Origin: Candidatus Cloacimonadota bacterium
GTDB taxonomy: Bacteria; Cloacimonadota; Cloacimonadia; Cloacimonadales; TCS61
Direction of reading: 5' to 3'
DNA length: 42,395 nucleotides
NCBI GenBank assembly: GCA_021736135.1
Contig: JAIPGO010000024.1
Coordinates: 1 to 42,395 of the forward strand
Position 1 is the stretch's first letter. The number at the start of each line of letters is the position of its first letter. Both the position numbers and the translations under genes were made by a program. The notes beneath the pieces are model-generated. The model was not told the DNA's origin. It made no database searches and saw only the letters and a program-made list of their open reading frames with translations. This document shows positions 1 to 42,395 of this stretch, piece after piece.

Positions 1-638
1 TGCGAACAGTTGATAACAAAGAAATCCAAGTTACAGAAATCAATCCGCATACCTTCGAATTTAACGGTAGTCTGCTGCTGACAAGCGAAGCCTGCATACC
101 CGCTGATTCCAGAATTCTGGCTTATTGCAAAAATGAATTGCGAGGTGTAAGCGAACTTCTCGATTACAGGGAAATTCTGGGCAGAAAATATTATGCCCTG
201 ATGCTTTACAGTAATCAGGAAACAGAAGAAGATTTTCAGCTATATTACCAGTCATCAGCAGAAAGTGAATTGATAAAACTGGAATACGGCTTTACCTTCG
301 AGTCGGATATGAGAACCGGAGACTTTGTAAATCCGTTGTTCATTGCGCTCCCGGATACTGAAAGTGAAGAAATCATCAGTACTGAACAGATGACAATTTT
401 CCCGAATCCCTTCAATCCGGAAACTACTATCAATTATGAGATTTCTGATGATGAATATATCTGCATAGAAATCTACAATTTGAAAGGCCAAAAGATTGAT
501 ACTTTGGTAAATGCTGTTCAGGAATCCGGCAAACACACAGCTACCTGGAATGCGGTCAGCCAGCCCAGCGGAATATATTTCCTTAATTTCAAAACGTCAA
601 GCACTCAGCGGATAAGCAAATTGATCCTGCTGAAATAA
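1..638 (+). CDS. C-terminal part of a secreted protein with a type IX-type sorting domain (5' end outside window)
   Basis: The reading frame is open from base 3 to the TAA at 636-638, so the gene begins upstream of the window; the TTG at 138 is only an internal codon. The visible part is about 211 residues. The last 85 or so form a classic C-terminal sorting domain: FPNPFNPETTINYEI, then IEIYNLKGQKIDTL, a GKHTATWNA strand, SGIYFLNFKT and the basic tail ISKLILLK. In T9SS-bearing phyla this domain directs export across the outer membrane and cell-surface attachment. The upstream part (about 125 residues) shows no catalytic motif I recognise, so the function of the passenger is unknown. Two other proteins in the window carry the same tail. 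The gene is followed by a strong terminator. Confidence 0.85.
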   Translation, partial: RTVDNKEIQVTEINPHTFEFNGSLLLTSEACIPADSRILAYCKNELRGVSELLDYREILGRKYYALMLYSNQETEEDFQLYYQSSAESELIKLEYGFTFESDMRTGDFVNPLFIALPDTESEEIISTEQMTIFPNPFNPETTINYEISDDEYICIEIYNLKGQKIDTLVNAVQESGKHTATWNAVSQPSGIYFLNFKTSSTQRISKLILLK

Positions 639-660
639 AATCTGCATTTTTTTAACAGAG

Positions 661-692
661 CGGCAGGCTCACCAGAGCCTGCCGTCTTTTTT
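661..692 (+). terminator. Rho-independent terminator
   Basis: CGGCAGGCT (661-669) pairs with AGCCTGCCG (676-684) around a six-base loop and is followed by TCTTTTTT (685-692). It lies 22 bases after the stop of the secreted protein and ends that transcript. Confidence 0.9.
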
Positions 693-764
693 GATATAAT
701 AAAACAATTCACGGATAAACCAGTAATGAAGGAAGATATACCAATACTCAGCCATCAATCAGGT

Positions 765-856
765 AATTTATATCTATAAGACCGATACAAGGCGGACACG
801 GATAACATTTAATTGTTATGGGTGTCCGCCTTGTATCGGTCTTATAGATATAAATT
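765..856. repeat. 92-bp near-perfect palindrome (35-bp perfect outer arms)
   Basis: Bases 765-799 are the exact reverse complement of 822-856 (35 of 35). Inside them two GG/GG mismatches are followed by a further six-base pairing, ATAACA/TGTTAT, around the loop TTTAAT. The match also continues weakly outward: CCATCA at 752-757 faces TGATGG near 866-871. No T-run follows on either strand, so it is not an ordinary terminator. It could be a hairpin-type mobile element, a structured RNA or a protein-binding cruciform. An assembly fold-back artefact is possible but less likely, because the arms are short and enclose a loop. Confidence 0.9.
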
Positions 857-1017
857 AATACTTTAGTGATGGTAATATAGCATATAAGTGAGATGTTGTA
901 ATTCATAACATTTTACAAGGTAGGATTTTAGGGCAAACGGGTGGTTAACTGTCAGCTATCGTGAAATTTTAACTCCAAGATTAATGAGGTGGTTAAGAAT
1001 GGAACATATCAAAGGAG

Positions 1018-1719
1018 TTAATTTACCATACTCGACCAGAGGTTCAGTTGAGTATAACCGAAATTGAAATTCAGATAAGCACCTGAAAGGTAGGTATCCG
1101 GTCCGTCTTCGAAAACTTCACCGGCGAGTTGCCATTCTCCGTTAGCGATGGGATGCATATATCCGGCGGAAAGTCCCAATGACCAAGTAGTATAGACGAA
1201 GTCAAAACAGAGTCCCCAGTTCATCATCACAGCAGTTTTACTTGCTGAAAAAGTATAGGGTAGTGTTTGATCAACAGCCTGAGCCCAGGTATTTTCTTTT
1301 GCCATTGAATAAGTGATGGAGCCCATACCCAAACCAATCCAGGGGGCGATAATCGTAAAACGGTTAGTAAAGAGAACATATCCCAGGTCAAGAAAACCCG
1401 CTTGACCGGAGGTCTGGAAGGAGAATTCTCCGCTTTTATGAGTGCCATTATTGAGAAATTTACCTTCCAATCCGAGCATCAGGTCATTAGAGAGATAGAA
1501 ATACTGAGCACCGAGTGCGAGAAAACCCTCCGGATATGAGGCTTCAAAATTGAAGGTGATATCGTCATTAAGGGTGGAAAGATCAACCGTCTGAGAGCCA
1601 AGAGTAACATGGAACATGGTGCCGTAAGTACCTTTCCAGCCAAAAAGCCCGCCATAAGCAGAAAGGCAGGACATTGACGCAAGTATAATAAAAACAGCAA
1701 GCGCTTTTTTAAAAGACAT
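1018..1719 (-). CDS. Predicted outer-membrane beta-barrel protein
   Basis: This is a 233-residue protein. The start is taken at 1719 because AGGAGG lies just upstream of that ATG and the following sequence is a good signal peptide (MSFKKALAVFIILASMSCLS, cleaved near AYGG). An in-frame ATG at 1752 would put a non-hydrophobic leader in front. The mature part alternates hydrophobic and polar residues in Gly- and aromatic-rich strands (for example WIGLGMGSITYSM and WSLGLSAGYMHP) and ends in a strand NFNFGYTQLNLWSSMVN, as expected of a small porin-like barrel. I cannot assign a substrate. It is transcribed alone, divergently from lemA. Confidence 0.65.
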   Translation of the reverse strand: MSFKKALAVFIILASMSCLSAYGGLFGWKGTYGTMFHVTLGSQTVDLSTLNDDITFNFEASYPEGFLALGAQYFYLSNDLMLGLEGKFLNNGTHKSGEFSFQTSGQAGFLDLGYVLFTNRFTIIAPWIGLGMGSITYSMAKENTWAQAVDQTLPYTFSASKTAVMMNWGLCFDFVYTTWSLGLSAGYMHPIANGEWQLAGEVFEDGPDTYLSGAYLNFNFGYTQLNLWSSMVN

Positions 1720-1865
1720 TTGACCTCCTGAGTCAGCATCAATAATGCTCATTCAAATACGAAGTTAATATTCTGAAAAAAACATTATAAGTCAAACAAT
1801 TTGTTGTTTTCCTTGACTCTGGAGTTAAAATATGGGAAAGAGTCTTAAAATATCTGGAGGTAAAT

Positions 1866-2468
1866 ATGAAAATCAGTAAAGGTTTAATCGCCCTGATAGT
1901 GATAATAGTAATACTCTTAGGACTGTATGGCTGGGTCAAGAGTAATTACAATGCAATGGTAACAGCTGAAGAGACGGTAAATGAGAAATGGAGTCAGGTT
2001 GAAAACGTTTATCAGCGGCGTTTGGATCTGATCCCGAACCTGGTGGCAACAGTAAAAGGATATGCCGAGCATGAACAGGAAACATTTAAAGCGGTTACAG
2101 AAGCGAGAGCGAAAGCCGGTGGAATGGTGAACATTGATGCCAACGTATTGAATGATCCGACTCAGTTTGCCAGATTTCAGGAAGTACAAAGCAGTTTAGG
2201 GAGCGCTTTACAGCGTTTGATGGTAATTCAGGAGCGTTACCCGGAATTGAAGGCGAACCAGAATTTTCTAGCGCTGCAGAGTCAGCTTGAAGGAACAGAA
2301 AACCGGATAACGGTAGAGCGACAGCGGTTTAATGAAGTAGCAAGAAACTTTAATGTGCTGATCCGCAAGTTTCCTGCAAATATGCTGGCGAATATGTTTG
2401 GATTTGAGCAGAAGCTTTATTTCACAGCGACAGAAGGTGCTGATATTGCTCCCAAAGTAGAATTTTGA
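1866..2468 (+). CDS. lemA: LemA family protein
   Basis: This 200-residue protein has an N-terminal membrane anchor (about residues 7-25) followed by the helical LemA domain. The family signature is clear: EKWSQVENVYQRRLDLIPNL, then VATVKGYAEHEQETFKAVTEARAKA in the first long helices and an ENRITVERQRFNEVARNFN helix near the C-terminus. LemA proteins are single-pass envelope proteins of uncertain biochemical role, often encoded with TPM-domain proteins or M48 proteases. Here it opens a three-gene set with two TPM-domain genes (18-base and 9-base gaps). GGAGG lies ahead of the ATG. A second LemA with different partners is at 36272-36817. Confidence 0.93.
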   Translation: MKISKGLIALIVIIVILLGLYGWVKSNYNAMVTAEETVNEKWSQVENVYQRRLDLIPNLVATVKGYAEHEQETFKAVTEARAKAGGMVNIDANVLNDPTQFARFQEVQSSLGSALQRLMVIQERYPELKANQNFLALQSQLEGTENRITVERQRFNEVARNFNVLIRKFPANMLANMFGFEQKLYFTATEGADIAPKVEF

Positions 2469-2486
2469 AAAAGCGGGAAGGCATAA

Positions 2487-3155
2487 ATGCATAAATTAAC
2501 AGCAGCAGATCGAGAAAAGATAGCATCTGCGGTCGGTAAAGCAGAACTTAAAACTAGTGGAGAAATAGCCACAGCAGTAATCAGGCAAAGTAATGATTAC
2601 GCCATATATGAGCTAAGCATTGCGGTTCTTTTGAGTCTCATTTATGGCACGTTGCTGGTAATTTTTACAGAACAGATCGAGAGCTGGCTGCAGGGCAGTT
2701 TCTGGGGATATCACTCCGGATTTTTGACCGGTTTCTATGTATTCAGTATTTTTTTATTGATATTAATCCTATATTTTTTGGGAAATATGCCGGTACTAGA
2801 TCGGCTGATCGTGCCCGTGAAAGCGAGAGAGCGCTGGGTAAAACGCCGGGCGCAGCAGCATTTTTCGGAAACAGGAGTTGGGCATACAAAAGACGGGACA
2901 GGAATATTGATTTTTATATCGCTGCTGGAGCAGCGAGTGGAACTTCTGGCAGATTGGGGAATAGCGGAAAAAGTGAGTCCTGAGATCTGGCAGGGTGTGT
3001 TGAATCATATAATTGAAGGAATAAAGAACGGCAGAATGGTAGACAGTCTTTGCGAAAGTATAGAAATATGTGGAGATTTACTATCTGCGGATTTTCCACG
3101 TCAGGCAGATGATGTAAACGAACTGGCAGACGGCATAATCGAGCTGGATAAATAG
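2487..3155 (+). CDS. TPM-domain membrane protein with two internal membrane helices
   Basis: This 222-residue protein belongs to the TPM-domain group that accompanies LemA. The first 40 residues (AADREKIASAVGKAELKTSG and on) match the start of a TPM domain. Two membrane segments follow (about 42-62 and 80-101). The rest of the domain resumes at about 110, with FSETGVGHTKDGTGILIFIS, VELLADWGIAEKVSPEIWQ and a C-terminal helix. The fold is therefore interrupted by a hairpin of membrane helices, as in some single-gene TPM families. Its biochemical role is not known; plant TPM relatives act in photosystem repair and some have phosphatase activity. It probably acts at the membrane with LemA. Confidence 0.8.
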   Translation: MHKLTAADREKIASAVGKAELKTSGEIATAVIRQSNDYAIYELSIAVLLSLIYGTLLVIFTEQIESWLQGSFWGYHSGFLTGFYVFSIFLLILILYFLGNMPVLDRLIVPVKARERWVKRRAQQHFSETGVGHTKDGTGILIFISLLEQRVELLADWGIAEKVSPEIWQGVLNHIIEGIKNGRMVDSLCESIEICGDLLSADFPRQADDVNELADGIIELDK

Positions 3156-3164
3156 GAGAGAATA

Positions 3165-3920
3165 ATGCAAATAAGAAAATTAGTGATATTCCTCCTTCTG
3201 ACATTGCTGATGCTGCCCCTTTTGGCGAAATTAAGACTGCCGGAATTGAAGATGATGGTAAACGACGAGGCTGGGATCTTGAGCCGTGGAGAAGAGCAGG
3301 AACTGGAAAGCCTGCTGAGGACTGTGAAAGATCGGACATCTTCGGAAGTGGTACTTTTAACGATTACAAGTCTGCAGGGATTGACAATTGAAGAATATGG
3401 GATACGACTAGCGGACGAATGGAAAGTTGGCAAAGCTGATCGTGATAACGGATTGATCTTACTGGTGAGTACCGGAGACCGCAAGGTTCGGCTGGAAGTG
3501 GGTTATGGACTGGAAGGCATTTTAACTGATGCACGTTGCAGCTACATAATCAATGAAAGCATATTACCCGCTTTTCGGAGTAATAATTATTACGAAGGGA
3601 TAAAGGCTGGTTTAAGTTCTGCTACAGGTCTGATCACGGGTGAATATATAATCAGCGATGAAGAGCTGGCAGCATATCAGGAAAAGCAGCAGCGTAAAAG
3701 AAGCAGTGGCGGCATCCCTGTGGGTTTGATAATATTCATTTTGTTTCTATTGCTTTCACGACGCCGTGGTGGCGGCGGCGGAATATTTTCAGCGTTGCTT
3801 CTGGGTTCAATGCTGGGCGGGCATAGCGGACGTGGCGGTATGAGCGGTGGTGGCGGTTTTGGCGGATTCTCAGGTGGCGGCGGCGGCTTCGGTGGTGGTG
3901 GAGCTTCCGGGGGATGGTAA
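3165..3920 (+). CDS. TPM-domain exported protein with glycine-rich tail (YgcG type)
   Basis: This 251-residue protein has a signal peptide (about 1-21) and then a full TPM domain (about 25-155): VNDEAGILSRGEEQELESLL, DRTSSEVVLLTI, WKVGKADRDNGLILLVSTGD and VRLEVGYGLEGILTDARC. A membrane helix at about 187-203 precedes a tail made almost only of Gly, Ser and Phe (GGGGGIFSALLLG to GGGGFGGGGASGGW). This is the usual YgcG arrangement: domain outside, anchor, then Gly-rich end. The tail is encoded by a GGTGGC-rich low-complexity stretch near 3767-3917. It ends the lemA-TPM-TPM set; obg follows after 61 bases. Confidence 0.88.
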   Translation: MQIRKLVIFLLLTLLMLPLLAKLRLPELKMMVNDEAGILSRGEEQELESLLRTVKDRTSSEVVLLTITSLQGLTIEEYGIRLADEWKVGKADRDNGLILLVSTGDRKVRLEVGYGLEGILTDARCSYIINESILPAFRSNNYYEGIKAGLSSATGLITGEYIISDEELAAYQEKQQRKRSSGGIPVGLIIFILFLLLSRRRGGGGGIFSALLLGSMLGGHSGRGGMSGGGGFGGFSGGGGGFGGGGASGGW

Positions 3921-3925
3921 TCAAA

Positions 3926-3966
3926 GACGTGATTCGAGATTCGTAATTAGAGACTCGAAATGCGAG
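3926..3966. repeat. Short degenerate GATTCG-type repeat
   Basis: The gap before obg contains two tandem copies GATTCGA/GATTCGT (3931-3944) with related words GACGTGATTCGAG, GAGACTCGA and TGCGAG around them. It resembles the GTGAGA heptamer run at 7172-7199. The role is unknown; it may be slippage-derived spacer DNA. Confidence 0.5.
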
Positions 3967-3981
3967 GGATAAAGGAGTTAT

Positions 3982-5004
3982 ATGTTTATAGATTATGCAA
4001 GGATAAGAGTTACATCAGGCAGAGGCGGCTCAGGAGCAATTGGATTCCGGCGAGAGAAATTTGTAGCGAAGGGTGGACCTGATGGTGGTGATGGTGGAAA
4101 AGGAGGCAGCGTTTATCTGGTTGCCGATAATAATTATAACACGCTCTTAAAGTTCCGGTTTGAGAAATTTCACAAAGCGGAATCCGGTCAAAGAGGGGGA
4201 GGAAACAATATGACCGGTGCTTCGGGAAATGATCTTTATCTGCCGGTTCCGCCTGGTACGGAGATATTTGATATAACCGATGGGAAGCATGAGAAGTTGG
4301 GAGAATTAACGGAAACCGGGGAAGTATTACTCGTTGCCAAAGGTGGCAATGGAGGCAGGGGCAATGCGCGATTTGCCACAGCGACACAAAAGGCGCCCCG
4401 TTATGCTAAACCCGGGGGAGATGCTGAAGAGCTGGAACTGGAACTGGTGTTAAAATTAATGGCAGATGTTGGATTGGTAGGCTTTCCGAATGCAGGTAAA
4501 TCTACGTTATTAAGTAAATTATCTTCGGCGCATCCCAAAATTGCGAGTTATGAATTCACCACGCTGGAGCCAATGCTGGGGGTGGTGCAGGTTAATGAAT
4601 ATAACAATTTTGTAATGGCAGACATACCCGGCATCATAGAGGGGGCGCATGACGGCAAGGGTCTGGGAATTCAGTTCCTGCGTCATATTCAACGTACCAA
4701 GCTTCTGCTTTTTCTAATAGACATCAATAGTCACAATCCTTTTGAAGATTATACCGTATTACATCAGGAGTTGATCATGTATGATCCTGAGATGGACAGG
4801 AAGCCGCACATGATAGTTCTTTCCAAGCTGGATACGATAGGAGAAGAGGATAAAGCAGAAATGCTGGACATGATAAAACAGGAATTTGCAGAACGTTTTC
4901 ATGAATCCATTATGATGATATCTTCCATAACCGGAGAAAACCTGGGCAGGCTGAAAAAAGTACTTTATGATAAAATAATTGAACTTAACAAAATAGAAAT
5001 ATGA
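3982..5004 (+). CDS. obg: GTPase Obg (ribosome assembly)
   Basis: This 340-residue protein binds GTP and acts in late maturation of the large ribosomal subunit and in stress control. Residues 1-158 form the glycine-rich Obg fold (GGDGGKGGSVYLVAD, GRGNARFATATQKAPRYAKP). The G domain follows: G1 GFPNAGKST at 167-175, switch region YEFTTLEPMLG, G3 DIPGIIEGAH, G4 LSKLD and G5 ISSITGENL. The protein stops soon after the G domain, so the variable OCT domain of longer homologues is absent, which is common. AAAGGAG sits ahead of the ATG. The stop overlaps the ridA start (ATGA), which indicates translational coupling. Confidence 0.96.
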   Translation: MFIDYARIRVTSGRGGSGAIGFRREKFVAKGGPDGGDGGKGGSVYLVADNNYNTLLKFRFEKFHKAESGQRGGGNNMTGASGNDLYLPVPPGTEIFDITDGKHEKLGELTETGEVLLVAKGGNGGRGNARFATATQKAPRYAKPGGDAEELELELVLKLMADVGLVGFPNAGKSTLLSKLSSAHPKIASYEFTTLEPMLGVVQVNEYNNFVMADIPGIIEGAHDGKGLGIQFLRHIQRTKLLLFLIDINSHNPFEDYTVLHQELIMYDPEMDRKPHMIVLSKLDTIGEEDKAEMLDMIKQEFAERFHESIMMISSITGENLGRLKKVLYDKIIELNKIEI

Positions 5005-5372
5005 GAGTAATACACAGTGAAAAAGCACCGGCAGCTCTGGGATGTTATTCGCAGGCAGTAGAGCGGCAGGGAATGTTATGGACATCTATGCAAATAGGCA
5101 TTGTAGCAGACAGCGGCGAACTGGCAGAGAACTTTGCCGGTCAAATGCAGCAGATAATGGAAAATCTGGGGGCAATCCTGGAGGCGGGAGGATATGAGTG
5201 GGGTAAGGTGGTAAAGGTAAGTATATATCTGGCAGATCTGGCAGATTTCAGTGAGATGAACGGGATATATACAAAATACCTGCATTTGCCCTATCCGGCA
5301 AGGGAGGTAGTGGAAGTGAGGTCATTGCCACGGGGAGCCAGAGCAGGAGTGAGCCTGATAGCCATGAAGTGA
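5001..5372 (+). CDS. ridA: RidA family enamine/imine deaminase
   Basis: This 123-residue protein has the size and motifs of the YjgF/YER057c/UK114 family, whose members are trimeric and hydrolyse reactive enamine/imine intermediates made by PLP enzymes. Recognisable elements are the N-terminal KAPAALGCYSQAVERQGMLW, QMQQIMENLGAILEAGG, VVKVSIYLADLADFSEMN and the C-terminal PAREVVEVRSLPRGARAGVS, which carries the conserved Arg of the ligand pocket. It overlaps obg by four bases and dprA by one, so it belongs to the same transcription unit. Confidence 0.93.
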   Translation: MRVIHSEKAPAALGCYSQAVERQGMLWTSMQIGIVADSGELAENFAGQMQQIMENLGAILEAGGYEWGKVVKVSIYLADLADFSEMNGIYTKYLHLPYPAREVVEVRSLPRGARAGVSLIAMK

Positions 5373-6469
5373 TGTCAGCGAGAATACGAGCCTGGATCAA
5401 ACTTTGCAGTGCACCGCAGATAGGGGCGGGTAAGGCCATCCGTCTGGTGCGTGAACTGGGAGAACCTCAAGGGTTTATAGAAATTGATGATACACCTTTA
5501 AGTGAGATCAGTTTTATTACTGCCGCAGCGCTGGCGTATCTGAGAAGTAAAGATGATCCGCCTGACTGGAATAAAACAGCAAAAATAATAGAGCATACCG
5601 AAGTAAAATTCTGCAGTATTCTTGATGCAGAATATCCTGAAATGATTCGCAATATTGGAGACGCGCCACCATTTTTATTTTATTTGGGAACACTACACGG
5701 GGAAGATTTCCGGCGTAATCTGGCAATTGTGGGCACACGAAAGCCCTCCTTGTATGGTAAAACCCAATGCGAGTCAATTACACGAGAGCTGGTCAAGCGT
5801 AATTTTACTATTATCAGTGGATTAGCTTATGGAATAGATGCAGTGGCACATAAAACAGTCCTGGAAAACGGTGGAAGAACACTGGCAGTGATGGGAAGCA
5901 GCATTGAGAATATCTATCCGCAATCACATAGACAACTGGCAGCAGAAATTATCTGTAATGGTGCTTTAATAACTGAGCAGATTCCAGGGAGTAAGCTTAA
6001 TCCCTGGAATTTTGTGCAGCGGAATCGCATTATCAGCGGTTTGAGTCAAGGAATCTGGGTCGTGGAAGGCAGTGAGAAAAGTGGTGCATTGATCACGGCA
6101 AAATTTGCGCGAGAGCAGCAACGGGCAGTTTTTGCTTTACCGGGTGATGTAACGCGCAGTACCGCAACAGGCCCGAATCTATTACTGAACCAGGGAGCCA
6201 TACCGGTACAGAGCTATCAAGACATATTGAAGGGACTGGGAATTAATGAATCTGCCGAGGAACCAGGAGATTCGGTGATGGCGGAATTAAATGAAATGGA
6301 AAGAAGGATATATCAATTGCTTTTAGCACAGGAAGAAGAGCTGGAATTCGACAAATTAATAGTATTGAGCGGTTATTCCGTAAGCCAGTTAGCAACGCTG
6401 CTTTTAAGCCTGGAATTGAAAGGTCTTGTCAGGAATGCAGCCGGAAATAAAATATATCCCTTAAAATAA
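5372..6469 (+). CDS. dprA: DNA-processing protein DprA
   Basis: This is a 365-residue protein. DprA protects incoming single-stranded DNA and loads RecA during natural transformation. An N-terminal helical segment (1-60) precedes the Rossmann-type domain, which shows AIVGTRKPSLYG (around residue 119), IISGLAYGIDAVAHKTVLE, LAVMGSSIENIYPQSHR, NPWNFVQRNRIISGLSQGIW and GALITAKFAREQQRAVFALPG. A C-terminal winged-helix segment (about 300-365) completes the usual long form. I chose the ATG at 5372, which overlaps the ridA stop as TGATG, over the GTG one codon earlier. The gene suggests capacity for DNA uptake, but no com genes are in view. Confidence 0.95.
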   Translation: MSARIRAWIKLCSAPQIGAGKAIRLVRELGEPQGFIEIDDTPLSEISFITAAALAYLRSKDDPPDWNKTAKIIEHTEVKFCSILDAEYPEMIRNIGDAPPFLFYLGTLHGEDFRRNLAIVGTRKPSLYGKTQCESITRELVKRNFTIISGLAYGIDAVAHKTVLENGGRTLAVMGSSIENIYPQSHRQLAAEIICNGALITEQIPGSKLNPWNFVQRNRIISGLSQGIWVVEGSEKSGALITAKFAREQQRAVFALPGDVTRSTATGPNLLLNQGAIPVQSYQDILKGLGINESAEEPGDSVMAELNEMERRIYQLLLAQEEELEFDKLIVLSGYSVSQLATLLLSLELKGLVRNAAGNKIYPLK

Positions 6470-6482
6470 TAATGAGGTTTTA

Positions 6483-7175
6483 ATGAAAAAACGTGAGACA
6501 AGAATAGAGAGGGGTTATTTAAAAAATTATGCCAGATCTGTAATGATCGAGACGGGAAATACAAAAGTTTTATGTGCCATTACGGTACAGGAAGGTGTAC
6601 CCGGTTTTTTGAGGGATAAGGCTCAAGGCTGGTTGACAGCGGAATATGCCATGTTGCCCTGTAGTTCTAATGAACGTTTTCGACGAGAAGTTAATAATGG
6701 TAAGATAACCGGAAGGACTGCTGAGATCCAGAGGCTGATTGGAAGATCACTTCGGGCTGTGGTTGATCTGGAAAAAATGGCAGGCTATACAGTACTGGTA
6801 GATTGTGACGTGATCCAGGCAGATGGAGGTACGCGAACAGCATCTATAACGGGTGCGAGTATTGCTCTTTACGATACATTTACCGGGATGATTGCAGAGG
6901 GGAAAATACTGGAAAATCCTCTGTCAGAAATGGTGGCAGCTATATCCGTAGGTTTAGTTGATGGGGAATATAAGCTTGATCTTGATTATGAATCCGATTC
7001 CAGGGCAGAAGTTGATCTGAATGTGGTTATGACAGAAAGCGGGAAACTGGTTGATATTCAGGGGACTGCCGAAGGAGCGCTTTTTGATCGGGAGCAACTG
7101 AATAAAATGATCGATCTGGCAGAACAAGGAATCAGGGAATTGATAGCAGAGCAGAAAGAAGCATTAAAAAAGTGA
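6483..7175 (+). CDS. rph: Ribonuclease PH
   Basis: This 230-residue phosphorolytic 3'-5' exoribonuclease trims tRNA 3' ends. Signature stretches are GNTKVLCAITVQEGVPGFL, GQGWLTAEY-type AQGWLTAEYAMLP, GRTAEIQRLIGRSLRAVVDL, DCDVIQADGGTRTASITGAS and the C-terminal DLNVVMTESGKLVDIQGTAEG. The N-terminus is about eight residues shorter than E. coli RNase PH and lacks the RPDGR-type opening; a stop codon lies just upstream in frame (6462-6464), so this is real. GAGG is positioned ahead of the ATG. The gene ends inside a run of GTGAGA heptamers. Confidence 0.95.
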   Translation: MKKRETRIERGYLKNYARSVMIETGNTKVLCAITVQEGVPGFLRDKAQGWLTAEYAMLPCSSNERFRREVNNGKITGRTAEIQRLIGRSLRAVVDLEKMAGYTVLVDCDVIQADGGTRTASITGASIALYDTFTGMIAEGKILENPLSEMVAAISVGLVDGEYKLDLDYESDSRAEVDLNVVMTESGKLVDIQGTAEGALFDREQLNKMIDLAEQGIRELIAEQKEALKK

Positions 7176-7199
7176 GACGTGAGACGTGAGAAGTGAGAA
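7172..7199. repeat. Four tandem GTGAGA(C/A) heptamers
   Basis: GTGAGAC, GTGAGAC, GTGAGAA, GTGAGAA follow each other without gaps from 7172 to 7199, covering the rph stop codon and the gap before hutI. The run creates a spurious in-frame GTG start for hutI at 7186. Confidence 0.85.
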
Positions 7200-7212
7200 G
7201 AAAGAAATAGAT

Positions 7213-8454
7213 ATGCTGATCCTAGAGATCAGTGAGCTTATAACATTAGCAGGAGCACCTCGGGCAAGGAAGGGAGCTGAGATGAGAGAACTGGGCTTGC
7301 TCTATAATGGTGCTGTGGCTGTTGATAAGGGTATGATCATTGCAGTCGGAAGTTCTGCTGAACTGGAAAAAGTATATCAGGCTCAGAAAGTGATTTCGGG
7401 AAAGGATAAAGTAGTAATGCCGGGATTCGTGGACCCCCATACGCATCCGGTGTTTTTTAATACCAGAGAAAATGAGTTTGAGATGCGTCTGCAAGGTAAA
7501 AGTTATGTGGAGATATCAAAAAGCGGGGGAGGGATACGTTCGAGTATTCACAGTGTGCGTCAGGCAAGTGAAGATGAGCTTTTTGAGCTTTCCCTGAAAA
7601 GGATAAAACGCATGATCGCTAATGGCACTACGACTCTGGAAGCAAAAAGCGGTTACGGCTTGAGTACGGAAAGTGAGTTGAAAATGCTGCGCGTGATAGC
7701 GCGGTTACAGCAGGAACTTCCTATCGATATTGTAGCAACTTTTATGGGTGCACATGAGTTTCCCGAAGAATATAAAGACAGAAGGGAAGATTACATTAAA
7801 TTACTGGAAGATGAAATGATGCCCACGGTAGCAAAAGCAGGGTTGGCAGAATATTTTGATATATTTACGGAGGAGCACGTATATAACATTGAGCAGTCAA
7901 GAAGGTTATTGAAGAAAGCACAGGTATATGGATTTAAGTTAAGAATGCATGCAGACGAGATCCAGCCGATCGGAGGTGCCGAACTGGCAGGAGAAATTGA
8001 AGCCATATCGGCAGATCATCTGGGAGCGGCTTCCGATGCCGGGATCAAGGCATTGGCAGATAATAACATAATTGCCACTTTATTGCCGGGTACGATATTT
8101 TCTCTGGGTATTAAGTCATATGCCAGAGCACGTGATATGATCAAGGCAGGAGTAGCAGTAGCGCTGGCGACAGATTATAATCCCGGATCCTGCAATTGTG
8201 ATGATATGCAGCAGATAATTACGCTGGCTTGTCTGCAAATGAAGATGCTGCCTGCAGAAGCTATTACGGCAGCAACAATCAATGCCGCTTATGCACTGGA
8301 GCGTGGCGATGTTACCGGATCGCTGGAAAAGGGGAAGCAGGCTGATATTTTGATTATGGATATGCCGTCATATCAATATCTGCCTTATCATATCGGTTCC
8401 AGTTGCGTAGAGTCGGTGATCAAGAACGGTAAGGTTATATACGGGAACGATTAA
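7213..8454 (+). CDS. hutI: Imidazolonepropionase
   Basis: This 413-residue amidohydrolase opens 4-imidazolone-5-propionate to N-formimino-glutamate in histidine degradation. Motifs: the metal-binding PGFVDPHTHPVF (His76 and His78), SGYGLSTESELKMLRVI, FMGAHEFPEEY, MHADEIQPIGGAELAGEI, AISADHLGAAS and LATDYNPGSCNCDD with the metal Asp. The C-terminal strand ends EKGKQADILIMDMPSYQYLPY, typical of the family. I chose the ATG at 7213 because the earlier GTG at 7186 lies in a heptamer repeat. hutH, hutU and a formimidoyl-glutamate gene are absent from the window, so the rest of the pathway must be elsewhere or missing. Confidence 0.93.
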   Translation: MLILEISELITLAGAPRARKGAEMRELGLLYNGAVAVDKGMIIAVGSSAELEKVYQAQKVISGKDKVVMPGFVDPHTHPVFFNTRENEFEMRLQGKSYVEISKSGGGIRSSIHSVRQASEDELFELSLKRIKRMIANGTTTLEAKSGYGLSTESELKMLRVIARLQQELPIDIVATFMGAHEFPEEYKDRREDYIKLLEDEMMPTVAKAGLAEYFDIFTEEHVYNIEQSRRLLKKAQVYGFKLRMHADEIQPIGGAELAGEIEAISADHLGAASDAGIKALADNNIIATLLPGTIFSLGIKSYARARDMIKAGVAVALATDYNPGSCNCDDMQQIITLACLQMKMLPAEAITAATINAAYALERGDVTGSLEKGKQADILIMDMPSYQYLPYHIGSSCVESVIKNGKVIYGND

Positions 8455-8484
8455 CAATTAATGAATGATTTTCCAGGAGGTTAG

Positions 8485-11400
8485 ATGAAAAAGATATTTT
8501 TGGGGATAATACTGGTTGCGGTAATGACTATATATGGTGGAGTGGAAAAAGTAAGGACAACAGCTACGGAGCTGGAATTTAAAGTGCAGTTTAATGTGGA
8601 ACTGAGCCTGGAGGGAGAGTTTACACATCTAAATTATATTGAAAATGACTGGACAGAGACAGATGAGTCAGGGGCACCGAACCTACCTTACCGGGTATTG
8701 CGGATTGCCGTACCACCGGAAGGAGATATCAGAATCAGTTATGATATTCAGGATTCTGAGCACAAAATACTAATGAAGCCATTATTACCGGCAGCAACAA
8801 TAATACCGGATGAAGAAACGAGTCAGTTTATTTACGTAATAAACCAGGCAAAATACAAGCGATCACAGAAAATGGTTGTCACCAACGGAGCAGCTTATAA
8901 TTATAACAGTTACCGCCTGATACCAGTTTACATATATCCAGTAATATATGACTATGAGCATAGTGTTCTGGAAGAAATTCAGGAAATGCGGATCCGCATT
9001 GAAATACTGGGCAACACTCGCTGGCAGGGCGAAACATTATCAAATCCATCAGTATGGGACAGAGATTTCATAACAAATTACAATCAGGCTCGCAACTGGC
9101 GGCAAGTTCAGAGTAGAGAGTTAAAAGGCATAAACTGGTCAGCCACACAATTCTGGTATAAAGTAGTGATAAACGGCTCAGGAGTATACCGTTTTGGCGA
9201 GACGATCTGGAATATTTTACCGGAATGGGCACAAAGCAGCAATCTACGATTATTTAGTCTGGAAAAAAGGGGAGAAGATTTTGAAGCTGCGGAAGTTTCA
9301 CTTTTTACGGGAGGCAGCGAAGTCCAGTTTTCCTATCAGGGTGGAAACAGCGTATTATGGCTGGCAGCAGGAGGGAGTTTTCCTGAGCAACCCATAAGAA
9401 CAGATAAGCCAGAGACTAATATTGAAACGATTGAAGCCATAGAGAATTATATTCCTATCAATCCCGGCAGAGGACGGGAAATAGAATGTCTGCTGATCCG
9501 ACCCGCCGCATATTTTGAGTCAGCAGCGGAAGAATTGAGCGAGATTCATCTGGATTATTTCAATATTGAAACAGCTATAGCGATCCAGGAAGACATTTTT
9601 GCCATAGAAAGTGGCGGAATAGCAGAAGCATCAGCCATCAGGGCATTTCTGGAAGATTATAAAGAAAATAACGCATCTTTGGAATATGTGGTTTTAATGG
9701 GCTCTGGTACAACGGATTTCAGTAATCCGGCAGGTAAGAACAAGATCATAACCTGGACTGCAAATGAAGTTACCTATGACGATTATTTTGTCGATTTCAA
9801 CAGCGATATTCGACCTGATCTGATAATCGGCAGAATACCTGCTCAATCTGAAAGTATGATGAGCAGTTATCTGCAGCGAATTCGGGATTATTACGATAAT
9901 ATGGAAACTGACTGGTGGCAGAACCGGGTTTTAATGATCGCTGATGATGAGAACAAAACCGGTGGGCTGGAAGGAGCGGGAATATCATCTCCCATGAATC
10001 ACACTTTGAAAATGGAAGAGACTGAAGAAGTATTACCCGGTAGAATACTGGAAAAAGTATATGGTCTGGAATACCCGTTTGACAGTTATCAGAACAAACC
10101 AGGGGCAGCAGTTGATATTCTCGAAGCGCTGAACCGGGGGTGTCTGGTGACATATTACATAGGTCATGGATCCTGGGATAAACTGGGAGATGAAGATTAC
10201 TTTACCAATGAGATGATACCTCAGATCGATAATTATGAACATCTAACACAATTTTTAGCCGGATCATGTAATGTGGGAAGATTCTCAAAAGTGAGTGAAA
10301 ACTGCCTGGCAGAGCTTCTGCTTTTTGGTGAGGATGGTGGCTCTATAGTATCCATTGCTGCCAGTTATGACAGCAGCCCTCTTTCTAATGCACAATTGCT
10401 TTCCGCTTATCTGGATAGAATATATAATCATAACGAAAGCATCGGTACAGCACTGGTTTATGCCAAATATAATTCTGGAGCATCCACCTCCAACAGTAAG
10501 AAATATAATATTCTCGGTGATCCGGTATTAAAATTACCGGTTCCGCAATTGACGGGCAGTATCACTGGTTTAACAGATTCACTGCAATATCGTCAAACGG
10601 TCAGCTATCAAGGAGATTTTGAAAACAGCAGTTTAAATGTTGAGGGAGAGACAGTAGTTTATGACAGTGAACAGTTGATCCATTACTCGAATTTTATACC
10701 GCCTGACACAACCCAGGTATATGAAGTGAATTACTATCGAAATGGGGGTGTGATATTTCGGGGAGGAGTATCTTTAACAGCCGGAGAATATCAGTCGTCA
10801 TTCATTGTTCCGGATAATGCCGGAACCGGAGCCCGGGGAACGATATTGACCTGGGCAGAAGGTGACAGCTCAGCTTATCTGAATTCGAAGCAGGGAATCA
10901 GATTTGTGGATTCGGCCTTACCGATTGTAAACGAGTCGGCACCGGAAGTTTTACTTTATCTTGATTCCCGCAATTTTCGAAGCGGAGATACAGTCTCGGA
11001 AGAACCATTACTGATAGCTGATATTGCAGATTCCAGCGGGATAAACCTGACGGTAAATTCAGGAAAGAACATAATGATCCTGCTTGATGATAGCGAGAAT
11101 CCTGAAGATCTGATAGATGTTTCAGAAGGCTTTATTTATAACGAAGGCTCGTATACACGTGGAACACTCACCAGTAATCTGCCGGTTTTACCTAAAGGTG
11201 CTCATAACTTGAAACTGATTGTTTACGATAATTTTGGACTGGCAACAGTAACGGCAACTGATTTCAGAATTATTGAACAGGGAAGCATGGCAATAACGGA
11301 CATTTTACCATATCCGCATCCGATGTCTGATGAGGGATATTTCACTTTTGTGCTGACAGCAGAAGCGGAAGTGACAATCAATATTTACACAATATCAGGT

Positions 11401-11580
11401 AGAAAAATAAAATCCTTGAAAAACTTTTGTAATACCGGTTATAATCAGATTTTCTGGGATTGCCGTGATGCTGATGGTGATAGGATTGCCAACAATAATT
11501 ATTTATACAGGATAAAGGCCAAAAATACGGAAACCGGAAGAACAGCCAGAGAGACCGGAAAACTGGTTATCCTAAAATGA
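8485..11580 (+). CDS. Gingipain-type (C25) cysteine peptidase with type IX sorting domain, PorU-like
   Basis: This 1031-residue secreted protein has a signal peptide at about 1-19. A PorU/gingipain-type N-terminal region contains FWYKVVINGSGVYRF (about 222-236). The caspase-like peptidase domain (about 380-690) holds YVVLMGSGT, DLIIGRIPAQS, the catalytic His561 in YIGHGSWDKL and the catalytic Cys595 in LAGSCNVGRFS, 34 residues apart as in gingipains. Ig-like strands follow (about 700-930), then a C-terminal sorting domain (about 940-1031) with YPHPMS, NIYTISGRKIKSL, FWDCRDADGDRIANNNYLYRI and tail GKLVILK. PorU is the sortase that removes this domain from T9SS cargo; whether this is the sortase or a cargo protease I cannot decide. 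AGGAGG precedes the ATG. Confidence 0.85.
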   Translation: MKKIFLGIILVAVMTIYGGVEKVRTTATELEFKVQFNVELSLEGEFTHLNYIENDWTETDESGAPNLPYRVLRIAVPPEGDIRISYDIQDSEHKILMKPLLPAATIIPDEETSQFIYVINQAKYKRSQKMVVTNGAAYNYNSYRLIPVYIYPVIYDYEHSVLEEIQEMRIRIEILGNTRWQGETLSNPSVWDRDFITNYNQARNWRQVQSRELKGINWSATQFWYKVVINGSGVYRFGETIWNILPEWAQSSNLRLFSLEKRGEDFEAAEVSLFTGGSEVQFSYQGGNSVLWLAAGGSFPEQPIRTDKPETNIETIEAIENYIPINPGRGREIECLLIRPAAYFESAAEELSEIHLDYFNIETAIAIQEDIFAIESGGIAEASAIRAFLEDYKENNASLEYVVLMGSGTTDFSNPAGKNKIITWTANEVTYDDYFVDFNSDIRPDLIIGRIPAQSESMMSSYLQRIRDYYDNMETDWWQNRVLMIADDENKTGGLEGAGISSPMNHTLKMEETEEVLPGRILEKVYGLEYPFDSYQNKPGAAVDILEALNRGCLVTYYIGHGSWDKLGDEDYFTNEMIPQIDNYEHLTQFLAGSCNVGRFSKVSENCLAELLLFGEDGGSIVSIAASYDSSPLSNAQLLSAYLDRIYNHNESIGTALVYAKYNSGASTSNSKKYNILGDPVLKLPVPQLTGSITGLTDSLQYRQTVSYQGDFENSSLNVEGETVVYDSEQLIHYSNFIPPDTTQVYEVNYYRNGGVIFRGGVSLTAGEYQSSFIVPDNAGTGARGTILTWAEGDSSAYLNSKQGIRFVDSALPIVNESAPEVLLYLDSRNFRSGDTVSEEPLLIADIADSSGINLTVNSGKNIMILLDDSENPEDLIDVSEGFIYNEGSYTRGTLTSNLPVLPKGAHNLKLIVYDNFGLATVTATDFRIIEQGSMAITDILPYPHPMSDEGYFTFVLTAEAEVTINIYTISGRKIKSLKNFCNTGYNQIFWDCRDADGDRIANNNYLYRIKAKNTETGRTARETGKLVILK

Positions 11581-11639
11581 GAGGCAGCAGTCTGGAACGC
11601 TGACTGGAAGCAGGGAATCAAAATAGTCATACATTTTTC

Positions 11640-11667
11640 TTGCCAAAAAGAAAAGGCAGGCAATAAT
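11640..11667 (+). promoter_or_regulatory. Possible sigma-70-type promoter of the yebC-ruvCA-rsmB operon
   Basis: TTGCCA (11640-11645), a 16-base spacer and AATAAT (11662-11667) lie 45 bases ahead of the yebC ATG in the only sizeable gap upstream of this operon. Confidence 0.4.
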
Positions 11668-11712
11668 ATGCTATTAGAAGAATTGTAAATCTAAATAGAT
11701 ATTGGAGGAAGA

Positions 11713-12462
11713 ATGTCAGGTCATAATAAATGGAGTTCCATCAAGTATAAGAAGGGAGCTGCAGACGCAAAACGAGGTAAGATATTTACCAAGATCATCA
11801 AAGAAATAACCGTAGCAGCCCGAGGGGGAGGCGGAGATATAGATACCAATCCCCGTTTGCGTGTAGCAATATCGGCTGCGAAACAGGCAAATATGCCCGC
11901 TGCTAATATTGAGCGAGCTATTAAGAAGGGAACCGGGGAACTGGAAGGAGTTAATTACGAAGAATACATCTATGAAGGTTATGGACAAAACGGTGTCGCG
12001 ATTATAGTGGAAACATTGACGGATAATAAACAGCGTACAGTTTCAGAAGTAAGGCATGCCTTTTCCAAATACGGTGGAAACATGGGAGAAAGTGGAACTG
12101 TAAGCTGGATGTTCAACAAGGCGGGGGTCATTTTGATCCCCAATGAAGGACAGGAAGAAGATGAAATGATGATGGCAGCCCTCGAAGCAGGTGCAGATGA
12201 TATGGAAATTGAGGAAGATAACTTTGTAATTTATACTCCTTTCACGGAACTGCATGCGGTAATGAGCAATCTGGAGGGAGCAGGTTATAAAATTGAGAAT
12301 GCAGAATTGACAATGATACCAAAGAACCGGATCAAAGCTGACGACGTCGCTGAAAAGCTCCTGCGATTGCTGGATATGCTGGAAGATCTGGATGATGTGC
12401 AGAAAGTGTATGCTAATTATGAGATATCAGACGAAGTTTTTGAAAGATTGAGCGCTGAATAG
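11713..12462 (+). CDS. yebC: YebC/PmpR family protein
   Basis: This 249-residue protein covers the full family length. The N-terminal motif [20 protein letters not shown] is diagnostic, followed by [61 protein letters not shown]-type [36 protein letters not shown] and the C-terminal [20 protein letters not shown]. Family members were described as transcriptional regulators, and more recent work gives several a role in translation of difficult sequences. Its place ahead of ruvC and ruvA is a widespread arrangement. GGAGG precedes the ATG. Confidence 0.96.
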
Positions 12463-12481
12463 AAGTATGAATGAGTAGCAT

Positions 12482-12961
12482 GTGATTATTCTGGGTATTG
12501 ATCCGGGAAGTTATAATTGCGGGTATGGGATCCTGGAATTATCTGGCAGAAAAATAATTGCTGCCGGATGTGATACCATCAGGGCGAATCAGAAACAGAT
12601 TCTTGCCGAGCGGATTTGTGTGATCTATGAAGGAATCAAACGGGTTCTGATAGAATATCAGCCTGATGTGGCGGCAGTAGAAGATATTTTTTATGGAAAA
12701 AGTATCCGGGTTGCCTTTACTCTTGGTCATGTTAGGGGCGCAATTTTGCTCAGTATACATCGGGCAGGTATTCCCATTGTGGAATATAGCCCGCGCTCTG
12801 TGAAAAGTGCCGTTGTTGGTAATGGCAATGCCCATAAACAGCAGGTGAGATATATGGTGGAAAAGAGCCTGGGCATAGATATGACGGGTGTATCGGAGGA
12901 TGCAGCCGATGGTTTGGCTTTGGCTTTATGCCATTATAATAAGATCAGGATGACTTTATAA
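12482..12961 (+). CDS. ruvC: Holliday junction resolvase RuvC
   Basis: This 159-residue endonuclease resolves Holliday junctions with RuvAB. The four acidic catalytic residues are visible: Asp7 (ILGIDPGSYNCGYG), Glu67 (AAVEDIFYGKS), Asp140 and Asp143 (EDAADGLALALCH). FTLGHVRGAILL and EYSPRSVKSAVVGNGNAHKQQV also match. Translation must begin at the GTG at 12482, because the ATG overlapping just before it runs straight into TGA. Nineteen bases separate it from yebC and three from ruvA. Confidence 0.95.
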   Translation: MIILGIDPGSYNCGYGILELSGRKIIAAGCDTIRANQKQILAERICVIYEGIKRVLIEYQPDVAAVEDIFYGKSIRVAFTLGHVRGAILLSIHRAGIPIVEYSPRSVKSAVVGNGNAHKQQVRYMVEKSLGIDMTGVSEDAADGLALALCHYNKIRMTL

Positions 12962-12964
12962 ATT

Positions 12965-13570
12965 ATGTTTGCCTATTTAAAAGGAATATTAGCCGAAAAG
13001 AAACCGGTTAGCGTTGTTATTGACTGCCATGGTACAGGTTACGAATTGAGCATACCGCTCAGCACTTTTGAACGGTTGCCGGAGCCGGGTGGAGAGCTCA
13101 AACTACTGGTTCATTATCAATTCAGCGAAAGTGACGGCCCCAAACTTTTTGGATTCTTTAGTGCGGAAGAACGAAGTTTATTCCGTTTACTGCTGGGTGT
13201 TAGTAAAATTGGACCTCGCACAGCAATTGCAGTTCTTTCCTCTTTGTCAGTGGGAGATTTCAGTCGCGCTGTTATGGAAAATAATACCGGATTAATCTCA
13301 ACGGTACCGGGACTGGGTAAAAAATCAGCAGAACGACTGGTGCTGGAATTAAAAGATAAGATTGCGGGAATTTCTCCAGTAATTATAACAGCACCTTCTG
13401 CATCCAACACTATGGCTCAAGATGCGGAATCTGCGATGCTGACCCTGGGTTATTCACCCTTACTTATCAGAAACACTCTTGCGGAATTGATGAAATCTAC
13501 AGAATTTACAAGTGCAGAACAAATGATCAAAGACACAATAAAAGAGATGCATAAGAAAAGGAATAAATGA
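12965..13570 (+). CDS. ruvA: Holliday junction branch migration protein RuvA
   Basis: This 201-residue protein binds four-way junctions as a tetramer and carries the RuvB motor. Domain I is an OB fold (MFAYLKGILAEKKPVSVVID, YQFSESDGPKLFGFFSAEER). Domain II has two helix-hairpin-helix motifs, LLGVSKIGPRTAIAVLSSL and VPGLGKKSAERLVLELKDK. The C-terminal domain III (about 150-201, AMLTLGYSPLLIRNTLAELM) contacts RuvB. No ruvB lies next to it; rsmB follows with an ATGA overlap instead. Confidence 0.95.
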   Translation: MFAYLKGILAEKKPVSVVIDCHGTGYELSIPLSTFERLPEPGGELKLLVHYQFSESDGPKLFGFFSAEERSLFRLLLGVSKIGPRTAIAVLSSLSVGDFSRAVMENNTGLISTVPGLGKKSAERLVLELKDKIAGISPVIITAPSASNTMAQDAESAMLTLGYSPLLIRNTLAELMKSTEFTSAEQMIKDTIKEMHKKRNK

Positions 13571-14886
13571 GTATAGTACGTCAACTGGCACATAAGATAA
13601 TCTATGATGTATTAAAGAAAAATGTGTTTTCCACTAAGCTGCTGCAGCAGGCAAAAACACGTCTCCGCCAGCAGCATGAAGACACAAACCTGCTTTATAC
13701 ACTGGTGAAAGGAACGATCAAGTTAAAGATGCATCTTGATTATATAGCTCAGCAATACACTGATGAAGCCAAATTTGCTAAAACAGACCTGAAGATCAAA
13801 ATACTTCTCTATCTGGGACTTTATCAATTGCTCTATTGCGATTCGATTCCTGAACATGCTGCCATCAATGAGACCGTGGAACTGGCAAAGATCCTTTACG
13901 GAGATAATGTGAGTTCTTTTGTAAATGCCATTTTGCGCGCCTGGCAGCGTAATCCGGCAATTAATTATCCTTCTGATACAATTAAGAGGCTTTCCTGCCA
14001 GTATTCCTTTGAAGAAGACATGATCAGATCTTTAATTGAGATATATGGTGAGGAAGACGTGGAATATGCCTGTCTTTATTTTAATGACATTCCCAGATTA
14101 AAGGTGCGCGTAAACAGCATGGCAACTGATCCGGTAAAGTTCATGGCATATTTTAAACGCCGTGACATTATCTTTGAGCGCTGTGAAACATCCGGTAATT
14201 TTCTTGCTACCGAAAGCGGAGAAAGTGCCTTACTGGACGTTTCATTTCAGGAAGGTTATTTTTCCATACAGGACCCGGCGGCAGGATTAGTGGTGGAACT
14301 GATTGAACCTATGTTGGATATGAGCATAATCGATATGTTTGCTGCTCCGGGCAGTAAAGCCTGTTATATGGCGGAAATTATGCAGGGGACCGGAGAGGTT
14401 ATAGCTATTGATAAAATACCGGGTAAATGTAAACTAATCAAGCAGAATCTGGAAAGACTCAAACTGCATAATATAACCGTTATTGCTGAAGATGCTTTTA
14501 AATATGGTCCTGTGGCTCCGGCTTATGACAAAGTTTTACTGGATGTCCCTTGCAGCGGTTGGGGTGTTATGCAGAAAAAAGCAGAACTGCGCTGGCAGAA
14601 AAACCAGGATATAGCCCAGCTATTAAAGATTCAGGAGCAGGCTTTAAAACGTGGGGCAAAATTTGTATGTCCAGGAGGTGATCTCATATACAGCACCTGC
14701 ACTTTTAATCCAAAGGAAAATGAGGTCCAGGTCAATAATTTCCTCAATAAAAATCCTGAATTTGAGTTGGTTGATGCTGCGGGAATAATCAGCAGTGCCT
14801 ATACGGAGAACGGTTTTTTGAAAACTGTACCCTGGAAACATAACATAGATGGAGCCTTCGCAGCCCGAATGCGCAGAAAAACTTGA
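13567..14886 (+). CDS. rsmB: 16S rRNA m5C methyltransferase RsmB
   Basis: This 439-residue protein has the RsmB layout: an N-terminal NusB-like RNA-binding domain (about 1-140; LLYTLVKGTIKLKMHLDYI, PEHAAINETVELAKILYG) and a C-terminal SAM-dependent methyltransferase. SAM motif I reads IIDMFAAPGSKACYMAEIM, with Ser in place of the usual second Gly. The catalytic cysteines are in LLDVPCSGWG and IYSTCTFNPKENE. The family methylates C967 of 16S rRNA. The start overlaps the ruvA stop by four bases. Confidence 0.93.
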   Translation: MSIVRQLAHKIIYDVLKKNVFSTKLLQQAKTRLRQQHEDTNLLYTLVKGTIKLKMHLDYIAQQYTDEAKFAKTDLKIKILLYLGLYQLLYCDSIPEHAAINETVELAKILYGDNVSSFVNAILRAWQRNPAINYPSDTIKRLSCQYSFEEDMIRSLIEIYGEEDVEYACLYFNDIPRLKVRVNSMATDPVKFMAYFKRRDIIFERCETSGNFLATESGESALLDVSFQEGYFSIQDPAAGLVVELIEPMLDMSIIDMFAAPGSKACYMAEIMQGTGEVIAIDKIPGKCKLIKQNLERLKLHNITVIAEDAFKYGPVAPAYDKVLLDVPCSGWGVMQKKAELRWQKNQDIAQLLKIQEQALKRGAKFVCPGGDLIYSTCTFNPKENEVQVNNFLNKNPEFELVDAAGIISSAYTENGFLKTVPWKHNIDGAFAARMRRKT

Positions 14887-14937
14887 CCTTGAGAATATTT
14901 CTGTAATGGTGACAGTCAAGTAAACAGAGGTAATGCG

Positions 14938-15516
14938 ATGAAGAAGTTATTTGGTTTTATCAAAGCAGTATTGCTTATCATAATTTTATTTTTCCTGGGA
15001 TTTCTGTTATTTAATTTTGCTATGCGCCTGCTGGTTGACCACAAACATGAAGAAAAAACACCTGATGTAACAGGTATGAGTTTTGAAGTAGCCCGGCAGG
15101 TTTGCCGGAACAATAATCTTTATCTTGAAGAAATTGAACGGGTGAATAATGATGAATATGCCCAGGGGAAGATCATTTCACAAGAGCCACATCCGGGAAT
15201 ATTAACTAAGCGGTTCCGTACTGTAAAAGTAGTTGTGTCTGCAGGACCAGAGTTGGTGAAAATACCTTTTCTGGCAAATCTTACTGTCAACCAGGCAAGG
15301 TTGAATCTTGAAAACGCCGGACTTATTATGGGTGAAAAGCAGTATCGCTATTCGGATGTAGTGGAGAAAGACAAGTTGATCAGTTCCAGTCCCCTGGCTG
15401 AAGAGGAGCTTCCCCGCGGTAGTAAGGTTGATCTTATTATTTCTCTGGGTAAAATGCAAAGTAATGACAACAGGTATGATAAATATAAGGACCTGTTAGA
15501 AAGTGATACACCATAA
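14938..15516 (+). CDS. Membrane-anchored protein with two PASTA domains
   Basis: This 192-residue protein has a cytoplasmic start of about six residues, one membrane helix (about 7-30), then two PASTA repeats outside. The first is TPDVTGMSFEVARQVCRNNN to VKVVVSAG (about 41-102); the second is VKIPFLANLTVNQARLNLEN to VDLIISLG (about 104-165). PASTA domains bind muropeptides or act as spacers in kinases and penicillin-binding proteins. There is no kinase or transpeptidase domain here, so it is a stand-alone cell-wall-sensing or scaffolding protein. A similar gene after rsmB is common in related phyla. A short polar tail follows. Confidence 0.88.
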   Translation: MKKLFGFIKAVLLIIILFFLGFLLFNFAMRLLVDHKHEEKTPDVTGMSFEVARQVCRNNNLYLEEIERVNNDEYAQGKIISQEPHPGILTKRFRTVKVVVSAGPELVKIPFLANLTVNQARLNLENAGLIMGEKQYRYSDVVEKDKLISSSPLAEEELPRGSKVDLIISLGKMQSNDNRYDKYKDLLESDTP

Positions 15517-15546
15517 CATGATAAGAAGCGGTTAAGGAGGCTGGCT

Positions 15547-17151
15547 ATGCTACATTTAAGCTTTATGATTTCTGCCCAAAAAAACCGGAAGAAAACTGCG
15601 ATTACTGACCTGGCAACTGATAAGAGCTATACTTATGACAAATTGCTTATCGCTTCTCTGATTCTAAAAAACAAACTGAGTAAGTATAGAAGTCAATATT
15701 TAGGTGTAATGCTCCCCACTACTGCCGGTTGTCATTTAACCGTTATCGCCTGCCTTATGTCAAACAAGATACCGGTTATGATAAATTATTCCATGGGTGC
15801 TATTGATAATTGCCAGCAGGCAATTGATAAATGCGGTTTAACTGTGATAATTACCAGCAGTAAAATGTTGAGTAAATTGAAGCTGAAACCAATACCCGAA
15901 ATGATCTATATCGAAGATATTCTCAAAACAGTTAGCATTGCCAATAAATTGCAGGCAGTCCTCATCAGCCGCCTGCCCAATTTTCTGATGCGTCAATTTG
16001 TGCATCAGGGAGATAGAGAGGATGTTTCGGTTATACTTTTTACCAGTGGCAGTGAGCAGAACCCCAAAGCCGTCCAGTTGACTCATCGTAATATCGAACA
16101 TCAGATTGCTACATTGCCGGATATGGCTGGTGCTACGAGTGAAGATATTTTTGCCGGGGCTTTACCATTATTTCATGTTTTCGGATTAACTATAACTTTT
16201 TGGATACCCTATCTGATTGGCGCTTCGATTGTTACTTTTGCTAATCCTCTTGATTACCGGTTTATTTGTGAGAATATCCGTAGATATAAGGTCAACTTTA
16301 TCGTTGGTACACCCACCTTTTTTAACGGTTATCTGCGGCGCGCGAAACCAGGCGATTTTGATTCAGTTCGCATTGGCATAACGGGAGGAGATAAATTACC
16401 GGAAAAGATCAGACTGGATTTTAAAAATAATCACAATGTAACTGTTTATGAAGGCTATGGAGCTACTGAAACCAGTCCTGTAAGTTCTGGAAATTCACGC
16501 TATAATATGCGCCCAGGCAGTATTGGCAAACCCGTAAAAGGTGCTCAGATCAAGATCGTGGATACAAAAACTGATAGAGAACTACCCACAGGCGAGATCG
16601 GTAAGATATTAGTAAAAGGTGAAATGGTGATGAAGGGTTATCTGGATGACATGGAAGAAACATGTCTTCATATTCGTAATGGCTGGTATGATACCGGTGA
16701 TATGGGATGCTTCGATGAGGATGGTTTTCTCTGGCATAAAGGCAGGCTCAAACGCTTTGTGAAAGTCGGAGGAGAAATGGTCTCGCTGGTGAGAGTAGAG
16801 GAATCTCTGCTGCGGCTTTTACCTGAAGATGTACAGTGTTGCGTTGTTGGATTGCCCGACCCTGTGAAAGGTTCGGAAATAGTAGCAGCCGTTTCTTCCG
16901 AAGAGATCAATAAACTTAAGATTGGGATACAGCTAAAACTGGAACTGCCAGCTATCGCCATTCCACGGCATTTTTATCATATTCCCGAAATGCCCATTAT
17001 GGGGAGTGGAAAAATAAATTTCCGGGAAGTAAAAAATATCTGTTTGCAGTTACGTGAGGAGTGGAAGGCAAATAAAACAGATCTCAGGCAGACTATCAAT
17101 GCACTTCTTCCTAAAAAACACCCTCAGAGTGAGGATAACCCGGATCTTTAG
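15547..17151 (+). CDS. AMP-forming acyl-activating enzyme (Aas ligase-domain type)
   Basis: This 534-residue member of the ANL superfamily activates a carboxylic acid, probably a fatty acid, through an acyl-adenylate. Motifs in order: the P-loop ILFTSGSEQNPKAVQLTHRN (about 160-180), PLFHVFGLTITFW, VGTPTFFNGYLRRA, TGGDKLPE, YEGYGATETSPVSSGN (A5), GWYDTGDMGCFDEDGFLWHKG (A7), GRLKRFVKVGGEMVSL (A8) and the C-terminal lysine region GSGKINFREVK. The pattern is closest to the ligase half of Aas, which acylates ACP or lysophospholipid, but the acyltransferase half is missing. Substrate and acceptor are undetermined. AAGGAGG precedes the ATG. Confidence 0.88.
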   Translation: MLHLSFMISAQKNRKKTAITDLATDKSYTYDKLLIASLILKNKLSKYRSQYLGVMLPTTAGCHLTVIACLMSNKIPVMINYSMGAIDNCQQAIDKCGLTVIITSSKMLSKLKLKPIPEMIYIEDILKTVSIANKLQAVLISRLPNFLMRQFVHQGDREDVSVILFTSGSEQNPKAVQLTHRNIEHQIATLPDMAGATSEDIFAGALPLFHVFGLTITFWIPYLIGASIVTFANPLDYRFICENIRRYKVNFIVGTPTFFNGYLRRAKPGDFDSVRIGITGGDKLPEKIRLDFKNNHNVTVYEGYGATETSPVSSGNSRYNMRPGSIGKPVKGAQIKIVDTKTDRELPTGEIGKILVKGEMVMKGYLDDMEETCLHIRNGWYDTGDMGCFDEDGFLWHKGRLKRFVKVGGEMVSLVRVEESLLRLLPEDVQCCVVGLPDPVKGSEIVAAVSSEEINKLKIGIQLKLELPAIAIPRHFYHIPEMPIMGSGKINFREVKNICLQLREEWKANKTDLRQTINALLPKKHPQSEDNPDL

Positions 17152-17379
17152 CAGAACATCTCCCTTCTTAATTTTCAGTAATTAACCGCTTTAAAAGATT
17201 TCATTATATAAATAACTATTGTGACCAGGATTCTGAACGAGAACAGTTATAAAAACAATGAAAAAATAGTATCCAGCTTTCACATTATCTGGGAGAAGCA
17301 CATTTCCGGTGTGTAATTATCTTGACTGATTGTGAGATGAGTTAAATGTGATACAAATTTCAGGGAGGTTTTTATAACA

Positions 17380-18987
17380 GTGTTTAAGAAACCCGGAATA
17401 AATGAGATTTCAGGCGAAGATAAAAGAACTGAGATTATGGCTAAAATAGTTCGAGAGCATCTGCCAAATTCGATAAACAGAAGACCAGAGCAGGAAGAAG
17501 GATTCATCACTGTGGACAGAGAGGAAAATATAACTTATATTAATAAAACGCTCTCTCATAAACTAGGATATGAACAGCTTCAGTTAGTAGGTGAATCTGT
17601 ACGCAAGTTAACAGTTGAAGAAGATTTTCAGAGAATAACGGAATTAACGGGCAAGAGAAAAGATGGACTGGCTTCATCGTATATCATGGAATTGAAAACG
17701 AGTAAAGGCAACAGTATATTATTCCGTGTGAGTGCTGCCCCGCTGTATTCGGCAAATGAATTTCTGGGAACAATGGGGATATTTTCGGATTTAACGCAGG
17801 AAAAGGCAAACCTTGACAGTATCATTGAGACGATCCAGTATCATGAATTGATGGCACACTATCTGCCTATGGGGTTGATTATTTTATCTTCAGAAGGCAT
17901 TGTAATAAACATTAATCCGGCATTTACCATATTGACCGGCATGACAACTGACGATATTATCGGACGGCATATTTTGAAGATAGAATTTCTGAGTAATTTG
18001 AGTTACCGTTACCTGCTGGAAAACCTGCTCCGCTTTCAAGTGAATTTTGACCAGGAAACTGACTTGCTCGAGATGAAAAACGGTAATGCGGTTTATTTGA
18101 ATCTTCGAGGTTTTCATTTGAAGTTAGATAACGGGATATCATATTATCTATTGATTTTTGGCGACATCAGCGAGCGCAAACGCACTGACCTGGTGATGAA
18201 GCAGAAAATGGAAGATCTTGTCTTGCTTGAACAGCAGTTAAAAGCTCAAATATTATCGCAGGAAAAGGAATTGCGCGAAAAGGAGTGGCAGCTCCTGGAA
18301 CAGCACCGGATTGATTCCAACAATGCCTTACTGGCAAAAATTGCTCACTACTGGCGGCAGCCTTTGAACAACTCAACGGTTTTAATCCAGTCTATGCAGG
18401 ATGATTATAATTATGGTGAGTTAGATAAAGCCCGGTTTTTCAGCAAAGTTGATAGCGCAGTAGGCCAACTGGCAGAACTCTCGCGAACCCTGGAAACATT
18501 TCGTTATCTGGCAGATTACGATTCGGGAGAATCTCGGTTTAATATTAAAGAAGCCATTATGCAGGCAGTAGATCTTATAAAACCGAATTATAGGAATGGC
18601 AATGCTTTTCTCAGCCTTAACCTGGAAGATGACATCTATACGGATGGTTATCCGCGTAGATTCACCCAGGCTCTGGTAAACATGATCGACAATTCAATAC
18701 TGGCATTTCAGGAACGTAAAATCAATAATCCTCTCATATATATCAATCTTGAATATGACGCCAGGAAAATTATAATACTGATTGGTGATAATGCCGGTGG
18801 AATAGAGGCTGATATCGCCACGAGGATTTTTGATCCTTATTTTACAACCCGCACAAACAGAGCTCAGGGTATTGGATTGTATCAAAGCAAACGGGTGATT
18901 ACAGAAATGTTCAATGGCTCAATTGATTATAAAAGAACAGATAAAGGCTCAGAATTCATTATCATTATTCAAGGATTAAAAAAATAA
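17380..18987 (+). CDS. PAS-domain sensor histidine kinase (soluble)
   Basis: This 535-residue kinase has no membrane segment. Two PAS domains (about 42-150, FITVDREENITYINKTLSHK; about 160-270, MGLIILSSEGIVININPAF) are followed by a coiled coil (268-310). The phosphoacceptor helix has His323 in IAHYWRQPLNN, the HxWRQPL type of H-box. The ATPase domain has the N box NMIDNSILAFQE, G1 GDNAGGI, the F box FDPYFTT and G2 GIGLYQSKRVI. No response regulator is adjacent. Translation is assigned to GTG 17380, with AGGGAGG about 11 bases upstream; no ATG lies near. It could partner with the kinase-less PAS proteins at 25.5-31.2 kb, but that is speculation. Confidence 0.93.
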   Translation: MFKKPGINEISGEDKRTEIMAKIVREHLPNSINRRPEQEEGFITVDREENITYINKTLSHKLGYEQLQLVGESVRKLTVEEDFQRITELTGKRKDGLASSYIMELKTSKGNSILFRVSAAPLYSANEFLGTMGIFSDLTQEKANLDSIIETIQYHELMAHYLPMGLIILSSEGIVININPAFTILTGMTTDDIIGRHILKIEFLSNLSYRYLLENLLRFQVNFDQETDLLEMKNGNAVYLNLRGFHLKLDNGISYYLLIFGDISERKRTDLVMKQKMEDLVLLEQQLKAQILSQEKELREKEWQLLEQHRIDSNNALLAKIAHYWRQPLNNSTVLIQSMQDDYNYGELDKARFFSKVDSAVGQLAELSRTLETFRYLADYDSGESRFNIKEAIMQAVDLIKPNYRNGNAFLSLNLEDDIYTDGYPRRFTQALVNMIDNSILAFQERKINNPLIYINLEYDARKIIILIGDNAGGIEADIATRIFDPYFTTRTNRAQGIGLYQSKRVITEMFNGSIDYKRTDKGSEFIIIIQGLKK

Positions 18988-19378
18988 GTGTCAATTTGTA
19001 AGAAAGTGGGCGAGTTGGAACGAAACTTGTGTAATGTATGTTATAAAACTTGATCATAAAACTCTCTGACAGGGCAGAATATTCTGCCCTGTTCTTATTT
19101 TGGAATTATATGAGCTGATTATCGGGATATAACTTAAGTAATTACTTGAGAGCTGCCCCGAGGGTATGTAATTATGTTTACAGACTGTCTGAAAAGTTGA
19201 CAGTATATAAGAATTACTGGGTGTACATTCTGATGACAGTTCATTCTGGGGGCTTTAAATCAGGAAGGAGTATTGGCTCTGGGAGAGATTGGATAAAATA
19301 AGTTTGACAAGTTGTGTGAGAGCAGCGAATTTGCTGGATATTATGAAAAAGCGTAAATTATAAAGAAAAGGAGTACTT
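18988..19378. other. Gene-free leader region ahead of the four-gene membrane operon
   Basis: No gene is visible. The stretch contains the kinase terminator at 19070-19101 and a near-palindrome CTTAAGTAA/TTACTTGAG at 19133-19150 (8 of 9 pairs). It also has ACTGTC/GACAGT arms near 19184-19203 and two TTGACA boxes (19197-19202, 19304-19309), neither with a convincing -10 box at 16-18 bases. AAAGGAG lies ahead of the 19379 ATG. The operon promoter should be in this region, but I cannot place it. Confidence 0.6.
19070..19101 (+). terminator. Rho-independent terminator after the histidine kinase
   Basis: CAGGGCAGAAT (19070-19080) and ATTCTGCCCTG (19081-19091) form a perfect 22-base palindrome followed by TTCTTATTTT. 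Confidence 0.85.
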
Positions 19379-22300
19379 ATGAAGGTTAACCTGAACCTGA
19401 GAGGCATAGTTTTAATATTGATACTAATGCTCTGTTTCGCCTTACCCTACTCCTCTTTTGCGAAAGGCAATCCTGAAGATTACATAGTGCAGGGACTCAA
19501 AGTCAACGATGTACCGAATGACGACGGATCCGGTTTAGTAATCAGTTGGAATCCTTTACCGAAGGAGCGACGAGTAATTGAGTATCGTGTTTACCGGGGA
19601 GTAAGTTCTGATACTCTGTCTTATTTAACAAGTTCTGATTCTCTGTTTTATATTGGTAAGATAGATGTAAATCTGAAGACAGGTATAGCAGGAGATTCAG
19701 TTTATTTTTATGATTCTGGCTGGTTGCCATTTGCTGATCTGGAATCCCCTGGACGATTGAAGAAGGAGAAAGGCGACCATACACAGTGTTTGATTTTTAG
19801 GGAATTTCCCCGAGATATACATATCAATGGACCTCAGTTACGTGATAACTACGTTGTGCTTGGTATAGCTAAAGAAAGAGATTTCTTCTATGACGCTGAG
19901 AAGGTCGAGAAAAGGAATGAAGACGGGGACATAGATATATATTCCGGTTTAAAGATGAACCAGTTTGAGACAATGTATAAAATACTGAAAAGAGATAAAG
20001 AGTATTTCTACACAGTCATAGCAGTAGATGAGGCTCGTAATTATTTCCCGGCAGCCGAACCGGTAAGTGGAATTCCACGTGCAAACAGTCCGGAACCTCC
20101 CAAAGCATTAGCAAGTGTATTTGTGGCGGACCTGAATCGTCTGCAGTTCGAATGGAAACTTCCCACCGAGACAAGTTCCGTTTATGGTTATGAGGTTTGG
20201 ATGCTTGATAAGGGAAAAACTGAGGAATTTGTGCAATTCAAGGAAGAGCAGATAATTTTAGAACGGGATGAATTACTGTGTAAGATAGATAAAGACCGGA
20301 CACCTCTGGAAGCGCAATATGAGAATCCTGCTTTTCAGATATTCCGCTCGGAAACATCAGTTTATACTGATGTTACTCAAGGAATTGTGGATATAGTTGA
20401 TGGAAAAATAACTTATGATGGGAATGAATACGAAGTAACTCCAGAAACTTTGAATAATTACCATTTTATTTTTGCTTTTGAAGGAGCCAGATACCGGAAT
20501 TGGAGTCCCTTTTCGGAGCTTGATCACTATCAGAGTTCGGAACTGCCGCAATTTCATGAAATTGATGACGGCGTATTTTTTACAGTTACAGACAGGGCAG
20601 AAGATAAGGGTGACTATAATACGATAAGCTGGGGCAAACCCGTAGTTACTATCACCAATACAAGTTATCTTAATGACTCCCGGACGCAGCTTTTAATCAA
20701 TTATGATTATCTTACTAACAAGGAATATAAAGTCAGGAATATATATTTCGTGATTTCTGATTCAGTTGGAAATGAAATTACTCGTATTAATGAATTCTAT
20801 CTGGATGGAAATTTAAAGGTCAAATTCCCGGAAGGAGCCAATCCCGAGCAGACATTAAGCATTGATATCACTTTCAAGTGTAACAAGGATTTGGGCAATT
20901 ATTATATTCGCCAGGATCTTGTATATAAACCTTTTTCGAGGTCAATGGCACCAGCCAAAGCGTTATATATCAACGGTATTGACGTAAGTAATTATAATTA
21001 TTACATTTATAAGCGGAATTATTACGAGGAAGTGTTCCGCCTGGCAAAGAAATTTGGTGCTACGCAACGTGAATACAATGACAATATAAGTCATGAAAAC
21101 AACTTCAGTTTACTTGTAGGAGATTTTGATGCCGAGAAAAACTTATATCTGGTTAATCCCGAATTTCGTATTTATCGTTCGGAAGGTGATACTGAGATTC
21201 AGCGTGGAGCAGGAATAAACAGCAATATCTGGCGTGAAGAGGCTGAGAAACAGATGGCAAATCTGCAGAAAGATATTGATAAATATACCGTTATGGCAGA
21301 CACAATAAAAGCAGACCGCCAACAGTCAGTTTTAGATTATGTGAGTGAATTACAATCTCAGTATGATGAAATGCTGCAGAATCCAGACCCGATTCTGGAG
21401 AAAGCAAAATCTATTACCGATGATAAGAAGAGATGGAAATACTTATTCTCACAGCGCAACGCCTCGAGACGGTCTTATGAATATAAACTGGCAATCACGG
21501 ATGGCAATGGTCATTTCACTTTTTCCGATATTTACGTAAATCCGGATGCTAAATCTTTGAAAGAAGATAATGAAGCTTTTACTTATTTTGCGGGAGTGGG
21601 AATAAATCATTTTTACCCTGTTTCGAACTGGTTTAAATGGACTATGTTTCCGGCATTGATTGCCACCCTGATCTTTGGCAGCCTGGTATTTATAATGATT
21701 AAGAAAGCCCAGACATCAGAATTATATATAAGGCCTATTGCGGGAATTCAGGAAATAGATAATGCCATAGGCAGGGCAACGGAGATGGGGCGTCCTATTT
21801 TGTTTGTACCAGGTCTATCCGGTATCAGTGATGTGGCAACGCTGGCCGGTTTATCCATTCTGGGTAGAGTCGCCAAAAAGGCAGCAGAATATGACACCAG
21901 GATATTGTGTCCGGTACGTGACTATATAGTTTTGCCTATTGCGCAGGAAATTATTAAGGAAGCGCATTATGAAGCAGGCAGACCGGATAGTTACGATAAG
22001 AACAGTGCTTTCTTTATCACCACAGCGCAGTTTGCCTTTGTGGCTGGTGTGAACGGAATCATGCTGCGTGAAAAGACAGCAACCAACTTTTATATGGGTA
22101 TGTTCTGGGCGGAAGCGTTGATCATGACCGAAACAGGATCCGGTACCGGCGCAATTCAGATAGCGGGAACTGATGCTGTAACACAGATACCATTCTTCAT
22201 AACAACTTGTGATTATACCCTGATCGGTGAGGAGCTTTATGCTGCTTCGGCATACCTGGCACGTGAACCACTGATGCTGGGAACTTTGAAAGGTCAGGAT

Positions 22301-22396
22301 TATATGAAATTATTGATAATCATCTTTATAATTATTGGAACATTTTTGAGTACGGCGCATTTGACATTCTTGATCAATGCTTTCCCGGAAAAATAA
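19379..22396 (+). CDS. Large exported FN3-like protein with C-terminal membrane/DUF6754-type domain
   Basis: This 1005-residue protein has a signal peptide (about 1-28). A long exterior part carries fibronectin-III-like segments (about 33-105, LVISWNPLPKERRVIEYRVY; about 235-320, LQFEWKLPTETSSVYGYEVW) and a coiled coil near 620-680. A membrane helix at about 750-775 ends in KK, which places the next 200 residues in the cytoplasm. That part is compact and well conserved in style: ELYIRPIAGIQEIDNAIGRA, GRPILFVPGLSGISDVATLA, TETGSGTGAIQIAGTDA and ITTCDYTLIGEELYAASAYL. A second membrane helix (about 980-998, LLIIIFIIIGTFLS) ends it. From memory this matches the domain of unknown function named DUF6754. 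First gene of a tight four-gene operon. Confidence 0.75.
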   Translation: MKVNLNLRGIVLILILMLCFALPYSSFAKGNPEDYIVQGLKVNDVPNDDGSGLVISWNPLPKERRVIEYRVYRGVSSDTLSYLTSSDSLFYIGKIDVNLKTGIAGDSVYFYDSGWLPFADLESPGRLKKEKGDHTQCLIFREFPRDIHINGPQLRDNYVVLGIAKERDFFYDAEKVEKRNEDGDIDIYSGLKMNQFETMYKILKRDKEYFYTVIAVDEARNYFPAAEPVSGIPRANSPEPPKALASVFVADLNRLQFEWKLPTETSSVYGYEVWMLDKGKTEEFVQFKEEQIILERDELLCKIDKDRTPLEAQYENPAFQIFRSETSVYTDVTQGIVDIVDGKITYDGNEYEVTPETLNNYHFIFAFEGARYRNWSPFSELDHYQSSELPQFHEIDDGVFFTVTDRAEDKGDYNTISWGKPVVTITNTSYLNDSRTQLLINYDYLTNKEYKVRNIYFVISDSVGNEITRINEFYLDGNLKVKFPEGANPEQTLSIDITFKCNKDLGNYYIRQDLVYKPFSRSMAPAKALYINGIDVSNYNYYIYKRNYYEEVFRLAKKFGATQREYNDNISHENNFSLLVGDFDAEKNLYLVNPEFRIYRSEGDTEIQRGAGINSNIWREEAEKQMANLQKDIDKYTVMADTIKADRQQSVLDYVSELQSQYDEMLQNPDPILEKAKSITDDKKRWKYLFSQRNASRRSYEYKLAITDGNGHFTFSDIYVNPDAKSLKEDNEAFTYFAGVGINHFYPVSNWFKWTMFPALIATLIFGSLVFIMIKKAQTSELYIRPIAGIQEIDNAIGRATEMGRPILFVPGLSGISDVATLAGLSILGRVAKKAAEYDTRILCPVRDYIVLPIAQEIIKEAHYEAGRPDSYDKNSAFFITTAQFAFVAGVNGIMLREKTATNFYMGMFWAEALIMTETGSGTGAIQIAGTDAVTQIPFFITTCDYTLIGEELYAASAYLAREPLMLGTLKGQDYMKLLIIIFIIIGTFLSTAHLTFLINAFPEK

Positions 22397-22407
22397 CAGG
22401 AGGATAG

Positions 22408-23028
22408 ATGAAAAGGCAAATACCTTTAATTATAGTAATAGGTTTGGGGTTCATATTCGTAGCCCATACATTTATCCCGTCAAGGACGTCCCAGGATTTT
22501 TATGACTGGTGGGTAAGCTGGAGCAAAGCAATTTCTCCCTTCGCAGTAGTTTTGGGAATATTAAGTCTTTTTATGGTTCATGGAACAAAGATACAGCGAA
22601 AAGCTCCTAACTGGCAATACAGTGTAGTAACATTATTAGCTGTTTTTGTTACCGCATTTGTCGGTTTTGTCTGGGGTACTGACGAGGGCACACCCTTTCT
22701 CTGGTTGTTCAAAAATGTACAGATGCCTATGAGTGCAACAATGTTTTCTCTGCTGGCGTTTTACATAGCCAGTGCTGCTTACAAAGCCTTCCGGGCAAAA
22801 AGCCCGCAGGCCACTGTGCTTCTGGTGGCGGCATTTATTGTAATGCTGGGTCAGGTGCCATTAGGCGCTGCAATTTCCAGATGGATTCCAGAAGCTTCAC
22901 AATGGATATTAAATGTGCCCAATCTGGCAGCAAAGCGCGGTATAGCCACGGGAGTTGGTCTGGGAGCAACAGCAACCTCTCTCAAAATCTTGCTCGGAAT
23001 TGAACGTACCTATCTGGGTAGTGATTAA
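22408..23028 (+). CDS. Polytopic membrane protein of unknown function, operon gene 2
   Basis: This 206-residue protein has five or six membrane helices (about 5-24, 40-58, 69-88, 104-125, 132-155 and possibly 175-195). I do not recognise a family. Notable pieces are the short acidic turn WGTDEGTPFLWLFKNVQMPM between helices 3 and 4, and the C-terminal RGIATGVGLGATATSLKILLGIERTYLG, a Gly/Ala-rich helix with few charges. It begins 11 bases after the 19379 gene behind CAGGAGG, and the next gene starts 10 bases after its stop. Confidence 0.7.
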   Translation: MKRQIPLIIVIGLGFIFVAHTFIPSRTSQDFYDWWVSWSKAISPFAVVLGILSLFMVHGTKIQRKAPNWQYSVVTLLAVFVTAFVGFVWGTDEGTPFLWLFKNVQMPMSATMFSLLAFYIASAAYKAFRAKSPQATVLLVAAFIVMLGQVPLGAAISRWIPEASQWILNVPNLAAKRGIATGVGLGATATSLKILLGIERTYLGSD

Positions 23029-23038
23029 GGAGGAAATG

Positions 23039-24031
23039 ATGACATTCTGGGAAAAAATTCAAAACATAGACCGCCGCTGGATTTATATGATCGTGGCTCT
23101 TTGTATTATCGTGCCCTTACTGATTCCATTCAATTCAAAAACTTATGTCACGGAACCAACCGTTAATCTTTATAAGAAAATAGATAGTTTCTCCGATAAA
23201 GAAGATAAGGCAATTCTGCTCAGTTTCAGTCATGACGCTTCTACAATGGCAGAGCTTTTTCCGATGGAAGTCTCCATATTGCGTCATTGCTTTGAAAGAA
23301 ACATCAAAGTATTTCTGATCTGCTTTTCACCACCTTCTGCCCCTTTGATGGCTTATGCCCTGAATGTGGCAAAAGAAGATTATCCTGATCTGGAATCAGG
23401 TGTTGACTACTGTAACTTTGGATATAAACCTTATGGACTTTTCCTGCCCATCGTATTGGGTATGGGTGATGACGTTGGTGAAGCTGTTGATACGGATGCC
23501 GACGGCAGGAAAGTGAAAAATCTGGAGATTATGAAAGGCATCAGGAATTATGATGATTTGAATCTGATCATAGATTTTGCTGCCAGTGCTGCTGTATTCA
23601 GCTGGATAACTTATGCCCGTGTGCGTTTCGGGGCCAATGTTGCTGCCGGTGTCACTGCCGTTATGGCCGCAGATAATTATCCTTACCTGCAGTCAGGCCA
23701 ACTGGTGGGAATGCTGGCGGGATTGAAAGGAGCAGCAGAATACGAGAAACTGGTGGATGTTTTTGCTGCTTATGAAGATGAGCAGTATTCTGATGGGCGG
23801 AACTTCAGCCAGGAAGTGATCAAAAATACCTGGGTACCAATTATGAAAAAGACCATATCCTATACGAGTGGTGAGACGAATGTTCAAACCGATGTTGAGC
23901 TGCCTTATAAATTCAAGCAGGCACGCATCGGAATGAATGCTCAAAGCATTGCCCATATCATGATCATTGTGTTCATTATCATCGGTAATATTGGATATTT
24001 CTTATCCAGAAAAAACAAGAACGAAGTATAA
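23039..24031 (+). CDS. Membrane protein with a large soluble domain between two anchors, operon gene 3
   Basis: This 330-residue protein has one helix near each end (about 15-34 and 300-322). The Arg-Arg before the first and the basic tail after the second suggest that both ends are cytoplasmic and the 260-residue middle lies outside. That middle looks alpha/beta: AILLSFSHDASTMAELFPME, NIKVFLICFSPPSAPLMAYA, GYKPYGLFLPIVLGMGDDVG, LIIDFAASAAVFSW and GANVAAGVTAVMAADNYPYL. I recognise no catalytic motif. The second helix (MIIVFIIIGNIGYF) resembles the last helix of gene 1 (LLIIIFIIIGTFLS). Of two adjacent ATGs I chose 23039, which is better spaced from AAGGAGG than 23036. Confidence 0.7.
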   Translation: MTFWEKIQNIDRRWIYMIVALCIIVPLLIPFNSKTYVTEPTVNLYKKIDSFSDKEDKAILLSFSHDASTMAELFPMEVSILRHCFERNIKVFLICFSPPSAPLMAYALNVAKEDYPDLESGVDYCNFGYKPYGLFLPIVLGMGDDVGEAVDTDADGRKVKNLEIMKGIRNYDDLNLIIDFAASAAVFSWITYARVRFGANVAAGVTAVMAADNYPYLQSGQLVGMLAGLKGAAEYEKLVDVFAAYEDEQYSDGRNFSQEVIKNTWVPIMKKTISYTSGETNVQTDVELPYKFKQARIGMNAQSIAHIMIIVFIIIGNIGYFLSRKNKNEV

Positions 24032-24040
24032 GGAGGAAAG

Positions 24041-24640
24041 ATGTTTGAAATATTAAGTAATATAGTTGCAGCCCTGCTCACCCTTTTTATCTTTTCCTTC
24101 CTTTACAAAGATAATCCATTCTACCGCTTTGCTGAGCATCTGCTGGTGGGTGTAACCATGGGATATGCCATTCCCCTGGTTTATACTAATGCTTTCATAC
24201 CTTTTGTTTACCAGCCCATTTTTCTGGAAGGCCAATACTGGTTGATCATACCATCAATTCTCGGTATCCTGTATATTTTCCGGTTTACCAAGAATCTTAG
24301 CTGGCTTTCTCGTTATCCAATTGCATTCGGGATGGGTATCGTTGGTATGGGTGTTCCGATGAGTATGCACTCTTCTGTGCTCGTTCAGATGCGTAATGCG
24401 ATGCGTCCTATAGATAATATTAATACTTTGATTATTTTCCTTGGCACGGTAACGATTCTGCTCTATTTCTATTTCTCCAAACCGCATAAAGGACTGTATG
24501 GTAAATTCACCAATATAGGCATCTGGTTCATGATGGTAGGTTTTGGTGCATCATTCGGTTATACTGTGATGGCTCGTATTTCACTACTTATTGGGCGTAT
24601 CCAGTTCCTGCTGGGCGATTTTCTCGGTCTGATAAAATAA
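24041..24640 (+). CDS. Polytopic membrane protein of unknown function, operon gene 4
   Basis: This 199-residue protein has about six membrane helices (5-22, 34-52, 66-82, 92-112, 123-143 and 158-178). The loop after helix 1 reads FLYKDNPFYRFAEHLLVGVT, a compact charged motif that looks conserved in style. I recognise no family with confidence. AAGGAGG precedes the ATG, nine bases after gene 3, and the operon ends at the terminator 24658-24689. Confidence 0.7.
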   Translation: MFEILSNIVAALLTLFIFSFLYKDNPFYRFAEHLLVGVTMGYAIPLVYTNAFIPFVYQPIFLEGQYWLIIPSILGILYIFRFTKNLSWLSRYPIAFGMGIVGMGVPMSMHSSVLVQMRNAMRPIDNINTLIIFLGTVTILLYFYFSKPHKGLYGKFTNIGIWFMMVGFGASFGYTVMARISLLIGRIQFLLGDFLGLIK

Positions 24641-24657
24641 AAAATTATGAATAAACA

Positions 24658-24689
24658 GGAAAAGCCTCATCTTCGGATGAGGCTTTTCC
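24658..24689. terminator. Bidirectional terminator with UUCG tetraloop
   Basis: GGAAAAGCCTCATC (24658-24671) pairs with GATGAGGCTTTTCC (24676-24689) across TTCG, a very stable C(UUCG)G loop. The A-rich left arm and T-rich right arm let it work on both strands, serving the membrane operon and the convergent TrmH gene. Confidence 0.93.
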
Positions 24690-24702
24690 TTTATCAATAT
24701 TA

Positions 24703-25467
24703 TTAAGATCTTCTTCTCATTTCCGCAATTGTCACTGCAGTTGCCACTGCCACATTAAGTGAATTCTTCCAGCCAGCTAAAGGTATTTGAACCACTTTAT
24801 CAACTAACCGGATGATATCTTCAGAAATACCCAGAGCTTCATTGCCCACGATCAAAGCAGCCGGATATTGAAAAGCGCAATTATAAATACTCTCAGCATT
24901 ATCTACTGTTTCCAGGGCATACACTACGAGCTGCCTCTGCTGCAAAGATATGATAGAATCCTCCGTCCGGGTAAATTTTTTTATGGTTACAAGTTCTCTG
25001 GTGCCCATAGCCGTTTTTGACACGCGTTCATTATCCGGTGTATAACCACAAAAATGCAGTTCCTTAATGCCAAAGCATTCGGCAGTTCGGATAATTGAAC
25101 CAACATTGAAGGCAGAGCGCAGATTATCCAGCACGAGTATCACATCAAGAGCAGGTGCATTTTTCTCCAGGCCGTCATGTTTTAAAATACTCAGCTCAGG
25201 ATCGCGCAGATCAAGATTTAATTTTTGTTCCAGAGGGACTGCTGTTTTAAGAAAATCCCTCCGGTTCATATCTGTTTCTAATTGCTCTCCTGCTTTCTGG
25301 AATTTATCATCCTCAAAAAAAATTAAATATTCTCTGAAATTAAGTAATAATTCCTGACGTTTCTGGATTATATCCCAGTACTGTTCAATATCTCTGATAA
25401 ATTTAAGAATCGTTCTTTTTTTCCTTTCGTCAGGTAACCGGTCAAATTTATTGCGATTATACTTCAT
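24703..25467 (-). CDS. TrmH/SpoU family RNA 2'-O-methyltransferase
   Basis: This 254-residue SPOUT-fold enzyme uses SAM to methylate the ribose of tRNA or rRNA. The three family motifs are present: LDNLRSAFNVGSIIRTAECF (motif 1), ALIVGNEALGIS (motif 2) and IPLAGWKNSLNVAVATAVTI (motif 3). An extension of about 90 residues, mostly helical, precedes the catalytic domain and may bind RNA. The target nucleotide cannot be read from sequence. The ATG at 25467 overlaps the stop of the upstream PAS gene, so the two are translationally coupled; an adjacent ATG at 25470 is equally possible. Confidence 0.92.
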   Translation of the reverse strand: MKYNRNKFDRLPDERKKRTILKFIRDIEQYWDIIQKRQELLLNFREYLIFFEDDKFQKAGEQLETDMNRRDFLKTAVPLEQKLNLDLRDPELSILKHDGLEKNAPALDVILVLDNLRSAFNVGSIIRTAECFGIKELHFCGYTPDNERVSKTAMGTRELVTIKKFTRTEDSIISLQQRQLVVYALETVDNAESIYNCAFQYPAALIVGNEALGISEDIIRLVDKVVQIPLAGWKNSLNVAVATAVTIAEMRRRS

Positions 25468-26965
25468 CATCCGAACCAGTGTCAATTTCCAGTCTATTTC
25501 TGAGATTTTTAATTTGCTCCCTCAGTTCCTTGATGCGGAATTCACGTCCAACAAATACTTTATGCATATTTTCCATATCCAGGTTTCTCATTTCCAGTAT
25601 CTGGTTGGCTTTTTCCAGTTCTCCGGTTCTGGCAGTTACCAGTTCTTCCAGATGTTCACGATAGTTTTTTAATTCCTTTTGATTACGGCTGCGTTCGGAA
25701 ATATCACGAATGATACCTTGAATAATAGTATTGCCATCCAGCTCAATAAAACTCAAAGAAATTTCTACCGGAAGCTGGCTGCCATCTTTTTTTATTAGAA
25801 TTGATTCGATAATTGAAGAGACTTCTACCGAATATTCCGGAATAATATTATTTTGATCATTTTGTGTTTGAAGGTCAATCAAGTCGGTAAGTTTCATTCT
25901 CTTTAACTCATCTTTTGAGTATCCCAGAACCTCAGCAGCAGTTGCATTAGAATCCAGAATTTTACCACTCAGGTCATAGATAATGATCATATCATTCAGA
26001 TTATTAAAGAGTATGCGGAATCGGTCTTCACTGATCCGTAATTCTGCTTCCACTCTTGTTCTAATGGTTATGTCATCACGTAATTCCTGAGTTTTACGAC
26101 GAATTTCGCGCTGCAGGAATAAATAAAAAGAGGTATAAATAATGATCAGGATAAAAATAAAGACCAGGAGTATTTTTACCCATAAGGGAAGAATTTTGAT
26201 CTCGTCTACATCACCCAGATATTTACTTAGCGATGAGTAATATACTGACTGCTGGTTGGCTTTCAGTCTTTTCAAGTGGCTATCAATTGTACTGATCAGG
26301 TAATTATTGAGTTCGGCACCTTTAGGAAAGGCATAAAGCATCCTTGCCGGCTGTAAAATTATGTTAGTCCGCTCTACATTATATATGGAATCATATTTAT
26401 TGCCAAAGTCCTTATCTGTTATTCCGGCATCAATGATGCCGTTTTCCAGAGCTTGCAACACACTCGCATAATCCTCCAATTCGATTATCCGGCAATTTAG
26501 TTCAAATTTTCTGGTGACTGCTTTCAGTCCTTCCGGTCCATCAAGATCAAAGCTACCCTTTAAACCGCCTACTGTTTTTCCATCCAGATCTAGAATAATA
26601 TCAATTCTGGCTTCGGATTTCCTGTAAAGTCTTGTCCAGCTTAATAGTACTGTTTCATTAGAAAAAGTAAACTTAGTCTGCCTTTCGGGGGTAAGTCCCA
26701 CATCGACCATAACATTGATTTCATTATTCTCCAGGCGTTGCAGGCATTGTGTCCAGGTTCCCGGAACCCACTCAATATCCCAGTCTTCTTTATCTGCTAT
26801 AAAACTCGTGATATCCGCCCAGAATCCTTTAACATTGCCGTTTTCAGCAGTAAATATCTTAGGGGCATTTTCATACACCCCGATTTTGACCTTGAGGCTG
26901 CTGTAAGCCGGAAGTCTGAGCAGTAAAAGAAAAATTAAGAAAATGAAATGTATCTTAATCTTCAT
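25457..26965 (-). CDS. Solute-binding domain-membrane-PAS protein without an output domain
   Basis: This 502-residue protein has a signal sequence (about 1-21). A periplasmic solute-binding domain of the family-3 type follows (about 24-265; VKIGVYENAPKIFTAENGNV, FTFSNETVLLSWTRLYRKSE, LENGIIDAGITD), then a membrane helix (about 264-286), a short linker and a PAS domain (about 315-432; LFNNLNDMIIIYDLSGKILD). It ends in a coiled coil with HKVFVGREFRIKELREQIKN. Proteins with this front end usually continue into a histidine kinase or cyclase; here no kinase, GGDEF or receiver domain follows, and the next gene begins within its stop. It shares its C-terminal motif with the two PAS genes upstream. 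Confidence 0.88.
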   Translation of the reverse strand: MKIKIHFIFLIFLLLLRLPAYSSLKVKIGVYENAPKIFTAENGNVKGFWADITSFIADKEDWDIEWVPGTWTQCLQRLENNEINVMVDVGLTPERQTKFTFSNETVLLSWTRLYRKSEARIDIILDLDGKTVGGLKGSFDLDGPEGLKAVTRKFELNCRIIELEDYASVLQALENGIIDAGITDKDFGNKYDSIYNVERTNIILQPARMLYAFPKGAELNNYLISTIDSHLKRLKANQQSVYYSSLSKYLGDVDEIKILPLWVKILLVFIFILIIIYTSFYLFLQREIRRKTQELRDDITIRTRVEAELRISEDRFRILFNNLNDMIIIYDLSGKILDSNATAAEVLGYSKDELKRMKLTDLIDLQTQNDQNNIIPEYSVEVSSIIESILIKKDGSQLPVEISLSFIELDGNTIIQGIIRDISERSRNQKELKNYREHLEELVTARTGELEKANQILEMRNLDMENMHKVFVGREFRIKELREQIKNLRNRLEIDTGSDDEV

Positions 26966-27001
26966 ATATAAACACCTTCATTTTTTTCAGTCTATTAATA
27001 A

Positions 27002-29158
27002 CTAAGTCGATTCCTGTGCAAGTCTTTTTTCCAGTTCCTTGACCTTTTCTCTTAATTCTTTGATGCGAAACTCCCTGCCTACAAATAACCGATTAAAGTT
27101 TTCCAGTTCTGCTTTTTGTTCTTCCAGTTTCTGAGTCCGTTTCTTCACGATTTCTTCCAGATGTTCCCTGTGTTTTGCCAGTTCCAGTTCTATAGCTTTT
27201 CGAGAGTTTATATCCTGGAAAGTACCATATAATTTAATGCATTTATCATTTACCATTTCTCTTCTACCAGATGCTTTGCACCATTTGATATTGCCTTTAG
27301 ATGTTTTCAGTTCTGCCTCGAATTCCAGCTCAATTCCCTTTTCAATCAAGGCCTTCATCTTTTCCTGGATCATTTCCCGATACTGTGGCAGATAAAATTC
27401 CACATGTTCATCTAATCCTGGGATGGCTTCATTATAATCTATTTCAACAATATTATACGTTTCCCTTGTCCATTTGGCTTTTCCCGTTTCAAGATTCATT
27501 TCCCAACCACCTACCAGGGCAATATTTCCCACTGCATCAAGTAATCTTTCGCTTTCGAATTTATCCTTTTCGTTTTGAACGCGCTCGGTTATATCCTGAG
27601 TAAAGGCTATATAGCGGTTTTCCGCAATTTTTCTAGCTATAATATTCCAGAAGCGCACACTTTTATTTTTGTGAAGGAAGCGGATGTCAATTGTCCGAAA
27701 TGCTTCATCATTAAGACTCTGAAAATGCTCTCCTGCTTTTTCCAGATCCTCACTTAAAACCAGGTCACTGATTTTCATCTGCAGCAATTCTTTTTCCGTA
27801 TAACCCGTTATCCGGCAGGCGGCAGTATTCACTTCCAGATATCTGCCTTCACCATCTGCGACAAAGAAACCATTAGGCGCATTTTCAATATATGTACGGT
27901 ATTTCTGTTCGGTAAACGCCAGAGCTTCTTCTGTCTTTGCTTTTTCACTAACATCTCGTACAGCTCCAATTCTGAAATGTTTGCCATTATAATCCATATT
28001 TCGGGCTTCTATTTCAGCCAGGAATTCACTCCCATCTTTGCGTCTTAAAGTTATGCGGTAAGGCTCGACGTAACTTTTGCTAAATTTCTCCATTACCTGC
28101 TGCCGATCAGATTCCTTTGGAATGATATCTAATAAATTAAATCCTTCAACGTCTTCCTGATCAAATCCAGTCATTCTGAGTAATGAAGAATTGGCATCAA
28201 TCACTTTTCCATTCTCATGAAGTAGTATTCCTTCAAAACTTACTTCTGATAGTAAACGGTAACGCATCTCCTTTTCCCGTAGAGCTTCATTTTGACTGGC
28301 TATCTTTTCACTGTCTGTCTGCATGATTTGCTCTGCTTCCTTGAGATCATTAACGTCTACGACTGTGATGATAAAATATAAAGGATTTCCAAAACGATCC
28401 CGCACTATCGTGGAGTAAAGCCGCACCCATTCGATTTTGCCATTCTGGTGGATATAGCGTTTTTCCAGTTCAAAACTGTCCCGCTCACTTCTGAGTAATT
28501 CAGCAATGAGTTTATCCTGAAAACTGATATCATCCGGATAGGTTATATCATGGGAATTTATCTTTTCCAGTTCCTCAACAGAGTATCCGGTAATTTCTGA
28601 TAACCGTTTATTTACTTTGATAAAACTGCCATCAATTCCCATTTCGGCAATTCCTACCGCGGTTTGGTTAAATAATATCCTCAGTTTCTGTTCAGCAGCC
28701 TTTCGGGCAATTTCAATTTCCTGCTGCTGGCTGATATCTATTGTGGCTAAAAGCAGTATATCCTGTTGTTCATATTTTAATAATTCGCTTAAGTTATTCT
28801 CTTTGATTCCAATAAGTTCAACCGGAAGCCGTTCATCTCCCCGCTTCAACAGACGCACTTGCAGTTCACGGGCAGCAGGATTTTTGAATAATGGCTTATA
28901 ATTCTGCAGAAAATGTTCCTGATCTTCATGATATATAAATCCTGTTATAGGAACATCCACCATTTCTGATTTGTCATAATTAAGCTTCTGGCAAAGCGTC
29001 TCATTTACCTCTATGACCATGCCCCGCTGATTCAGTAAAAGGAAGCCAACGGGTGCTTTTTCAAAAAAAGCAGTAAACTTACTCCGTAAACTCTCCAGTT
29101 CCTGATACGCTGAACGAAGTTTCTCTGCCTGCAAATTTGAGTTCTGAAGTTTGTTCAT
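27002..29158 (-). CDS. Five-PAS-domain cytoplasmic protein without an output domain
   Basis: This 718-residue protein has no membrane helix. About five PAS/PAC units run from residue 28 to 655: GFLLLNQRGMVIEVNETLCQ, GIAEMGIDGSFIKVNKRLSE, GILLHENGKVIDANSSLLRM, GFFVADGEGRYLEVNTAACR, and a PAS_3-like unit with GGWEMNLETGKAKWTRETYN. The end is a coiled coil, HLEEIVKKRTQKLEEQKAEL then NRLFVGREFRIKELREKVKE. There is no H-box, ATPase, GGDEF, EAL or DNA-binding domain. Its first two PAS units closely resemble those of the 29291 protein, which suggests tandem duplication. AGGA precedes the ATG; the next gene begins 36 bases downstream. Confidence 0.9.
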   Translation of the reverse strand: MNKLQNSNLQAEKLRSAYQELESLRSKFTAFFEKAPVGFLLLNQRGMVIEVNETLCQKLNYDKSEMVDVPITGFIYHEDQEHFLQNYKPLFKNPAARELQVRLLKRGDERLPVELIGIKENNLSELLKYEQQDILLLATIDISQQQEIEIARKAAEQKLRILFNQTAVGIAEMGIDGSFIKVNKRLSEITGYSVEELEKINSHDITYPDDISFQDKLIAELLRSERDSFELEKRYIHQNGKIEWVRLYSTIVRDRFGNPLYFIITVVDVNDLKEAEQIMQTDSEKIASQNEALREKEMRYRLLSEVSFEGILLHENGKVIDANSSLLRMTGFDQEDVEGFNLLDIIPKESDRQQVMEKFSKSYVEPYRITLRRKDGSEFLAEIEARNMDYNGKHFRIGAVRDVSEKAKTEEALAFTEQKYRTYIENAPNGFFVADGEGRYLEVNTAACRITGYTEKELLQMKISDLVLSEDLEKAGEHFQSLNDEAFRTIDIRFLHKNKSVRFWNIIARKIAENRYIAFTQDITERVQNEKDKFESERLLDAVGNIALVGGWEMNLETGKAKWTRETYNIVEIDYNEAIPGLDEHVEFYLPQYREMIQEKMKALIEKGIELEFEAELKTSKGNIKWCKASGRREMVNDKCIKLYGTFQDINSRKAIELELAKHREHLEEIVKKRTQKLEEQKAELENFNRLFVGREFRIKELREKVKELEKRLAQEST

Positions 29159-29290
29159 ATTTTTCCTGCTCCATATTTTCTTTATAAGTTAAGATGCTTT
29201 TCTCAAATGTCAAAAGTTAAATAGATAAATCAGAATATCATCAGATAATATGAGTTGCGTTGCTCCTGTTGATATATAGTATATAATAAA

Positions 29291-31171
29291 TTAAGCGTCC
29301 TGGCTGGCTTTCTGTTCTAAATTTGCTATTTGTCTCTTCAGTTCCTTCACTTCATCCCTTAGTTCTTTTATTCTAAATTCCCGACCCACGAATAACCGGT
29401 TGAAATTCTCCAGGTCAGTTTTCTGTTCTTCCAGTTTCTGAGTCCGTTCCTGTATCATTTCTTCCAGATGTTCCTTGTGATTAGCCAGTTCCAGTTCCAC
29501 CAGCTTTCTTTTTGTAATATCACGCGAGATTTCAGAGAAACCGATTACTTCCCCATCTTCAAAAACAGGACCAAACGACACTTCCATGATCAAGACAGCA
29601 TCATCAGGAAGTTTGTGATTGTATTCTGTTGTAAAGCGTTCACCACCCAGTACACGCTTATGCAGGCTATCCCAGAACGCGATTGCTTTCTGATCTTCCA
29701 GTAATTTATGCGGCTGCAGCTCGGGCTTCATTTCAATGTTCAGCAGTTCCTTCATGATGGCGGCGTAGGCTTTATTATATAGAAGATGCCTGCCATTTTT
29801 ATCACATAATAAAATACAGTCATTAGTGTTATCCAGCAACGACTGCATCTGCGCATGTTTTTCATCTAACAGTTTCTCAGTTAATTTCCTTTCCGTAATA
29901 TCCTGATCCATTCCGGTTATTCGCAAAGCCTTGCCGTTCTCATCACGTTCTACTGAATATACTGTAAGCATATAACGCAGCTTTTTATGGTTATCAATAA
30001 TCCGGTATTCAAAGCTGCCCTGGCTAATATCGGTTTCCAGAATATTTTTAAAAACAAGCTCAGATTTTACTCTGTCCTCAGGATGCAGGCATTGCAGATG
30101 CACTTCATAGCCCGGTTCTATCTCGTTTTCCTTATATCCATGCAATTCATACTGGTTTTGCGACCACCAGCCTTTACTTTTTTCCACATCAAAGACGAAG
30201 GAACCGAAGGAACCAATGCGTTCGGCTTCTGACAAACTTTGCAGGATATCATCTTGAATGCGGTATTCTTCTCGCAGCAAATAATTCTGTTCCTCTAATT
30301 CCTGGTTAGCTGCCTCTAACTGTTGCTGAATGTCTTTCTGTTCCCTGATATCGACCATCGACACAATTCCATAAAGCGGATCTCCAAAAATATTCCTCAC
30401 CATACTGGAATAGAGCCGGATCCAGACGGGATAGCCCTCTTTATGCAGGTAACGTTTTTCAAATTCAAAAGTATCGCGTTTACCGGAAATCATTTCAGCA
30501 TTTAACTTTTCATCCACTTCCAGATCGTCTGCATAAGTGATCTCGCGGAAATTTATTCCTGTCAGCTCCTCAGGTATATAACCGATTATATCGGCAAACC
30601 TGTTGTTAACTTTTATAAAATTGCCTTTTATATCTGCAATAGCAATTCCGGTTGCTGATTGACTGAATAATGTCTCAAAGCGTTTCTCCACTGCCTGGTT
30701 CTGCTCTGCCATTTTCTGCTGTTCCGTTATGTCTATCACACCTAATAGTAACACTTTCTCTTCTTTAGTTCCAGGGAAGTTATCAATGTGATTACCCACC
30801 ATTTCTCCCCAGAAAACCTCATCATCTCTTTTCAATAATTTCAATGACAGCTTTTTCCCGAGGGGATCTTTATACAAGTCAGGATAAATTTCCAGAAATT
30901 TGCGTTGATCATCCCGCTGGATTATTCCTACGAAAGGCACCTGAAACAATTCGGCACATGAATAATCCAGAAGCTTGCATAAAGTATCATTGACGCTTAT
31001 GATCAATCCGCGCTGATTTAGAAGCAGGTAACCAATAGGAGCTGACTCGTATATTTGGATGAAACTGTCCAGCAATACAGATTTTTCTTTTTCAATCTCT
31101 TCTTCCAACTGACTGGCAGTGTCCTTTTTCAAAACTTCGCTTTCTGATAACCCTTCTTGAATTACTGCCAA
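29291..31171 (-). CDS. Four-PAS-domain cytoplasmic protein without an output domain
   Basis: This 626-residue protein has no membrane helix. After a short coiled N-terminus come PAS units at about 37-150 (GYLLLNQRGLIISVNDTLCK), 157-280 (GIAIADIKGNFIKVNNRFAD), 305-430 (PAS_3-like, GSFGSFVFDVEKSKGWWSQN) and 440-555 (CILLCDKNGRHLLYNKAYAA). The C-terminus is the shared coiled coil HLEEMIQERTQKLEEQKTDL and NRLFVGREFRIKELRDEVKE. No output domain is present. The start is a TTG at 31171 behind GGGGGA, with no Met for a long way downstream. A strong promoter lies about 70 bases upstream. Confidence 0.88.
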   Translation of the reverse strand: MAVIQEGLSESEVLKKDTASQLEEEIEKEKSVLLDSFIQIYESAPIGYLLLNQRGLIISVNDTLCKLLDYSCAELFQVPFVGIIQRDDQRKFLEIYPDLYKDPLGKKLSLKLLKRDDEVFWGEMVGNHIDNFPGTKEEKVLLLGVIDITEQQKMAEQNQAVEKRFETLFSQSATGIAIADIKGNFIKVNNRFADIIGYIPEELTGINFREITYADDLEVDEKLNAEMISGKRDTFEFEKRYLHKEGYPVWIRLYSSMVRNIFGDPLYGIVSMVDIREQKDIQQQLEAANQELEEQNYLLREEYRIQDDILQSLSEAERIGSFGSFVFDVEKSKGWWSQNQYELHGYKENEIEPGYEVHLQCLHPEDRVKSELVFKNILETDISQGSFEYRIIDNHKKLRYMLTVYSVERDENGKALRITGMDQDITERKLTEKLLDEKHAQMQSLLDNTNDCILLCDKNGRHLLYNKAYAAIMKELLNIEMKPELQPHKLLEDQKAIAFWDSLHKRVLGGERFTTEYNHKLPDDAVLIMEVSFGPVFEDGEVIGFSEISRDITKRKLVELELANHKEHLEEMIQERTQKLEEQKTDLENFNRLFVGREFRIKELRDEVKELKRQIANLEQKASQDA

Positions 31172-31556
31172 TTAAATCCCCCAGCTTACCTGTATTTATT
31201 CGCTATATTAATTCTGACATAGCTTATATTCTATTAAAACTTATAAATATACCTTCATTCAATGTCAAGAAGAATGATCATCTGATTTTTATTTAAATTG
31301 TGGAGACTGTTCGGTTTCATTCTACACTATCAAACAAAGGGAGTCTGTTCTATATAAATCTCTAACAAGTATGAATATCTGGTAATTTTTAATGAAAAAG
31401 TGCACATTTATTGTACTGAATCTTAGATAAGAACTTGCATCTCCCCACTTTATTATTTAAGATATGGAGTAACTTCATGATTTATAAAGTAATATTTAGG
31501 AATTATCACTTTCAGGGAAATGACGCTTTACAACAGGTGAGATAATTATAACTCAT
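31172..31556. other. Gene-free stretch between the PAS operon promoter and the insertion sequence
   Basis: It holds the PAS operon promoter (31240-31268) and otherwise AT-rich sequence in which I see no gene, RNA or clear repeat. Confidence 0.65.
31240..31268 (-). promoter_or_regulatory. Sigma-70-type promoter of the PAS operon
   Basis: On the minus strand TTGACA (31268-31263) is followed by a 17-base spacer and TATAAG (31245-31240), 5 of 6 to consensus. Transcription would begin near 31233, about 60 bases ahead of the TTG start at 31171. Confidence 0.75.
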
Positions 31557-31570
31557 ATTTCCGAGTTACC
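31557..31570 (+). repeat. Left terminal inverted repeat of the insertion sequence
   Basis: Matches 33209-33222 in inverted orientation at 13 of 14 positions; the one difference is near the inner end. Confidence 0.75.
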
Positions 31571-31609
31571 TAAGTATTTGGTAATAAAGAATTTAAAATT
31601 AATTATATC

Positions 31610-31637
31610 TTGACAAAAAAAGCTCGTATTTTATTAT
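31610..31637 (+). promoter_or_regulatory. Transposase promoter
   Basis: TTGACA (31610-31615), a 16-base spacer and TATTAT (31632-31637) give a near-consensus promoter inside the element. Transcription would start near 31644. Confidence 0.75.
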
Positions 31638-31682
31638 CGCTTAGTGAGTTACAGCAATACCTCGCAAATAATAAAATACGAG
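31623..31682 (+). promoter_or_regulatory. Hairpin that would hide the transposase ribosome-binding site in read-through RNA
   Basis: CTCGTATTTTATTAT (31623-31637) and ATAATAAAATACGAG (31668-31682) are perfect 15-base complements. The right arm covers three of the four bases of the GAGG ribosome-binding site (31680-31683), seven bases before the ATG. The left arm is upstream of the predicted transcription start, so only RNA entering from outside the element can form the stem. The same logic protects IS10 and IS50 from outside transcription. Confidence 0.75.
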
Positions 31683-31689
31683 GATAACC

Positions 31690-33123
31690 ATGACTAAGTT
31701 GTTTTATCAGGTTAAATTGTCAAGTGAAGGAGCAAAAAGTTACTCTTCATTATTCCGGCACTTCAATCTATCATCGATACTAAAGAAATGTGGCATTAGT
31801 AAAAAAAGAGGAGTGCCCGTTCAAGAAATGCTTCACCTAATTTTGCTTTTGATCCTTGAAAGCAGTAAATCAGTTAACCAGGGGATTATCAGGAACCACT
31901 GCAATTCCATGAAAACGCCCGTTAATGATATGCTGAATAATATCAGCTATAATTGGCGCAATTTCCTGTTTTGCTTTGCCCGGATATTTGCTGCCATTTC
32001 TTTTAACCACCATAAAGATAAAGGTACTCTCATAATTGATGATACCTGTAAAAAGAAGTCGGGTAATAAGGTTCAACATTTATCCTGGTTTTACGATCAC
32101 GCGAATGATGAATATTTCACAGGATTTCAGAATGTAACTTGTGCCTGGTGTAATGGCAGATCAACTATACCTATCGACTTTGAATTTAAAATTGGTAACA
32201 AGAAAACCAAGCATGCTACTAAAAGTGATTATGCTCGAGGTTCTCATGCTGAACAAAGAGTTAGATTTGCAAAACAGAAGAAAACAGAAATAGCAATACA
32301 AATGATTAAAAGAGCCTTTCAAAGGAATTTTCCAATCAATTACATTCTCTGGGACTCTTAGTATAACAGTTCTTTTTCAATTAAATATGCTGCCGAAATC
32401 GTTAAAAATAAAGGTGTACATTTAATTTCCATGCTGAAGAGAGGGAACAGTAAATATAAATATAAGGGTAAGTTCTTCACACTCAAGGAACTATCTAAAT
32501 TAGCCGGGAAATGGGTTGAAGATAAATCTACAGGTATAAAATCCAAATCTATCACTGTTGCCTATGTGGATGCTACAAGCGCTAAGTCTTTTCAGGAACG
32601 TAAAGTAATCATGAATGTAAGAATATGCTTTTACATTTATCCTAAAATTCGTAGATGGAGAGCAATATTATCGACTGATCTGGAATTATTAGAAGAACAA
32701 GTTTTGAAAATATATCTCCGGCGATGGTCAATAGAGTGCTTATTTAAGGAGATTAAGCAGTATTTTGGCTATGATCAGAGTCAGTCATCAAATTATGTGG
32801 CTATGGTTGCTGACCTTTCCATCAGATATGCTTTTTATATCATGTTCTGTTTGAAAAGAGAAGAAGAAAATCAGAAGCCAATGCTGCAGGTACTGATGGA
32901 ATTTTATGATGACCTTTTTGATGAATGGCTGGATAATTACATTGAAAGAATTCTAAGCGAAAACATGGCAAAACTCATTTCTTATGCATTGAAAAATGGC
33001 ATAACAGATTTGAGAGAATTACAATTGAAACTTGATGATGTTTTGGATAAATTCTTTAGTGAGGTATTTTATCCGGATAAGATTGAAGAAATGGATAAAC
33101 CAATAAAAAGAAAGGCTGCTTGA
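31690..33123 (+). pseudogene. IS4-family transposase interrupted by one in-frame amber codon
   Basis: The frame runs from ATG 31690 to TGA 33121-33123 with a single TAG at 32359-32361; read through, it would be 477 residues. Acidic residues: IIDDTCKKKSGN (first Asp), ILWDS immediately before the stop (second Asp), and YLRRWSIECLFKEIK, which contains Tyr, Arg, Glu and Lys in IS4 spacing. The sequence after the stop continues without frameshift as YNSSFSIKYAAEIV, so a TGG (Trp) to TAG change is the simplest cause. TAG ends several intact genes here (stops at 3153-3155, 12460-12462 and 17149-17151), so it is not recoded. The protein is split between its second and third catalytic residues and should be inactive. 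Confidence 0.9.
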
Positions 33124-33208
33124 TTATGTATCTCTATACAAACAAAGATTATAAGAAATCACAAGAAAACTTAACAATATCATATCTGCATATTATATAT
33201 AGAAATAC

Positions 33209-33222
33209 GCTAACTCGGAAAT
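33209..33222 (-). repeat. Right terminal inverted repeat of the insertion sequence
   Basis: Inverted match to 31557-31570, 13 of 14 positions. Confidence 0.75.
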
Positions 33223-33267
33223 GTCAGTTAAAAATTTCGGCGGGATGCGAATTTTTTTATTAATTCT

Positions 33268-33298
33268 TTGACAGCTTAACGCTGTTTTACAGTATGTT
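33268..33298 (+). promoter_or_regulatory. Possible promoter of the papain-like protease gene
   Basis: TTGACA (33268-33273) is followed after 19 bases by TATGTT (33293-33298). The spacer is long, so the call is weak. It lies just outside the right end of the insertion sequence. Confidence 0.35.
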
Positions 33299-33338
33299 GT
33301 ACTTAAAGTGATGTATTGTGATTTAACAAGGAGTGAAG

Positions 33339-35879
33339 ATGAGGAAGTTGAATTTTTTATTTGTTATTTTATTATTCAGTATATTATTACAGAGCCAGGT
33401 GCCCTCAGATTTTGTACCGGGACTCAGAGAACTGACGGATACGGACTGGGAATTTCTTAATTCCCTGCCCAGAATGGAATTATCCAATATCAAGCACAGC
33501 AGAGAATTGCCATTAAGTCTGGATAATTCGCAGCAGATCTGGTTCCGCCCTGTTTTTAATCAGGATGGTGGTTCTTGCGGACAGGCGAGTGGAATTGGAT
33601 ATACCTTTACTTATGAAATAGACCGTTTACGCAATCTGGCAGCCAATACGGAAGCAACGCAATATCCTGATCATTATACCTGGAATTATCTCAATGGCGG
33701 AGTAGCTGGTGGTTCCTGGCATTTTGACGGATGGCTCATCGTTCAGGCAGGCGGCTGCCCGACGATTGAAACTTACGGAGGAATTTTTGCTCTTGGTCAA
33801 AGTGGCTGGATGAATGGTTATGATAATTACCGCAGTGCCATGGAAAACCGTGTTGATGAAATTTTTGCCATTGATGTGAGTAATCCTGAAGGTCTGGAGA
33901 CTTTAAAATACTGGTTTTATGAGCATGGCAATGAAGAAGATAGCGGAGGGCTGGTTTGTTTTGCCGCAGGTGTGAGTGATCTGCAATTGCAGGAATTACC
34001 CGAGGGAACTCCCCATGCCGGAGAATTGCTCATAAGTGATTTTACGAATCCCGTGAACCATGCCATAACCTTCGTCGGTTTTGATGATGAAATTCGTTAT
34101 GATTATAACGGTGATGGTGAATTTACCAATGATGTTGATATCAATGGAGATGACAGGATCGATATGCGGGACTGGGAAATTGGTGCAATTAGAATGGCAA
34201 ACAGTTGGGGTCCCGGTTGGGCAGATGGCGGATTTTGCTGGGTTATGTATCGCACTTTGGCAGAACCTACTGAAACCGGCGGCATTTGGGCGAATATTGT
34301 GCATGGAATTTATGCCAGGGAAAGTTATGAGCCGCTTTTAACCCTGAAAACCAATATCAGTCATGATCGGCGCAATACTTTGCGCATTTATGCGGGGGTT
34401 TCAGCAATTTCCGGAGCTATGGAACCGGAAATAGACATGCTGTTTCCACATTTTAATTATCAGGGCGGAGAATGGAATATGCCGGGTAATATGCTGCCGG
34501 GTGCGCAGTCCCTAGAAATCGGACTGGATATTACTCCGCTATTGAGCGAAATTGTTCCGGAGGCTGAAATGCAGTGGTGGCTGACCATCGATAGCACCGA
34601 TCCTGATTATAATGGCAATGGAACAATGATCTCCTATTCTATCATTGATGAAGTAACAGGAGAAGAATATTTCTGCGAACTGGAAAACTGGGGTATAATT
34701 GCTGACTGGACAAATTATTTCAGCGTGACAGCGCCAATTGAAACGGATGTCGTGGAAATTATGACCACAGAACTGCCTCCAGCATATGAAGGCGTAGAAT
34801 ATGAATATCAGTTGTATGCCGAAAATGGGGAAGAACCCTATGAATGGGCAATTAAACGGAATTATAACGAAAGCAGTGGCACTGGAGAATTTCCGGTTGT
34901 GAACTGGGAAGCACTCAGCGTCAGCAACGATGATGACGGTTACGCAACAATTGAATTGCCGTTCACATTCAGGTTTTATGGTGAAGACTATGACCAGGTG
35001 ACATTTATAACGGATGGCTCCGTAATATTCAGCGAAAATTTCACTTACATTAGAAATGAGGAAAACCTTAAAAATTCCAGGTGTATCACAGTTTATGGCA
35101 CAGACCTGATGGCGTATCCCGAATTTGGTGACGGTTATTATTTTTTTGAAGAAGAAAACAGGATTTTATTCCGCTGGACGGTTTCGCGTTTTAATTATGA
35201 AGGGTTTGATTCGGATTTCGTTCTGGCGCTTAATGACGACAACACTCTGGAATTTTATTACAATACAGATGTCATAACTGCAAGCAGTAATTGGGTGGCA
35301 GGAATCTCTAATGGTGATAATCTCAGTTATATATTTACTGAAATTTCCGGAGAAGCTGCTATTCCCGAAGACCAGGTCTGGGAATATAATGCTTCACCAT
35401 TTCCCAATGGTATAAATATTTCTTCCGATGGTCTGCTTTACGGTGAATATCAAGCACAGGAAAATATTGAAGAAAGCTATGATCTCGTCGTGAAAGTATG
35501 GGATAATATGAACCTTTACGACGAGAAAACATTGACCTTCACCGGAATTGTTCTGGCTGAGGAAGAAAAAGAGCTCAAACCTGTTGTCAGGTTGCAGCAG
35601 AATTATCCGAATCCTTTCTATCCCGTCAGTGAGACCAGAAACCAGGGCACGGTTATTGGATTCAGTTTAGAAAACACAGCCGAAATTTCTCTCGGTATCT
35701 ATAATCTGAAGGGTCAATTGGTTAATCAGCTCCTCAAGGAGGAGATGACAGCCGGTGATCATCAGGTAAGCTGGAACGGCAGAAATGACGCAGGTGTTGT
35801 CTGTGCCAGCGGTGTTTATTTTTACAGATTAATGAGCAGTAACGCCGATTTGAGCCGTAAACTGCTGCTGGTGAAATAA
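33339..35879 (+). CDS. Secreted papain-like (C1A) cysteine protease with type IX sorting domain
   Basis: This 846-residue protein has a signal peptide (about 1-20). The papain domain (about 60-320) shows all catalytic parts: the oxyanion Gln and Cys80 in FNQDGGSCGQASG, His241 in NHAITFVGFDD and Asn288 in NSWGPGWADGGF. Between His and Asn is an Asp-rich insert, YNGDGEFTNDVDINGDDRID, that looks like paired calcium loops. After it come beta-rich regions (about 480-740), including a putative-Ig segment PPAYEGVEYEYQLYAENGEE. The C-terminal sorting domain (about 750-846) reads QQNYPNPFYP, GIYNLKGQLVNQLL, SGVYFYRLMS and RKLLLVK. I chose ATG 33339, spaced from AAGGAG, over GTG 33333. No prodomain of classic length is present. 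Confidence 0.9.
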   Translation: MRKLNFLFVILLFSILLQSQVPSDFVPGLRELTDTDWEFLNSLPRMELSNIKHSRELPLSLDNSQQIWFRPVFNQDGGSCGQASGIGYTFTYEIDRLRNLAANTEATQYPDHYTWNYLNGGVAGGSWHFDGWLIVQAGGCPTIETYGGIFALGQSGWMNGYDNYRSAMENRVDEIFAIDVSNPEGLETLKYWFYEHGNEEDSGGLVCFAAGVSDLQLQELPEGTPHAGELLISDFTNPVNHAITFVGFDDEIRYDYNGDGEFTNDVDINGDDRIDMRDWEIGAIRMANSWGPGWADGGFCWVMYRTLAEPTETGGIWANIVHGIYARESYEPLLTLKTNISHDRRNTLRIYAGVSAISGAMEPEIDMLFPHFNYQGGEWNMPGNMLPGAQSLEIGLDITPLLSEIVPEAEMQWWLTIDSTDPDYNGNGTMISYSIIDEVTGEEYFCELENWGIIADWTNYFSVTAPIETDVVEIMTTELPPAYEGVEYEYQLYAENGEEPYEWAIKRNYNESSGTGEFPVVNWEALSVSNDDDGYATIELPFTFRFYGEDYDQVTFITDGSVIFSENFTYIRNEENLKNSRCITVYGTDLMAYPEFGDGYYFFEEENRILFRWTVSRFNYEGFDSDFVLALNDDNTLEFYYNTDVITASSNWVAGISNGDNLSYIFTEISGEAAIPEDQVWEYNASPFPNGINISSDGLLYGEYQAQENIEESYDLVVKVWDNMNLYDEKTLTFTGIVLAEEEKELKPVVRLQQNYPNPFYPVSETRNQGTVIGFSLENTAEISLGIYNLKGQLVNQLLKEEMTAGDHQVSWNGRNDAGVVCASGVYFYRLMSSNADLSRKLLLVK

Positions 35880-35886
35880 GAATATT

Positions 35887-36261
35887 ATGGAATGCCCACG
35901 CTGTAAGGCAAGTGCCGTTATTCTGGAACTGAAGGATGTGGAAATTGATTATTGCCCGAAATGCGGAGGCATCTGGCTGGATGCCGGAGAACTGGAAAGA
36001 CTGCTGGGTGACAATGCCCGAAAAATCTATTCAACATTCCAAAAGGAACGTTTCAGCAAAGAAAAGAAACTGCGCTGCCCAGCCTGCCACAGAAAAATGA
36101 ATAAAGTGGTGCTGATCAGCACCAGGATCGATATATGCCCGAAAAATCATGGCATCTGGTTCGATAAAGGTGAACTGCAAAAGGTAATCACTGCCGGTGA
36201 TATCAATAGCGATGTTCTCAAATTTCTTAAAGATATGTTTAACAATGAAATAAAGGAATAA
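35887..36261 (+). CDS. Double zinc-ribbon protein (zf-TFIIB type)
   Basis: This 124-residue protein contains two repeats: MECPRCKASAVILELKDVEI then YCPKCGGIWLDAGELERLL, and LRCPACHRKMNKVVL then ICPKNHGIWFDKGELQKVI. Each is the CPxC...CPxCxGxWLDxGEL zinc-binding unit of the zf-TFIIB family; the second has His in place of the last Cys (CPKNHG). The molecular role of stand-alone members is unknown. It lies 7 bases after the protease gene and 10 before lemA, so it is probably cotranscribed with the LemA-M48 pair. Confidence 0.88.
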   Translation: MECPRCKASAVILELKDVEIDYCPKCGGIWLDAGELERLLGDNARKIYSTFQKERFSKEKKLRCPACHRKMNKVVLISTRIDICPKNHGIWFDKGELQKVITAGDINSDVLKFLKDMFNNEIKE

Positions 36262-36271
36262 GGAGTCCGAA

Positions 36272-36817
36272 ATGATAATTATTCTTGTTATTGTCCTTGT
36301 GGCAATTCTCTATTTTGTAGGAATCTACAATGCTTTGGTGCGTATGCGTAATCAGATCAAAAACGCCTGGTCTCAGATTGATGTGCAGCTTAAAAGACGC
36401 CATGACCTGATTCCTAATCTCATTGAAACCGTAAAAGGTTATATGCAGCACGAAAGGGAAACCCTGGAAAACGTGATTGCTGCCCGGGCCAAAGCCGTTA
36501 ATGCCAGCGGAGTAGCCGGTAAAGCTGAAGCGGAAGGATACCTTAATACTGCGCTTGATAAGCTGCTGGCAGTTGTGGAAAACTATCCGAATCTGAAAGC
36601 TGACCAGAGTTTTGCTACATTGCAGGAAGAACTTAGCAGTACCGAAAATCGTATCGCCTTTGCCCGTCAGTATTTTAATGATTCCGTTCTTAATTTCAAT
36701 AACAGAGTGGAAATATTCCCTTCTAATCTGATAGCTTCGTCTATGAATTTCCAGAAGGAAGTATATTTCGAGATCAAGGATGCTGCCGAAAAAGAAGCTC
36801 CCCAGGTAAAATTTTAA
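36272..36817 (+). CDS. lemA: LemA family protein (second copy)
   Basis: This 181-residue protein has an N-terminal membrane helix (about 2-20) and the LemA domain: NAWSQIDVQLKRRHDLIPNL, ETVKGYMQHERETLENVIAA, LLAVVENYPNLKADQSFATL and ELSSTENRIAFARQYFNDSV. It differs clearly from the copy at 1866-2468 and pairs with an M48 protease instead of TPM proteins, a well-known alternative neighbourhood for LemA. AAGGAG precedes the ATG. Confidence 0.95.
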   Translation: MIIILVIVLVAILYFVGIYNALVRMRNQIKNAWSQIDVQLKRRHDLIPNLIETVKGYMQHERETLENVIAARAKAVNASGVAGKAEAEGYLNTALDKLLAVVENYPNLKADQSFATLQEELSSTENRIAFARQYFNDSVLNFNNRVEIFPSNLIASSMNFQKEVYFEIKDAAEKEAPQVKF

Positions 36818-36826
36818 TCCCGGAAC

Positions 36827-38374
36827 ATGGAAGAACTGATCCGTAAGAACAAGCAGAAATCGCTGGTTCTCTTGTTTTTTGCTTTTGTGATCATGCTCGT
36901 GGTCGGCTATGTGTTGGGTGACTTGTTCTACAGTTATTTTCATAATCCCCGTGTTCCTAATTATGCCCAGGACAGAATGAAATTTGCCCTGAGTTTTGCG
37001 GCAGTTATTGGTGTTATTCAGGCAATTAGAACAGTCCTGATATTTCATTCCAAATCAGTTGGACTTTTTAAAATGCTGAACCTGAAACCGGCTGACAAGG
37101 ATAAATTCAGTAAACTGAATAACGTAATAGCAGAAATGTCCATCGCTGCCGGTATTCCGGAACCGCCACCGGCTTATATTATTCCATCCCCGGCGCTAAA
37201 TGCTATGGCATTTGGCACTGATCCCGAAAACTGTGCTATTGCCGTGACATCCGGGCTTCTTGCCATCTGCAATCGCGATGAATTGCAGGGCGTGATCGCT
37301 CATGAACTCAGCCATATCATAAATCGGGACAGTCTTTTTCTGGAAGTATGCCGCAGCACTCTGGGAATGGTGGTCATGTTGCGCGATTTTCTGTTGCGCT
37401 CACTTTACTGGGGCTCAATGAGTGGTGCCAGCTACCGTGGCAGCAGCAGTAGTAAAGGTAAAGGTTCCGCCCTGAACCTGGTCTTTGTTGTCTTGGGCAT
37501 AATTTTCGCCATTCTGGCCCCAGTTATGATCCAGATCATCTATTTCGCCCTTTCACGCGAACGCGAATATCTGGCAGATGCAGAATCTGCCCATCTTACG
37601 CGCTATCCTCCCGGTTTGGCTTCCGCTCTTACTAAAATAGCCTATTCCACTCATTCTATGGACGATGTGGATAAAGTCACATCCGCTTCCTTTATAGATC
37701 AGCCTTACGGAGATGTTATCGTCAATAATAAGGGCAGTGGCACGCATCCTCCTATCTGGAACCGCATCCGCATCCTGAAAAACATGGCTGGAGGTGCCGG
37801 ATTTATCGATTACCAGAAAGCCTATAATGAAGTTATGCAGCACAAAGCGGACTTTATGCCGGAATCCATGCTTTCCTCAAAATTTAATGCTCCTTTCCGT
37901 GGTGCTGAGTCTTTAACTGACGAACCGGCTTTCATCGAATCGAAAGAGCAGTTTAATGCTCTGGTAGAGAACTCCCGCGGAGAAGACATAGTTAGACTTA
38001 GCGAAGACTACGGATTCATCAACTGTGAATGCGGTATAAAGATCAAAATACCACCTGAGTATAAAAAACTGGAGATCAAATGTCCCCGCTGCGGTCGTAA
38101 TCACATCCTGGAATTTAAATTACAGAATGCCCTGGCAGACATGCTGGATGAAACGGTAGAAACAGGCGCTGCTGCCGGTATCATCCACGAAGTGCTCAAT
38201 TCCGACAAAGGTGACCCGGATTATTCCGATGAAGATGAACAGGTTTATCATCGCAAAAACGAAGGCTGGGAAGAAATCACCTGTAAATGCGGAGGAAAAG
38301 TTCAGCTTTCACCAACCTTCGTAGGTAGCTTTGTTCATTGCCGCAAATGCCAAAGGAAAATAAAGATAAGTTAA
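36827..38374 (+). CDS. M48 family (HtpX-like) membrane metalloprotease with C-terminal zinc ribbons
   Basis: This 515-residue protein has membrane helices at about 15-35, 55-75 and 213-237. The peptidase motif is IAHELSHIINRD, with zinc ligands His159 and His163 and the catalytic Glu160; the third ligand is Glu247 in SREREYLADAES. HtpX-type enzymes degrade misfolded membrane proteins. Unusually, the C-terminus (about 400-515) carries two extra four-Cys elements, CECGIKIKIPPEYKKLEIKC plus PRCG, and CKCGGKVQLSPTFVGSFVHC plus RKC, resembling zinc ribbons. Nine bases separate it from lemA. The next gene is convergent, 12 bases away. Confidence 0.92.
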   Translation: MEELIRKNKQKSLVLLFFAFVIMLVVGYVLGDLFYSYFHNPRVPNYAQDRMKFALSFAAVIGVIQAIRTVLIFHSKSVGLFKMLNLKPADKDKFSKLNNVIAEMSIAAGIPEPPPAYIIPSPALNAMAFGTDPENCAIAVTSGLLAICNRDELQGVIAHELSHIINRDSLFLEVCRSTLGMVVMLRDFLLRSLYWGSMSGASYRGSSSSKGKGSALNLVFVVLGIIFAILAPVMIQIIYFALSREREYLADAESAHLTRYPPGLASALTKIAYSTHSMDDVDKVTSASFIDQPYGDVIVNNKGSGTHPPIWNRIRILKNMAGGAGFIDYQKAYNEVMQHKADFMPESMLSSKFNAPFRGAESLTDEPAFIESKEQFNALVENSRGEDIVRLSEDYGFINCECGIKIKIPPEYKKLEIKCPRCGRNHILEFKLQNALADMLDETVETGAAAGIIHEVLNSDKGDPDYSDEDEQVYHRKNEGWEEITCKCGGKVQLSPTFVGSFVHCRKCQRKIKIS

Positions 38375-38386
38375 ATCAGGTAATCT

Positions 38387-39550
38387 TTATATTTTCTCTA
38401 ATTCAGATGTAAGATTATCTCTAAATGATGATGCTGCCTCTCTGAGAATCTGTAGATTCTTTTCCATTTCATCCTTCTCATTTTCGCAGGTGTTAATAAA
38501 GTTCTTCTTTTCTTCCACTTCAATTTTGGCAGCCTCTATTTTAGATAAATAGCTTCCCGGAATTTCTAAGTATACATTCCATTGTTGTGTGAAACCACCA
38601 AATTCCTCTTTTAACTGAACAGGCTCTTGATACAGCTTCATGACATACATGTGAAACAATCCTTTTGAGGAGAATTCCGTATCTACCGTATTTAGAATGG
38701 CATGCCTGTCGGATGGGTGTTGTCCGTAATAAAAGTCATATTCGGGTAAAGCAATCTCATATTCCATATACGATCTTTCTAATACAATATATGCTTCCAG
38801 ATAAATTATTGACTTACTGTTCTCAATTAATTCTTCAAGCTCTGCTAATTCTGAGTGTAATATTTTAAAACCGTCATCTAAATAGGAATTTCGATTTTCA
38901 ACTTCTGACATTCCATCTATAATAAAAAAATAATCATCTATTTTCTGGTTCAGTTCTTCTATGGCCTTTATACTGCTCTCACTGACTGGTAACTGATAAA
39001 AGTCTGCCAGTTTAATCTTTGTTTGATAAACACTAAGTTCACTCTGATGTTTTATAATCATATCCCGATATGCCTGACAGATATCATCGTTTTCTTCTAT
39101 GGAATAATTATTAAGTAAAATTGATATCTCACTTTTTAGTATTTCTGTTTCGGCAAAATAGAAGTCTGAAATAACTTGTTCCCAGGGATGAATTATTTTT
39201 CCCTCGTTATTATGGCACTTATAAATCCAGTATCTTCTCATTTCAGGCATTTTATCTTTTAACAATTCACTGATAAACACTTCACTATTTTCAGAGTCAG
39301 AAGTAACAATTTCTTCAAGAGCACATTTAATTAATTTATCCTTATTTTGATTCAATTTATATTTATTTACGAAATTAGCCAGCTTATCTATCTCCCCTTC
39401 TCTTCCATATTGCCGGAGTGATTTTTCCTTAATATCACAAGCGCTGATGAAAGTTATACAAAGCATAAGAATACAATAAAGCAGAAGTTTATACAGGCAA
39501 AAAATGCCTCCAATTTTCAGTAAAAATAAGTTTTTCCGAAAGCCCTTCAT
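38387..39550 (-). CDS. Predicted lipoprotein of unknown function
   Basis: This 387-residue protein begins with a long hydrophobic leader ending in FISACD, a lipobox with Cys38, so it should be lipid-anchored. The mature part is helical and rich in Glu, Lys and Ile, without recognisable domain motifs. The C-terminal 60 residues (EAAKIEVEEKKNFINTCENE and on) form a coiled coil. I cannot propose a function. GGAGG lies ahead of the ATG at 39550. It appears to be transcribed alone. Confidence 0.75.
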   Translation of the reverse strand: MKGFRKNLFLLKIGGIFCLYKLLLYCILMLCITFISACDIKEKSLRQYGREGEIDKLANFVNKYKLNQNKDKLIKCALEEIVTSDSENSEVFISELLKDKMPEMRRYWIYKCHNNEGKIIHPWEQVISDFYFAETEILKSEISILLNNYSIEENDDICQAYRDMIIKHQSELSVYQTKIKLADFYQLPVSESSIKAIEELNQKIDDYFFIIDGMSEVENRNSYLDDGFKILHSELAELEELIENSKSIIYLEAYIVLERSYMEYEIALPEYDFYYGQHPSDRHAILNTVDTEFSSKGLFHMYVMKLYQEPVQLKEEFGGFTQQWNVYLEIPGSYLSKIEAAKIEVEEKKNFINTCENEKDEMEKNLQILREAASSFRDNLTSELEKI

Positions 39551-39812
39551 GATGCCTCCAAAATCTATATGCCAATATTTTCTGTCATTGAAAATCAGTC
39601 TGAACTAATAATCAATGGATTCTATTTTACCTGTATCTCAATTGTTTTCTTACAATCCGGTCAAGTTAATTGTTGATCTAATCAGATTGTACATTTGTAA
39701 AGATGCAGGAAAGATTCATCAGTTCTAAGATTCAACTTCTTTGTATGCAGTGATATTTCTGAAGGCAGTAAGCTTTTTGAACCAGGACAGTCAGACAAGC
39801 TATATAACTATT

Positions 39813-39976
39813 ACCTAACTTGTGCGATTGTATTTTGTTAAGATTGTTAATATCTTTGAGCAGATTGAGTTGTGAAAGATTGCAGGCATACCTTAATGGT
39901 ATTTCAAAATCATTCATAATTTCAAGATGCCAAAGTGATTAGTGATATTAGTGAAAGACAATCGCTCAAGTTAGGT
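39813..39976. repeat. MITE-like element, 164 bp, with 19-bp terminal inverted repeats
   Basis: ACCTAACTTGTGCGATTGT (39813-39831) faces ACAATCGCTCAAGTTAGGT (39958-39976) with 18 of 19 matches, and pairing continues imperfectly for about ten bases inward. The 126-bp core has no gene but contains a small hairpin, ATACC/GGTAT. Size, non-coding content and end structure fit a miniature inverted-repeat transposable element. The ends do not resemble those of the insertion sequence in this window. No target duplication is clear. Confidence 0.7.
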
Positions 39977-40112
39977 ATCAAAAACATTTATAATATTCTC
40001 TAAATATTCTGCATTAGTCCCGATGCACCGGAACAGCTCTTCCTCGCATCCAGCTTAACAAAGGATTGATAATTGATAAGTGAAATTTTGCTGAAACAAT
40101 TTATTTTCTAAG

Positions 40113-40137
40113 GGGGGAACAGGATACCTGTTCCCCC
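40113..40137 (-). terminator. Hairpin terminator after the 40155 gene
   Basis: GGGGGAACAGG (40113-40123) pairs perfectly with CCTGTTCCCCC (40127-40137) over a three-base loop. It lies 17 bases beyond the minus-strand stop. The downstream T-run is weak, so efficiency is uncertain. Confidence 0.65.
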
Positions 40138-40154
40138 TGATTTAAATTAAATTA

Positions 40155-41972
40155 TTAATTATTTATTGTAGTAGAAAGCGGAGAACTGGCATTGCAGGTT
40201 ACTGTCATTGTTGCTTGCGTATTAGATGTTCCATTATTTCCTTTCTCTTTTCCTACACCTACGATGCGAACTACGTTTCTTGAAGGAACAGATAAGGTGA
40301 ATGTTCCTGTATCAGATATGTCAGAAGTTCCATTCCAGCCAATGAATGCTGCTACTTTTGCTGCATCTCCGGTTCCAATAGTTGCTCCTGCTCCTCCTTG
40401 ACTTGTTGGTGTGCGGTAATATTGCATAACCTGAGCACCCAAAGTCTGAAGATCACCAACCAACGCCTGACGATTGGAATTGGATCGTTGTTGTGATCTC
40501 ATCTTTTTACTATCCTTGCCCCAAACAATGTCAGGATCGTCCATATCTCCGGAAATCTCTACAATAATTTTATTTTTAGCATTGAAGTAATTCATTCCTG
40601 ATTCTGATTCAAGCTCTTTGATAATGTTTACAATTTCATCTGACAGATCATAAAAGGTAATTTTTGTCTCTCTGAACTCTGATCTATCAAAATCATCCAG
40701 ATCTAATTGGATATTTATATTGGAATTCATGGAATATCCAAACGTTTTCACCTTTCCATCAATTGAGATCAGCTTGTTATTTAGTGTAGCATTTAAAGAT
40801 AACTCCTCCACTATTTCTGAGTTATGATTTAAGCCCAATAATGAAATCAGAATATCATCATCTTTCAGTTCATCACCTAATTCAAGAGAACCACCTGTTA
40901 TTTCAATATCCAGTATCTGATTTGAGGAGAAAAAGTTTTTGCCATCTCCTTCGAAAAGCCTTTTGTCCAGATCTCCCTTATAAGCTATTATGAATTTATC
41001 AACATTCACTTTTACTTCTTCCTCGTCATCAGCCGGTGAAGAAAACACACTCAAATCTGAAAATGTAATTCTTGTCGCTGTTATCTCAGGATTTCCCTTC
41101 ATGAGCTTGCTTACATCTTTGAATTTTAATTTTAATTTCAGACTGGAACACTTAATTTCAAACTTCTCTTCGTAGCTGCTCCTATTCCAGCCATAACTAT
41201 AGTATCCTGTCTCCACATATGAAAACTTTAAATCTGAAATTGTTGATGTTGATATTATCGGATTAACCGTAATGTCTGAATAAGTAACATTGAAATCAAC
41301 ATCTGCATGAGAAAAAGAGGTTCTCAAAGTACTTATTTTACTATCAAGCTCGTTTTTTAACTCAGTTGATATTTTCTTCCCTACATTTCTGTTAACAATT
41401 AGAGCAAGTGAAACAAATATTATCAGTACAATGATTGTAACAAGTTTCCAGTTCAATTTTGGAAGAGATTTATTTTTAATTTGATCTGCTCCGAAAGAAA
41501 TTATACTTTTTAATTTATTGTCAGGGTTACTGACGTCCCCTTTTGCATTCTGGTAGAAATTAATAGCCTCAATATCCTTATTGATTTGGGACGCTTTTTT
41601 ATCTATTTCTTTTATCAGGGAATTCTGTTGCTTCAATTCCAGCTTGGATTCTTCATCACTTATTGCGCCCTGTTCTTTAAGTTGATTAATCTCATTTAGA
41701 TCATTTGTCACCTTTTGTCTTTGGTTTTGAAGGGCAGTCTGCTCAATCTTCAATTCGTCCTTCTTCATTTCAAACTGATTGGTGAGTGTTTCTTTCTTTG
41801 CTTTTAATTCAGATATACTGGCGTTATACTTATTTTCTAGTTGTGTGTAACGTTCTTCAGAAATAGTCTCTTTAGACTTTGTCAGTTGTTCTAAGAATTG
41901 TGTCGCTTGATCTAATTCCTCATTAACTTTTGGCAATTCTCGTAAACTAAGCTTCTCTTCTTTTGACAGCAT
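40155..41972 (-). CDS. Coiled-coil membrane protein with AsmA-like middle and pilin-like C-terminus
   Basis: This 605-residue protein starts with about 140 residues of Glu/Lys/Gln-rich coiled coil, including QLKEQGAISDEESKLELKQQ. A single membrane helix follows (about 175-194), then a 300-residue beta-rich exterior part that alternates strands such as ITVNPIISTSTISDLKFSYV and LSLNATLNNKLISIDGKVKT, reminiscent of AsmA-like proteins. The last 110 residues (from about 495) change character: NRQALVGDLQTLGAQVMQYY, then RTPTSQGGAGATIG, FIGWNGTSD and a Thr/Asn-rich end. This matches the C-terminal part of pseudopilin-like proteins of related phyla, without the usual N-terminal methylation helix. Function unknown. 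A GGAGAGG site precedes the ATG. Confidence 0.7.
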   Translation of the reverse strand: MLSKEEKLSLRELPKVNEELDQATQFLEQLTKSKETISEERYTQLENKYNASISELKAKKETLTNQFEMKKDELKIEQTALQNQRQKVTNDLNEINQLKEQGAISDEESKLELKQQNSLIKEIDKKASQINKDIEAINFYQNAKGDVSNPDNKLKSIISFGADQIKNKSLPKLNWKLVTIIVLIIFVSLALIVNRNVGKKISTELKNELDSKISTLRTSFSHADVDFNVTYSDITVNPIISTSTISDLKFSYVETGYYSYGWNRSSYEEKFEIKCSSLKLKLKFKDVSKLMKGNPEITATRITFSDLSVFSSPADDEEEVKVNVDKFIIAYKGDLDKRLFEGDGKNFFSSNQILDIEITGGSLELGDELKDDDILISLLGLNHNSEIVEELSLNATLNNKLISIDGKVKTFGYSMNSNINIQLDLDDFDRSEFRETKITFYDLSDEIVNIIKELESESGMNYFNAKNKIIVEISGDMDDPDIVWGKDSKKMRSQQRSNSNRQALVGDLQTLGAQVMQYYRTPTSQGGAGATIGTGDAAKVAAFIGWNGTSDISDTGTFTLSVPSRNVVRIVGVGKEKGNNGTSNTQATMTVTCNASSPLSTTINN

Positions 41973-42395
41973 TTTCCTCTCCTTTTACAATATCATTTTT
42001 TGATCTATGGCTAATTTTTCTGTTTCCTCCATGTTTACACTCGAATATTTCACTCTTCAAGTGATTTATCAAGTATCAATCTGAATTACATAACTGGCTT
42101 TTCCTTTCTATATACTTTCTCTGTGCCAGAAACCTAGTGCTATTGGTGAAATCCTACTGCACAAAGTGGGACAAGATAATCTCCCTTATCTAAATTTATT
42201 TCGATCTCATAATTTATTTGTCAATTGTTTTCTGGCCTTCCTCCCTTTTTGTTGAAAAGATACTGTTCACTTTCAGGCACTCCTTTTCAATAACTTATGC
42301 TGAATAATATCAATAATAATGCACAATTATTGTTTTCTGGCAATTTCAGTTCAAGTTAGTACGCTTATAAGTATCTGTTATAAAGTTACTTATCA
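41973..42395. other. Gene-free stretch at the window edge
   Basis: AT-rich upstream region of the 40155 gene. The only structure is a 15-codon frame starting at ATG 42032 (minus strand) that ends in TAA just before the ribosome-binding site of that gene. I see no gene, RNA or strong repeat. Confidence 0.55.

Follow-up and report, generated by a model that had tools for sequence, protein, structure and literature searches.

We identified a bacterial gene set in which four genes, g1 to g4, likely encode a single obligate inner-membrane complex that forms part of a larger, envelope-spanning system serviced by a MutL-type ATPase and a barrel-sandwich protein (BSH). The support for this complex is genetic; there is neither an experiment nor a joint structure. 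That the parts belong together genetically is shown by sequence, through a conserved cassette, joint inheritance, co-occurrence with BSH and fusion of MutL to BSH. As we propose it, the system would have seven parts: a small protein, the MutL-type ATPase, BSH, g1, g2, g3 and g4. The machine recurs in at least a dozen bacterial phyla with the same gene order, often in tandem copies and accompanied by a dedicated ATPase, and has no assigned role, its families being either domains of unknown function or unnamed.

The four genes were found in a window of 42,395 nucleotides (the whole stretch of DNA analysed) from a Candidatus Cloacimonadota genome of 4.14 Mb in 148 contigs. The relevant features are as follows.

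17380-18987: upstream PAS/HATPase kinase gene, closed by the hairpin at 19068-19093
19068-19093, plus strand: terminator-like hairpin 3′ of the PAS/HATPase gene; 11 pairs, 6 GC, T-rich tail
19379-22396, plus strand: g1, 1005 aa; signal peptide, FN3-like arm (predicted exterior), TM helix, DUF6754 (predicted cytosolic), TM helix
21623-22378, plus strand: DUF6754 domain of g1, residues 749-1000; Rossmann-like α/β domain, assigned from PF20539, model and topology
22408-23028, plus strand: g2, 206 aa; membrane protein with six predicted TM segments and N-terminus inside; sub-threshold Pfam matches only
23036-24031, plus strand: g3, 331 aa, double ATG; Rossmann-like domain, predicted to lie outside, with a TM anchor on either side
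24041-24640, plus strand: g4, 199 aa; polytopic membrane protein with about six TM segments
24657-24690, scored on the minus strand: 15-pair hairpin after g4, a probable terminator; short T-rich tail on the plus strand too

A previous sequence-only reading had proposed a four-gene operon with gaps of 9-11 bases, a ribosome-binding site before each gene and a terminator at each end. The operon held: the genes are real and tightly spaced, and a Shine–Dalgarno-like AGGAG or GGAGG precedes each of them. The measured gaps are 11 bases for g1–g2, 7 for g2–g3 (10 from the second ATG of g3) and 9 for g3–g4. There is a hairpin on both sides, the upstream one being supported by position only, as shuffled sequence yields a similar overall number of hits. 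Neither Rfam families nor tRNA genes were detected in the window. Being conserved across phyla, the four genes are far beyond chance.

This conservation is most directly seen in gene order. Among 138 DUF6754 genes in the loci that we read, 93 are followed by g2, g3 and g4 in that order, 21 run into the end of a contig or locus, and 24 deviate. The deviating genes are mostly lone second g1 copies; in one case the order is g2-g4-g3, and several cases come down to problems of gene calling or frame. Outside Cloacimonadota there are 50 full cassettes in 36 loci, and between phyla the DUF6754 core domain retains roughly 50-60% identity. The sequence-only reading had put forward conservation of order among distant genomes as a check, which was passed strongly. 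In the window's own genome, contig C83 carries a second operon in which all four genes recur in unchanged order; its g1 is short, at about 360-377 aa according to which start codon is taken.

We then profiled DUF6754 in four phyla only, using one genome per species. It is present in 122 of 125 Cloacimonadota genomes, usually as one long and one short copy, and in all 132 Zixibacteria genomes, mostly in 4-6 copies with arrays of three cassettes. It also occurs in 46 of 198 Nitrospirota and 50 of 199 Planctomycetota genomes. The same three Cloacimonadota genomes that are without DUF6754 are missing g4, and in some Cloacimonadota families a second long g1 directly follows g4. The set is absent from all 14 control genomes, and viral contigs contained no relatives. 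Across GTDB species genomes, we detected at least 562 relatives, of which the best 80 were kept. These come from records named Fermentibacteria, Coatesbacteria, Edwardsbacteria, Zixibacteria, CSSED10-310, Stahlbacteria and WOR-3, with further ones from Latescibacterota, UBP14, Nitrospirota, Planctomycetota and others. One locus, L101, comes from a record named Desulfuromonas sp. SDB, yet the tree places its g1 copies with a Stahlbacteria sequence, so that the bin label is possibly wrong. At 14361-17443 the same locus has a degenerate extra cassette (g1'-g4') after an intact one, and the g1 of this extra cassette has lost the invariant DUF6754 residues.

Phylogenetic trees indicate that the cassettes travel as units. 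In the tree of the g1 domain, the short Cloacimonadota copies form a clade (support 99/98) with Zixibacteria cassettes 1 and 2 and with the second cassette found in Effluviviacota-type genomes; both the long g1 of the window and Zixibacteria cassette 3 lie outside it. Quick trees recover the S-type set as a branch for g1 (97) and g2 (94); the set lacks two rows in the quick g3 tree (67) and gains four Effluviviacota-type rows in that of g4 (97). An ancient duplication into two cassette types is therefore fully recovered for two genes and nearly so for the other two, and it is this identical or near-identical set across four gene trees that points to transmission as units. The duplication therefore seems to predate these phyla. 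For most gene pairs, patristic distances are correlated (Spearman 0.46-0.68), the g3–g4 value being only 0.22. A careful tree was made for the g1 domain only.

The proposed four-gene unit turned out to be incomplete, as the small protein, the MutL-type ATPase and BSH belong with g1-g4. In many loci outside Cloacimonadota, a small protein (~125 aa), a MutL-family PF13941 protein (~610 aa) and BSH (~375 aa) are encoded directly upstream of g1. MutL and BSH immediately precede g1 in Nitrospirota, Planctomycetota, CSSED10-310, UBP14 and others, and six planctomycete loci (L176, L177, L182, L183, L184 and L187) have the whole small-MutL-BSH-g1-g2-g3-g4 run. Cloacimonadota keep MutL and BSH adjacent to each other but elsewhere in the genome. 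Several Cloacimonadota genomes also encode a second, fused MutL-BSH protein (~1000 aa), which in L042 lies directly upstream of a long g1. Fusions of about 940-1060 aa were noted in Cloacimonadota and Fermentibacterota at L042 3706-6879, L139 11847-14825 and L093 17390-20203.

Co-occurrence extends beyond adjacency. MutL was found in all 59 relatives searched and in 14 of 14 genomes from other phyla. For BSH, genome-by-genome co-occurrence was measured in Nitrospirota only: of 198 genomes, 46 carry DUF6754 and precisely these 46 carry BSH, with the two genes near each other in every case by their coordinates. Several planctomycete genomes have the parts scattered, yet g1, g3 and g4 are each kept as one copy; in at least G490, G571 and G553, g3 and g4 are distant from g1 or sit on a different contig, and all 11 planctomycete genomes tested have one g3 and one g4 each. 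Conversely, two Cloacimonadota genomes, G040 and G044 (91% and 93% complete; loci L148, L149 and L150), have kept MutL and BSH while DUF6754 and g4 are absent. Given these two, it is conceivable that MutL-BSH also works alone.

Next, we turned to the domain content of the proteins. DUF6754 (PF20539) is the only significant Pfam match in g1-g4, and it is certain: the C-terminal 250 residues of g1 represent a full-length member (E 1.7e-115; 385 bits against a cut-off of 27; model positions 3-255 of 257). The FN3-like nature of the exterior part, also proposed earlier, is less secure, as FN3 is sub-threshold in the window protein itself (E 0.12) and significant in two of 11 homologues (best 9.3e-6). 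Elsewhere, standard g1 proteins are about 375-470 aa long with one FN3-like module, and the long Cloacimonadota copies have roughly 600 additional exterior residues. For g2, g3 and g4, there is no Pfam or NCBIfam match above curated cut-offs, and no PDB match accounts for them. PDB sequence searches with the DUF6754 part of g1, g2, g3, g4, MutL and BSH gave nothing useful.

According to AlphaFold2 models, DUF6754 (pLDDT 90.8) is a soluble α/β Rossmann-like domain flanked by TM helices at about residues 756-776 and 977-997 of g1, and g3 (pLDDT 87.4) likewise has a Rossmann-like α/β domain between two TM helices. The secondary-structure elements follow the same order in both models. Lys/Arg bias combined with family-averaged hydropathy placed DUF6754 inside, the FN3-like arm and the g3 domain outside, and gave g2 six TM segments with its N-terminus inside. 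Thus, from the model and the positive-inside rule, DUF6754 is predicted to be cytosolic and the g3 domain of similar fold to face outward. This prediction agrees with the earlier view of g3 as an exterior partner with a soluble domain between two anchors. The description of the DUF6754 end as membrane-embedded failed, the domain being soluble and predicted to be cytosolic.

In DUF6754, 21 polar or aromatic residues are kept in at least 90% of 36 sequences, and the invariant polar ones are retained in both paralogue types. Only C209 of the alignment is a Cys or His conserved at this level, and there is none in g2-g4. DUF6754 has no catalytic motif. Fold searches with the DUF6754 and g3 models gave no match at E≤0.001, the best being no better than 5e-3, and a viral fold library gave none at E≤0.001 either. 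Sequence homology between DUF6754 and g3 was considered but is not supported by profile similarity (hhalign probability 0.3); with only the shared element order and fold matches in its favor, it remains a guess. Comparison of g2 with g4 revealed no similarity.

The linked genes resemble known families only in part. The ATPase belongs to PF13941 (1.1e-127), the family of GlmL/MutL (TIGR01319), the accessory ATPase of B12-dependent glutamate mutase. Its ASKHA motifs are intact, with phosphate-1 and phosphate-2 each found in 13 of 15 sequences. However, it scores below the GlmL cut-offs (234 bits against 475; 165 against 204 for TIGR01319) and, unlike GlmL, it comes with a barrel-sandwich protein and a membrane cassette, by fusion or as a neighbor. 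BSH has weak matches (5e-5 to 7e-3) to the RnfC N-terminal and biotin-lipoyl barrel-sandwich domains, and only Biotin_lipoyl in one member passes the cut-off. In contrast to RnfC, it has no Fe-S motif and there is no sign of electron transfer. A biotin or lipoyl carrier role was dropped, as no carrier lysine is evident in the alignment. The Moco carrier protein and LOG-like Rossmann folds (PDB 2iz5, 6y01) are among the best fold matches of the DUF6754 and g3 models, but with E no better than 5e-3 and TM about 0.5 to the target; moreover, the DUF6754 and g3 domains are membrane-anchored.

The suggestion that g1-g4 carry no known transport, secretion or enzymatic signature held in Pfam and NCBIfam searches. 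No transporter, secretin or motor family was detected above cut-off, which speaks against an ABC transporter or known secretion system, and no flavin or Fe-S domain of the kind expected in an Rnf/Nqr-type redox pump. The Pfam entry PF20539 describes only a domain of unknown function; the cassette, its partners and topology are undescribed in the open-licence literature that we searched, where no paper on DUF6754 or the gene set was found. The set therefore appears undescribed as a system in searchable literature, although an existing description is not excluded, most subscription journals being outside the search.

How might such a complex work? The arrangement proposed in the sequence-only reading, with a g1 arm, a g2/g4 core and g3 as exterior partner in one envelope-spanning complex, is supported by gene order, joint inheritance and g3 topology, without joint interface data. 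In the predicted architecture, g1 would extend its FN3-like arm outside and hold the Rossmann-like DUF6754 in the cytosol, g3 would place its Rossmann-like domain outside, and g2 and g4 would form the membrane core. We infer that the cytosolic MutL ATPase may act via BSH on DUF6754, and that a conformational change may pass through g2/g4 to g3 and the exterior arm. That the two Rossmann-like domains might be ligand entry and exit sites is a guess. So is the tentative idea that the job is ATP-dependent ligand movement across or within the inner membrane; we favor it only slightly over a reactivated membrane enzyme, and the job is not settled. Against a single complex stand the lone extra g1 copies and the two genomes with MutL and BSH but without DUF6754.

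A bolder reading, which we can neither endorse nor dismiss, is that the set represents a hitherto undescribed class of envelope machine driven by ATP, one that is ancient in several phyla and that none of the 14 control genomes contains. Here, a MutL-type ATPase would act, via a barrel-sandwich adaptor, on a membrane complex bearing Rossmann-like domains on either side, and tandem cassettes would each supply different subunits of one hetero-oligomer.

The strongest alternative, a possible one, is that g1-g4 form an enzyme complex with its active site in DUF6754, and that MutL-BSH serves it as an ATP-dependent reactivase or chaperone for assembly, by analogy with the part ascribed to the GlmL/MutL family for glutamate mutase. 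The match of MutL to PF13941 and, below cut-offs, to GlmL models is in line with this, as are the many invariant polar DUF6754 residues, which are retained in both paralogue types and degenerate in the one extra cassette of L101. On the other hand, a catalytic motif is lacking, and none of the fold matches improves on E 5e-3.

A transmembrane sensor or receptor complex, in which exterior g1 and g3 domains bind a ligand and signal to cytosolic DUF6754, seems unlikely. In its favor are similar-looking folds on both membrane sides and a weak similarity of g2 to 7TMR-DISM_7TM (2.1e-5). However, g2 does not qualify as a 7TMR-DISM receptor (25 bits against a cut-off of 29, six TM segments, weak matches in four of 29 members), and the similarity may reflect hydrophobic composition. 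Moreover, the system has no kinase, cyclase or other output domain, and near-universality with strong inner-domain conservation in two phyla would be unusual for a sensor. We also doubt a structural envelope scaffold of PilM/FtsA-like layout, in which an ASKHA protein inside and an FN3 arm outside would tie membrane, wall and outer layer together. The exterior arm is enlarged in Cloacimonadota, and an M23 peptidase is encoded upstream of several Cloacimonadota long operons; but the M23 linkage is seen in Cloacimonadota only, MutL falls outside the PilM/FtsA families, and a scaffold would not need so many invariant polar DUF6754 residues. Finally, that the four genes are mere neighbors without joint function is all but excluded by order kept across phyla, joint duplication and retention after scattering, even though lone g1 genes exist.

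Returning to the seven-part system, presence of the gene set in 97-100% of the genomes of two phyla, coupled with a core domain roughly 50-60% identical between phyla, makes a role in something basic in the cell likely. Its occurrence in Nitrospirota and in planctomycetes with large single-contig chromosomes means that it may be testable at the bench, and the full seven-part set and the two ancient cassette types, once named, make the question concrete.

A fixed metabolic context was rejected, as neighbors vary (glycine cleavage, transketolase, PEP-utilising enzymes, Memo, TonB receptor, Rex); changing from phylum to phylum, they offer no substrate clue. About 1 kb past the third Zixibacteria cassette lies a gene for a PEP-utilising-enzyme-type protein of 958-995 aa (L111 14005-16989; L131 14272-17145). 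Just upstream of the short operon on C83 (L033 10846-13358), we noted by eye phage/plasmid-type primase-helicase-like and CHC2-type zinc-finger primase-like genes, so a mobile element may adjoin this operon. Elsewhere in the window, 8485-11580 encodes a protein of 1031 aa that contains a gingipain-type peptidase C25 domain, and 33333-35879 an 848 aa protein, possibly secreted, with a C-terminal FlgD_ig domain. The minus strand at 25457-31171 carries three adjacent PAS-rich sensor genes, one of them with a periplasmic solute-binding domain (SBP_bac_3).
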